From Lunularia cruciata (Eukaryota > Streptophyta > Marchantiopsida > Lunulariales > Lunulariaceae), in NCBI GenBank assembly GCA_948567375.1, contig OX419756.1, positions 65,982,333 to 66,046,332 on the forward strand: a DNA stretch of 64,000 bases, written 5' to 3'. Positions 1 through 64,000 of the stretch are shown in pieces. Under the pieces are notes generated by a model, which saw only the letters and a program-made list of their open reading frames with translations, was not told the origin of the DNA and ran no database searches. A program made the translations under genes and the position numbers. Within the stretch, counting starts at the first letter, position 1. Every line of letters begins with the position of its first letter.

Positions 1-2314
1 TCTTCTCCATATCTCGCAGCCAACTCTCGCTGCCAGAGTTGCTTCTTCTCCTCCATACTCTCCATCACCCGATCGAGCTCTTGATCCTTCGATGCTACTC
101 TCGCCATAGCATGGATGAGCTCTACTCTTGAATCAGCAAACTGCTGCTTCAAGATTTCAAATTCAGCTACTTGTCTCTCCCTTACGACGTCACTCTTCCT
201 CGCAAGATCCTCTCAATAGCTCAATTCTCTCCTTAGGTCTTTGATTACCTGACTTCTCTCCACTGCTTCCACTTGCAGTACTTCTCTCTCCTTCTCACCT
301 CGGGTTATACTCTTCTTCAACTCCAAGTTTTCTTCTTCTAATCTCGATACCACCTGCAATACAGTCTTTACCTCTGGACAAGTCGACTGCATCTCCTTCT
401 TCTTCTTCTCCAACTTCACCAACAGCGGGCATACTACCATCTGCAGGTAATCTACTCCATTACTGATACCTTGTCCTCTCTCGGAGTAGTCTCTCTTCTT
501 TCTTCGTGTTCTCCCGATTCTCGCCTTCTTCTTTGAAGCCTTCGTATCGGAATTGATGCTTCACTGCCCGAGCTTCCTTCTACTTCTTCCTTCACTCTAC
601 TTGGTCCTGCTTCCCCCTTCGCCTTACGTCTTGAGCGAATTCCTCGCTGTACTGCGATCTTCTTCTCCTCAAGCACCGGTACTTCATCTTCCAGCGCCGC
701 ATTGTCTTCAGCTTTTACCTCGGCTTGAATTTCTTCTTCGTATTCTTCAGGCGTTGGTGCCGAGGTCATTTCTCCACCAACTTCACTATCACTGCTTGTA
801 TCTCCACTCTGCAGTGTTAGCTTAGGTTCCTCCTCACGTTCCGAGTCCTCCATCTTGAGCTCGGCTTCGCCTTTTGAGTCTTCATCTTCCGACTCAATCA
901 CTACCATTCCTCGCCTCGGGTTATTTTTCTGCATCTTCCAAGGTTTCTTGTTTTCTTCGGCGTCTGCTTGCCAAGTTCTCTTCTTTGTCGGGGTACTTTC
1001 AACGACCTCCACGTTCTTCCCTGTCTTCGCGTAGTAATCATCTGCACTCCGGATTTAGAGAATGTATTGCTGCTCCTCCGCGTCGACTTCTCTTCTCAAA
1101 TTAGGATGGAAATGAGACACCATTCGATTATGCTCAGCCACATTGAGCAGATTTAACCCGAGGTAAAAGTGGGCTGCAAATGGTACGATGTAGTGTGGAG
1201 GTGACTTATCTCGCAGATTCCACACCATCTGCCTCGTTCTTCCGTGAAAGCACCTTGCCCAATTTATCGGTTCTCCTGCAAATAACTTGTGAAAGAACAC
1301 CGCTTGGTGTTTCATCACATAGGTAGTTCTCTCCGGCTTCAGGAGGGCCATTAGTGCACTCACAATTCCCCTCCTCACTGGGTCCTTATAACTCTCAACT
1401 TTATACCCATTCTTCGTCCTCTTTGACGCGAAGGCTTCTCTCACCTCCTGCGTTTCTTGAGCTATCTCTCCTTTCCCCAAGAACGTGGCCCCCTGCTCCG
1501 AGCCTGCCTCCTTCCCGAGTACGAGTCTCCAATCCGACTCTGTCCAGCGAGCCGGATTTCCTCTCTTCCCTTCTTCCTCAGGACCATCGAGACATTTACT
1601 CTCGATGATTTCTGTCATGAATCCTGGAAAACTTATGTTCCAATTCCATGCCAGAAAGGTGATCCAAAGTCGGCTCAAGACTTCAATCCTCGCTACTACA
1701 TCTAATCTCCGAATTGCATGATTTCTCACTGCAAATTTGGAGTTCTTCTTCCCTCCTCCCATCTTTTCTACTTTCTTTTGGTCTCTCGATTTCTCTCTCT
1801 CGACTTCTCCCTTATGCACTAACCTGAGGCCAACGCTATGTCCCTTTCCCGGATCACCTGCAAGACGACTCCTCAATGGTGAAGGAAAATTGCTCGACAT
1901 TTCATTGTTGCAGTTTCGATTTTTATAGAGTTGCACTTCTTCGTCTTCCGTTACTTCGAGTTTCTACCGAGAAATCACACCTCTTGCATGCACCCGTTAC
2001 TGTCGCCCCATCTTCACGTGTATGAGCCGCCAATTTTGAAACCACCCCTTCTTGAATTTCTTGCCCTGACGAAAGGTTGTTAGACTGTCTTTGCCTCGGG
2101 TTGAGCTCCCCCCCCGATCCGAAGACAATTTACTTTGTATCGTTTGCTGACACGGCATTTCAGAGTACTTCGCCTTATGATCCGAGGTCACTTTACTTTG
2201 GGTTTCACCCCGAAGACAGTTTTCTTCGTCTTCTTTGGCCAACCAGGCGCAATCCGACTTCTCTACACACTTCTTCTGCTTTATTTTGAAAAAAACAAAA
2301 ATGTGGGCACCACA
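1..2314 (-). repeat. 3' LTR of element A (partial, runs off window)
   Basis: On the minus strand this LTR starts with TGTGGTGCCC at 2314, directly after the polypurine tract. It is the same length, to the base, as the matching part of the 5' LTR (10148-12461). About 1.47 kb more should lie left of the window. It carries the same coding stretches as the 5' LTR: the conserved N-terminal domain at about 1055-1936 and the acidic and coiled-coil part at about 213-1012. Confidence 0.93.
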
Positions 2315-2327
2315 TACCCCCTCCCTC
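2315..2327 (-). other. polypurine tract of element A
   Basis: On the minus strand a purine run, GAGGGAGGGGGTA, abuts the TG that starts the 3' LTR. This is the expected plus-strand priming site. The same tract, slightly changed, precedes the 3' LTR of C (32164-32175) and of I (62573-62585). Confidence 0.85.
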
Positions 2328-3591
2328 AAATGTGAGCGTCCCCGCGAACATAGACCTCGGGTGTCTTAGAAACTTCCGAGTCTATGGTCCAATATCTCCG
2401 AACTCTCCACCCGTTTAAGCGAGTGGCAAAAGGATTACCTTCCAAATCGACGAGTTGCAGGGATCCATTTTCGTAAAGATGACGAACTCGATAGGGACCC
2501 ATCCATCGCAAATGCAACTTGCCTGGAAAAAATATTCGGCGATTATCATATAACAAAACCAAATCCCCTTCTCGTACAGTCACAGGCTTGATTCTTTGAT
2601 CGTGCCTGACTTTCCGCTGTGCTTGTACTTCTTTCGTGGTTTGCATTGCATCGTCTCTTTTCTCTTGTAACCACATCAGTTGTTGAATCCAAAGATCCTG
2701 ACTTTCCTCTTCCGACATTCGTTCTTCGCACAGGACTCGATAAGTCGGAACTTCAAATTCAACTGGCAGTATGGGGTGCAAGCCATATGTCAAGAAGTAT
2801 GGAGTTTGTTTGGTTGTAATCTTCTCTGTTGTCCAATAGGCCCATAACGCGGCTGGTAATTTTGTATCCCAATCATAGGCATAATTGACAGTCACCTTAT
2901 TCAAAATTTTGCAAAGTAACCCATTCGCTTTTTCTGTTAAGCCATTCGCTTTTGGGTTATAAGGAGTCGTCTTCCGATGTTTAATCTGAAAATACTTGGT
3001 TAACTCCTCCATTACAGAGTTCAAAAAATGTGTTCCTCGGTCACTGACCAATTCCAGAGGACACCCATATCGGGAGATGATGTTTCAAAAGAAAAATTCC
3101 GCCACAGTTTCTGCATCATCTCTGCGAGTTGCTTCCGCTTCAACCATCTTGGTAGCGTAATCAGTGCAAACCAAAATATATCGCTTTCTTGTGACTTGGG
3201 TTACTGGTTGAATGGGACCCACAAAATCAATACCCCATTTCTCAAAGGGGGCCAAAGGCAAAATTGGTTTCAAAGGCCATTGAGAAGTGGCCGTCGGCTT
3301 CCCCGTTCTCTGACACGCATCATAGCTTCGAATATGAGCATGTACATCTTTGTACATTGTAGGCCACCAATACCCTACCAAAAGAATTTTCTTTACTGTA
3401 TTCTTCAGAGCATAGTGTCCTCCCGATGCCTCGGAGTGTAAAGATTCAATTACTCCTCCTACTTCGTATGACTCCAAGCATCGCCGAAGTACTTCATCTT
3501 CGCCCATCTTAAATAAAAATGCTGTGTTTAAGCTGGAACGGCCCCATTTTCCGGAGAAAGACTGCCCGCTGTTCCGGATCCATCCCCTCAA
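2326..3591 (-). mobile_element. integrase region of element A
   Basis: The minus-strand translation shows the parts of a Gypsy integrase. There is an HHCC zinc-binding region (GHYALKNTVKK ... YDACQRTGK), then the catalytic core with FVGPIQPVT, VCTDYATKMVEAEA, a VSDRGTHFLN block and NPKANGLTEKANG. Last comes a C-terminal domain with PGKLHLRWMGPYRV and NGWRVRRYW. The C-terminal block resembles non-chromoviral plant Gypsy integrases, and no chromodomain follows. It inserts the cDNA copy into host DNA. This is a fossil copy. Confidence 0.9.
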
Positions 3592-5029
3592 GACAATGGA
3601 GAGTATTCAGATAATTATATTCATCTGCATACCTTGTACTTCGCATTGTTGATAAGTGATACAACTCTTTGTCAGGGAACCGATCGTCAATTTCCCACTC
3701 CTGGTCTTGAGTGTCTAACCTGGACAGGAAGTCCGCATTCGAATGCGAAGCTCCCTTCCTTACTTGTACAGTATACATGAACTCTTGTAATAACAAGATC
3801 CATCTTGCAATTCGTCCCGATAAATCTGCCTTCTTGACCAGATGTTGCAATGCATAATGGTCAACATAGAAGACAAACTCATACCCCAACAAATAATGCC
3901 GAAATTTCTTGCAGGCATACACCATTCCGAGTGCTTCTCTTTCCGTCGTTGAATAATGCTTTTTAGAAACTGAAAGTTGTCGGCTGGCGTAATACACCAG
4001 GTAGTCTTTCTTCTTCTCGTCCTTTTGACTTAAGACAACCCCGATTGCCATGGATGAAGTATCCACATACACATGAAAAGGGATGTCCCAATTTGGGGCC
4101 CTCATGACTGGTGCTTCAACCAGTTTCTTCTTCAACACCTGGAAGGCTTCTTCTTGATGTGCTTCCCACAGATAGTCTTCGGATTTCTTCAGAAGCTTTG
4201 TAAGTGGTGCAGCAAGCACTGCATAGTTTGACACGAAGCGTCTGTAATATCCGACATGTCCCAAGAAGGCTCTCAACTCCCGGATGTTCTTCGGGGATTC
4301 CAAAGCTGCGATTATTTTAACCTTCTCAACATCGACTTCAATACCTCGGCTTGACACCCGATGCCCCAGAAGAATTCCCTCCTTCATTGCGAAGAAGCAT
4401 TTCTCCGGGTGTAATGACAAGCTGGCAAAACGACACCTTTCAAACATTTGGCGAAGGTAATCTCTATGTACATCCCGTCGTCCAAACACACAAAAGTCAT
4501 CAATAAAAACTTCGACAAATTTGCGCAGGAAATCTTTAAAGATCAAATTCATCATCCGCTGGAAAGTAGCGGGAGCATTACACAACCCAAAGGGCATTTG
4601 ATTGTAAGCAAAAGTGCCCCAATCGGTCGTGAATGTAGTTTTATCCTTGTCTTCTTCCCGAATGGATACTTGATTGTACCCTGAAAATCCATCAAGAAAA
4701 CTATAACAAGGATGCCCAGCTACTTGGTCTAAGATTGTATCGGTAAAAGGCAAGGGATGATGATCTTTCCTTGTGACTGCGTTCAATTTTTGAAAGTCTT
4801 GGCACACTCGGATCTTCCCTGTTTTCTTCTTCGGGACAATGACAATGGGGGAGACCCATTCACTGCTTAAGACAGGGAAGATGATTCCGGCCCCTAAGTA
4901 CTTATCAATTTCATCTTTTACCCAGAGCGAGTACTTCGGGTTCAAGCGGTATTGTCGCTGCCAAACCGGAACTGCACCTTCAATCAAATCAATCCGGTGT
5001 TCTCCAAATTCTCGTGGAATACCCGGCAT
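3509..5029 (-). mobile_element. reverse transcriptase - RNase H region of element A
   Basis: The translation has the standard Gypsy RT blocks: SEWVSPIVIVPKKKTGKIRV, FLDGFSGYNQV, QMPFGLCNAPATFQR and the catalytic FIDDFCVFG. The RNase H part follows (FHVYVDTSSMAIG, YYASRQLS, TEREALGMVYACKKFRHYLL, VDHYALQHLV). It copies the element RNA into DNA and removes the RNA strand. The nearest relative in the window is the C copy at 29688-31013. B's RT (22323-24314) is clearly different. Confidence 0.93.
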
Positions 5030-5148
5030 TTGATCAATCGGCCACGCAAATACATCCTAGAATTCTATAAACAGGGCAGTGTATCTTGCCAACTCCTCCG
5101 AAGTAACTATCTTTGAGATTTTTAAAATTTCTCCTTCAGTGAGTAACA

Positions 5149-5344
5149 CCCCGGCAGCGGCGCCAAAAAATCATGTGACAACCCGGCAAATATCACTTTT
5201 GCAATAATCGGGTAAGTAAAGTTCGTTCCCCACAGAGATACGAGTCAGAAATGTCCAAATACGAAGCAAAGTAACAATTTCAGTTCTTCTTGAGTTCTTC
5301 TTTAGTCTCTCTGGTAGAAACCACACCCAGAAGAGAGTAACACC
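5149..5344 (-). repeat. primer site plus LTR-tip fragment lodged inside element A pol
   Basis: This piece repeats 8657-8850: the tRNA-Asp primer site, the short A-rich spacer and the first 169 bases of the LTR edge (TGTGACAACCCGGC onward). It lies between the protease and RT regions, far from the element's own ends. The ten bases GAGTAACACC occur at both edges (5141-5150 and 5335-5344). Ordinary retrotransposon insertion would leave whole LTRs and a 5-bp duplication, so strand transfer during reverse transcription, or a repair event using the short match, is the likelier origin. Confidence 0.85.
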
Positions 5345-6057
5345 TCTTGATAGTCATCAGGGTTGATGACTCCTTCAACGTGGCTTACTCGGCTTATCCC
5401 GAGGCGAGCGGCCATCAAACCCCCTCCCTCCAAGTCAGGTTCACCCGAGGCGAGGTCATATGGATCTTCATTGTCAGCCTCTACCTCGTAGCATTTCAAG
5501 TAATTAACTTGGACTTCTTCTTCGGATTCGTCTGAAGACGAAGACAATGAATCCTCGGACTCGTCCTCCTCTTCTGACGAACTTGTTTCCCTGAGATGGG
5601 GAACCTTCGTCCAACTCACAGTCACCAGCTTCTGATCCTTGGATGAAATGTCCTTGAATCTTAACTTCTGCTGATGCCAATCCACTACAACTTGGGCACT
5701 ATACAACCAGGGTCTGCCGATCAACAGAGGGTAACCAGTTTTTGTCACTGGCCGCAACACAATGTAATTCAACTTGAAGGGTACCCCTCCAATGATCGTG
5801 GTAATGTTCGACAGCATGCCCAAGGGCCGTCTCCTGGTTTGGTCTGCAAACTTCAAAACTCGGGGTGTTGGTTCAAACGTATGATACCCGAGTCGATTCG
5901 TAGTATCTTCAGTCATGACATTCACACCGGACCCAGAGTCAATGGGTATCAATGTGATCATGCAACCTGCAATCTCCACGTCTACCTTGGGAGATCCCAA
6001 ATCTTCTTGTTCAATACGATAGATAGCAGGCAGGTCCTTCTTTGACATCAACCTCAC
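5345..6057 (-). mobile_element. aspartic protease region of element A
   Basis: The minus-strand translation has a retropepsin active-site region, IPIDSGSGVNVMTED. A second strand block, IIGGVPFKLNYIVLRPVTK, and a flap-side GYPLLIGRPWLYSAQVVVDW follow. An acidic serine-rich linker comes after these and leads toward the RT. The protein would process the Gag-Pol polyprotein. The same protease is found in C, split across 18365-18437 and 28891 onward. Confidence 0.88.
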
Positions 6058-6105
6058 CTTCTTGAGGGCCGAATTAAGCTGTCTCTTGTAAAGCTTGTTA
6101 TCTTC

Positions 6106-8640
6106 TTACAATTGCTTAAATGTAACATTGGCATTTGTGGTGGCCAAGTCGGCTATAATATCATATTGGGGAACTCCTCCCAATTTGACCGTCTTCGTCT
6201 TCGGCTTTGAGTCCGAGGACTCTCCATGCTCCCTCTTGATGTCGGGACGCTTCAAAATGGTGACGGGCTTGCTGATGGCCTTAACCCAAGCTTCCTCGGG
6301 TTGGCCTACCTCGGCTTGAATCAGACCCTTTACTTCGGATCGGATGTCCGCCGGAAAAATTGGAGACTTCATCTTCGTCTCTTCTTCCAAACTTAGTTCC
6401 CGAGTCCTTAGTAATGCCTCCGTTAATTCTTTCTGCAAGGCTTTAGCTTTAGCTTTTGCAAGGATCTTTTCCTCCTTGGCCGAAAGAATTGCTTTTGGGC
6501 GTTGTCTCTTTGCCTTTCGGGAAGACGACGAGGTCGTACTCAGTTCTTCGGGATCACGCTTCTTCTTGGTGGAGCGTGTCTCAACTTTCAAAATTTCAAG
6601 GTCTGGCCATTCTCCTTCTGAGGCCGGACTCCCTTCGTGAGGTCTTTCTTCCTCAAGAGTTATACAATTCACATTCGTATCCCCCTTCGGCTGAAGTGCT
6701 GCACGCTCAGCGGGGGTCTGTACATATTTTACAAGAGGCTTTGGGTTCAGCGGGTGAGGGCATTGGTTGCCCGTATGCCCCGATCCTTTACAATTTCCAC
6801 ACAGGGGAACGTACCCAATTTGCCTTCTTGGCTCGAGACAATTTGGAGACCAATGTCCCATCGAGCCACAATTATAACAAGCGTCGGGCGCAACATTCTG
6901 AGGGCGATTTTGGTTGCTCATCGGTGGTCTTCGTGCAGGAGCATTGGGGTTATACTCCCTGGGTCCCAACCTCGGACCTTGATATGATGTGCTCGGTTGA
7001 GGCTGTACCTCTTGAGTTTGATACACCGCCTCTTTGTCATCGTCTTGGTTCCATCCCGGAACCCAATCAATTTGCTGCACCGGGAATGCATTACGAGTAT
7101 TGCATTTTGTGTTGGCGTGGCCGGATTTTCCACAGGCGGTGCACCACACATTAGATCGTCCAAATGCGGGGGCCTTTCTTCGGTCCTTAGCCCCAATCAT
7201 CTGGATCTTGAAATCTGAAAAATCCTTGATGAGGGCATCCAGCTTCGTATCCGCCTTATGTACAGTCTTGGCTGGTGACATCACTGGTTTCTTCGCTCCA
7301 CGTCTTCTGACTCGTCTTGGCTTTGATTCTTCTTCGGATTCCGAAGAAGAGCTTGAAGACGTAGAGGATTTGTCCGAAGAAGGGGAGGTACTACACGAAG
7401 CTCTCCTTCTGGGCTTCTTGCCCTTCTTCTCCCGATTTCTCCCGTTACCGGTAGAGTGAGAGTGTGCCGCTTCATAACGAGCGACATGTTTGAGTAATTT
7501 ATCGAGGGAAGTTACATTCCTCTCCTTGGCAAAGATTCGTATCTCTGGTGACAGGCCCCCGAGGAACCAGGTAATGGCTTGGGCATCGGAGTATCCCACC
7601 ACCCCCGATTGCTTGGGAACTCGGTTCAATAATGCCATGAACCGCTCAGAGTAGTCTCTCAACTTCTCCTTCTTGCCTCGTTCCAAATCGTTTAGTGCCG
7701 CGAAGACACTCATATCATAGTCAACTTCCCGGAATCGTTCCAGGAAGTTGTTTCTCAAGTTTGCCCAGTCCGATGGTACAAACCCCTTCTGAGTCACATG
7801 CGTGTACTAGCTCCGAGCTTTCTTGCAAAGCAGACTTGGAAAAATTCTTAGTCGATCCGCCGAGTCATGCTCCTTGTTAGCAAAGGAGATGACTTTGAAT
7901 TCTTCGATGAATTCATCGGGGTCTTTGTCTTGTTCCGTCCCCTTATACTTCTGATAGGCGTGTCGGGTGACAAGAAGCAAAGTCATCATTTGATGCACTG
8001 GGATCGGCTGAGGGAATGTAGAACTTGACGGAACGGAAGAATTGGCTGGAATTGACGCCGTGTTGTCAGCCCAGGGATTCAAATTCGTCAAATTCAACAC
8101 AGGGTCTTCTTCGACAATTTCTACTCTGAGAGGGTTGACTTCAACCCGAGTGGAAGATTCAGGATCAACACCTTCAATAAGTTCTTCCAAATTCCTTCAG
8201 GACAACCGAGGAATCGTTCGTAGAAGATGTTGACACTCGTCTTCAGTAAGTGTGCGTGCTGTCTTTTCTCAAACAAAGGTCTTCAAGGAAACAACTTCCT
8301 TTACAGCTCTAGGGGAAGTTGGGGTACTGGGCCGCAATGCATATGTTTGCCCACTCGATTCTTTCTTCTTCTTGGAAGAAGAGGGAGATGCAAAGTAGCC
8401 TTGCCAACCGCCTTCGCGTTTCTTGTGATCAAGTTCTCGCAGGGCTTCTTGCACTTCGTGAAGGAGTTGAAACTCCAACGCCTCTTGCTCAGTTTCGTCA
8501 ACGATGGATGAGACATTCAGACGTTCGTCTTCTTCACGCTGAAGTGCTCATCTTCGGGCTCTCTCTTCCCGTTGTTCTTTCAATCCAGACATTCATATTG
8601 CCTTGATACCCAGTGTTCAATTTGGCTTCGTATTCTTCCA
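6106..8640 (-). mobile_element. gag region of element A
   Basis: This is the capsid and nucleocapsid region. The retrotransposon Gag core is visible in blocks such as LRDYSERFMALLNRVP and AITWFLGGLSPEIRIFAKER. A basic, serine-rich stretch follows, then three CCHC zinc knuckles: CTACGKSGHANTKC, CYNCGSMGHWSPNC and CGNCKGSGHTGNQC. A long charged Lys/Glu-rich tail ends near NANVTFKQL, just before the protease. Upstream the region extends toward the primer site as a charged helical stretch (about 8269-8516). Confidence 0.88.
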
Positions 8641-8656
8641 CTTCCAAGATTTGTAT

Positions 8657-8673
8657 CCCCGGCAGCGGCGCCA
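8657..8673 (-). other. primer-binding site of element A (tRNA-Asp)
   Basis: On the minus strand the bases TGGCGCCGCTGCCGGGG lie eight bases inside the 5' LTR. From memory of plant tRNA-Asp, whose 3' end is CCCCGGCAACGGCGCCA, this pairs with one mismatch. Plant Athila/Tat-type elements often use this tRNA. Confidence 0.85.
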
Positions 8674-9474
8674 AAAAATCATGTGACAACCCGGCAAATA
8701 TCACTTTTGCGGTAATCGGGTAAGTAAAGTTCGTTCCCGTAGAGATACGAGTCAGAAATGTCCAAATATGAAGCAAAGTAACAATTTCAGTTCTTCTTGA
8801 GTTTTTCTTTAGTCTCTCAAGTAGAAACCACACCCAAAAGAGAGTAACAAGCATTGACTTGCAGTCTTGTCACAAATTAACACTCCAAAATCACAACTCC
8901 ATCAATTATTTCCAAACAAACTTGATTTGTGATGATTCAGGCTCTCCCGAAAACGGCACTTCACTGCAAAACGACTTCGCCTCAGAATTGTGTTCCACCC
9001 TTCCACTGAAGGCACAACTTCCTCGATCAAAATTGCTTCACATCAACTTCGCACTACACTCACAAATGCAGAATACTATCAACACTACAATTCCTCTCAG
9101 ATCTGTCAAGGCATTGCATCGATGCACTTCACTCAGGATCAAACACACAGAATGAAGATCAAGGCTATGGAATCCAACATCCAACAAGCACTCTGATTGC
9201 ACTTCGAATTTCTCCAAACATTCACAAACACAATCGCAAAGTTGATACTCGGAATCAAGCTCAAGCAACGAGCACTGCTTCACAGCACTTCGCTTTATCT
9301 ATTCTCAGAAATAATGAGCACTGAACAACAATTTCATGCGAATGCCACTCTTAAATAGTGAAGCAATCGACAATTCTAACAACTATACCGTTTCTACATC
9401 AACTGTTCTAACTTGTAGATCCGAAATGACAATGCACCTCTTCATATCTGCCCCTTCAAATCTCAAATCGGTTA

Positions 9475-10299
9475 CTAATCCAATCCGATGTCTACTTCTT
9501 CCTCGGCTTTCAAACCCGAACCCAAAGTAATCTTACTTCCTACTATTCTATCCTCGGGTTTCACAACTCTTACATCTTCTACCAGATCCAGCAATTCTCT
9601 TTCCTGATTTGAAATTGCACTAGCGGGTAATCTATCTAATTCTTCATCTTTCGACCCACTCTTCTCTACTGTCGCTGAGGCCAACTCCGAAGACATTTGG
9701 ATCCCGATGTCATCTACGTCGGGTTTTGCTTTAACATCCTGCCAAAGCTTTTCTAACTCTATTCTTACTAAGTCTTATCTAATCGTGATATTGTCTTCTA
9801 CTTCTTAGATCTTCCTATCTACACGAGTTCTCAATTTAATCAACAAGGCATTCAGATCTGTATCTTTCGCTTGCCTTCGCCTCGTCTCCTGCACTAACAG
9901 CTTCAACTCGTGCAGACGCGCTTCTTCAATTCAAACGCTGGTCTCTATACTTAGCATCGCGTTTACCCTGAGGACTATCTCCTGCAATGGCTCTAATCTT
10001 GTCTTCCTTTCTCGTTCCCGATCTGCAAGCCATTCCTCTCTGTACATCGCCAACTCTTCTTCAAATTTGGCCTTCACCGCGTCCTTCTCTTTCTCCTTCT
10101 ATGCAACCTTTTCTTCCTGATTACAAAGTAAGTCTCGTAATCTCTCTTCTTCTCCATATCTCACAGCCAACTCTTGCTGCCAGAGTTGCTTCTTCTCCTC
10201 CATACTCTCCATCACCCGATCGAGCTCTTGATCCTTCGATGCTACTCTCGCCATAGCATGGATGAGCTCTACTCTTGAATCAGCAAACTGCTGCTTCAA
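9475..10299 (-). mobile_element. LTR-borne coiled-coil coding tail (element A 5' LTR)
   Basis: Charged helical coding continues toward the LTR end, with MARVASKDQELDRVMESMEE, KKQLWQQELAVRYGEEERL and, nearest the end, an acidic segment (RELLDLVEDVRVVKPEDR, KAEEEVDIG). The same order of motifs occurs in D (25499-26767) and in C's LTR (34383-35200). This copy is broken. Confidence 0.65.
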
Positions 10300-10359
10300 G
10301 ATTTCAAATTCAGCTACTTGTCTCTCCCTTACGACGTCACTCTTCCTCGCAAGATCCTC

Positions 10360-11160
10360 TCAATAGCTCAATTCTGTCCTCAAGTCTTTGATTACCTGAC
10401 TTCTCTCCACTGCTTCCACTTGCAGTACTTCTCTCTCCTTCTCACCTCGGGTAATACTCTTCTTCAACTCCGAGTTTTTTTCTTCTAATCTCGATACCAC
10501 CTGCAATACAGTCTTTACCTCTGGACAAGTCGACTGCATCTCCTTCTTCTTCTTCTCCAACTTCACCAACAGCGGGCATACTACCATCTGCAGGTAATCT
10601 ACTCCATTACTGATACCTTCGTCCTCTCTCGGAGTAGTCTCTCTTCTTTCTTCGTGTTCTCCCGATTCTCGCCTTCTTCTTTGAAGCCTTTGTATCGGAA
10701 TTGATGCTTCACTGCCCGAGCTTCCTTCTACTTCTTCCTTCACTCTACTTGGTCCTGCTTCCCCCTTTGCCTTACGTCTCGAGCAAATTCCTCGCTGTAC
10801 TGCGATCTTCTTCTCCTCAAGCACCGGTACTTTGTCTTCCAGAGCCGCATTGTCTTCGGCTTTTACCTCGGCTTGAATTTCTTCTTCGTATTCTTCAGGC
10901 GTTGGTGCCGAGGTCATTTCTCCACCGACTTCACTATCACTGCTTGTATCTCCACTCTGCAGTGTCAGCTTAGGTTCCTCCTCACGTTCCGAGTCCTCCG
11001 TCTTGAGCTCGGCTTCGCCTTCTGAGTCTTCATCTTCCGACTCAATCACCACCATTCCTCGCCTCGGGTTATTTTTCTGCATCTTCCGAGGTTTCTTGTT
11101 TTCTTTGGCATCTGCTTGCCGAGTTCTCTTCTTCGTCGGGGTACTTTCAACGACCTCCAC
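10360..11160 (-). mobile_element. LTR-borne ORF, acidic and coiled-coil part (element A 5' LTR)
   Basis: About 266 codons in the sense direction. The order is a basic, NLS-like start (TPTKKRTRQADAKENKKPRK), acidic serine-rich tracts (VVIESEDEDSEGEAEL, EDSEREEEPKL), a basic patch (RRLQRRRRES in sister copies) and a heptad-rich helix (YLQMVVCPLLVKLEKKKKEM, RLEEKNSELKKSITRGEKE). More coiled-coil coding follows to about 9475. No membrane segment is visible, so it does not look like an Env protein. Nuclear localisation and self-association are inferences from composition. Confidence 0.75.
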
Positions 11161-11202
11161 GTTCTTCCCTGTCTTTGCGTAGTAATCATCTGCGCTCCGG
11201 AT

Positions 11203-12102
11203 TTAGAGAATGTATTGCTGCTCCTCCGTGTCGACTTCTCTTCTCAAATCAGGATGGAAATGAGACACCATTCGATTACGCTCAGCCACATTGAGCAGAT
11301 TTAACCCGAGGTAAAAGTGGGCTGCAAATGGTACGATGTAGTGTGGAGGCGACTTATCTCGCAGATTCCACACCATCTGCCTCGTTCTTCCGTGAAAGCA
11401 CCTTGCCCAATTTATCGGTTCTCCTGCAAATAACTTGTGAAAGAACACCGCTTGGTGTTTCATCACATAGGTAGTTCTCTCCGGCTTCAGGAGGGCCATT
11501 AGTGCACTCACAATTCCCCTCCTCACTGGGTCCTTATAACTCTCAACTTTATACCCATTCTTCGTCCTCTTTGACGCGAAGACTTCTCTCACCTCCTGCG
11601 TTTCTTGAGCTATCTCTCCTTTCCCCAAGAACGTGGCCCCCTGCTCCGAGCCTGCCTCCTTCCCGAGTACGAGTCTCCAATCCGACTCTGTCCAGCGAGC
11701 CGGATTTCCTCTCTTCCCTTCTTCCTCGGGACCATCAAGACATTTACTCTCAATGATTTCTGTCATGAATCCTGGAAAACTTATGTTCCAATTCCATGCC
11801 AGAAAGGTGATCCGAAGTCGGCTCAAGACTTCGATCCTCGCTACTACATCTAATCTCCAAATTGCATGATTTCTCACTGCAAATTCGGAGTTCTTCTTCC
11901 CTCCTCCCATCTCTTTTGCTTTCTTTTGGTCTCTCGATTTCTCTCTCTCGACTTCTCCCTTACGCACTAACCCGAGGCCAACGCTATGTCCCTTTCCCCG
12001 ATCACCTGCAAGACGACTCCTCAACGGCGAAGGAAAATTGCTCGACATTTCATCGTTGCAGTTTCGATTTTTATAGAGTTGCACTTCTTCGTCTTCCGTC
12101 AC
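11203..12102 (-). mobile_element. LTR-borne ORF, N-terminal conserved domain (element A 5' LTR)
   Basis: This sense-strand coding stretch of about 300 codons lies wholly inside the LTR. It opens with a basic segment (MSSNFPSPLRSRLAGD, GGGKKNSEFAVRNH). A conserved globular-looking domain follows, with VARIEVLSRLRITFLAWNWN, TESDWRLVLGKEA, NGYKVESYKDPVRRG, HQAVFFHKLFAGEPINWARC and PPHYIVPFAAHFYLGLNLL. I do not recognise it with certainty. Its layout faintly recalls the plant 'putative transposon protein' modules found beside Gypsy elements, which is only a guess. The same domain occurs in the LTRs of C, D, G, H, E and I. Confidence 0.8.
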
Positions 12103-12461
12103 TTTGAGTTTCTACCAATAAATCACACCTCCTGCATGCACCCGTTATTGTCGCCCCACCTTCACGCGTATGAGCCGCCAGTTTTGAAACCGCCCCTTCT
12201 TGAATTTCTCGCCCCGACGAAAGGTTGTTAGACTGTCTTTGCCTCGGGTTGAGCTCCCCCCCGATCCGAAGACAATTTACTTCGTATCGTTTGCTGACAC
12301 GGCATTTCAGAGTACTTCGCCTTATGACCCGAGGTCACTTTACTTCGGGTTTCACCCCAAAGACAGTTTTCTTTGTCTTCTTCGGCCAACCAGGCGCAAT
12401 CCGACTTCTCTATACACTTCTTCTGCTTTATTTTGAAAAAAACAAAAATGTGGGCACCACA

Positions 12462-13081
12462 GCTTCCGCACACCGTCCGCCTAACTGCCAAATTTGTATC
12501 AACTACACGAGCTTCTGCACACTAGGGAAACACAGAACCTGAATCAAGCTACCACGATCCACCGAGCTTGGAGATACCACCAACACTCAACGTTCCTGCA
12601 CCCGATTTCCCCCTGACTTTACTTCTCTGATGCAATCAGATTGCTTAACACTTTCAACTCAACTCAACTCAGATCAGTACTTGATCTGTCACTCTATAAA
12701 CTGCCAACAACTGGGCACTGATTACAGTCAAGCCACACCCACTCAAGCATAGAGAATCCAGGTGACGCTCGCCGGCCTCTGTCCACCATAGCCAGGAACT
12801 CGAAGGCTCAACATCAGAGAAGTGAGCTCTCTGGAGCTCACTTCAAAACTATACCCCCTGGACTCGAGCTAGCCCTGAGACCCTAACGGATCCGCTGACG
12901 GCACACTCGATGGTGCAAACGGTGCAAAGTGACGGTGGGCCCCACCGTGAAGTCAGTACCCCGAACACGAAATCTAACCATCGGAAAGTAGTCCCTGAGA
13001 AACTGCTAGACTAACTCTAACTACCATCACTGGAACTCCAGTGTCCGAGCATCTAGATGCGGAACTACAAATGGCGTGACA
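12462..13081. repeat. LTR-like fragment F, unrelated to the A family
   Basis: This 620-bp stretch is unlike the flanking LTRs and occurs once in the window. Its right edge reads GGCGTGACA; on the minus strand that begins TGTCACGCC, a common LTR opening. A TATAAA-like sequence on the plus strand (about 12694) leaves the orientation open. It interrupts LTR G at CGTTC (13082-13086) and is itself interrupted by element A at 12461/12462. No coding sequence is seen. Confidence 0.5.
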
Positions 13082-14157
13082 CGTTCTCCCGTGAAAACAC
13101 CTTGCCCAATTCATTGGTTCTCCTGCAAACAATTTGTGAAAGAACACCGCTTGGTGTTACATCACATATGTTGTTCTCTCCGGCTTCAAGATTGCCATCA
13201 AAGCACTCACAATTCCTCTCTTGACAGGATCTTTGTAACTTTCTACCTTGTACCCATTCTTTGTTCTCTTTGACGAGAAGGCATCTCTCATCTCCTGCGT
13301 TTCTTGGGCTTTCTCTCCTTTCCCCAAGAACGTGGCTCCCTGCTCCAAACCAGCCTCCTTCTCGAGTACGAGTCTCCAATCTGACTCTGTCCAGCGAGCC
13401 GGATTTCCTCTCTTCCCTTCTTCCTCGGGACCATCAAGACACTTACTATCAATAATTTCTGTCATGAATCCTGGAAAACTTACGTTCCAGTTCCATGCTT
13501 GAAAAGTGATACAAAGTCGGCTCAAGACTTCGATCCTTGCTACTACATCTAATCTCCTAATTGCATGATTTCTCACTGCAAATTCGGAGTTCTTCTTCCC
13601 TCTTCCCATCTCTTCTGCTTTCTTACTGTCTTGCAATTTCTCTCTCGTGACTTCTCCCTTGCGCACTAACACGAGTCCGACTCTATTTCCCTTTCCCCAA
13701 TCACCTGCAAGACGACTCCTCAACGGCAAAGGAAAATTGCTCGACATTTGTCATTGCAGTTTTGATTTTTATAGAGTTGCACTTCTTCGTCTTCCATCAC
13801 TTTGAGTTTCTACTGAGAAATCACACCTCCGGCATGCACCTGTCACTGTCAATCAACCTTCACACGTATGAGCCACCAGTTTTGAAACGGCTCCTTCTTG
13901 AATTTCTTGCCCCGACAAAAGGTTGTTAGACTGTCTCTTTGCCTTGGGTTGAGCTCCCCCCGATCCGAAGACAATCTTCTTTGTATTGTGTGCTAACAGG
14001 GCATTTCCGAGTACTTCGCTTTATGACTCGAAATCACTTTACTTCGGGTTTCATCCCAAAGACAATTTTCTTCGCCTTCTTGGCCATACAAGCACAATCC
14101 AACTTCTCTATACACTTCTCCTTTATTTTGAAAGAAACAAAAAATGTGGGCACCACA
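13082..14157 (-). repeat. LTR fragment G of the A family
   Basis: This matches 11392-12461 of A's 5' LTR and ends in GGGCACCACA at 14157. It carries the conserved N-terminal LTR ORF domain (13157-13747: TESDWRLVLEKEAG, NGYKVESYKDPVKRG). Only the right part is present; the rest should lie left of the window, beyond A and F. It abuts H at CCTGC (14158-14162), the expected target duplication. This copy is broken. Confidence 0.82.
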
Positions 14158-16013
14158 CCTGCAATACAATCTTTACCTCTGGACAAGTCGATTGCATCTC
14201 CTTCTTCTTCTGCTCCAACTTCACCAACAGTAGGCACACTACCTCTCGCAGGTACTCTACTCCCTCACATGCAACTTCTTCCTCCCGCGGAGTAGTTTCT
14301 CTTTTCTCCTCGTGTTCTCCTGATACTCGCCTTCTTCTCTAAAGTCTTCATATCGGGATTGATGCCTCACTACCCGAGCTGTCTTCTGCCTCTTCCTTCA
14401 CCCTACTTGGCCCCGCCTCACACTTCACCTTACGTCTCGAGCAAACTCTTTGCTGAATTGCAAACTTCTTCTCCTCGAGCACCGGTACTTCGTCTTCCAG
14501 CGTCGCATTGTCTTCGGCTTCTACTTTAGCTTGCACTTTTTCTTTGTATTCTTCAGCCACTGGCGCCGAGGTCATTTCTCCACCGTCTTCACTGTCACTG
14601 CTCGTATCTCCACTCTGCAATGTCAGCTCAAGTTCCTCCTCATGTTCCAAGTCCTCCGTCTTGAGCTCGGCCTTGCCTTCTAAGTCTTCATCTTCTGACT
14701 CAATTACTACCATTCCTCACCTTGGGTTGTTTTTCTGCATCTTCCAAGGTTTCTTGTTTTCTTTGGCTTCAACTTGCCGAGTTCTCTTCTTTGTCGGGGT
14801 ACTTACTACAACTTCCACGTTTTCCCTGTCTTTGCATAGTAGTCGTTTGTGCTCCGGATTTGGAGAATGTATTGTTGCTCCTCAACATTGACTTCCTTTC
14901 GCACATCCGGATGGAAGTACAACACCATCCGATTTCGCTCCGCCGAGGTCAGCAAATTGAACCCGAGGTAGAAGTGCGCTACAAACAACACAATGTAATG
15001 TGGAGGCGACTTATCCCACAGATTCCACACCATCTGCCTTGTTCTCCCGTGAAAACACCTCGCTCAATTAATTGGTTCTCCTGCAAACAATTTGTGAAAG
15101 AACACCGCTTGGTGTTTCATCACATATGTTGTTCTCTCCGGCTTCAAGATTGCCATCAAAGCACTCACAATACCTCTCTTGATAGGATCTTTGTAACTTT
15201 CTACCTTGTACCCATTCTTCGTTCTCTTCAACAAGAAGGCTTCTATCCAGCGAGCCGGATTTCCTCTCTTCCCTTCTTCCTTGGGATCATCAAGACACTT
15301 ACTCTTGATGATTTCTATCATGAATCCCGGAAAACTTACGTTCCAGTTCCATGCCAGAAAAGTGATCCGAAGTCCGCTCAAGACTTCAATCCTTGCTACT
15401 ACATCTAATCTCTGAATTGCATGATTTCTCACTGCGAATTCGGAGTTCTTCTTCCCTCCTCCCATCTCTTCTGCTTTCTTATTGTCTCTTGATTTCTCTC
15501 TTGTGACTTCTCCCTTGTGCACTAACATGATTCCAACTCTATTTCCATTTCCCCGATCACCTGCAAGATGACTCCTCAACGGTGAAGGAAAATTGCTCAA
15601 CATTTTGTCGTTGCAGTTTTGATTTTTATAGAGTTGCAATTCTTTGTCTTCCGTCACTTCGAGTTTCTACCAAGAAATCACACCTCCAGCATGCACTTGT
15701 CACTGTCAATCAACCTTCACGCGTATGAGCCACCTATTTTGAAATGGCACCTTCTTGAATTTCTTGCCCCGACAAAAGGTTGTTAGACGGTCTTTGCCTC
15801 GGGTTGAGCTCCCCTCGATCCAAAGACAATCTACTTTGTATTGTTTGCTGACAAGGCATTTCCAAGTACTTTGCCTTATGACCCAAAGTCACTTTACTTT
15901 GGGTTTCATCCTGAAGACAATTTTCTTCGCCTTCTTTGGCCATACAGGCGCAATCCGACTTCTCTATACACTTCTCCTTTATTGTGAAAAAAACAAAAAA
16001 TGTGGGCACCACA
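14158..16013 (-). repeat. LTR fragment H of the A family
   Basis: This matches about 10502-12461 of A's LTR and ends GGGCACCACA at 16013. It contains the acidic and coiled-coil coding part (14348-14713) and the conserved domain (14806-15657: FMIEIIKSKCLDDPKEEGKR, MVWNLWDKSPPHYIVLF). It differs visibly from G and from A, so it is an older insertion. The next bases, ACTCA (16014-16018), belong to E and should reappear at H's missing left end. This copy is broken. Confidence 0.82.
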
Positions 16014-18364
16014 ACTCATGTAGGCAAGCTTCCTCCAATCTCCCTTCAACCTCCGTGCTTAAGATCACTCTTAACTTTCTTGCAACCTCCAATATTGATT
16101 CCGATGCATATCCTCAAGAGCGCTCCACCTTCAACTCCTCACGATACATCTTCAACTCGTCTTTGTATTATGCGGTGAGCATCTTCTTCTCCTCTGCATA
16201 CTGCATGCTCTGCCCTTCCGCACTCTTGACGAGTTCTCATAATTGTTCTTCTTCCTCTTGCCTGGCTGCCAACTCTCTCTGCCATGCTTGATCGTTTGTT
16301 GCTGCACTTTTCTTTAAGCTGTCCAACTCCTGCTCCATTACAATGTTCATCGCCTTCAAATGAACATTCTCGATGCGCACATCACTCACTTTTTCCTTCA
16401 TCTTGTTGAGCCACATCGCTTGTTCCTTGAATTCTCCGGCTTGTCTTTGCAGCTCCTTTTCCTTTTCTGCACAGCTTCCTTGTAGCATGGTCAGAGTTTT
16501 CTTCATCAAGCCTTCCTCCCTCCGAAGTTCTTCCACTTCCTTGCTTCTTCGGACTTGTTGCTCCTGCAACTCCTTCACTTCACTCAACAGACACTTCACC
16601 ATCTGCAATTCGTTCATCCCCTTCCTGCAATCTTGGGGAATGACTCTCCGATGCTCCTTCAATAGCTCTAGCAATGGTGTGACCACCTTTGTCAAATAAG
16701 ATATCCCACCGGAGGTTTCTTCCTCTTCATCGCCATCTTCGTCTAGAGTCTTCTCCTCCGTCATTGGCTCCTTCATCCAAAGTCGTGATCTTCGTATCTT
16801 CATCATGTCAGCACTTTCTTCGTCTTGGCCTCTTGAACTCGGCCCCACAGGATTCTCTGCTTTCTCTTCTACTCTTGACTTGTTTACTACCCTTGTGTGA
16901 CAAGCCTCACTTACTGCTGCCAATTGTTGAACCTCTGGCTCCCCATTGCTATTGCTCCCCAACTCCTCACTTTTCAATGTGAGCTCCTCTTCTTCCAATT
17001 CCTCTTCTTGCAACTCAGTCTCTTCCCCAGACTCCGATCCCAATGATGCCTCTTTTATGATCTTTGCCGTCTTCAACCTCAGCCATTTGTCATTTGCTTG
17101 AAGATGCAGCATATACTGGCGCTCTTCCTCGTCTGCTTCCCGTCATAAATTGGGATGCATGTGAGACACCATACAATGACACTCTTCTTTGGTTAGGAAG
17201 TTCAGCCCGAAGTAGAAGTGGGCTATGAACGGTGCAAAATAATGCGGTGGCAAGCCTGTTTGCCAATTCACCACTATCTGCCTTGTTTGGTGGTGAAAGC
17301 ACTTTGCTCAATTCTCTAGAGCTCTTGCAAACATCTGATGGAAGAAGACAGCCTGCTGCATGTTCATGTAGGTGGTTCATTCTGGCTTGAACATGGCCAT
17401 CATCACCCCTACAATACTTCTTCGGATCGGATCCCGATAGGACTCCACCTTGTAGCCATTCGTGGTTCTCAAAGCAAAGAACAAATTGTGGATTTACGTC
17501 GTCTCCTCTGCAACATCATACTTCCAATAAAAGGTGATCCCTGTTGGTTCTCCTGCTTCTCTTCCCAATACTAACTTCCAATCTGACTCAGTCCATTGTG
17601 CCGGATTGCCTCTCTTCCCTTCCACCTTGGGACCCTCCTCACAATTACTGGCAGCAGTCTCTGCCATCACTCCTGAGAAACTGAAATTCTAGTTCCATGC
17701 TAAAAAGGTAATACAAAGTCTAATCAAGACCTCGATTCTAGCTACAACATCTACGCTTCGGATTGCAAAACCTCTCACCGCCAGTGCGTTGGCCACCTTA
17801 TTTGCCATGATCTATTCTCTTGTTCTATGATGTTGGAAGATGAGACCCTCTCTTGGATGAGACACTCTAACTCCCTTAGGGTTTTGGAAAATCTCACTCT
17901 CGATGGGCTTCCGGACACGCATTACTGCAGGATGACTACTCAAAGGGATTGGAAATTTACTCAAAGTATTCAACTTTTCCCTGCGCAGTTGCAATTTTAT
18001 ATTGCAGTCATTCTTCAATCAATTTCAGCTGCAAATTTCTCTCTTCTACATGCAACTCCCGATCACTGTCAAGACATGCTTCTGCTGCCCTCGACGTTTC
18101 TTGAAATGTACTTTCTTGCCACATACAAAGGTTGTTAAACGGTCTTTGTCTCTCTTGCATCTTCCAACCTAAAGACGGTGATCTTCAGATGTTTTCCGGC
18201 TTACTCCTCTTTTGAGTACCTCCATCACTGGATCCGATGTCATCTTCTTTGGATTTCCTCCGAAGTTACTTCTGTCCATTCTTTGTCCGCAATCTGACTT
18301 TTTGTGCTTACTTCATCTCTTAAACACTACTAACCATAGAAAAACAAAAAATGTGGGTACCACA
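16014..18364 (-). repeat. LTR fragment E, a diverged subfamily of the coding LTR
   Basis: It ends in GTGGGTACCACA at 18364, like the A-family LTR end, but most of its sequence is strongly diverged. The coding layout is the same. The conserved domain is recognisable on the minus strand at about 17090-17810 (TESDWKLVLGREA, NGYKVESYRDPIRR, QAVFFHQMF). A long acidic and coiled-coil ORF follows (16237-17112). E interrupts element C at ACCCC (18365-18369). This copy is broken. Confidence 0.78.
16237..17112 (-). mobile_element. LTR-borne coiled-coil ORF of subfamily E (291 codons)
   Basis: An open frame of 291 codons lies within LTR E. It starts with a short linker, then an acidic tract (SGEETELQEEELEEEELTL), a basic patch (MMKIRRSRLWMKE), then long heptads (SEVKELQEQQVRRSKEVEEL, EKEKELQRQAGEFKEQAMWL, ELDSLKKSAATND). 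The junction ISYLTKVVTPLLELLKE lines up with VDYLQMVVCPLLVKLEK of subfamily A. Low identity with the same order suggests the protein was kept under selection while the source lineages diverged. Confidence 0.7.
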
Positions 18365-18437
18365 ACCCCAAGTTTTGAAATTTCCAGACCAAACCAAGAG
18401 ACTGCCTTTGCGCATGCTATCAAACATTACCACGATC
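18365..18437 (+). mobile_element. left stub of element C (protease region)
   Basis: These 73 bases match, in the opposite orientation, the protease region of element A (about 5797-5870), ending CATTACCACGATC. The match resumes at 28891 with CGATCATTGG. The two pieces are therefore one element split by B, with CGATC duplicated. The part of C further upstream (5' LTR, gag) is not in the window and should lie beyond the left edge. Confidence 0.85.
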
Positions 18438-19129
18438 TGTAACACCCATTTGTGCATGTGTGTGGTATTGTGATATTTAGCTTGGTATTACAAGTACTTA
18501 AGAGATATTATTTATATAGAGATAAAGGATGGTTCTATATTAGTCATGGTTAGCTAAAGTTAGTCATAGCTAAGATAGAGGGGACCTTACTTTAGAGGAA
18601 GTAGAAATGATGAGCACCACTATTTTGGATTTTAGTGTGTTGACTTGGTATTATTCCTAGATGTTTGGCTTTGAGGAAAGAGTTGAGAACTCTTGGGCCC
18701 GCAAGCCTTTTTGTTTTGGATTCTTCTTTAGTCCAAGGATAGCCCATGTGAAGGAATCCTTAACTTAGTGGTTGGGTCAAGATAAGACCACATGCTTAGG
18801 AGAATATGCCCATGTGAATGGATATTCCTTTCTACTTTTTGACTTTACTTGACTTTTAGTCTAGTAACTTGAGTTACTACGGTAATTAGTAACTTTGGTA
18901 CGTAACTATTTCACAAGTATATAAACAAGGGGTGAGGAGGTACTCATCATCCTTTCATTTGCAACTATCTCTCTCTCATTGAGTTCTCTAGTGAGCAATG
19001 TCTTGAGTCTTGGAGTGTTAGCCTTGGAGGAGTATGATGGAGTTGGGGTTCCTTGCCTTCTTAGTCCATGGTGCGCTACCATAATAGCCATCAGAGGTTC
19101 ATCCTGAGTGAGAGACAGGCCGGCTCACA
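18438..19129 (+). repeat. 5' LTR of element B
   Basis: It starts TGTAACACCC and ends GGCTCACA (the last A is not present at the 3' LTR end). It matches 24592-24708 plus 28317-28890. A core promoter is visible as TATATAAAC at 18918-18926, repeated at about 28679 in the 3' LTR. Transcription would be expected to start near 18950. Confidence 0.92.
18918..18926 (+). promoter_or_regulatory. TATA box in B 5' LTR
   Basis: TATATAAAC lies about 210 bases before the LTR end, a usual distance for a plant Gypsy R region. It is preserved in the 3' LTR copy. The call rests on sequence match and position only. Confidence 0.6.
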
Positions 19130-19133
19130 TTTT

Positions 19134-19151
19134 TGGTTCCGTTGCTGGGAC
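19134..19151 (+). other. primer-binding site of element B (tRNA-Glu)
   Basis: TGGTTCCGTTGCTGGGAC follows the 5' LTR by a few bases. From memory, plant tRNA-Glu ends GTCCCGGCAACGGAACCA, which pairs with one mismatch. It differs from the tRNA-Asp site of the A family, which fits the difference in pol sequence. Confidence 0.75.
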
Positions 19152-20045
19152 CTCTCTAGAAGGCAAGATAATGTTCCGCGTTCAATTTTACATTAGGCAG
19201 AAGGAGGCTATGAGAGCTCACTTGGAGAGAACATTAGGAGAAGAGAGGGCTGAACTTATGTTAGAGAACCAAGATCCACTTGTATACCTTGTAGTTCATT
19301 ATGATGTCTTTGAGGTGATTTTGTACATCTTGTACACATGAGAGGAATTGGAGAGATTGTGTGAGGTGGATTGCAGATTTTGGGGATTAAGGTGATTTTG
19401 GGCAAAATCTCAAGTTTGAGATCTGAACTTGAAATTTCTACACATGATAGCTTGGGTTATCTTTCAGTTAGCAAACTTGAAATTATTATCAGAGCTACTA
19501 TGCCCACTGGGCTAAAATTTTTGAAAGTTGATAGGGTAAAGTGCTCCCGCAACTGCATGCTCTCTAGAAAATTGTATAGAGTCTCCTTTTTCTTCAATTT
19601 TCAGTAAATTGTTCTAAAAATTTCCAAGAAACTTAAGTGCATTGTATCCTACCTGCTGCCATAAAAGTTAGAGAGAGATTGTTTTTGCAAAGAGCGTTAT
19701 GAGTTTTTGAAGATAGGGGGGTGGTTTTGAGACCAAATCTGAAATTTGTGTGCTGAATAGAAACATGTCTAGGCCAAATGGCTAAATGAAAAGATCTGAA
19801 ATTTTGCATGGAGGGACGCTCTAAAGTTGTGATCAAGTGGGCCAAATTTCAAAGGATGATGACATACTGGTTAGGAGATTTGAATGACATTGTGAGGAAG
19901 GGTAAATTCTGCAGAGTGGAGATCTCATGCATGAGGAATTTGAGATCAACAAAAAGCATCTTTGAGTGTTTAGATTCATCTTGGGAACATGGACGGTCAT
20001 CAAGAGTGGAAATTAAGATTATGAAAGGTTCCCCAAGGGTTTGAG

Positions 20046-20462
20046 GTGATTGTAAGGGTGGATTTGAGGAAAAGAGAGTTTACAATAGAATTTGAAGAGA
20101 GTGTTGAGAGGATCCAAAAACCTACACCACTTGGAGGAAAGAGTGAGTCTAAGTGCTTTCTGTGTGGAGAGAAGGGACATAAGGCAAGTTCATGTCCATT
20201 GACCTTTGAGAGCAAGAGATTGAGGGAAAAGAGAGGCTTACTTGACTTGGGTTTGCATGTTGGACCTTCTTCACCAAGATTGGGAGGGAGAAGATCTAAG
20301 ACCAAGGAGTTGTGTGAGGTTTGTGGAGTGGAAGGACTTCCAAAAGGACATGAGTGTAGTGGAGTAAAAGCACTTTTGGAAACTTTGGTGAAGGATCTTG
20401 GAGAGAGTCTTAGTACAGCTACAAAAATACTACCACCTTCATCACCTAGTTCTCAAGATTAG
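20046..20462 (+). mobile_element. extra ORF with two zinc-knuckle motifs upstream of gag in B
   Basis: An open frame of 138 codons lies between the primer site and gag. It has one classic CCHC knuckle (CFLCGEKGHKASSC) and a second Cys/His cluster (CEVCGVEGLPKGHEC), with basic linkers between. B's gag proper, with its own knuckle, begins about 230 bases downstream. Smaller open stretches precede it from 19371. Plant Ogre/Tat elements are known to carry an additional ORF before gag. Whether this one is homologous to that ORF, or is captured host or LINE ORF1 sequence, cannot be told here. Confidence 0.6.
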
Positions 20463-20696
20463 TGATGGAGATAATCTTTCAACTCATGGATAAACTATCT
20501 ATGAGAGTAAGATTAATATGCACTCTAGGATTTGATGTTGCTATAGAAATCTTGGAGCAACCTGAACCTTTTGTGTTCCCTAGAGTGGATTATTCTCAGA
20601 TGGTGTTAGTCATGTATATACTCTATTAGTAATAGAGTGAGAGAAAACAAAAGAGAAAAAAAAATTGAGAGAAAAGAAAGATAGTGAGAGGTCAAG

Positions 20697-22097
20697 ATGG
20701 GAAAACTTCCGGTTTTCTTTGGCAAGGATGGAGAAGATGTGGAGGCCTTTGTGAGAGACTTCAAGAGAGCTTGCATAGGAAACAATGAGAGGAGGAAGAA
20801 TGAGTGGGCCTCATTATTACCAGATTTCTTTGAGGATGCAGCACTTACATGGTATGAGTCAGAATACCAAAAGAGAGAGAGGAGAGATGGGGAAGAGGAG
20901 TCTTGGGAGACTTTGACTTCAGCACTCATTGAGAAATTTCTTCTTGATGAGAGTTATGAGAGATTGATGAGTGAGGTTACATTTCTCAATCAAGGGGATG
21001 GAGAGAAAGTGAGAGTCTATGTGGAAAGAGTGGAAAAGTTGGAGTCCAGATTTGGCATAGTGTTCAGGAAGGGTGGGGATGATGTGGAGACTACAATGAT
21101 TGGCATAGGGGCCATGCTCACCAAGAATTTTGTGGGAGGGTTGAGACCACAAATTAGAAGCAAGGTGAGATATGAGAAACCTTCTTCCAAGGTTGAAGCT
21201 ATCAAGATCGCAATTCGTATGGAGGAGAGTTTGGAAGGGGATGAGAGTGATTTGGTGGTGAAGGAGGTTGTGCATCCTCCTCAAGGCTACAAGTATGGTG
21301 GAACTTCTGATACTTCGGTGACAAGGGTTGCACCACAAGTAGTAGTTGCTCCAGTTCTTGCACCTCCACCAAAAGATCCACTCCAAACCATCACAGAACA
21401 ACTTGTGGATCTCAAGATCAATGTGGTGCAACTATGGGAGAAGAGAGAGGTGGATCAGAATGTAGGGAGAGGGTCTAGGAGTTATAGAAACTATCCATAT
21501 AGAGAAGGCCAACCAGCCAACAATTTCAATGATAGAAATTTTTTTGGTTGTGGAGGAAGAGGCCATATCCAAAGGAATTGTCCAAATTCCACTTACCATG
21601 GAGGAAGGGGTTATGAGCGAGCCAATAGAGGGCAAGAGGGAGGTAGTGAAACCCAAGTGGCTCCTAATCCCAACAAATGTAAGATGATAGCATCCATAGA
21701 TGTGGTTGAGAGCAAGTATGAGAAGGGAGAGTGCTCAAACCCCAAGGGTCTTAATTTGGAGCTTTTGGCACAAGAGAAGAAGAGAGCTCGTTTTGCAAAG
21801 GATGTTCACTCTTCTCAAGGATTTACTTCAAGCAAGGATACTCCTATGTCTACTAGGAGCACTCGCACCTCAACACCATCAACAACAAAGACTCCAAGGA
21901 AGAAGTTGGGGATGGAGGATTTCTTGATTTCAAAGCAACAATGGAACTACAATGTGTTGGAGGATGTTGGTAGTCACAAGGCTAACATCACAGTGGGCCA
22001 ATTGATTGCTTTGAACCCTACCTTGAGAAAGGAGCTTAGAGGTGGTTTGAGTTCTACAAGGAGCAAGAAGAAGAAGAAGGCAAAAGTTCCAATATGA
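20697..22097 (+). mobile_element. gag of element B
   Basis: A 466-codon open frame. The N-terminus (MGKLPVFFGKDGEDVEAFVR) and the block FFEDAALTWYESEYQKRERR are typical of the retrotransposon Gag fold, which assembles the particle. A knuckle-like segment GCGGRGHIQRNC follows near residue 285. A basic C-terminus ends in SKKKKKAKVPI. The frame looks whole over its length. Confidence 0.88.
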
Positions 22098-22130
22098 ATG
22101 GGGGTGGTGGATGCCAAGCCAACACCATGA

Positions 22131-24314
22131 GTGGCTTGTGAATATGCCTCCAAGATTGATGTGAGAGTGAATGGTCACAACATCAAGGATGCATTGGTTG
22201 ATGGAGGATCAGCAGTGAATGCCATGTCAGAAAGGTTGATGAAGAAGTTGGGTATGATACCCTCAAGACCTTCAACATTTGTGGTGAGCATGGCAAACAA
22301 GCAACAAGTTTGACCAGTAGGAGTGATGGATAAGGTGGTAGTTTCAATTATGGGAGTTCAAAATCTCATGACTTTCCAAGTCTTGAAGGATTCAAGCTAT
22401 GACTTACTTCTTGGGAGGCCATGGTTGAGAGCAGCACGCACAACTGATCGATGGCACAAAGGGTACTTGAGGATTGGGCCATCAAACCATAGAGTCACAG
22501 TTCCTATGACCAACACCACCAACACTTCACATTCAGATACACCATCTTCTGATTGTTGTGAATCAGATTCTGAAGAAGGAGCTTCAGGTGTGGACACAAG
22601 CATGGAGGAAGAGACTTTCACGGAGGAAGATGAATCTGAATCTGATTCAGATATGTATCCCTTGTGTGTTATGGATTTTGCACCTAAGCCAGAGGTTTTG
22701 AAGGACCCAAACAAATCACCATTGACACTTGAGGAGGTAGAGAGAAGGTTAGCTACCCTCAAGTATGGCCCAAATGTTACCAAGGAGGAGAAGGTGAGAT
22801 TTGAGGAGATTTTCCGCAAGTTCATCCATGTGTTTGCTTTTAGTTACAAGGATTTGAAGGAAGTCACCTTGGAGGAGCACAAGATAGAGGTGGAGTCACA
22901 TGCAAGACCAATCCGCCAAAAGCAACGTTGCATTAGCCCACCAATATCTTTGGTTGTGAAGGAGGAGATTGATAAGCTCAAGGAGGCTGGATTTATCTTT
23001 GAGGTGGAGAATTCAGAATGGGTGTCTCCAATTGTCATTGTGAAGAAAAAGAATGGCAAGCTTCGGGTATGTGTGGATTACAAGAAGCTCAATGCTATTA
23101 CCAAGAAGGACTACTACCCATTGCCATTCATTGATGAGATCTTGGAGGAGGATGTAGGTCATGAGAGGTACAGTTTTGGAGATGGTTATAGTGGATATAA
23201 CCAAATCAAGATTGCACCAGAGCATCAACAACTCACCACATTCACCAAACCTTGGGGAACTTACGCTTTCAAGGTCATGCCTTTTGGGCTTTGCAATGCT
23301 CCAGCCACATTCCAACGGTTCATGAACAAGGTATTTGAACCTTTCATTGGGAAATTTGTGAGAGATTTCATTGATGACTTTTGTGTCTATGGGAGCAAGG
23401 AGGAGCACTTTGAGCACCTAATCAAAGTCTTGCAACGCTTGGATGAGGCAAATGCATCACTCAATCTAGAGAAGTGCATTTTTGGATGTGAAGAAGGTCT
23501 ACTTTTGGGGCACATCATCTCCAAGGATGGAATAGCAGTTGATCTTGAGAAAGTGAGGAAAATCTCAGACCTTCCATTCCCTTCAAGCTTGAAAAAGTTA
23601 CGGCAATTCTTGGGGATGGTTGGGTATTATAGGAGGTTGATCTTCTCATTTTCCAACAAGGCTTATGCATTGACCATCTACATGAAGAAGGGTGTAGATT
23701 ACATGGTGATTTTGGAAGACAAGGAGGCTCTCAAAGCTTTTGAGGAGCTCAAGCAATCCCTTGTTGTAGCTCCAATTCTTGCTAAACCTGATTGGAGTAA
23801 GCCTTTCATCCTCTACACTGATGCTTCTAATGTAGCTATAGGATGCACTCTTAGTCAATTAGACCAAGATGGGCATGATCATCCAATAGCTTATGCTAGT
23901 AGGCAGATGGTTTCAGTAGAGAAGAACTACTCTGTCATGGAGAGAGAAGGGTTGGCAGTGATCTTTGATCTCAAGAAGTTTAGACACTACTTGATTGGAG
24001 GGAAAGCCACAATTTTCACGGATCACAAGGCTTTGAAGTACATCTTCAACAAGCCTAATGTTGAAGCGAGACTAGCAAGGTGGATGATACTCTTGTCTGA
24101 GTATGACTACACCATTGAGGATAGGCCAGGAAAGAAACATGAAAATGCTAATTTGTTATCTAGAGCCTATGATCATGATGGAGATGAGCCAGTGGATGAT
24201 TCCTTCCTGGATGAGGAGCTCATGACAATCTCAGTCAAGTCAGTTGGAAGAGGCAAGAGCAGTTGCTATGGTTCGAGTGGAGCAAGCCCAAAGGAAACAA
24301 AAGGAGAGCTATGA
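22131..24314 (+). mobile_element. protease - RT - RNase H region of element B
   Basis: The protease part shows DALVDGGSAVNAMSERLMKK and a later LLLGRPWLRAART. An acidic linker follows. The RT blocks are SEWVSPIVIVKKKNGKLRV, YSFGDGYSGYNQIKI, VMPFGLCNAPATFQRFMNK and the catalytic FIDDFCVYG. RNase H shows FILYTDASNVAIG, IAYASRQM and FTDHKALKYIF. The protein family is clear, and the sequence is distinct from that of A and C. Confidence 0.92.
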
Positions 24315-24543
24315 CAAGATACAAGGCAAGAAGAAGGTGGAGCCTTTCAAAGAAGGTGATTGGGTAATGTTGTTTGATTCCATTCAATTCAAGAGAGTGC
24401 AAAAGAAGTTTTTGCCTAAGTACTTTGGACCTTTCATAGTAGACAAGGTGTGGGGCAATTACACCTATGATCTCAAGGAGTTGGGAGGAAGACACTTTGA
24501 TAGGATTAACCATGATAAGTTGAAGATGTACCATAGAAGGTAG
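24244..24543 (+). mobile_element. integrase C-terminal part of element B
   Basis: About 100 codons match the C-terminal end of a Gypsy integrase: EGDWVMLFDSIQFKRV, LPKYFGPFIVDKVWGNYTYD, LGGRHFDRINHDKLKMYH. I recognise no zinc-binding or catalytic-core blocks between RNase H and this point. B therefore probably relied on another element's integrase by the time it inserted, or is a defective copy. Confidence 0.75.
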
Positions 24544-24579
24544 AGAGACCTTCACTTTGAGGACAAAGTGAAAACTTAG

Positions 24580-24591
24580 TCCGGGGGTAAA
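24580..24591 (+). other. polypurine tract of element B
   Basis: A G-rich purine run around CCGGGGGTAAA directly precedes the TGTAACACCC that opens the 3' LTR. Position and composition fit the plus-strand primer. Confidence 0.7.
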
Positions 24592-24708
24592 TGTAACACC
24601 CATTTGTGCATGTGTGTGGTATTGTGATATTTAGCTTGGTATTACAAGTACTTAAGAGATATTATTTATATAGAGATAAAGGATGGTTCTATATTAGTCA
24701 TGGTTAGC
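24592..24708 (+). repeat. 3' LTR of element B, left part
   Basis: The first 117 bases match the start of the 5' LTR (18438 onward). It ends in TTAGC (24704-24708), duplicated at 28312-28316 on the other side of solo LTR D. Confidence 0.93.
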
Positions 24709-27700
24709 TGTGACAACCCGGCAAATATCACTTTTGCGATAATCGGGTAAGTAAAGTTCATTCCCGCAGAGATACGAGTCAAGATTGGTCAAATACAAAG
24801 CAAAGTAACAATGTAGTTCTTCTTGATTGCGTCTTTAATCTCTCAGGTAGAAACCACACCCAGAAGAGAGTAACAAGCACTAATTTGCAGTCTTGTCACA
24901 AATTCACACTCCTTAATCACAACTCCATCAAATCTTTCCAAACAATCTTGATTGTGATGATTCAGGCTCTCTCAAAAACGGCACTTCACTACAAAACAAC
25001 TTTGCCTCAGAATTGTGTTCCACCCATCCACTAAAGGCACAACTTCCTTGATCGAAATTGCTTCACATCAACTTCGCACTGCACTCACAAATGCAAAATA
25101 CTACCAACACTACAATTCCTCTCAGATCTATCAAGGCATTGCTCCGATTGCACTTCACTCAGGATCAAACATACAAAATGAAGATCAAGGTTGTGGAATC
25201 CAACATCCAACAAGCACACTGACTTGCACTTCAAATTTCTCCAAACATTCACAAACACAATCACAAAGTTGATACTTGGAATCAAGCTCAAGTGACGAGC
25301 ACTGCCTCACAACACTTCGCTTTATCTATTCTCAGAAATAATGAGCACTGAACAACAATTTCTTGCGAATGCCACTCTTAAATAGTGAAGCAATTGACAG
25401 TTCTAACTATACCGTTTCTACAACAACTGTTCTAACCTGTAGATCCAAAATGACAATGCACCTCTTCATATCTGCCCCTTCAAATCTCAAATCGGTTACT
25501 ACTCCGATCCGATGTCTACTTCTTCTTCGGCTTTCAAACCCGAACCCGAAGTAATCTTACTTCCTATTACTCTGTCCTCGAGTTTCAGATCTTCTACTTC
25601 TTCTACCAAATCAAGCAATTCTCTTTCCTGATCTGAAATTCCACTAGTGGGTAATCTTTCTAACTCCTTATCTCCTGACCCACTCTTCTCTAATGTCTCT
25701 GATGGCAACTCCGAAGACATTTGCACTCCTATGTTATCTACTTTGGGTTTTGCTTTAATATCCCTCCGAAGTTTTTCTAGCTCTACTTTCACTAAGTCTA
25801 ATCTAATGGAAATGTTATCCTCTACCTCCAAAACCTTTCTATCTACACGAGCTCTTAATTTTATTAACAAGGCGTTCATCTCAGTGTCCTTTGCTTGTCT
25901 TCGCCTCATCTCCTACACCAACAACTTCAACTCGTGCAGTCTCGCTTCTTCAATTCGAATGCTGGCCTCTGTACTTAACATCGTGTTTACTCTGAGTACT
26001 ATCTCCTGCAATGGCTCCAATCTTGTCTTCCTTTCTCGTTCCCAATCTGCAAGCCATTCCTCTCTGTACATTGCCAATTCTTCCTTGAATTCGGCTTTCA
26101 CCGACTCCTTCTCCTTCTCTTTTTGGACAACCTTCTCTTCCCGATTATGAAGTAACTCTCGTAATCTCTCTTCTTCTCTATATCTCACAGCCAACTCTTG
26201 TTGCTAGAGTTGCTTCTTCTCCTCCATACTCTCCATCACTCTATCAAGCTCTTGATCCTTTGCTACTACCCTCGCCATAGCATGAATAAGCTCTACCCTT
26301 GAATCAACAAACTGTTGCTTCAAGATTTTGTATTCAGCTACATGTCTCTCTCTTGCGATATCACTCTTCCTCGCAAGATCCTCTCGATAGCTCACTTCCC
26401 TCTTCAGGTCTTCAATTACCAAACTTCTCTCTACTGCCTCCGCTCGCAGTACTTCTCTCTCCTCCTCACCTCGGGTTACACTCCTCTTCAACTCCGAGTT
26501 CTCTTCTTCTAATCTTGCTACCACCTGCAATACAGTCTTTACCTCGGGACAAGTCAACTGCATCTCCTTCTTCTTCTGCTCCAACTTCACCAACAGCGGG
26601 CACACTACTTCTTGCAGGTACTCCACTCCATCACTAGCAACTTCTTCCTCCCGCGGAGTGGTCTCTCTTTTCTCCTTGTGTTCTCTTGATACTCGCCTTC
26701 TTCTCAGGAGTCTTCGTATCGGGATTGGTACCTCACTGCCCAAGCTTTCTTCTACCTCTGCCTTCACTCGACTTGGTCCCGCCTCACACTTTGCCTTACG
26801 TCACGAGCGGATTCCTTGCTGCACTGCAATCTTCTTCTCCTCTGGCACCGGTACTTTGTCTTCCAGCGTTGTATTGTCTTTGGCTTCTACCTCGGCTTGC
26901 ACTTCTTCTTTGTATTCTTAAGCCACTAGCGCCGAGGTCATCTCTCCACCGTCCTCACTATCACTGCTTGTATCTCCGCTCTATAGTGTCCTCTTACTCA
27001 CTATGACTTCCACATTTTTCCCTATCTTCGCGTAGTAGTCATCCGTGCTCCGGATTTGGAGAATGTATTGCTGCTCCTCGACATCGACCTCCTTTTGCAC
27101 ATCAAGATGGAAGTGCGACACCATCCGATTCCGCTCCGCCAAGTTCATCAAATTGAGCCCGAGGTAGAAGTGCGCTGCAAACGGCACAATGTAATGTGGA
27201 GGCGACTTATCTCGCAGATTCCACACCATCTGCCTCGTTCTCCCGTGAAAACACCTCGCCCAATTAATTGGTTCTCCTGCAAACAATTTGTGAAAGAACA
27301 CTGCTTAGTGTTTCATCACATATGTTGTTCTCTTCGGCTTCAGGATTGCCATCAAAGCACTCACAATTCCTCTCTTGATAGGGTCTTTGTAACTTTCTAC
27401 CTTGTACCCATTCTTCGTTCTCTTCGACAAGAAGGCATCTCTCACCTCCTGAGTTTCTTGGGCTATCTCTCCTTTTCCCAAGAACGTGGCTCCCTACTCC
27501 GAGCCCGCCTCCTTCCCGAGTACGAGTCTCCAATCCAACTCTGTCCAGCAAGCCGGATTTCCTCTCTTCCCTTCCTCCTCGGGTCCATCAAGACACTTAC
27601 TCTCAATGATCTCTGTCATGAATCCTGGAAAACTTACGTTCCAGTTCCATGCCAGAAAGGTGATCCAAAGTCGGCTCAAGACTTTGATCCTTGCTACTAC

Positions 27701-28311
27701 ATCTAATCTCCAAATCACATGACTTCTCACTGTGAATTTGTTCTTCTTCCCTCCTCCCATCTCTTCTGCTTTCTCACTTTCTCTCAATTTCACTCTCGTG
27801 ACTTCTTCCTTACGCACTAACACGAGCCCAACTCTATTTCCCTTCCCCTAGTCACCTGCAAGACAACTCCTGAACGGCAAAGGAAAATTGCTCGACATTT
27901 TGTCGTTGCAGTTTCTATTTTAATAGAGTTGTGCTTCTTTGTCTTCCGTCACTTTGAGTTTCTACCATGAAATCACACCTCCGGCATGCACCTGTCACTG
28001 TCAATCAACCTTCGCGCGTATGAGCCGCCAGTTTTGAAATGGCCCCTTCTTGAATTTCTTGCCCCAACGAAAGGTTGTTAGACTGTCTTTGCCTCGGGTT
28101 GAGCTCCCCCCAATCCAAAGACAATTTACTTCGTATTGTATGCTGACAGGATATTTCTGAGTACTTCACCTTATGACCCAAAGTCACTTTACTTTGGATT
28201 TCAACCCGAAGACTCTTTTCTTTGCCTTCTTCGGCCATACAGGCGCAATCCGACTTCTCTATACACTTCTTCTCCTTTATTCTGAAAAAAACAAAAAATG
28301 TAGGCACCACA
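24709..28311 (-). repeat. solo LTR D of the A family, inserted in B's 3' LTR
   Basis: A complete 3603-bp LTR, TGTGACAACC to GGCACCACA on the plus strand, stands alone between the two halves of B's 3' LTR. The five bases TTAGC flank it on both sides, a clean target duplication. A solo LTR arises when the two LTRs of a full element recombine. It keeps the family's coding layout on the minus strand: the conserved domain at about 26981-27823, and acidic and coiled-coil coding at 26204-26767 and 25499-26194. This copy is broken. Because B is young, D must be younger. Confidence 0.93.
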
Positions 28312-28890
28312 TTAGCTTAAGTTATTCATAGCTAAGATAGAGTGGACCTTACTTTAGAGGAAGTAGAAATGATGAGCACCACTATTTTGGATTTTAGTGT
28401 GTTGACTTGGTATTATTCCTAGGTGTTTGGCTTTGAGGAAAGAGTTGAGAACTCTTGGGCCCGCAAGCCTTTTTGTTTTGGATTCTTCTTTAGTCCAAGG
28501 ATAGCACATGTGAAGGAATCCTTAACTTAGTGGTTGGGTCAAGATAAGACCACATGCTTAGGGGAATATGCCCATGTGAATGGATATTCCTTTCTACTTT
28601 TTGACTTTACTTGACTTTTAGTCTAGTAACTTGAGTTACTACAGTAATTAGTAACTTTGGTATGTAACTATTTCACAAGTATATAAACAAGGGGTGAGGA
28701 GGTACTCATCATCCTTTCATTTGCAACTATCTCTCTCTCATTGAGTTCTCTAGTGAGCAATGTCTTGAGTCTTGGAGTGTTAGCCTTGGAGGAGTATGAT
28801 GGAGTTGGGGTTCCTTGCCTTCTTAGTCCATGGTGCGCTACCATAATAGCCATCAGAGGTTCATCCTGAGTGAGAGACAGGCCGGCTCAC
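28312..28890 (+). repeat. 3' LTR of element B, right part
   Basis: It continues the match to the 5' LTR after D, up to GCCGGCTCAC. The TATA box copy lies near 28679. It is followed by CGATC, the other half of B's target duplication, and then the remainder of element C. Confidence 0.92.
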
Positions 28891-31800
28891 CGATCATTGG
28901 AGGAGTACCCTTCAAATTGAATTACATTTTGTTACGACCAATGACTAAGATTGGTTACTTACCCTCTATTGATTGGAAGACCCTAGTTGTACAGTGCCCA
29001 GGTTGTGGTGGATTGGCATCAACAGAAGTTACGATTCAAGGACATTGCGTCCAAAGATCAGAAGCTGGTGACTGTGAGTTGGACAAAAGTTCCCTATCTT
29101 GGGGAAACTAGTTTGTCAGAAGAGGAGGATGAATTCAAAGACTCATCATCTTCATCCTCAGACAAATCCAAAGACGAAGTCCAAGTCAATTACTTGGAAT
29201 GCTACGAGGTGGATGTTGAAGATGAAGATCCATATGACCTTGCCTCAGGTGAAATTGACTTGGAGGAAGGGAGTTTGATGGCAGCTCGCCTTGGGTTAAG
29301 CCAAGTAAGCTACGTTGAAGGAGTCATCAACCTCCATGACTATCAAGATGTCTTGACTAAAGGGAAAATTTTAAAAATTTTGAAGATAGTCACTTTGGAG
29401 GAGTTGGCAGAATACAGTGCCCTATTCATAGAATTCCAGGATGTATTTGCCTAGTCTATTGATCAAATGTTGGGTATTCCACAAGAATTTGGAGATCTTC
29501 GGATTGATATGGTTGAAGGTGCGGTTCTGGTTTGGCAGAGACAATACCGTCTAAACCCAAAGTACTCGCTTTTGGTGAAAGATGAAATCGACAAGTACTT
29601 AGAGGCCAGAATCATCTTCCCTGTCTAAGCAATGAATGGGTCTCCCCCATTGTCATTGTCCCAAAGAAGAAAGCAGGGAAGATCTGAGTGTGCCAAGACT
29701 TTCATAAGTTGAATGTAGTCACAAGGAAGGATCATCATCCCTTGCCTTTTATCGATACAATTCTAGACCAAGTAGCTGGTCAACCTTGTTATAGCTTTCT
29801 TGATGGATTTTCAGGGTACAATCAAGTATCCATTCGAGAAGAGGACAAGGATAAAACAACATTCACGACCGATTGGGGCACTTTTGCTTACAATCAAATG
29901 CCCTTTGGGTTGTGTAATGCTCCCACTACTTTCCAGCAAATGATGAATTCAATCTTCAAAGATTTCTTGCGCAAATTTGTGGAAGTCTTCATTGATGATT
30001 TTTGTGTGTTTGGGCAAAGAGATGTACATTTAGATTACCTTTGCCAAACTTTTGAAAGGTGTCATTTTGCTGGCTTGTCATTACACCCGAAGAAATGCTT
30101 CTTCGCAACGAAGGAGGGAATTCTTTTGGGGCATCGAGTATCAAGCTGAGGTATTGAAGTTGATGTCAAGAAGGTTAAAGTAATCGCAGCTTTGGAATCC
30201 CCAAAGAACATCCAAGAGCTAAGAGCCTTCTTGGGACATGTCGGATATTATAGACGCTTCGTGTCAAATTATGCGGTGCTTACTGCACCCCTTACAAAGC
30301 TTCTGAAGAAATCCGAAGACTATTTGTGGGAAGCAAATCAAGAAGAAGCTTTCGAGGTGTTGAAGAAGAAACTTGTTGAAGCACTACTTATGAGGGCCCC
30401 AAATTAGGACGTCCCTTTTCATGTATATGTGGACACTTTGTCCATGGCCATCGGTGTCCTCTTAAGTCAGAAGGACAAGAAGAAGAAGGACTACCCGGTG
30501 TATTATGCCAGCCGACAACTTTCAGTTTTTGAAAAGAACTATTTGATGACTGAAAGAGAAGCACTCGAGATGGTGTATGCCTACAAGAAATTTTCCCACT
30601 ACCTGCTGGGATACTAGTTTGTCTTCTATGTTGACCATTACGCATTGCAACATTTGGTCAAGAAGGCCAATTTGTCTGGGCAAATTGCAAGATGGATCTT
30701 GTTGTTACAAGAATTCACATATATTGTACAAGTAAGGAAGGGAGCTTTGCATTCAAATGCGGACTTCCTATCCATGTTAGAAACTCAAGACCAGGAGTGG
30801 GAAATTGACAATTGGTTCCCTGACAAAGAGTTATATCAATTAACAGCAATGCGAAGTACGAGGTATGCAGCAGAATATCATTATCTGCATACTCTCCATT
30901 GTCCTGAAGGGATGGACCCGGAGCAAAGGGCAGTCTTTCTCAGGAAAATGGGGCCGTACCAGCTCAAACACATCATTCTATTCAAGATGGGCGAAGATGA
31001 AGTACTTTGGTGATGCTTGGAGTCATATGAAGTAGGAGGAGTGATTGAATCTTTACACTCCGAAGCATCGAGAGGACACTATGCTCTGAAGAATACCGTA
31101 AAGAAGATTCTTTCGGTGGGGTATTGGTGGCCTACGATGTACAAAGACACTCATGCTCATATCCAAAGTTGTGATGCTTGTTAGAGAACGGGGCAGCCGA
31201 CAGCTACTTCTCAATGGCCTTTGAGACCAATTTTTCCTTTGGCCCCATTTGAGAAATGGGGAATTGATTTTGTGTGTCCCATTCAACCAGTGACCCGAGT
31301 CACAAGAAAGCGATACATTTTGGTTTGCACTGACTATGCTACCAAGATGGTCAAAGTTGAAGCAACTCGCAAAGATGATGCCAAAATTGTGGTGGAATTT
31401 TTCTTTCAAAACATCATCTCCCGCTATGGGTGTCCTCTGGAATTGGTCAATGACCAAGGGACACAATTTTTGAACTTTGTAATGGAGGTGTTAACCATGT
31501 ACTTTCAGATTAAACATCAAAAGACGACTCCTTATAACCCAAAAGCAAATGGCTTAATGGAAAAGGCGAATGGGTTACTTTGCAAAATTTTGAATAAGGT
31601 GACTGTCAATTATGCTTATGATTGGGATACAAAATTACCAACCACGTTGTGGGCATATCAAATGACAAAAAACATTACAAACAAACAAACTCTATACTTC
31701 TTGACATATGGCTTGCATCCCATACTACCAATTGAATTTGAACTACCAACATATTGGATTCTTTGCGAAGAATGACTGTCGGAGGAAATAAACCAGGATC

Positions 31801-32175
31801 TTAAGATCAACTAATGTGGTTAGAAGAGAAAAGAGAAAATGCATTACAAACCACAAAGGAAGTACAAGTGCAAAGGAAATTCAGGCACGATAAGCATATC
31901 AAGCTTGTGGTTGTGCGCAAAGGAGATTTGGTTTTGTTATACAATAATTGCCGAATATTTTTTCCAGGAAAGTTGCATTTGAGATGGATGGGGCCTTATC
32001 AAGTACTTCATCTTTATGAAAATGGGTCCATGCAGCTTGTAGACCTGGAGGGCAGTCCTTTTGCCACTCGAGTAAACGGGTGGAGAGTTTGGAGATATTG
32101 GACCATAAACTCGGAAGTCTCTAAGACACTCGAGGTCTATGTTCACAAGGATGCTCACATTTGAAGGAGGGAGTA
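28891..32175 (+). mobile_element. pol region of element C (A-family relative)
   Basis: The parts match element A in the opposite orientation: protease end (28891-29450), RT (about 29455-30150, FLDGFSGYNQVSIREEDKDK, QMPFGLCNAP, FIDDFCVFG), RNase H (30190-31010) and integrase (31020-32164, FEKWGIDFVCPIQPV, NPKANGLMEKANGLL, GKLHLRWMGPYQV). A polypurine tract AAGGAGGGAGTA abuts the 3' LTR. It differs much more from A than A's LTRs differ from each other and has many breaks, so it is an older fossil. Confidence 0.92.
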
Positions 32176-35100
32176 TGTGGTATCCTCATTTTTTGTTTTT
32201 TTTAAATGGAGAAGAAGAAGTGTATAGAGAAGTCAAATTGCGCCAATATGGCCAAAGAAGGCAAAGAAAAGAGTCTTTGGAATGAAACCCGAGGTAACGT
32301 GGCTTTGGGTCATAAGGCAAAGTACTCAGACTTGCCCTGTCAGCATACAACCCAAAGTAAGAAGTCTTTGTATTGGGGAGGGGTCAGCATACAGCCCAAA
32401 GTAAGAAGTCTTTGTATTGGGGAGGGGTGCTCAACCCGAGGCAAAGACAATGTAACAACTTTCTTCGGGGCAAGAAATTCAAGAAGAGACCATTCAAAAA
32501 CTGGCGGTCATACACGTGAAGTACACTTGATAGTGACAGGTGCATGCAAGAGGTGTGATTTCTCGGTAGAAACTCAAATTGAAGAGAGATGAAGAAGGTG
32601 CAACTCTATAAAAATCATGCTAACAACAAAGCAATGTCGAGCAATTTTCCTTTGCCGTTGAGGAGTCGTCCTGCAAGAGATCGTGGAAAGGGAAGTAGAG
32701 TTGAAGACATGCTAGTGTGTAGAGGAGAATTTGAGAGAGTTAACCCGAGAGACAGTGAGGAAGAAAGAAAGATGGGAGGAGGAAAGAAGAACTCTGAATT
32801 TGCAGTGAGAAATCATGCAATTTGGAGGTTAGATGTGATCACAAGAATCAAAGTCTTGAGCCAACTTCGGATCACATTCTTGGCATGGAATTGGAACGTG
32901 CGTTTTCCAAGATTCATGACTGAGATAATCAAGAGTAAATGTCTTGATGGCCTTGAAGAAGAGGAGAAGAGAGGAAATCCGGCTTGCTGGAGAGAGTCAG
33001 ATTGGAGATTAGTACTCGGAAGAGAGGTAGGCACGGAGTAGGGTGCCACGTTTTTGGGGAAGGGAGAGGTAGCCTAAGAAATCCAAGAAGTGAGGGATGC
33101 ATTCTCTTCCAAGAGGACAAAGAATGGGTACAAAGTAGAGAGTTACAAAGATCCGGTCAAGAGAGGGATTGTGAGTGCTCTCATGGCAATACTGAAGCCG
33201 GAGAGAATGACTTATGTGATGAAACACCAAGCGGTGTTCTTCCATAAGATGTTTGCAGAGGAACCAATCAATTGAGCGAGGTGCTTCCATGGCAAAACAA
33301 GGCAGATGGTGTGGAATTTGTGGGATAAGTCACCTCCTTATTACATCGTGCCATTTGCAGCTCATTTCTACCTTGGGTTGAATTTGCTCAATGTGGCGGA
33401 GTGCAACATAATGGTGGCGCACTTTCATCCCGACTTAAGAAAGGAGGTTGATGCGGGGGAGCAACAGTTTATTCTTTAGATCCGAAGCAGTGATGAGTAC
33501 TATGCACGGACGGAGAAGTGTGCACAGGTAGAAGTAAGTACTCCAAAGTCAAAGAAGCAAAGTCGACAATGAGAAGGCAAAGACGTAGAGAAGACGAGAC
33601 CTCAGAAGACCAGGAGAGGAAACCCAAGGAAAGGTATGGTGGTGATTGCGTCGTCCGAAGAAGACTCAGAGGGCAAAGCCAAGTGCAAGTCCAAAGACTT
33701 GGAACGTGAGGAAGAACCGGAGCTTACACTACAAAGTGGGGATACGAATAGTGATAGCGATGAAGGCAGGGAGATGACATCGGTGCCTACAGAAGAAGAA
33801 GAAGTTCGGGTGGAGCTTGAGGAAGAGAGTAATGCAAAGTTGGAGGACAAAGTGCCCGAGCAAGAGGAGAAGAAGATTACTATTCAGAGAGGAGTTTGGT
33901 CAAGGCATAAGGCAAAGTATGAAGCGGATCCAAGCAAGGCAAGGGAAGAGAAGAATGTCAATTCTGGAAGTGAACCGTTTATTCTGATACGACGACTGCA
34001 GAGAAGAAGGCAAGTATCAAGAGAAGAAGAGGTAAAGAAGGAGATCACTCTGCAGGTTGAAGTAGTCATGAGTGATGGAGTGGAGAACTTGCAAGAAGTT
34101 GTGTGTCCTCTATTGGCAAAATTGGAACACAAGAAGAGGGAGATGCAATCAAAATGTCCGGAGGTGAAGATTGTATTGCAAGTGTTAGCACGACTGGAAG
34201 AAGAGAACTCGGAGTTGAAGAAGAATATAATTCGAGGTGAGGAGGAAAGGGAAGTACTGCAAGGGGATGCAATAGTGCAGAGTCAAGTGATTGAGAACTT
34301 GAAGAGAGAAGCAAGGTATCGAGAGGAACTTGTGAAGCAAAGTGACATAGCAAGGGAATGACAAGTAGCTAAGTATGAAATCTTGAAGCAGCAATTTGTT
34401 GATTCAAGACTAGAAATTATCCATGCTATGGCAAGGGTAGCAGAGAAGGAACAAGAGCTTGATAGAGTAATGGAGAGTGTTGAAGAGAAGAAGCAACTAT
34501 GGCAACGGGAGTTGACAGTGAGATATAGGGAAGAAGAGAGATTGCGAGAGTTACTTCGTAATCAAGAAGAGAAGGTTGTATAGAAGGAGAAGGAGAAGGA
34601 AATTGTGAAAGCCGAGTTCAAAGCAAAATTGGCAATGTACCGGGAGGATTGGCTTGCAGATTGGGAGCACGAGAGGAAAATGAGATTGGAGCCCTTGAAG
34701 GAGATCGTAATCAAGATGAATGTGATGTTGAGTACAGAGGCCAGCGTGCGCATTGAAGAAACGAGGCTGCACGAGTTGAAGCTGCTGGTGCAGAAGACGA
34801 GGAGGAGACATGCGAAGGATATAGATTTGAATGCATGGTTGATTAGTCTCAGAAATTGTGTAGATAGGAAGATATTAGAAGTGGAAGATAATATCACAAT
34901 TAGATTAGACTTGGTAAAGTTGGAGATAGATAAACTTCGGAAAGATGTTAGAGCAAAACCCGAAGTAGATGAAGTAGGAGTGCAAATGTCTTTAGAGTTA
35001 TCATTAGAGATATTAGAGAAGAGTGGGTCATGAGATAAGGAGTTAAATAGATTACCCACTAGTGAAATGTCATATCAGGAAAGAGAACTATTAGATTTGG

Positions 35101-36004
35101 TAGAAGATGTAAGAGTTATGAAACCCAAGGATAGAATATTAGGAAGTAAAGTTACTTTGGGATTGGGTTTGAAAGCCAAGGAAGAAGTAAACATCGGATT
35201 GGATTAGTAACCGATTTGAGATTTGAATAGGCAGATATGAAGAGGTGCATTGTCATTTTGGATTTGTAGGTTTGTAGAGTCATAAGGAAGAGGTACATTA
35301 GGAAGATAATTGTCGATTGCTTCACTACTTAAGAGTGGCATTCGTAGTAAGATGTTGTTCAGTGCTCATAATTCTGAGAATAGATAAAGCAAAGTGTTGT
35401 GAAGCAGTGCTCGTCGCTTGAGCTTGATTCTGAGTATCAACTCTGTGTTTGTGTTTGTGAGTGTTGGGAAAAATTAAAAGTGCAAGTCAGTGTGCTTGTT
35501 GGATGTTGGATTCCGCAGCCTTGATCTTCATTTTGTGTGTTTGATCCTGAGTGAAGTGCAATCGGAGCAATGCCTTGACAGATCTGAGAGGAATTGTAGT
35601 GTTGGTAGTATTCTGCATTTGTGAGTACAATGCAAAGTTGATGTGAAGCAATATTGATCAAGGAAGTTGTGCCTTCAGTGGAGGGGTGGAACACAATTCT
35701 GAGGCAAAGTAGTTTTACAGTGAAGTGTTGTTTTTGGGAGAGCCTTGATCATCACAATCAAGATTGTTTGGAAAGATTTGAAGGTGTTGTGATTAAGAAG
35801 TGTTACTTCGTGACAAGATTGTGAATCAGTGCTTGTTACTCTCTTTTGGGTGTGGTTTCTACCTGAGAGATTAAAGATGCAACCAAGAAGAATTGAACTT
35901 ATTACTATTTGACTTCGTATTTGGACATTTCTGATTCGTATCTCTGCGGGAACGAACTTTACTTACCCGATTACCGCAAAAGTGATATTTGTCGGGTTGT
36001 CACA
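32176..36004 (+). repeat. 3' LTR of element C, 3829 bp, protein-coding
   Basis: It starts TGTGGTATCC after the polypurine tract and ends GGGTTGTCACA. It contains the family's coding layout on the plus strand: TATA-like TATAAAAAT (32607-32615), the conserved domain (32589-33480), the acidic and coiled-coil part (33636-34361) and the coil tail (34383-35200). A 44-bp unit is tandemly doubled at 32341-32428. The right flank begins AACAC, the expected target duplication. This copy is broken. Confidence 0.92.
33636..34361 (+). mobile_element. LTR-borne acidic and coiled-coil ORF in C's 3' LTR
   Basis: A 241-codon open stretch has the same order as in A: VVIASSEEDSEGKAK, EREEEPELTLQSGDTNSDSD, a basic patch IRRLQRRRQVSREEE, then VENLQEVVCPLLAKLEHKKR and RLEEENSELKKNIIRGEEE. 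Compared with A, many differences fall where the amino acid is unchanged or similar. This copy is part of a fossil LTR. Confidence 0.7.
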
Positions 36005-36144
36005 AACACTATGAAGACAAATGGCTACCAAAATCAGTTCTTTGGTACAAGTGGCACTCCTTCATATCCGTATCCGGTGATGTGTATAACTATCCTTTAC
36101 TATCAAAGAAAGATATAATTGGCCATAACTATATTATATGTCAT

Positions 36145-36235
36145 GAAGAAGATGTACTATATTCTATACTATATGTACTATATTCCAATCTTAACAGAAT
36201 TACTGTTAAGATTAGGACGTAGTACATCTTCTTCT
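36145..36235. repeat. two-tier inverted repeat / hairpin
   Basis: The inner stem pairs AATCTTAACAG (36187-36197) with CTGTTAAGATT (36203-36213) perfectly around the loop AATTA. An outer arm pairs AGAAGATGTACTA (36147-36159) with TAGTACATCTTCT (36220-36232). Between them lie repeated TACTATAT motifs. It could be a small MITE-like remnant or a foldback transcript source. No target duplication was identified. Confidence 0.55.
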
Positions 36236-36609
36236 GGTTAAGTTGAGAAGATTAAGAGAGAAGTAACAAAGAAGTTTTAAAACTGTACCTTCAGATATTG
36301 CAGATTATAAATTATATGATAAATCATGTTTATATCCTCAGAATATATTTCACCTAAAAATAAGATTACTTATGTCCATTTCTTACTTATCGATTGCTAT
36401 ATCCTAACTTTTTTAACTTGTTTCTTTTCTTAGCAAGGTTATCATATACCTAAGATACTTAAGTTATTCATTAAAGGAATGAGAAGGTGTCTATATTTCC
36501 TAACAACAGATTTATTTTCTTGGAATGTATAGATTCTAACATAAATATATATTTATTTATTTATTTATAATAGATTTGGTTTCCCACCATGGCCCTTAGA
36601 GTGACTTTT

Positions 36610-36835
36610 TTCAGTCCTTAGTGGCAGTTGGATTCCCTTAGCACTTGACATTTCAGATATTATGGCAGATGGACTGATGCCTTTTGGTCCTTAGTGGTTG
36701 ACGGAATTTTTGTGTACGGTTCAACTGTTATGACGATTCAAATGTTTACCCAATATGGAGGGACGCTCTTTGGTCCTTAGCAGTTGACGGGATTGTCTTT
36801 TTGTTGGCAGCTCAGATGTTATGGCGGTCCGGCTT
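36610..36835. repeat. three degenerate repeat units
   Basis: The phrase GGTCCTTAG(T/C)(G/A)GTTGACGG with a following CAGATGTTATGGC-like phrase recurs at about 36612, 36680 and 36769, with spacing of roughly 70-90 bases. The copies are diverged and contain no ORF. Confidence 0.5.
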
Positions 36836-37304
36836 TGGAGTGTTCCAAAGTGTTTTCCTCTCATGGTGTCGGAGGACATGCAATAGGCTTTATATATATA
36901 TATATATCAAACAATGTGATCGATCATAGTTATAGTTAGTAAACCATTTGTCCATGTTTAACAGGTTGTGCCAATCTAAAGCGAGCCCAAATTCGAGTAT
37001 ATCTGGTCTCCAAAAATTATAGAGATATAGTTATTCAACTTATGCATATGCTTTGGAATCTCCTACATGCTAGATAATAACATCTTTTAATTTGTACTTT
37101 TCACCCGGCTTCATCCTTAGCTTAAAGAGCCTATGAACGTGAGATATAACTAGAAAATATCTTGATGGGTATTTCATACCAATTAGTGAAGCCCTACTCC
37201 ATTTGGCATTCTAAAAGACTTACAAATCCACATCGGTATAAAATCTACTTATCCAAGCAAGTATGTATTGAGATGTATTATGAGTCCTACCATGCTAAGC
37301 TATT

Positions 37305-37437
37305 TTATAATATGGCTTGATGGGGTCTTCCCATCCTTCGTTTTTCCTACGCGGTCGCCTTTTTCTTTCATAATATGGAGGGGTTCTTCGCATCCTTTGT
37401 GCTTTCTACGCGGTCGTCCTTTCTGTTTTATAATATG
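37305..37437 (+). mobile_element. two very short LINE 3' tails between copies of TTATAATATG
   Basis: Each tail is about 50-55 bases and ends CTACGCGGTCG(C/T)C followed by a T-rich run. They match the 3' end of the LINE at 40192-43540 (GGCTTGATGGGGTCTTCCCA onward, read on the minus strand). The ten bases TTATAATATG occur before, between (as TCATAATATG) and after the tails. This looks like two extremely truncated insertions, or one insertion later doubled. Confidence 0.7.
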
Positions 37438-38776
37438 CTAATGATTAAGATGAACGTCATGATTATCTGGAAATGCTAGTAGTCAAACGTGTCAATAATT
37501 TACCATTTACAGTACTTTGTACTTTATGTTGATATTTAATGTAAAAAAATACAATATTAACAAGTAAAATTGTCGAGAAGAACAGCTTATATGCTAATCA
37601 TAGAGTTTTCTTATTGTTAACAATCTCTATCATATATTTTCTGTAGATACTCTCCTCATGAATTTTAGATGATGAGAAGGGATCATTATTTCTTCGATCA
37701 TCATTTCCATTATTTGTCCCTTCTTCTTTGCTATTTGGTGTTTCATATTCTGAAGAAAGTTAATGCACAACTCTAACCTAGAAATTAAACATATAAAAGA
37801 ATATGTTATTGATATAAATCTGTCCATTTTTAATCTTGGTGCTTGGTTAGAGAATGGTAGTTTTGACAAAAAATTAAAAGTCAACTTCTTGGTGTCTTAC
37901 GATAGATCCATAAAGATAACAATGTTTAATGAGTTGGTCTTACTTTAGGATTATCTTGTCATTCAAATCCTTGTGCATTATAGGAGATGGGAGACTACAA
38001 ACCATTGCTTTAACCACTCCAACTATGAATATAAAAAATTATCGAAATCCATGAAGATAATTGAGGAAAACAGATTCGTGATCATAATGTCATCAAGCTC
38101 TATGAACCCACCAGAACTAAAATGCACAACCCAAAAGTAAATGCAAGTGCAAGCAAATCATTTCAGGATTTATGAGGACAATCATGGTGCTATGTACAGA
38201 AATATTGAAATTGCAATCGCTGTATTTGACCACACACTTTCTAAGATATTGGGATTGATTTTAAAGTCCCATTAGATTAGATTACGGGTTGGGCAAGGAA
38301 ATGCATTTTTTACGGTTATGGAAATCTAGAGACATTGATAAGTATGCGCTATGAAAATAATTATGTCTTTTCTTGTTAATCAGATATTTTCTATACAATG
38401 AAAACCATATATGAGATCCCTTCATCATTTTCTCACAAGTAGCTGAAGTATTTCTTTCATTGGGAAAAGTAAATCTTCCAAGTATTAGAGGTTGTATAAA
38501 GGATTTTAATAAAAATGCAAAGGAGTTGAGAGATCCAGTTTTATGGTATTGACATTTATGATTTAGAGAGTCCTACCTCGAGATTCATCTGCATATATAG
38601 ATTCAAACACAGGTTCACGTTATGCAAGAGATCGTCTTTCCATTTACAATTTCTGTTTTAAATACCGGGGATGAGGTTGTCAGAAATGCAAGTCACACCG
38701 GATACTTAAAACTCAATTGATGAAGATACTTTAGGATGAATTATGAGAAGAACTTACTGTCCGGGTCTGACTTGTC

Positions 38777-39070
38777 TTATAAGATATGGATCTCCGCAAG
38801 GACTTGTCTTAAATTTACTACATGTTCATGCTTTATCTCAAAGAGAGTATAATTGGTACGCTTCTGTAAGCATATGATCCTCATTTCATCCCTGTAGCTG
38901 ACAAGCTCCAACTCCAGCTTTGACGTGATATTCAAGATATAATTACAAACTATAACATATTTTAAGGATAGTTGATGTGATGAATTGTTGCATGTTGATC
39001 GTGAACTAGCGACCTCATTAGTTTCACTCAAGCTTTGAACACAGAGAGCAGATGATGCACGATTTGGCAT
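38777..39070 (-). other. unassigned open stretch, possible gene fragment
   Basis: A 97-codon open frame on the minus strand with mixed, non-repetitive composition (SKLELELVSYRDEMRIICLQ, FEIKHEHVVNLRQVLAEIH). I do not recognise the family. It may be an exon or relic of a host gene that once extended through this region. Nothing nearby confirms expression. Confidence 0.25.
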
Positions 39071-39995
39071 CCGCGATCATAGACTTGTGGTTAGACCCTC
39101 TATTCTTGGTCGAGTGACTTCGCCAGATTTTTACAGAAAATTAGCAATAAGACTCAATCGACAACCTATGCAATGAATAGTGCCGGATCAAGGGCCTGTA
39201 AAGCCACGTATAATCACGAAAGCCATACCATCATACAAGTGAGCCGGAAGTATATATACAACTCCACCCTCTTCTAACCTTGTTCCTTTAAATCCCCCGG
39301 TCCTATCAACTTTTGTCAGCTCCCAAACCAGAGGGGAATCAGCTAGAATCAAGCGAATTGCTCCTAGTACAATGTTTTTCCTGCCTACAATGCAAGCCCC
39401 ATAACTAAATAATTGATAAAGAAGAATAATGTACAGAGGAAAAGGGTGAAAATATCAATAAAATCACAACAATCTACAATAACAAACCTTATAATTCCAA
39501 GGGACCTTTCCACACACCTTGCCGAATTGCACTTTAAAAGATTTAACAATATTTCACTGATTGAATTACTCACGAATTGAAACCCCTTACAGTCAAGTGT
39601 ACTGGTCATGGTAATTTTTTGTTTTTTTTTTGGCGTATAGGAGAAAGGCCATGTGTTGACTTTTCTTCAGATATTCAGTGCACATAACTACCATTACTAA
39701 CTATGGAATGAAAAGAGTTCCTCATCTTTCAAAAAATTTAATTTGTTAGAAATTCTTTCGAGAATGCACAAATAAATGAATATTCTCGCACCAGGATAGA
39801 AATTAACTACCTTCATATTAAAAAAAACTTATTAACAATAAAAAAAACCTCAGATATAATCGTTAATTTCTATAAATTGTTTTCTTCTCTTAAGGCTTTG
39901 GCTCATACATAGTTCATTGGGGAATACTTCCAACGTCACATTTGTCTCCACGATAACCTAGGCAACTCACTAACCAAGATACAGAATGAATTATC

Positions 39996-40181
39996 TTACA
40001 AGATTGTCTCATTTTTTAATTTGTTGCCGACAAAACTATATACATCCTCGGACAGGGAATTGAATTTCTTTCTCTTCAAGTTCTCAACGGTTACCAAAAT
40101 CTTAATTTCCTTGTCATGTGCATATAATCGCATGAAAACTTCCCAATATGAAATCTCACACTTGGATTGAGCAGAACTCAA
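39996..40181 (-). other. unassigned open stretch next to the LINE 3' end
   Basis: A 61-codon open frame on the minus strand (SKCEISYWEVFMRLYAHDKE, IKILVTVENLKRKKFNSLSE) ends about 10 bases before the LINE 3' end. It could be the remnant of a gene or older transposon into which the LINE inserted. No family is recognised. Confidence 0.22.
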
Positions 40182-40275
40182 TAGTCTTGAGAAAAAGGCG
40201 ACCTCGTAGGAAAAATGAAGGATGGGAAGACCCCATCAAGCCGTACAAGGGAGAGACAAAAAAGGTAACATCGGG

Positions 40276-40944
40276 CTAAGCCCCAATAGAGTCTGTATGA
40301 GAAATCTGCCCTACCGCACCTAAGATATCCGAGCTATGCAAGTCGTACAGTCTACACACAACTGGAGCATCCGAAGAAACATCACCTAATGTGATTGCTC
40401 TCCTATGGATTGCACCAGCCACTGCCCTCTCTAGAGAAATGGACACACGCTGTCTAAAATATGCTACAAAGTATGAGAGTGAGAGTGGTACCCCTTGACG
40501 CCTAACATGATAAGCTCTTGCACACACACGGCATTTGACAAATGTGTCAAATGCCGTGTCCATCGCTCCATATAACTCCAAGGCTAGAGGAACAAAGAGG
40601 TGACTTTGTTGCATGCCCCTATACTTGGAGACCTTGCAACCTACTGCTGCACTCGCCACCCATCCAAGGGGATGGGTAATCACTCCCTCCGAAATTGTAT
40701 CCCGCGTAGGGTTCGTGACCACGACATCCACTACTGTCACCTGATCATCTCGGACCAAGTATAAGTCTGCCCTGACACGTGTCGTCTGCAACGCATACGA
40801 ACGCTCCCTCCAAGCCAAGTATCCACTCTCTTGTGCCATAGCAAACACTATGTCTCTAATGGCATCATGGGTAGCTATCCTCTGTCCTCCAAAAGGACAC
40901 CGTGCCATGTAGACCGCCACTGCATCTAGTAGAACCACACTCAC
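40276..40944 (-). pseudogene. LINE restriction-like endonuclease domain
   Basis: 222 codons. The block PFGGQRIATHDAIRDIVFAM is followed by RVRADLYLVRDDQVTVVDVV, which has the spacing of a PD-(D/E)xK nuclease core (R-x-D ... V-D-V). A Cys-rich CRVCARAYHVRRQ follows. In R2/CRE-type LINEs this domain nicks the target. Upstream, TCECGSTRCSG in another frame (40865-41170) supplies the Cys cluster usually found before the nuclease. Confidence 0.72.
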
Positions 40945-41293
40945 AAGTGAGTAGTGAAGATGCAGATGGGTGGACCAAACCTAGGCAAAACCTCATCGCT
41001 GTAGAGAAAGTGGCCGGTGCGAGTCGGAAAGCCCTAATGCATGGTTGAGCTAGGATCCACAAGCTTGCACCCTTGCCGGAGCAAGAGCGTAGACGTGCTC
41101 TAATAGCCTGAGGAATGGACGAGTAGACTAAGAGAGAATGTAGCGTATGCTCACACTGTAGCTCCATCAAGGAAGACTGTAGACCTCTAGTCCAATCTGA
41201 CGATAGTGAAGCAAACGGTGGAAAACCCTCTCATGCTTGTGGTGATAGACTATCTCTCGTCTGCCGCAATAACACTTGGAGAGACAAGGATCC

Positions 41294-42232
41294 TCACTCC
41301 ACCTCTGTCACATAAGTCTCCAAAACCGGCCTATCAGCAATCACAAAACGAGAGGAAAGTAGGGGTGTCGAGAAAGCCCAACTACCCAAAAATGCTATAG
41401 GTGCAATCTCCTCCATAGAAAGCAAGCCAACCCCACCACATGAGATCAGTAGAGCCGTTGGTTTATGTGCCAAATCCCTCGTCACACACTCAAAAGTCCC
41501 TTGTCCAATAATATCACCAAAGACTCCCATAATCCTCCTATCAAATGCTCTCAAACTTGATAGGAAGGATAGTGAGGGGGGAATTGTACGGATGAGGTAG
41601 GATGGTCGACGAGCAATACTGGAAGAGAGTATACAAAATGTAACCTGCGGATCTCCTAGTAATGGAAGATCATCCACATGGAGAACATCCTCTACAAGGG
41701 TAGCATCCAAAAAGCGTGTGACAAAATCCTCCGATCCTATTGGCACTCCAAGAACACAAAGTCCATCTGTGGATGTGATACACCCCTCTAGAAGCTCAAG
41801 GTGGGGAGGTATACCTAAAGGAGACCATGCCCTACACTTTGACACCTTGACTCTCAAGTCTACTAGATGTAGCTCGGTAGTCAAGTAGTCAAAGGCCTGC
41901 CTAATTTGATCTACAGGGCCTACGATGTGTGTATCATCTGCCAAGGAGGGAAATACACAACCTGGCATGGCCAAAGTAGTAGATAGGAGAGCTCTAAAGT
42001 GAGCCATGGCAAATAAAGGCCTCCCCAAAGGATCTCCCTGACGTGTACCAACAGCTGACTCCAAGACGGTGACTCCCTCATGTGAACCACCATGCTGGTA
42101 GTAAAAGGGAGCAGGAGAGCCATAAAAAGACCGCACAAAAGGAATGAGACTCGCCAAGGATCCACTAGCCTCCTTGAGCTCTCTAAAGATGGATGCATGT
42201 GAGATGCTATTAAAAGCGTTCTCAACATCCAC
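41294..42232 (-). pseudogene. LINE reverse transcriptase palm and thumb
   Basis: 312 codons. Motif A is MDVENAFNSISHASIF at the start. Motif B is GTRQGDPLGRPLFAMAHF. Motif C is PSLADDTHIVGPVD, with the two catalytic aspartates. The thumb follows. The enzyme would copy its own RNA at the nicked target. The frame is open over this stretch, but its neighbours are shifted or stopped, so the element is inactive. Confidence 0.85.
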
Positions 42233-42312
42233 TTGTAAGACGACCCACTCCGGATGGATATATAGGAGTGCTCTAATGTCTAGTGATATAGCCTCACATC
42301 CTCTAAATGTAA

Positions 42313-42822
42313 CTACTCCAAACTGATGTGGACTAAGGTGCTAAAGTGAGAACGATGTTGAAGGACAATGGTACGACTGACCAAATGCAAAAAGATCTCT
42401 CCAATAGCAATCGGTCTAATGCCTCCAGTGTCCTTCTTGATTGCGAGAAGTAGACTAGCACCTAAGACCCGACTAACAGACATAGGAATATCTCCTCTCG
42501 CTACTGCTGCAGCCACCTGAAACAACTCGGTAAAACCACTAGAAGGATCATCTGCCTAGAAGCAATCTCTAAGGTGCTCATAAACCATCCTTGACAAGTC
42601 TCCTGAGGAAAGGCGAGGGGCAATGCACAATGCTTGTGCAAATAGTGACCTATCAAGACATAAAGGTTGCTCAGGCTGATAATCTAAGACCTTTAGTGGT
42701 AGTCCCTCTACTACTATAGGATGCAATGAGCGTGGGGAAGAGATTGTCTCATCAGTAGGACTCGCTATAGACAAAGGGTGTAGTGCTTGTGCTGCTCTAC
42801 TAAACTCTCCCGTCTGACCCAA
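42313..42822 (-). pseudogene. LINE RT, N-terminal blocks
   Basis: Two open pieces cover the start of the RT domain. The 42556-42822 piece has GEFSRAAQALHPLSIASPTD and a following LHP motif seen in this LINE type. The 42313-42525 piece has LLLAIKKDTGGIRPIAIGEI, the fingers region before motif A. A stop separates them in the same frame. Confidence 0.65.
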
Positions 42823-43086
42823 TGTCCTACATCATCGTAATCGAGCGGAATCTATGGTATCCTATGGCGATGCTTATCTCCTAAATCGTGTAGACTTAAC
42901 AAACTCCTCCTGAAGGGCTGCCCAATCCCCCGCTCGGAATCAACAAAATCTAGCCGCCACCTCTCTATGCCCCGCACGTCCCCCTCTAGCATAACAAAGA
43001 CACCATCGAGGGAGTAGGAGGAATAAGGACCACGCTAACTCATCCAAGGGATCACGTGCCAAACGATCCAATGGTAGGCGAAAAGT

Positions 43087-43527
43087 CTATCTAGCCTCAT
43101 CATGGAGTGTGCGGAATAGCCTATGGAATAGACGTGGACATGGAAAACTAATCTCAAATAACCCCAAAATACAACCCGCCTGAGAAACTAACCACTCCCA
43201 CGACTCGATCGATATCCCTAGAATGATCAACAAAGGTATAGAAGAAACATGCGTAATCCCGAGTGTCACTATTGTCGATGTGATCGCCCGTTTCACGTGG
43301 ACATCCCAAGTGATCCAATCATAATCCTTGTGCATCTTTCCCACGTGATTTTTTACCCCTTGCGAGGTAAAGCGTCGGTGATACACCGGGCATGGTGTAT
43401 CCCGACTCGCTCTAAGACCCACATGGGAAAGTGTAGCCATGGCTAACACAAAAAGAGTGAGAATAACACATGATACTCCTCTCCATATCTCCCCATATCT
43501 ACAAAACCACAACCCCTCATATCCCAA
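43087..43527 (-). pseudogene. LINE N-terminal region with C2H2-like finger
   Basis: 146 codons. A finger-like CPVYHRRFTSQGVKNHVGKM, followed by H, lies near residue 46. In R2-type elements such a finger binds target DNA and reads Cys-x2-Cys; here the second Cys position holds His, which may be decay or variation. Hydrophobic stretches on either side have no assigned role. Assignment to the LINE rests on position and order. Confidence 0.5.
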
Positions 43528-43540
43528 CTCACATAAGAAA

Positions 43541-44126
43541 ACAATGTTGAGATGAGAATTGATACCGTGAAGATGGAGTGGATATCAAAATAAGTTCACA
43601 CACGTCATTCATTGTCGAATCCTTCGAGAACGTGCTCGAATTCAGAATACAGTATGCCTCCACGTTGTTAGGACCCTCCACTGTAGATGAGGAATAGAGA
43701 AGTAACTTACTGGACTAGCAATTTAGACCCGAGAAGCTAACAACTGCTACATCACTCACAGTTCTTGAGAGAACATCTCGAGCAAGTAGTTTCTACCTAT
43801 ATCCCATGTCACTTACTACTGTAACCTTTCTCTTATACTTTACTATCGTACCGCATCCTTTTGCTGTGAAATTACAGGAACAGGCACTGAACCAATTGTA
43901 GCTCCAGATATGTCAAGACTCACATGATCAGAACTGCTGAAACCCTACACATCTGACTATATACAGAAACAGGAAGATTCCTTCCCTACGCAGCGGATAT
44001 GAGCATTCTCTGTTGGTAATTGGCTAGTTAACCCAGATCTTCTAAGGACATGAACTAGACGACGTATGCTGGTAGGGACCTAAAGTAAGTCCATTCCACA
44101 AAGACCTAAAGTAAGTCCACGCCACA
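43541..44126. other. gap between LINE and ROCO gene
   Basis: 586 bases with no ORF of note. It is downstream of the ROCO stop, so it should hold the 3' UTR and polyadenylation region. GTAAGTCCA occurs twice, 26 bases apart (about 44091 and 44111). I see nothing else. Confidence 0.5.
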
Positions 44127-47100
44127 TTATCGCGTGGTGTCATTAATCACCCTACTAGAATTTTTGTAATAATCATAGCAAGGTTGGCACACCCATACCA
44201 CCGAAGCCTGATGTTTGGTGGATGGGTCTTTCGGCCTTAGGCAAACACGATGCAGATTACTTAGACTCTGGAATTCGTCTAGTCCATGCTTGCCTATCAA
44301 TTTATTAACCACCGCTTCCGACACCTCCTTTACGGTTCGACTAGGACTTGTGGGATCATCTTTGTTGAGGGCTGCTCTTGTTGCCACGGCCGTTTTCTCA
44401 ATTTGCTCCGCTATCCTGCTAGCGTCACCTCCTGACTGTGTGAACCCGTTCAGGAACAGGGAGAGAAATGGTGCAACAAATCCACCCCCGATTTGCATCA
44501 CCACAATAGTGATTTTTAAGGACCAGACTAGCCACGGTGCCAGCTTAGCGAGCCATTCCGGAGTTAAATCAACATCAAATCCCTTTTGACCGTGTACTTC
44601 GTGAGGGAATGTAAAATTTCCGCCACCACAATAGGACTCACAGAGCATGTGCAACCGGTAGCGATTGTATACCTTCTCCTTGAATGCATCTTTCGCCGAT
44701 ACCCACTTATGGGGCTCCTTGCAACTAGCCAAGAAGACGTACCGTGGAACACTTCTGTCCGCCTTCTGTATGGAGCACTGATGCAGACAAAGAATCCGAT
44801 GTAGGAGACGGTTCTGCTCCTCAAATGCGCTATCAAACTTCTCATGTAGCTCCACCATCTTCTTGTCTATGTGATCTCTCGTCTTCTGACCTTCCTCGCG
44901 GATCACTGATACCAGCCGGTCGCAGACATCAAAGACGCTGCTGTCTCTTGTGTTTGATTCTACAAGGGCGGCTACGTCTTCTTCTCGATGATCAAATGTA
45001 GGAGGTAAGAGTTCAAAGTGAATGATGTCGGCCTCCGCAATCTGTAAACGCTGCTGTATACTGGAATGGATGGCATCGAGCTCAGATAAGGATAATAGCT
45101 CGTCCTCTCGCACGTGTTTCTCGTTTGGTGGGACTCCAACTAAATAGGTCGTGTTCCTCCCTAGTCCATTCTGTTGCACACGCATCTTCAACTCGTCTAC
45201 CCTCAGCAGCACTCTGTGAGCCATTTTTACAGTTGACTCGTACGCATTCCACGGTTGAATAATCATGCGGTCGAACTCGACACCAGGGCAGGTCTGCACA
45301 CAGAGGCGCTCCGCCAAGGCCATGATTTGAAGAATGAGCTCCGCGGGTTGAATATCGCCAGCAGTACTGTCTGACTCGTTGAATCCCACTGAATGTTTTA
45401 CCAGCACATCAATTCGATCGTCGCAAGGATCAGAAGGGTCGACATTGAACTCGACCAACACAATCAGGGATCCCACCTTGAAAGTTGAACATGACTTCCT
45501 TGCACAGTACTCACTGTCTCCTCTGAGTCCAAAATTTGGGTCCTTGGCGAGCAAAACTTGCAGCCGTCTGAAAAGACTTGACGGAATGGCTGCTTTGCCA
45601 TCTGCCTTGGGTGCCAAAGAACGCCCCATCACCCAGTTTACTCCCTTTCCCTCCCATTGGCTCAGGTCGTCCTTCGCAATCAAGGCCGGAATGAACACTT
45701 TATCACTTCCAACTTTATAGCAAATGCCTAGTCTTTCCAGCATGTCAATCAACTCATCCCTCCTTTCGCCAACATGATCGAGAAACTGGACAATCGGCAA
45801 GGACCCGTCGGACTCGACTTGCTGCTTCAGACTGCTTTCTTCCTCCTTCTTCTCAGGAAGAAGTAACTGCCCTACTACCTTCTTGCAGAACCATTCCATG
45901 TCTGCTACGACAAATCCATGACCATCACTAACAACAGTCCCGTCCACAGAAAAATCTTTGTGGTAAATTATCTCCCCCAACTCCTGCAAGTGAGCGGCAG
46001 CGGCATCAAGTTTCGTTTCATCAATGTGCATGGCCTTTTTTATTACTTGAGAGAAGGAATCCCAACTCAAAAGCGGAAACTGGCGGTTGTGCTCCACCCA
46101 ATCCCGTAGAAACGCCTGAATATCCAAACAAATTTTGGGTATCTTGACACCTTCGAGGGTTTTTCCGACGTAGTCTAACAAATGCTGCTTCAGTTCCTGC
46201 ACTGAGGTTCTCTGTCTAGCATCAACTGCGAATGGCTCCTCGCAGATATTTATCATGTCAGAAAACTCCGCATGATATTTTTTGAGAAGACCTCTCCAAT
46301 GCTTGATGTGCGTCTCGAAATTGACACTCTTAGGGCCCCCATGCTTTCGAGACTCCATGCAGTTCAGTACAAGAACCAAGTAGCGTTTGACGCCTTTCAC
46401 CGCGCCAGAGGCAATTAACCTGAGCCAAAATTGCAACTTCCTGTCTGTCAAGGAGTTCGACGACTGACTTGACGCATCTGCACTGAAGACTAGCACAAAC
46501 GTGGTGGCCCTGCCAGATGCCAACCCATGGTCCGCAGAGAAGGCTCCGTGCATCACATCGTCCTGTCCTGCTAAATCCCATAGCACAAGCTCCACTGTCT
46601 TTCCAGAACTAGCCTCGGCTATGACGTGGGAGAGCTCTATGCCCCTTGTGTGTGCTTCCTTCGTAATCCACGGAGTCCGCTCCCACTTCACCACGGACTT
46701 CAAACGGTTTCGTTCTAGTGACTTTCTCAACGTGGTTTTCCCCATCCCCGCATACCCGCACAGGAACACCTTGGCTGTAGTCTGATCCACCTCTTCCTCG
46801 TCTTTCAAATCGAGCTGAATAGCTTCAGCGCGTTTGTTTGTCTTTCTTTGTTCATCTGATCTGATTTTTAAGGATTCGCTAGGCCATCTTACTTCCACAA
46901 AGGCTGTCAACTGTGGATTTTGGCGGTAGGCGTTGGCAACAGCCCGAGCCCCGATGAATTCCAGTGTCTTCTGCGACCCTAAATCCAGGGTATGAAGATT
47001 CGGAACATTGCCAGGTTCTCCCATCGCCTTAGCCAAAGCAACAATTCCCTCGTTTGTGATCATGGTTTTTCCACTGAGTCGTATCTCTCGCACTTTCAGG

Positions 47101-48005
47101 AGGCTCTTCGCTCGAAGGACTTGGGCTAGTGCCGTCACTCCAACGTCTGTGATGGCATTGTTCTTGAGGCTGAGAAATTCGAGCGAGGGCATTTTATTAA
47201 TGGAGTCGAAGATTTGCCGAGCCCCAGAATCTCGCATTTGGCACGAATTTAAATCTAAGTGCTTGAGCTTCGAGAGATGGCCTGACCGAATTCCCTTACT
47301 CAACGACATACAGCCACCCCTTCCCAACATGTTGTACCCCAAGTTGAGGTGCTCTAGATTTGGAATTTCGCCTGATACAATTACCTTCGACAAGTATTCC
47401 ATCTGCTCTTCAGTAATCAAGCAATCTCTGACATTGAGGAGTCGAATGTCAGAAAGATTTCCCTTCTCAAAGAAATTTCTCAACTCGAAGCTACTCTGCA
47501 CTAACTTTCTGTTGAATTGCAGGTGCAGCTCCTGCAGTATCAAGTTCCCTTTGAGCAGAGCTGTGGCGATGGTCGGAACGTGGCAGGAGGGGAGGCCCAA
47601 AGTACGAATGTTTGACAAGTCGCCATTCCCAATAGCCTCCGCGAGGGTTTTACTCTCATCCATTCCCATTTGGCATTCCCCATTGCGTGACAAGTCTAGA
47701 GATTCCAACGCCGTAAACCGACCAGATCTGAGGCTTCTGGATAAAGATGTCACGACGGAGCTTGTAATAAAATTTCGTGACAGGTCCAACTCTTTCAAGC
47801 TCGATACATCGGCCCAGTGGAACACTTTCACAAGCGCCTCAGCCCCGTTGCTCGTCAATCGAGTCAGCCTTAGATTAATGGATGATGTCCCTTGCACTTG
47901 CTCTGCGCAATGCTTGACAACGTGCTCGTATTCATCAGGTTCTTCCAACGGATCTATTTGCTCCAATTTTGCTAAAAGCTCCCTAAATCCATCTGGGTCG
48001 ACCAT
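44127..48005 (-). CDS. LRR-Roc-COR (ROCO family) GTPase
   Basis: A single open frame of 1292 codons with no sign of introns. Leucine-rich repeats run from about residue 65 to 370 (LKELDLSRNFIT, LEHLNLGYNMLG, LEFLSLKNNAIT). The Roc GTPase domain is about 410-620, with P-loop GYAGMGKT at 417-424 and the switch motif DLAGQ at 477-481. The usual NKxD base-recognition motif appears only as the poor match NCMES (548-552). The COR domain follows (about 625-870; LQELGEII, ADMEWFCKKVVGQLL). Then come a helical segment near 1040-1075, a hydrophobic stretch at 1155-1185 and a Cys-rich end (VCQPCYDYY). No kinase domain is seen. TORNADO1 of Arabidopsis is the known plant LRR-Roc-COR protein. Orthology is not claimed, and the signalling role is inferred from the family. 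It is the only intact host-type gene here. Confidence 0.93.
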   Translation of the reverse strand: MVDPDGFRELLAKLEQIDPLEEPDEYEHVVKHCAEQVQGTSSINLRLTRLTSNGAEALVKVFHWADVSSLKELDLSRNFITSSVVTSLSRSLRSGRFTALESLDLSRNGECQMGMDESKTLAEAIGNGDLSNIRTLGLPSCHVPTIATALLKGNLILQELHLQFNRKLVQSSFELRNFFEKGNLSDIRLLNVRDCLITEEQMEYLSKVIVSGEIPNLEHLNLGYNMLGRGGCMSLSKGIRSGHLSKLKHLDLNSCQMRDSGARQIFDSINKMPSLEFLSLKNNAITDVGVTALAQVLRAKSLLKVREIRLSGKTMITNEGIVALAKAMGEPGNVPNLHTLDLGSQKTLEFIGARAVANAYRQNPQLTAFVEVRWPSESLKIRSDEQRKTNKRAEAIQLDLKDEEEVDQTTAKVFLCGYAGMGKTTLRKSLERNRLKSVVKWERTPWITKEAHTRGIELSHVIAEASSGKTVELVLWDLAGQDDVMHGAFSADHGLASGRATTFVLVFSADASSQSSNSLTDRKLQFWLRLIASGAVKGVKRYLVLVLNCMESRKHGGPKSVNFETHIKHWRGLLKKYHAEFSDMINICEEPFAVDARQRTSVQELKQHLLDYVGKTLEGVKIPKICLDIQAFLRDWVEHNRQFPLLSWDSFSQVIKKAMHIDETKLDAAAAHLQELGEIIYHKDFSVDGTVVSDGHGFVVADMEWFCKKVVGQLLLPEKKEEESSLKQQVESDGSLPIVQFLDHVGERRDELIDMLERLGICYKVGSDKVFIPALIAKDDLSQWEGKGVNWVMGRSLAPKADGKAAIPSSLFRRLQVLLAKDPNFGLRGDSEYCARKSCSTFKVGSLIVLVEFNVDPSDPCDDRIDVLVKHSVGFNESDSTAGDIQPAELILQIMALAERLCVQTCPGVEFDRMIIQPWNAYESTVKMAHRVLLRVDELKMRVQQNGLGRNTTYLVGVPPNEKHVREDELLSLSELDAIHSSIQQRLQIAEADIIHFELLPPTFDHREEDVAALVESNTRDSSVFDVCDRLVSVIREEGQKTRDHIDKKMVELHEKFDSAFEEQNRLLHRILCLHQCSIQKADRSVPRYVFLASCKEPHKWVSAKDAFKEKVYNRYRLHMLCESYCGGGNFTFPHEVHGQKGFDVDLTPEWLAKLAPWLVWSLKITIVVMQIGGGFVAPFLSLFLNGFTQSGGDASRIAEQIEKTAVATRAALNKDDPTSPSRTVKEVSEAVVNKLIGKHGLDEFQSLSNLHRVCLRPKDPSTKHQASVVWVCQPCYDYYKNSSRVINDTTR

Positions 48006-48714
48006 CTTTGGATCTATCGAAGACGACTCAGAAAGATGGTGTCAACAATGCATGGAAATGGATTCTGATGTGAGTACGTAACAAATCTTAGCACATGAAG
48101 AAGCTGTATATGTCAAAGACCTACACGGATCATGCGCACCAGTTGCATGAGAAATGGGACGCTCTAGAGATATCAAACCAACACCAGGCAAATGCAATTG
48201 ATCCTTCCGAATTTCATTCCTCCTGGTGGTTTATCGAAAGCCTGGCTCGCGAATGTTAGGGACGCTTTACCTTTATTCTACGTGAATGTAGAGTAAAGGA
48301 AAATTCAACGTGACAAGCGTGTCCTCGGTAAGCCGGATCACGATGTACTTTTTCTTTATGAGATATTCAAATGATTCCGGTACTAAGGAATGCGCCATCA
48401 AGTCAATTCGACTTCAGTTGCGCATTTCGATGCTTCATGACGTCTATCCCACAAGTAGTTTTATTTCTTCGAGATGTTACATGGTAAATGAACGGCAACA
48501 ATGGTCACAACCAAACTCTAAACCTAGAGATGAAACTTATTTCTCCGCAATTTCCTTTTCTTTGATTTTCATCTCCAGTGTGAATGCATTTATCACTCTC
48601 AAGAGAGAACGCATTTGATAAGTTGATTATGAAAATCTTTGGTGTTACTATCGAGCGTAGTACATTTGAGCTTGATATGAGATATTGACACGTAACGAGA
48701 TATCTACCGGTCTA
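48006..48714. other. region upstream of the ROCO gene
   Basis: About 700 bases that should contain the ROCO promoter and 5' UTR. An imperfect inverted repeat, CCTTTATTCTAC / GTAGAGTAAAGG (48270-48281 and 48288-48299, one mismatch), lies 265 bases upstream of the start codon. No clear TATA box was identified. A 102-codon open stretch on the plus strand (48310-48618) has no recognisable family. Confidence 0.4.
48270..48299. repeat. imperfect inverted repeat upstream of ROCO
   Basis: Twelve-base arms with a single mismatch surround a six-base spacer (GTGAAT). It may be a protein-binding dyad, a small hairpin or chance. Position upstream of the gene is the only reason to note it. Confidence 0.4.
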
Positions 48715-49965
48715 GTATATGAATGGGTAGGCTATTTTGTACACAGAGGATAACACCATTAGCATTTTTGGATAGTGGTGCTCCTTTAATTTTTATTTTT
48801 CTCCCATTTTTTGGTTGCATGTAGGCCAATTTTAGATACATAGGTGACCAAGGTGGAAGAGAGATCTTTTTCTCCCAAGTGTTATTGTGGCATAAGAGAG
48901 ATGGTTTATCCCCACAGACACAACAGTACTTTCCATCCTTTACCTCATTATCAGATTAGACTAGAGGTTTGCCGTCTTTCTTGATGGAGCGATAGTGGCA
49001 ATATATGTTACATTCACTCTTAGTTGACTCGTCGATTCCTCAGGCCGCTAGAGCACATATTTGCTCATGCTCCAGCAAGGGTGCAAACTCCTTATCCTAG
49101 CTCCATTGTGCATTAGTGCATTCCAACTTGCACCAACCATCTTCTCTATAGCAATGAGGTCCCGCCTAGGTTTGGTCCACCCTTCTGTATCTTTGTTATA
49201 CACTTGTGAATGTGGTGCTACAATAGATGGAACAATGGTCCATATGACATGGATTCCTTTTGGAGGACAGAAGATAGCTACCTATGATGCAATCAAGGAT
49301 GTAGTGTTCGCTTTGGCACAAGAGAGTGGAAATTTTGCTTGGAGAGAGCATTCATATGCTTGGCAGATGACACATGTCAAAGTAGACTTATACTTGGTCC
49401 GAGATGATTAGGTGAAATGGTAGATGTTGTGGTCATAGATCCTATGCATGATGTGGTTTTGGAGGGAGTGATTAGTCATCTTCTTGGATAGGCAGCAAGC
49501 GGAGCAACACCATGCAAAGTCTCAAAGTAAAGGGGTATGTAGTGAGGTCACTTCTTTGTTCCGCTAGCCTTGGAGTTATATGGAGCTATGGACATCGCTT
49601 TTGACATATTTTTCAGGGAGTGCACTAGAGCTTATCATATTAGACGTACGGGGTACCACTCTCACTCTCATACTTTGTAGCGTACTTTAGACATCATGTG
49701 TTCATGACTCTATAGAGAGAATTGGCTGGTGCAATCCATAGTAGAGCAATCACACTAGGTGATGCTTCTTCACATGCTCCAATAGTTTGTAGACCTTATG
49801 ACTTGCATGGCACATATATCTTAGGTGCAGTAGGGCAGATTTCTCATATCAATACTATTGGGGCCTAGCCCCATTTGATCTCTCTTGTATCTCCCTTGTA
49901 CGGCTTGATGGAATCTCCCAATCCTTCTTGTGTTCTATGTGGTTGCCTTTCACCATATAGTCAAT
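48715..49965 (+). pseudogene. older 5'-truncated copy of the LINE family
   Basis: It follows the minus-strand LINE sequence from the RT thumb to the 3' tail (matching 41450 down to 40200). Examples are TAGCATTTTTGG near 48755, CAAGTGTTATTG near 48876 and TTGTACGGCTTGATGG near 49900. An open part (49061-49411) encodes FGGQKIATYDAIKDVVFALA and VKVDLYLVRDD of the endonuclease. It carries several stops and is more diverged than the first copy. The left edge is approximate. Confidence 0.75.
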
Positions 49966-50600
49966 GTCAATAATTTTTGGCGCATGTTCAAGACTAGTAC
50001 ACATGCACCAATGATCCCCTTGAGCCAAGATGTGGATCCATTGTATGCATTCTCAACTGAAAACTATAATGAAAGTGGTGTAACTTGCATATCAACTTGA
50101 ACACTTGTCATAGAGATCCTAAAGATCAACCAAGTATATCTTGGAAGAAGCTAGTATGCAAGTTCTGGCTCCTTTGACTACAAAATTAATGTCCATACTA
50201 ATGCTATCCTTCCCGTGTCATTTTACAAGCAGGTGAATGTAGATTAATTGATTTGGATTTTCTCTTATATCTAGGTCCAGATGCTTGAAATCAATGGCCC
50301 ATATGCCAACCAATCCATCTTATGCATTCTCAACTAAAAACTATAATGAAAGTGGTGTAAACTTGCATATCAATTCCAAAATACAAAGAGCACCAAAAGA
50401 TACTCAAACTTTATTCACAAAATTTCTTTTTTCTCTTATTAACAATCCAATCACATGAAATGAAAAATGGACTACCTAGATTACATGCAATCTAGTATGT
50501 AGGTACTAACTTCATGCAATCTAGTATGTAGGTACTAATTTCTAACAAATGAAACACTTGGATATGTTGCTTAGATTTGAGTAAAGTACCCATCAAAGCC
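49966..50600. other. spacer with two direct repeats
   Basis: No gene seen. A 50-odd-base phrase starting TATGCATTCTCAACT recurs at 50044-50096 and 50321-50374. A 29-base unit starting CATGCAATCTAGTATG is tandemly doubled at 50484-50541. The first pair could be the remains of element K's end; this is unproven. Confidence 0.5.
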
Positions 50601-52274
50601 TTGGGTAGTTTGTGCAAAATCCTTATTTTTATTACTGTATAGTAGTAGTTATACCAATCTCAACTTATGCATGTCACATGTATTGCCATCTCGAATGCAA
50701 TTTCAACCTTCTCCACACATTGAAGAAATGTCAATACTCCAATTAATTAGCTTCTAAACTTGCAAGACTCATCTCCTATTGAAGGTTTAGCAAAAATCTG
50801 ACGGTTTGGTGTTGATGTAATTGAAAAAAATTGCTTGTTTCTCTTGTTGCTCTCTAACATGAGGATATTGGATTTCTAGGTGTGCGATTCTCTTGCGGAA
50901 TTTTGGATTATACACAAACTTGATAGTACTTTGATTGTTGATACATATATTGAAGTTGGATCATCTTGTCCAAATTGTAGTTCCTTGAGTGACTAGTGAA
51001 ACCATATTTCTTCCTTAGCAACTAAACATGCTATTATGTACTTTGCCTTTGTGGTAAAAGTAACACAACATTATCATATCTATTGCTCCAAGCTAAAGGA
51101 TCCATCATTCATCATGAATATGAATCCACTATGTGACTTTCTATTGTCTAAGTCACCTACAAATTCAACGTCACAATACCATGCTAATGTACTAGCAACA
51201 TCTGATCCTCTACTAAATTAAGAGTACCTTTGAGTATTTGAAAATTTTATTCACTTCTTCCCAATGTTTAAGTGAAGGATTAGAACTTAGTTTTACCACT
51301 ATGCTAAGAGTATAGATATATTAGATCTTTTGTGTATCATAATTTACACTAACCATCCTACTACTTCTTGGTAAGGTGCTCTAATCGGTCCTCTTTCTTC
51401 CAATTGTAATCTAATATTTGGATTTGCAAAATTAGCAACTTGAGATATGCATCTCCAAGATTCAGCAATTTTATAATTGACTCACACATCTTTCTTGAGT
51501 CAATCTGATTTTAACATTTTCTTTATCACAAAAAACCTGAAATCCTAAATTTCAATATGATTCTCTATGTGTAACTTCAAACTCTCTACCAAGGTAATCT
51601 AGCATGGTAGCAATGAGAGATTTATTTTTCCCACTAATAAATCCAGTATCTACAAAGATAGTGAGTGTATGCCACATCCACAATAAACACAAGATCAAAA
51701 TTGATTGTTGGAACCCATACCGCACTAAGAAGTCATCAAAATTCTAAAAGGCTCTAGTAATTTGGAAACACTCTTATCTTTTCCAACTTGTTTGTATCCT
51801 CATTATTGCTCCAAATAAATCTTCTCATGCAAATTTCCATTAAGAAAAGTTGTCTTAATGTCAAATGAGCTACCTTTATGTCTTTTGTTGTAGCTAATGA
51901 CATAACAAATATAATGGAATCAAACTTGACTGCTAGAGCAAATAGCTACTCATAGTTGATTTTTGTAGCTATCAATATCCCTTTGATACAACTCTAGTCT
52001 TGTGCCCTGATATGTTGCACTTAGCATCAAGCTTGGTTCTATAAGATTTTCCTTAGTATCAAGCTTGGTTCCACTTATATTTTATAGTTTTTCTCCCTTC
52101 TAGTAAGGTTATCAACTTCTAAGTCATATATTTCTTCAATTACTCAAATTCCTCATCCATAACCGTTAGCCACTCAAGTGATGGGCATTATATCTTGAAA
52201 TTGAACAATATTTTTATTGACATCTCCTTCAATTTTAGCTACAACAATGCAAGCATAAGCTGTCTTATCTTAAT
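50600..52274 (-). mobile_element. Ty1/copia remnant K, RT and RNase H side
   Basis: The minus strand gives decayed copia pol. RNase H blocks read YCDVEFVGDLDNRKSHSGF and a later AKYIIACLVAKEEIW near 51020-51190. An RT block, FDIKTTFLNGNLHEKIYLEQ, lies near 51810-51875. The order RT then RNase H at the 3' end is typical of copia. Many breaks are present, so it is an old fossil. It is separated from its integrase part (57713 onward) by element J. Confidence 0.78.
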
Positions 52275-52685
52275 TGTAAAAGATCAAGAAGAGAAACAAG
52301 AGAATGGAAGATCAAAATGGGAATCACATTAGAAACTCTCCAAGTGAGGGAAATCCAGATGCCTAGTATGAGTTTGAGCTTTGGTATTTAAAGTGAAACA
52401 ATACAAGGCTCTTGAGAAGCTTCCTTCTCTAAGCCACCTTCTTGGAGTGTAAACTAAGTTAGCTAAGAAGCTTCCTTCTAAAAAAACCACCTACTTGGCA
52501 TACAAGCTAAGCTAACCATTAACTTGGTATGCAAGTTACCCAATCCTTGGAAGGTACCAAGAAGATTCTCCCCAGGAAGCTTCCTAGATGCTTCTATAAT
52601 ATTCTTAGCTTATATTGGGTTTATTTTACTAACTCATTAACCTTTGCTAACTTGTCTACCATTCTCCCATTGCTAGTTAGTGACA
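52275..52685 (-). repeat. 3' LTR of J
   Basis: TGTAAAAGATC at the left edge; the match to the second copy includes CAATACAAGGCTCTTGAGAA and a following run. The right edge, GTGACA, is set by the ACA ending and is approximate. Confidence 0.65.
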
Positions 52686-55600
52686 TTCTAGTTAACATGG
52701 AATTTTTGAAATCTTGTATGGCAATGTGTACATTTTGGAGATAAGAAAGAGGCTCCCATTTAGTATCTTGAAGAGAATACCTTTTCCATAAGACCTTACA
52801 TTTAGTGTGTCATTGATTGTCACATTGGATGTCATGGCTTGGAAGGATATAATCAAATTTTTATTTGTTATGATCATTAATAGGGATGGGAGGAGGAGGG
52901 AGTTGGACACGAGTGAGAAAGGAAGATGGTTTAAAATGAATGGTTTTAACTTTGAAAAATAGAAAATATCATGGATCCACATATGACTAGGGAGTACAAG
53001 TTGGTAGGCAACAAGAGATATGATTTGAGTAATATCGAATAGACCTATCCAATTAGGAGTAAGTTTAAAAAGTTGGGTGTCAAGCGGAAGAGGAAGGTTA
53101 TTGGAAGAAAGCACAAACTTATTGCCTAGCTTAAAGGTGAGATAAAATGATAATGCTTATCAGCATATTGCTTTTGCCAATTTTGAGCAACAATAATATG
53201 AGACTTTGTTTGCAATAAAGATTTAGCTAACATGGACAAGTAGGTGATAGCATGAGGAATGAGAGATGGCAAGGGAACAAGAAAGGAAACTAGAACAAGT
53301 GGATCTTGCATAAAATTAAGGAAGATGAGAGAGAAACTGATGCTTGCCTACTTGCAATTATTATAGAAAAAATTGACAACCACAAAACAAGGATCCCAAT
53401 TGGTATGGTGAACATTGACAAAGCCATGAAGCATATCTTCCAAGGTGCAATTTTCAAGTTTAGTTTTCTCATCTATTTAAGGATCATAGCTCATAGAAAA
53501 AGCAAGCATGGTATGAAGTAGCTTGAAGAGCACTTGCCAAAACCTATTGGTGAATCAAGGATCAAGATCAAAGATTAGAAACCTTATTGCTTGAAGACAA
53601 TGTCAAAGTAAATCTTTGCAAGTTGTTGGATCATCCATGGTAGGCACAACTTGTGCCTAATGAGTCTACTTGCTACGTTTATCAACAAACATCACAATGG
53701 CGGTATTGCCTTAATTTATCTTAGGCAAAGATGTTATGAGGTTGAGATTTACATGTTCTCATTGGAGAAATGGAATGGAGAGTGGTTGAAGTAGTCCACC
53801 CAATTTTTAGTTGTTGCTCTTGTTGCATTGGTAGTTCTCATGAGATCAAGCAAACTCTCAAACCTCTCATGCCATGTTTGACCATGACCGTTGACATTAG
53901 AGTGTACTCAAGGTTTTATCCACACCCATGTAACAAATAATTAGCATGTCATGTTCATCTTGAAGCCACACAAGTTGGAGATCACACATAGTTGGAAACA
54001 AATCTAGTTTGCCTTGAACATAGATCTGGTTCTCCTAAAATGGAAGGCTTTCCTTGAAGAAAAAGGTGTTGTATTCCTTGTCTTGTGTTGCAAGACAATT
54101 TTGTACTAGTTGAAAGAAGGGGTTATGTTGTGAAGCAACCTTGAACACTATGTGTACCTTTGAGGTTTTCAACACCATGGTGATTATTGCTATCATAGGA
54201 GATTCAAGAAAAATTTACAAGTAAGGTTGTCAAGACAAGACATAAAAATGATATGGAATTGTACTCAAGCTTGATGTAAAAAAACTATAGGTGTGCCTCC
54301 CGTGGATGATGTTGACTCTTCATATGCTCCAAATATATGGTCTAAAATAAGGTTTGTGATTGATTCACATGATCACTTGTTTCTCCAATAGATATTGTCT
54401 CCATATCTTTGTGTGTCAATACCATATAATTGCAACTTATTCTCGATCCCAAGTAGACTAATTCATTTCTGCTATGTTTATCTAGGAAGACAAAGAGGTA
54501 ATGGGATGTAATTCATCTATAAATTCTTGTTGCAACATAGCACCAATGGCAAAGTTAAAGGCATTAAATCAACCACACAATGTAGTTAATGATCAAATGG
54601 ATCATGATGATACCATATGTTATAGTTTCTTAAATGCTTCTTTGTGCTTGATGGTCTACCCAAAGCTTGTTGTCTTTCCCAAGGGATCAGTAAATGGTGC
54701 AGCCACATAAGCATAATAATGGATGAACCACTAATAAAACCTTGCAAATCTATCACATCTTCAAACTTCCATGCCATCCTTAAGAGTAAACCAATCAATA
54801 ATGACCTTGATTTTCTCCTCTTCTATCTTGATCCCCTCTATTGAAACCTTATGGCTCAAGAAGGTAACTTTTTTCTACCAAAACACACACTTGGACTTTT
54901 TGCATGAGAACTTCCATTGTCATAGCATCTCAATATTTCTTGGATATAGTTCTTATGTTCTACTTCCATCTTACTATAAATCAAAATCTCATCCAAAAAT
55001 ACTATCACATATCAATCCAATGGCCCATCTAACATCCAATACAATTAATCAATGAAGATTATCAAAGCATTACTAAGCCCAAAAGGTAAAATTTTCTATC
55101 CAAAATACCCCTACCTTGTACAAAATACAATCTTTTACCCATCTCCTCCATCAACCTACAAATAACTACTTCAAAGATCCAACTTAGAGAAGTGTCAAGA
55201 TCCACAATTGATCTAACAATTCATCAATTTCAGGCAAGAGATATATAGTCTTCACAATTTGTTTATGAGACCTTGGTAGTCAACATACAATCAAAGTCCT
55301 TCATCTTTCTTTGGTACAAATAGTACCATTGCTCACCAAGGAGACGTACTATGTCATCTGAAATCTTTCTCCAACAACTCAATTAGTATTGTTCAAAGCT
55401 CTTCTTACTTCTTTAGTGAGACCTAATAGATTGGTCTACTTATTCAAATACTCCTTGACGATAGCTCAATTTTGAAGGGCATACCACAATCAAAAAGTAA
55501 TCCCTTTGGAATATATATGGAAACACATGTTCAAACTCTTGAACGATATAATCAACCATTGCTTGTTGAGGCCTCTTATCCTCATCAAATTCTCCTTGTG

Positions 55601-57329
55601 CAATTGACTTGATCAACATAGTGAAAATATGAATATCTTTCTTCAAAGGTTGTTTCAGAATCATTACACTAACAAACTTCTCACCTTGGGATGAATAGCT
55701 CTTTGGTGTCTTCTTTAAAGGTGCCAAATAACCTAATTGGTAATTTGTACTTTAGTGTTGTACTTGAATTTGTCATTGGGTCCATTCAAATTGAACCTAT
55801 GACATTCAAGTTAAGGAAGACCTAGAATGATATTATGGTGTAACCTCATATGCTTTGAATCTTATACAAATCTCATACTCTCTGAATATTCCTTCCCAAT
55901 TCTGAATGCAACAAGATATGAGTTCCAAAATATAGAATTATTTCTATCATCCACCATCATCAATGTGCTACCACTAGCTTAGTAGGAATACCTAGTAGGA
56001 ATACCTAAATCCTTTGGTAATTGCCTGGGCATTCAATTCTAAGAACTCCCACAATCAACTCAAATTCTATAGCAATGATTGGATATCATATCTTGAAAGT
56101 GAATTAAACTTGCATAGGTCAAACCTTCAACCACTTGAACTAATCAAGTTCTCATTAAGTGGCTTGATATCTCTTATTTGGACTCTTTTTTTTCTCATTG
56201 ATTATGTTCCAAGAACTCCATTTTTTGTAATAGGTCAATGCATCCATTCCTACTTGGATATTTAGCAATGTGATATCAAATTGAGCAACAATAGAAGCAA
56301 CTATTATTTTGTTACAATCATTATTAATTTTCTAAGCCAAGTGGTCTCTATTAGAAAGTATCAATTTCCATTATTGTTGGCTCTTTTATCCATGCTTCAT
56401 GCATTTGCAAGTTCTATGGAGGTCTAGATCAAGACCAAGTTATGGTAGCCAAGGATTCAAAGCTCTCAACCATATGGATAGCTCTTTCTAGATGCTTGGA
56501 TTTGTGCACGGTTACCTCCAATTTGGTGCACAATTTCAAGCCTCTCACAAACCAATCCAAGGCTTTGCCTTCATGTATGTCAAGAATCAACATCATAGTG
56601 TTTTGAAATCAAGATATATAACTCCACACAAAGTCAACCTACCTCAATTTTGCTAGTCAATCTCTTGCAACTCATGCATCATTCAAAACTTTGAACCTCC
56701 AAATGATGCACTCTTGAAATCCTCCCATGTTAAAATTGGTGCAACAAATTGTTGATGAGTCTACTCCACACAAAATCTCCACTATAGCTTTGCCACTCCA
56801 ACTAATTGACTTGAAGCCAAGAGGATTTATCTTTGATCATCTAGAATATTTGTGGATTCAAAGTACCACTCACAATCCGTTATAAAGTTATACAATGTAC
56901 CCATTTAATTCTTGCCTTCAAATGGCTTAAGTTTAGGAAACTGCACTCAAAGTTCTTCTCAAAAATTTACTCTCTCTATTTTTTATTATCATTGTGCAGC
57001 ATGATCTTGCTTGTCCAAAAATTGAGTAAGATGTCCAATCTATTATTGCATAGCAACAATAACCTTCATGTATTATTTCCATGATTACTACTCTATTGAA
57101 ACTACCCTCTTGTAACTACCTTAATTAACAAGTACATGCAACACATCCATTCCCTTCATAAGTTACAATTGGAAGGATCAATGGTTCATCAAACAAGGTG
57201 ATCATGAAAAAACAATTGTCCAAAGAGTGAAGTAATGAATTGGATGAAGTAATGCTTTGGTAGTACATTGAAATCTCAATGGTTTATTAGAAATAGATTT
57301 GGTGGTCCATAGATTCCATTCATCCCATT

Positions 57330-57345
57330 CTTGCTTTGATACTAA
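57330..57345 (-). other. primer-binding site of J (initiator tRNA-Met-like)
   Basis: On the minus strand TTAGTATCAAAGC directly follows the 5' LTR. It resembles the standard TGGTATCAGAGC site for initiator tRNA-Met, with decay. Confidence 0.55.
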
Positions 57346-57712
57346 TGTAAAAGACCAAGGAGATAAATAAGAGAATGGAAGGTCATATTGGAAACTCTCC
57401 AAGTGAATGAAACTCCAAATGCTTAGCATGAGCTTGGGTTTTGGTATTTATAGTAAAGCAATACAAGGCTCTTGAGAAGCTTCTTTCTAGAAGCTACCTA
57501 GTTGGTGTACAAGCTATCCTAGCTAATAACTTGATGTGCAAGTTACACAGTCCTTGGAAGGTACCTATAAGCTTCTTAGGTGCTTCTAAAACATTCTACC
57601 AAGAATTTTTCTATAGGCTTCTAAAATGCTCTTAAAATATCTAGCTATATTTGGCTTATTTTACTAACTCATCAGCCTCCTCTAACTTGTCTACTAACTC
57701 TTTGTTATTACA
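57346..57712 (-). repeat. 5' LTR of J
   Basis: Opens TGTAAAAGACC, aligns with 52275-52685 and ends near TTATTACA. It is adjacent to the tRNA-Met-like site, which sets the element's orientation as minus. Confidence 0.65.
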
Positions 57713-58814
57713 ATCATCTCACCTATTGACTCTTTTTGGTGGTATTAGTATTCCACCACTTTTTCTCCAACTTGGATGGATGAAGTTGAGCTTCTTTTCA
57801 AATTAAGTTATGATTATCTTATTTTTCTTCTTGAAGTGACAAATGCTAGTTGCAGTTCTATAGCCTCCTCCATAGACTTCCTAGAAGCTTGTGTAGACTC
57901 TACATCCTTTGTCTCATTAATGCTCATTCTAGAATTACCTTGCTCTCCATCTCTCTCTTGAAAGTTATTTGTATAAAGTCGATCATCAATGATCAAGTAG
58001 CTCCTTTCTAAACATGATATCCTTGCTTTCACATGTCTTTGTCTTTATCTGATGCTACAACCTAAAGGCTTTGGATTCTTAACTCTATACAAAAAAAGAT
58101 ATCTCTTTTCCCTTTGGATCAAACTTCTTTCTTAGATCTTTTGGTTTGTGTACAAAGAAGGAGCAGCCAAAAGCTCTCAAATATACAACAATTGGTTTTG
58201 TTCCATGCCAAAGCTAATAGAAAGTCATGAAACAAGTAGCTTGAAAACTAAAATTAATTGCTTCCAAAATAGGGTAGAAGTATAAACAGCTAGTTGAAGT
58301 AAAAGAAACATAAAATAATTATTACAAATAAAAAAAGGTTTGAGTTTTTTTTAAATTCAACTAAACACTCTATTTAAAATATGCATAGAAGATCCCATTG
58401 CTTCAGTCCACTAATCTCTAAGCAACTTGCTCAAGAGTGTAAGGTGTTGTAAGATCATGGACTCTTCAACCATTATGTAAAAAAGTAAAAAAATTCCTTC
58501 CCAATATATTCACCCTGTCTATCAGATCATAATTTTTTGATCTTCACACTATGCTAAGTTTTTATATGTATGGGTAGTTAATCAAAGCATGAGAGAGTTT
58601 CTTACTTTTTTTGAAAAAAATACAAATCTAAACTAGTAGTATCATCCTTGAAAAGAAGATAATATCTTGATCTTCTTATTGAGCCCACAAATATAGCTAT
58701 GAAAAAATCCAATTTTATATTTGTTGTTATTCTTGGTAGATTTTGCACAATGTAGTTTTATGTTGCTTTTTTAGAGCACATCCATCACAATAGGAAGATT
58801 TCTACAAGAAATGA
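57713..58814 (-). mobile_element. Ty1/copia remnant K, integrase side
   Basis: On the minus strand the order is a zinc-binding remnant (CDGCALKKQHKT near 58790), catalytic-core fragments (58380-58550) and an integrase C-terminal part (57814-58130: SKGKRYLFLYRVKNPK, VKARISCLERSYLIID). These fit upstream of the RT part at 50600-52274, so K is one copia element split by J. Old and many times broken. Its upstream end is cut by element I at 58815. Confidence 0.72.
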
Positions 58815-61800
58815 TGTCACAACCCAACAAGCATCACTTTGTAGTAATTGATAGGTAATTATTTGTTCCCATAGAAATACAAGTCAAGAATGGTCAAATG
58901 GGAAGTAAACAATAACAAAGTAGTTCTTCTTGGTTGCTTCTTTGGCCTCTTAAGTAGAAACCACACTTAGATGAGAGTAACAAGCACTAACTTGCAGTCT
59001 TGTCACAAATTACAACACCCATAAATCACAATTCTTCAAAACCCTTTCCAAATTGATACTTATTGATGATTCAATTATTTTGAAGAAGGCTACTTCACCA
59101 TAGAGTGACTTCACCTTGGAATTTCATTCCACCTCTCCATTGAAGGTACAACTTCCTCAATCAAAATGGTTTTGCATCAATCTAACGCTGCACTCACATA
59201 TGCAAAATATTACTAACACAATGATTCCTCATAGATTCATCAAGACATTGCTTTGCTTGCTAGCCACTCAGGATCAAACACAGAAAATGAAAATTAGAGC
59301 TATAGAATCCAACCTAACACTCTTTGATTGCAATTCAAACTTCTCCAAACACTCACAAACACACACATAGGATTGATATTTGGAATTAAGCTAAAACAAC
59401 ATGCATTGAATGTACAACACTACAAATGTCCACTTTAAACAAGCAACACTTCAAACACTCACCAATTATCTAAATTGCCTAAACCGCTTCAACTTCTACT
59501 TACAAATCTTCAGATCAAAATCAACACCCTACTACTTCATATTACCACTTCAGATTTAAATCAATTACTTCTAATCCAATCCAACTTCTACTTCTACTTT
59601 GGCTTCTACACCCAATGTACCTACAAGTGCCTCCTGCACTTTGGGTTCATCTACGTCTTCAACATCTTCATCTACTTCTATCTTATTCTTGGTCTGAATT
59701 CCGACTAAAGTCATAACCCTACTAATTACATTCTCCTTTCCTATCCTAACTTCTTCAACTGACTCAAGTAACTCACCCAAAGTCACTTGCACTCCTACTT
59801 CAACTACTTCACATTAGTTTTGTGCATTTTCCTTTAACAATTGTGAAGATTATCTCAATCTATTCTAATCAACTCTAATCTAAGCCAAAGATTATCTCCT
59901 ACTTCATAATTCTTTCTATCTACTCTATCTCTAAGATGAGTCCACAAATTATTCAAGTCCATGTCCTTCAACTTTTGTTTCATAGTCTCATGCACCAGCA
60001 ACTTCAACTCATGCAATCAAGAATCCTTTAATCTTACTTCTGTCTCAATGTCAAATGTCAAATTCACTCTACAAGTGATCTCTTCCATTGAATCCAACTT
60101 CTTTTAAGAAAATTGCTCCTCTTGAGTCATCTCTTCTCTCAACTTCTCCCAAAGCATCTTCAATTTCTCAGCATGCTTTGCCTCTATCTTCTTCTCTTCC
60201 ACCTGGTGAATAATTTAAGCTTCTATGCACTTGATGAAATCCCACAACCTCTCTTCTTCATGATCTCAACTTGCCAACTCATGTTGCCAAGCCTGATCCT
60301 ACTCTTCTACAACCTAATCTCAACTTCTCTACTTCCTACTCACTTACCAATGTTATAGCCTTGGAGTGTATTACCTCAAGTTGAGCATCATTGAATTCCA
60401 CCTTTAGTCTATCAAATGCCACCTTCTACTCTTCAATTCTTCTTCCTAATGTCTTAGAACACTACCACGCTTCTCAAAACTCTCCTACAAGTCATTCAAA
60501 CTTTTCTTACAAATCATTGCATCAACCCAAAGTACTTTGGCTTCTTCTTCACGTCAGGTCAATTGTTCCTTCAACTACATGACTTCATTGCTCAAATGCT
60601 TCACCACCTAAAACTCATCTTTCACCTCTGGATGATCTTTTTGCATCTCTTTCTTCTTCTTCTTCTTCTTCTTCTTCTTCTTCTTCTTCTTCTTCTTCTT
60701 CTTCTTCTGCAACTGCAATAGTAATAGATAGACAATCTTTGACAAATAGTTTACTCCTATGAACTCTTCCTTGTCCCCTCATGTTTGGTAGGCAATCCTT
60801 CTGTTGGTGCCTTACCTCAAAGTCTTGAGTTCCTTACCTTTAGGTTTACCTCCTCTGAGCTTTCTTCATCTTCCTCAGCTCGGCTTGGTCCTATAGTTGC
60901 AAGCTATATACTTCTTCTTGATCTCACCCCTCTTAGAAATAGCAGTCTTGGCTCTTCATCATGCCTTTGAGATATCCATCTTAGGTAGCTCCAGATATTG
61001 GGCATCTCCTCCTTCCATGCATTCAATCTCCAATCCTCTTCCTCATCCCCTTCTTCTATTGATTATTGGACTTTAGGTTCTCCTCTCACTACCATTGCTT
61101 GACTCCTTGCTCTTCCAAGTGAGCTCTTATTATTCTTTAGAGTCCCCATAATTGGACTCTACCTCTCCTTCCAATTCTACTCCTTACAACAAATCAACTA
61201 TTACCATCTTGTGCCTTGGGTTTAGTCATTGAGTCTTCCTTCTCTGAACCAAAGATACCATATCCTCAGGTTCACTTTGCTTCTTTGGCTTTGGAATGGA
61301 AATTGGCATTGTCCTCTCCCACCCAATTTTGGTGAAGTAATCATCTCCTTCTTGAATCACCATTGTGTAATGTCTTTTTTCTGCATCTACATCTTAAAAA
61401 AAAGGGATGGAAGTGCAACACCATCATCTTCTTCTCCTCCAAGCTAAGCAATTTCAAACTTACATAGAGATGAGCCACAAATTGTATGAAGTATTGGAGT
61501 GACATATTCATTCCCCAATTTACAATCATCTACCTCATCCCTGGTAGAAACACTTTGCCTAATTCACCTTCTTTCCCACAAACATTTGGTGAAAGAAAAC
61601 TACTTGCTACTTGTCATGTAGGTTGTTTGCTCTAGCTTCATCATCACTATCAGAGCCCCAATGATACTTTGTAAGTGTTTAACTTGTACCCATTCTTGGT
61701 ACAAGATGCACTGAAGGTATTATTCAACTCTTTAGTCTCTTTCATAGAATCATACTTTTGATAGAAGGTGATTCCTATCGCATCTCTTGCTTCTCTTCCC

Positions 61801-62572
61801 AATACAAGTCTCCAATCCGATAGTCCATCAAACTGGATTTCCTCACTTCCCCTTTGCCTTAGGACCATCTACACAATTGTTGGCAGCAATTTCTTCCATG
61901 AAACCCAAAAAACTCAAATTCCAGTTCAAGGCTAGAAATGTGTACCAAAGTCTGATCAAAACTTTGATCCTAGCTACCATATCTAATTTGCAAATTGTAG
62001 GGTTCTACACTACAAGTGATGGAATCTATCTACTACTTTCATTGGCACTGTGTACTCTCTACTTCTCAGTCTCTCAAAAATTAAACCCGTTACTCTGCTT
62101 GGAATTCTAACTTCCTCAAGATAACTATTCAGAGGCATAGGATATCTCTAACATTTCAGAGCTTCCTCAATGAAGTCTCAACCTTATATTCTTTTGCTGT
62201 GCATCATTCTTCAGTCAATCCTCAATTGAAACTCATGCCTACCACATGATTTTCTTGTTACTCTCAATTTTATCCTCCACATGAAGTAGTAGTTTTTGTT
62301 GAATGTACCTTCTTGATTGGTATTGCCCACGTAAAATTTATTAAGGTGTCGTCAGATTGGGTTGATCATTCCAATGCAAATTTGCCTTACTTTGGATCTA
62401 CTGCCCTTCTATTCCAATCCAAGTCCTTCTTCCTCCCTCACAAAGTCAACTTCCTCAGGTCAGATCCAAACACACAATTATGCTCTTCTTTCTTTCATTT
62501 GGCTTCAATTTGCCTTCAACAATACACTTCTTCTCTCAAAACAAACCAAAAATGAAAAATATGTGTACCACA
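58815..62572 (-). repeat. 3' LTR of element I, oldest coding-LTR subfamily
   Basis: From TGTCACAACCC to GTGTACCACA on the plus strand, 3758 bases, followed by a polypurine tract. The first 200 bases still align with A's LTR edge. The conserved domain is detectable on the minus strand (61650-61868: LSDWRLVLGREARDA, CTKNGYKLNTYK; 61341-61529: LQYFIQFVAHLYVSLKLL). A short acidic coil stretch lies at 59571-59792. A TTC microsatellite sits in the coil part. Heavily broken and old. Confidence 0.82.
60650..60708. repeat. (TTC)n microsatellite in LTR of I
   Basis: About twenty TTC units. The position corresponds to the Lys/Glu-rich VKLEKKKKEM segment of the LTR ORF in A, read on the other strand as GAA/AAG codons. 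The repeat probably grew from that coding tract. Confidence 0.85.
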
Positions 62573-62994
62573 TATCCCCTCCCTCAAATGTGAGAATCCC
62601 ATAAACATCAAATTTATCTCTTCTTTACACTTCCATATCCATGATCTAGATCTTCTAAGTCTCTGCCCATTTACTCAAGTGGTAAAAGGATTTCCTTCCA
62701 AGTCTGCCAGTTGAATAGAGCTATTTTCATAAATGTGCCTTACACAGTATGGCACCATCCACCTTAAGTGCAACTTGCCTCAAAAAATATTTAGCTGCCT
62801 CCTGAATAGCAACAAGCCATAATTGCTTATCATGTGTGAAATTCTGTTGATCTTGTAACCCTTTGTCATTTGCATTGTATCCTCTTGCTTCTCTTCCAAC
62901 CACATCAGTTGATGGATCCTAAGATCATGACTTTCTTCCTCTAAGAATCATTCCTCACACAAGATCCAATATGATAGTACTTCAAATTCAACTT
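62573..62994 (-). mobile_element. polypurine tract and integrase end of element I
   Basis: The purine tract at 62573-62585 is followed by sequence that aligns with A's integrase end (2328-2760), for example the TCAAATGTGAGAATCC and TGGTAAAAGGATT regions. It is old and broken; only the integrase C-terminal side is recognised. Confidence 0.7.
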
Positions 62995-63460
62995 GGCTTG
63001 GAATTCTAACTTCCTCAAGACAACTATCTAGAGGAACATTGTAACTCTTCAACATTCCAAAGCTTCCTCAATGAAGTCTCAACCTTACATTATTTTGACA
63101 TATGGTTATTCTTTAATCAAAACTCAAGTGAAACTTATTACTGCATGATTTATTCTTAACACTCCCAATTTTATCCTCCACATGAAGTAGCCATTTTTTC
63201 TGAATGTACCTTCTTGATTGGTATGGCCTTAGTAAAAGTTGTTAAAGTGTCTTTGGATTAGGTTGATTATTCCAATGCAAAGTAGTCTTACTTTGGATCT
63301 GAGTCCTTCTTCCTCTATCACAAAATTGACTTCCTTGGATCAGATCCAAACACACAATTCTACTCTTCTTTCTTCCATTTGGCTTCAATTGATCTTCAAA
63401 AATACACTTCTTCTCCCAAAACAAAGCAAAAAAAAAAATTGTGTGTGTCTCCCTTAAACT
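62995..63460 (-). repeat. second LTR fragment of element I
   Basis: It repeats 62097-62572, the end part of I's 3' LTR (GGAATTCTAACTTCCTCAAG at the start, CAATACACTTCTTCT-like near the end), with many differences. By order this is the remains of I's 5' LTR. Its extreme end is decayed around an A-rich run at 63427. Confidence 0.72.
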
Positions 63461-64000
63461 CTTTTTTTCTCCCCACATTTGTTCAAGGTTTCTTCCTTGA
63501 GAAATCTTGAAATAAGTCTCTCAATGGTTTGCTAGTCCTCAAGTACATTATCTCATGCTACTATTATATGGTGTGGTACTAAGAAATGTTGAAATTTTTT
63601 CTTTTGAGGTGTTCAATGTACAATAAGACAAAATAATCTTCATATTAACATGCATTTCAGACAAAAGTGTCTTCATTAAGACTTTAAGGACAAAAGCAAA
63701 CTATGAAGCAATGAGGAAGAGGAAGGTGTTGACCCAAAGACAAGAGACTTTGAGCAAAGAACCTAGAAAACAAGAAGCCAAGAGCAAGTGATAAATGAAG
63801 TGAGATTTTCAAAATTCACCAAAAATGCTTTGCATACCTTTCATGGCTGCAACAAGGACTACTAAGTTTTGCAACATGTGAGTGAAATTCATGTGGGAAG
63901 AATGATCAAGAATATTGATTGGATTGAGGTGATATATATTATTTTTCCCTTAGGGTGAGGACTCATTCTTGGACTTGTTTTTCTTGAAGTATGAAAGTGC
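63461..64000. other. unassigned right-hand end
   Basis: 540 bases without a recognised gene or repeat match in this window. It could be the upstream part of copia element K, since I appears to have inserted in K, but I could not confirm any gag or protease block. Confidence 0.4.

Follow-up and report, generated by a model that had tools for sequence, protein, structure and literature searches.

The long terminal repeats (LTRs) of retrotransposons normally hold control signals only, and plant LTR retrotransposons are usually viewed as gag-pol plus control repeats, with extra genes described from the internal region. In a stretch of 64,000 nucleotides from Lunularia cruciata (contig OX419756.1; hereafter the window), an initial annotation placed a large coding sequence inside the LTRs of one retrotransposon family, in sense, so that a full element would carry it both before gag and after pol. 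The locus thus raises the question of whether these repeats hold a selected protein gene and, if so, whether its product serves the element or the host.

The element in question (element A; Table 1) is an LTR retrotransposon of the Ty3/gypsy type, as indicated by its LTR pair, primer binding site (PBS), polypurine tract (PPT) and the order gag, protease, reverse transcriptase (RT), RNase H and integrase, the protease match being weak (E 0.007, short of the Pfam cut-off). Its 5′ LTR runs (12461->8682) from TGTGGTGCC to GTTGTCACA, and the primer is presumably tRNA-Asp. As to a chromovirus, no Pfam chromodomain was found in 2316-3084 or 3085-3606; the second (archaeal-type) RNase H that marks Tat/Ogre elements had no match within A's scanned open stretches; and Rfam and tRNA searches gave no match. 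The RT is indicative of a liverwort as host. The LTR is complete, its ends being fixed by the PBS, the PPT, the TG/CA termini and, within the window, by a solo LTR (D) of the same family with a target site duplication (TSD), inserted in one LTR of a different element (E), whose 5′ LTR preserves the empty site. Element E has a 691-bp LTR without the gene, and its RT is 48% identical to that of A. The coding sequence therefore lies within the LTR, as annotated, and it is seen again in A's 3′ LTR (at 485-1762 in one frame and at 3-467 in another), placing it in A both ahead of gag and downstream of pol.

Table 1. Features of the LTR-borne gene, element A and the related LTR copies (positions in the window).
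Feature	Position	Strand	Basis or remark
Element A 5′ LTR, complete, 3780 bp	8682..12461	-	TG..CA ends, PBS next, 3′ LTR match
PBS TGGCGCCGCTGCCGGGGA, 18 nt, 8 nt past LTR A	8656..8673 (8673-8656)	-	
PPT preceding A's 3′ LTR	2315..2330	-	ending GAGGGAGGGGGTA
Element A 3′ LTR, start 2314, cut by window edge	1..2314	-	gene repeated
gag ORF and zinc knuckle	6106..7806	-	Pfam
RT and RNase H	3509..5056	-	Pfam
Integrase, two open stretches	2326..3606	-	Pfam; without chromodomain match
LTR-borne gene, 811 codons and stop, inner stops in this copy	9475..11910	-	per-segment phase test, translation
Conserved N-terminal domain, codons 47-281 (~235 aa), stop-free in A	11206..11910	-	
Linker with acidic block, codons 282-470	10639..11205	-	charge profile; phase test
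C-terminal charged part, codons 471-800	9649..10638	-	heptad test, phase test
Candidate promoter P1, TATAAAA box at LTR position 387	12069..12075	-	
TATTTAAG, weak candidate second promoter P2	9350..9357	-	
LTR 3′ part, non-coding	8682..9474	-	
LTR fragment C1, with gene start	13082..14157	-	
LTR fragment C2, with part of gene	14158..16013	-	
LTR fragment I, diverged subfamily	16014..18364	-	domain 58% aa identical to A's
Solo LTR D, with gene	24709..28311	-	TSD TTAGC (5 bp) at 24704-24708 and 28312-28316
Element H 3′ LTR, with gene	32176..36004	+	downstream of H pol 29356-32175
LTR J, most diverged subfamily, broken gene copy	58815..62572	-	

Eight LTR copies of the family were found in the window (the 5′ and 3′ LTRs of A, together with C1, C2, D, H, I and J) and all eight hold the open reading frame (ORF), whole or in part; when the protein of copy H was compared with the window (tblastn, E up to 1e-3), 14 of 14 matches fell inside them. 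No short LTR of the family without the ORF occurs in the window, and the broken fragments C1, C2 and I each keep part of it. None of the gene copies in the window is intact, every one being broken or partial: there are inner stops in A (6), D (8), H (8) and I (9) and in the partial copies A3′ (1), C1 (1) and C2 (4), and the copy in J is spread over several frames.

In A, the open frame extends from an ATG at 12048 to a stop at 9475 (857 codons, the six inner stops included). We counted the differences between copies by codon position 1, 2 and 3, segment by segment. In the N-terminal domain these number 25, 16 and 89 for A/H (p 1.3e-16), 20, 10 and 56 for A/D (p 1.4e-9) and 79, 62 and 120 for A/J (p 3.6e-5), and over codons 471-800 they number 59, 47 and 118 for A/H (p 4e-9); in the linker, the signal reaches significance for A/H alone (A/D p 0.054, A/J p 0.32). 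No third-position excess is present in codons 1-46 or in the LTR beyond the ORF in any of three pairs. It is also absent from codons 801-857 (A/D p 0.83, A/J p 0.9; A/H 13, 2, 7), and the C-terminal tail therefore lacks support as selected protein. Because the excess is found at codons 47-800 and not in codons 1-46 or the flanks, we place the gene from ATG 11910 to the stop at 9475; this pattern of codon change marks the ORF as a genuine protein gene under selection. The large coding sequence of the initial annotation is thus upheld, with its start moved to about codon 47. In A, the stretch from 12045 to ATG 11910 is free of other ATGs, whereas H carries one in the stretch ahead of its ATG 11910 equivalent. 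The ATG of subfamily I coincides with this start to within one codon and is preceded, two codons earlier, by a stop.

Over whole aligned stretches, the codon-position signal is significant in six of seven pairs (A/H, A/D, D/H, A/C2, A/C1 and A/I; p 1.2e-5 or less). The seventh pair consists of A's own 5′ and 3′ LTRs and records change after insertion, with 22, 11 and 24 differences by codon position (p 0.08). NG86 estimates of dN/dS are 0.20 for A/D, 0.16 for A/H and 0.17 for D/H, and all pairs that yielded an estimate range from 0.12 to 0.38; the two LTRs of A give 0.36 (0.22-0.57), which does not look neutral. We rank these estimates below the codon-phase test because the 68 differences between A's LTRs (2313 aligned sites) comprise 63 transitions and 5 transversions, a bias that makes dS too high where two-fold codons are abundant, as they are in this protein. 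Between A and H, the domain (84% aa) and RT (86.5% aa) are roughly equally conserved. Selection on the gene probably acts during replication of the element and not after insertion, and the protein would therefore serve the element, not the host.

With regard to the protein itself, the conserved domain and acidic stretch of the initial annotation stand, and its coiled-coil label applies to about residues 477-560 only, where the heptad pattern is significant in A and H (an ad hoc test on overlapping windows, uncorrected). As previously noted, no transmembrane segment is seen: the best 19-residue hydropathy is 1.28 in A, H and D, and the maximum of 1.78 in I falls in a segment that includes charged residues. 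An AlphaFold2 prediction for the domain, with seven window copies as input, gave a mean pLDDT of 41.7. Searches for homologues found none at E 0.01 or E 0.1 (each time scoring ~8000 candidates that shared most words), PDB gave no match at E 1, and 97 stretches of viral contigs that fitted two peptide patterns yielded no confirmed relative. In Pfam (hmmscan), A had no match at E 10, and of five further queries three were without a match and two had one unrelated match each (E 0.91 and 0.088). As relatives were not found, the role of the protein is a guess from its composition.

A candidate promoter lies ahead of the gene. The P1 box TATAAAA, 165 nt upstream of the ATG, is exact in six of the eight copies (A5′, A3′, C1, C2, H and I), and variants occur in D (TATTAAAA) and, at LTR position 384, in J (ATATAAGG). 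Since this box is conserved ahead of the ATG, each LTR looks like a promoter-plus-gene unit. Transcription is predicted to start ~30 nt past P1, near 12045, which would make U3 about 0.4 kb long and place the gene in R-U5, so that the genomic RNA would have it as its first cistron. Additional units of the same kind would be formed by the 3′ LTR and by solo LTRs. We infer that the product is an accessory protein encoded by the element. More tentatively, it could be a self-associating factor with an acidic middle that works in trans to the element's benefit; the nucleus would be the most likely site, and the element's transcription, RNA or integration complex the target. Overall, we consider it rather probable that this Ty3/gypsy family, with LTRs of 3.6-3.8 kb, carries the gene as an R-U5 first cistron encoding an accessory protein. 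With 811 codons ahead of it, however, gag could hardly be translated unless the RNA is spliced or has an internal entry site, or a second promoter exists. A spliced RNA lacking the gene was considered and rejected: the site CAG|GTGA at about 12005, present in A5′, A3′, D, C1 and C2, is not conserved in H or J. In the LTR beyond the ORF, RNA structure is unsupported: among four sequences, double changes affect 10 of the 168 predicted pairs, and the covariation term is -1.69.

The gag problem would disappear if the gene lay in U3, as MMTV (mouse mammary tumour virus) sag does, with P1 producing a short protein-only mRNA and genomic RNA starting from P2 (9357-9350), so that the conserved final ~0.65 kb would be R-U5 and gag 5′-proximal. 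The LTR beyond the ORF (identity A/D 92%, A/H 88%, A/J 70%) is indeed slower to change than the initial 413 nt (A/J about 52-56%), as R-U5 should be, and such a U3 promoter is described for MMTV sag (PMC9412291). However, the P2 box is weak and altered in H (TACTTAAG) and J (TTGTTTAAA), whereas P1 is well conserved, and Retrosat2, with LTRs of >3.2 kb, is described as having R start at 244 and run for 2 kb, with the TATA just before it (PMC3485330). We regard the U3 arrangement as possible but doubtful. A similarly tentative standing is given to the idea that the N-terminal domain is a far-diverged plant mobile domain or member of the 'putative plant transposon protein' family, relocated to the LTR from beside gag-pol. 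The run TYVMKHQAVFFHKLFAGEPINWARCF appears similar to both of these. A plant mobile domain is reported in 57% of Ogre elements (Neumann 2019). Against this, hmmscan searches of Pfam at E up to 10 with A and five queries (D, H, I, the A domain and J) matched neither the plant mobile domain (PF10536) nor Transposase_28 (PF04195), either of which would mark the extra ORF of Tat/Ogre elements; HMMER filters discard most matches above about 0.1, so that very distant kinship could escape such searches.

The inner stops bear on how much of the protein is made. A and H share stops at codon 282 (TAA in A, TAG in H) and codon 650 (TAG in each). D reads CAA at these codons, and we take the stops to be parallel decay of glutamine codons; alternatively, a stop may have been inherited, or the protein may have a short form that ends just past the domain. 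That the protein of the A/H lineage is the domain alone, with the remainder made by read-through or never made, is unlikely: the stop in A, A3′ (TAA) and H does sit right behind the conserved domain, but A and H show a strong third-position excess over codons 282-800, and codon 282 is glutamine in D and C2 and histidine in I. An Env-like or movement-type protein, which could be brought to mind by an additional ORF that runs in the gag-pol sense and has its 3′ copy downstream of pol, is less probable still, given that neither a transmembrane segment nor a Pfam match to an Env family was seen. That all window copies contain stops or are partial would also fit a chance or relic frame in an LTR that is long for other causes; this is contradicted by a codon-phase signal that spans diverged subfamilies and is limited to the ORF, and we hold it to be refuted unless the alignment frame is wrong. 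Misplaced LTR ends, which would make the gene internal DNA, have a negligible probability in view of the PBS, PPT and TG/CA termini, and are refuted by solo LTR D with its TSD and empty site.

An LTR-borne gene would account for the great length of these LTRs, and solo LTRs, commonly deemed dead, would still be able to hold a gene. We further propose, as a speculation that is less likely to hold than to fail, that every LTR forms an autonomous gene (promoter, element-encoded trans-acting regulator and 3′ region) dosed by LTR number, and that its protein falls outside all families described so far. If so, formation of a solo LTR, normally an element's end, would leave a source of regulator behind, and the dose of the control protein would follow the number of LTRs and not that of full elements.

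Plant LTR retrotransposons are known to encode extra proteins that are conserved within the respective family, including those of Ogre, Athila, Grande (GENE23), Retand (ORF4) and PvRetro13 (ORF2), and some additional ORF (aORF) proteins are nuclear and one has an SMC domain; in the accessible part of that account, however, aORFs are placed in the internal region and none in an LTR (PMC7264820). ORF0 of the rice elements Retrosat2, RIRE3 and RIRE8 is likewise an extra ORF of unknown function, in elements whose LTRs measure about 3 kb or more, but it is described as upstream of ORF1 and gag-pol, and the LTR served there as a query of its own (PMC3485330). The present ORF is situated not between the 5′ LTR and gag but inside the LTR. 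Retrozymes also have LTR cargo beyond control signals (hammerhead ribozymes), but that cargo is RNA and not a protein gene. Among the matches listed in a search of open-licence PMC articles (titles and abstract openings), none reported an LTR-borne ORF in a plant element, and MMTV was pointed to. MMTV sag/naf is a sense protein gene inside the LTR and hence at both ends, with a promoter upstream within the LTR (PMC9412291). It differs in belonging to a betaretrovirus of another host, whereas the present gene is in a Ty3/gypsy element of a plant, and the protein described here had no match to Sag in Pfam or PDB. The gene described here is wholly inside the LTR and in sense, and the comparison drawn in the initial annotation is thus a fair one, with sag as the nearest analogue by position only. 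A selected protein gene kept in the LTRs of diverged subfamilies would add a clear LTR-borne case beside that of MMTV sag.

The initial annotation had placed a large coding sequence inside the long terminal repeats (LTRs) of the A family, and the interval it gave, 8682..12461, coincides exactly with one LTR of the Ty3/gypsy element A (see table). The LTR ends of this family, on which that claim hinged, are secure: copy D (24709-28311), a solo LTR, lies within the 3' LTR of another gypsy element (E) and has TTAGC on either flank, and its uninterrupted insertion site is present in E's 5' LTR (18438-19128). Between the two LTRs of A, which show 68 differences over 2313 aligned sites, we found gag containing a zinc knuckle, a weak match to protease, RT/RNase H and integrase, and no chromodomain. 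The primer binding site is presumably complementary to tRNA-Asp. A pattern search, with patterns composed after copies had been seen, located eight family LTR starts in the window: both LTRs of A (A5' and A3'), fragments C1, C2 and I, solo LTR D, the 3' LTR of element H and the most diverged copy, J. All 14 matches to the gene (E up to 1e-3) fall within these eight LTRs and none in the 691-bp LTRs of E, whose RT is 48% identical to that of A over 477 aligned residues.

Features of the LTR-borne gene and its elements (window positions)
Feature	Position	Strand	Details
LTR of A, 5' copy	12461->8682	-	starts TGTGGTGCCCACATT, ends GTTGTCACA
Primer binding site of A	8 nt past LTR end 8682	-	18 nt, TGGCGCCGCTGCCGGGGA
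LTR of A, second copy	from 2314, past window edge	-	preceded by polypurine tract
TATAAAA	12075-12069	-	27 nt before ATG 12048, 165 nt before ATG 11910
Shared stop, codon 282	11203-11205 in A; codon 282 of 32634-35204 in H		TAA / TAG
Silent-site comparison, A/H	gene 9475-11910 vs 32772-35207; pol 3512-5056 vs 29616-30980		gene about twice as different

That the LTR encodes a selected protein is borne out by where differences between copies fall within codons, counted at positions 1, 2 and 3 segment by segment (codons numbered from ATG 12048). Between A and H these number 31, 31 and 20 in the first 413 nt, 12, 11 and 9 in codons 1-46, 25, 16 and 89 in codons 47-281 (the domain), 35, 50 and 86 in codons 282-470 (the linker), 59, 47 and 118 in codons 471-800 (the C-terminal part), 13, 2 and 7 in codons 801-857, and 37, 30 and 27 downstream of the ORF. 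Thus, the selected gene spans codons 47 to about 800 of an open frame that extends to 857. The A/D pattern matches (linker p 0.054); in A/J, about half diverged, the signal persists in the domain (p 3.6e-5) and in codons 471-800 (p 8.5e-5), and the linker lacks a third-position excess (p 0.32). When whole aligned stretches are compared, six of the seven given pairs reach significance (p 1.2e-5 or less), the exception being A's own LTR pair. NG86 dN/dS values, which are affected by transition bias, are 0.20 (A/D), 0.16 (A/H) and 0.17 (D/H). Translation probably starts at ATG 11910, in line with subfamily I, where an ATG lies within one codon of the equivalent position and a stop two codons upstream of it. 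A's own LTRs differ at 22, 11 and 24 sites by codon position (p 0.08), and constraint after insertion is not clearly seen, although NG86 for this pair is 0.36 (interval 0.22-0.57); we read the selection as acting during element replication rather than through host domestication.

Long open stretches were previously reported in A, C, D and H, but all of these copies contain inner stops. There are six in A from ATG 12048 to the stop at 9475, eight each in D and H, nine in I, and one, one and four in the partial copies A3', C1 and C2, while the J copy is divided between frames; none of the eight copies in the window is intact, so openness by itself proves little. Codon 282 is a stop in both LTRs of A (TAA) and in H (TAG), CAA in D and C2 and CAT in I; at codon 650, A and H share TAG where D has CAA. 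Stops at identical codons could have been inherited within the A/H lineage, whose protein would then be the domain alone or depend on read-through, but this is improbable, since the third-position excess on both sides of each stop indicates that the region was translated while A and H diverged. We read the shared stops instead as parallel decay of glutamine codons.

The TATAAAA box is exact in six of eight LTR copies; D has TATTAAAA in its place, and the counterpart in J is ATATAAGG, at LTR position 384 (387 for the box in A). Transcription starting about 30 nt past it would skip ATG 12048, which fits the absence of constraint on codons 1-46; A contains no further ATG between 12045 and ATG 11910, but H contains one. 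Such a start would make U3 about 0.4 kb and place the gene in R-U5. The gene might alternatively lie in U3, with a second promoter at 9357-9350, and the last ~0.8 kb of the LTR does change more slowly (identity 92% A/D, 88% A/H, 70% A/J); the candidate TATA there is weak, however, and we regard this placement as less likely. RNA folding of the LTR did not help in choosing.

As proposed, the protein comprises a conserved domain, whose identity is 84% for A/H (RT, 86.5%) and 58% for A/I, and an acidic block in the linker (net charge -15 at residues 351-400 of A); no transmembrane stretch was seen. The proposed coiled coil narrows to residues ~477-560, the only stretch of the charged C-terminal part with a significant heptad pattern in A and H by our own test. 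No relatives were found in the protein collection, PDB, Pfam or viral contigs, and an AlphaFold2 model was unusable; we infer function from composition only.

Silent sites distinguish the gene from pol. Between A and H, 81/172 four-fold sites differ in codons 47-800 vs 31/139 in RT (Fisher p 5.8e-6), 23% in integrase stretches (13/56, 9/39) and 6/38 in a protease stretch; third-position transversions number 99/750 in the gene vs 17/453 in RT (p 1.6e-8). The gene is thus older than the pol it travels with, or turns over faster. In A/D and D/H, too, divergence at ORF third positions is roughly double that of the first 413 nt. One explanation would be that template switching exchanged the gene between lineages; no clearly different tree emerged from transversion distances.

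Other features were observed in the window. Within A's pol, between protease and RT, 5141-5338 repeats the final ~168 nt of the LTR together with the primer binding site, with GTGTTACTC at either junction; H lacks the insert (29354|29356). The insert appears to stem from a template-switch accident in plus-strand synthesis, ending at the primer binding site. Element E (18438-28890, +) is inserted in H's gag-pol with a 5-bp duplication, CGATC, and the start of LTR I (18364) adjoins a 73-bp piece of that gag-pol. LTR J, in the region 58815-63446 (-), has a polypurine tract and a pol-end-like stretch (62548-62993) ahead of it, and 62996-63446 resembles its start region (78.6%); this is perhaps an element stripped of most of its inside. 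A 1304-codon uninterrupted frame (44127-48041, -), which has leucine-rich repeats and, below cut-off, matches to Roc and COR-A, suggests a Roco-type protein. It is flanked by inverted copies (40194-41548 and 48611-49950; 76% identical over 1360 nt), the former overlapped by an RT-like frame (41294-42340).

Among the 120 listed of 5151 RT matches, the top one is 75% identical; the best three in Riccia sorocarpa reach 70, 68 and 72%, those in Marchantia polymorpha 78% (57% of the query covered) and 70% (63% covered), and that in Calypogeia fissa 54%, which points to a probable liverwort host. The sections consulted of two liverwort genome papers give Ty3/gypsy content and do not mention a gene in an LTR (PMC12885004, PMC9985172), and the literature searched, as far as consulted, yielded no plant case of an ORF inside an LTR. 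In the consulted part of a plant element survey, extra ORFs are described, together with LTRs up to about 5 kb and non-Met primers in non-chromoviruses (PMC6317226). Rice Retrosat2, in the sections consulted, combines long LTRs with an extra ORF0 upstream of gag-pol (PMC3485330). MMTV sag is described, in the part of the source consulted, as located in U3 and having a promoter of its own (PMC9412291).
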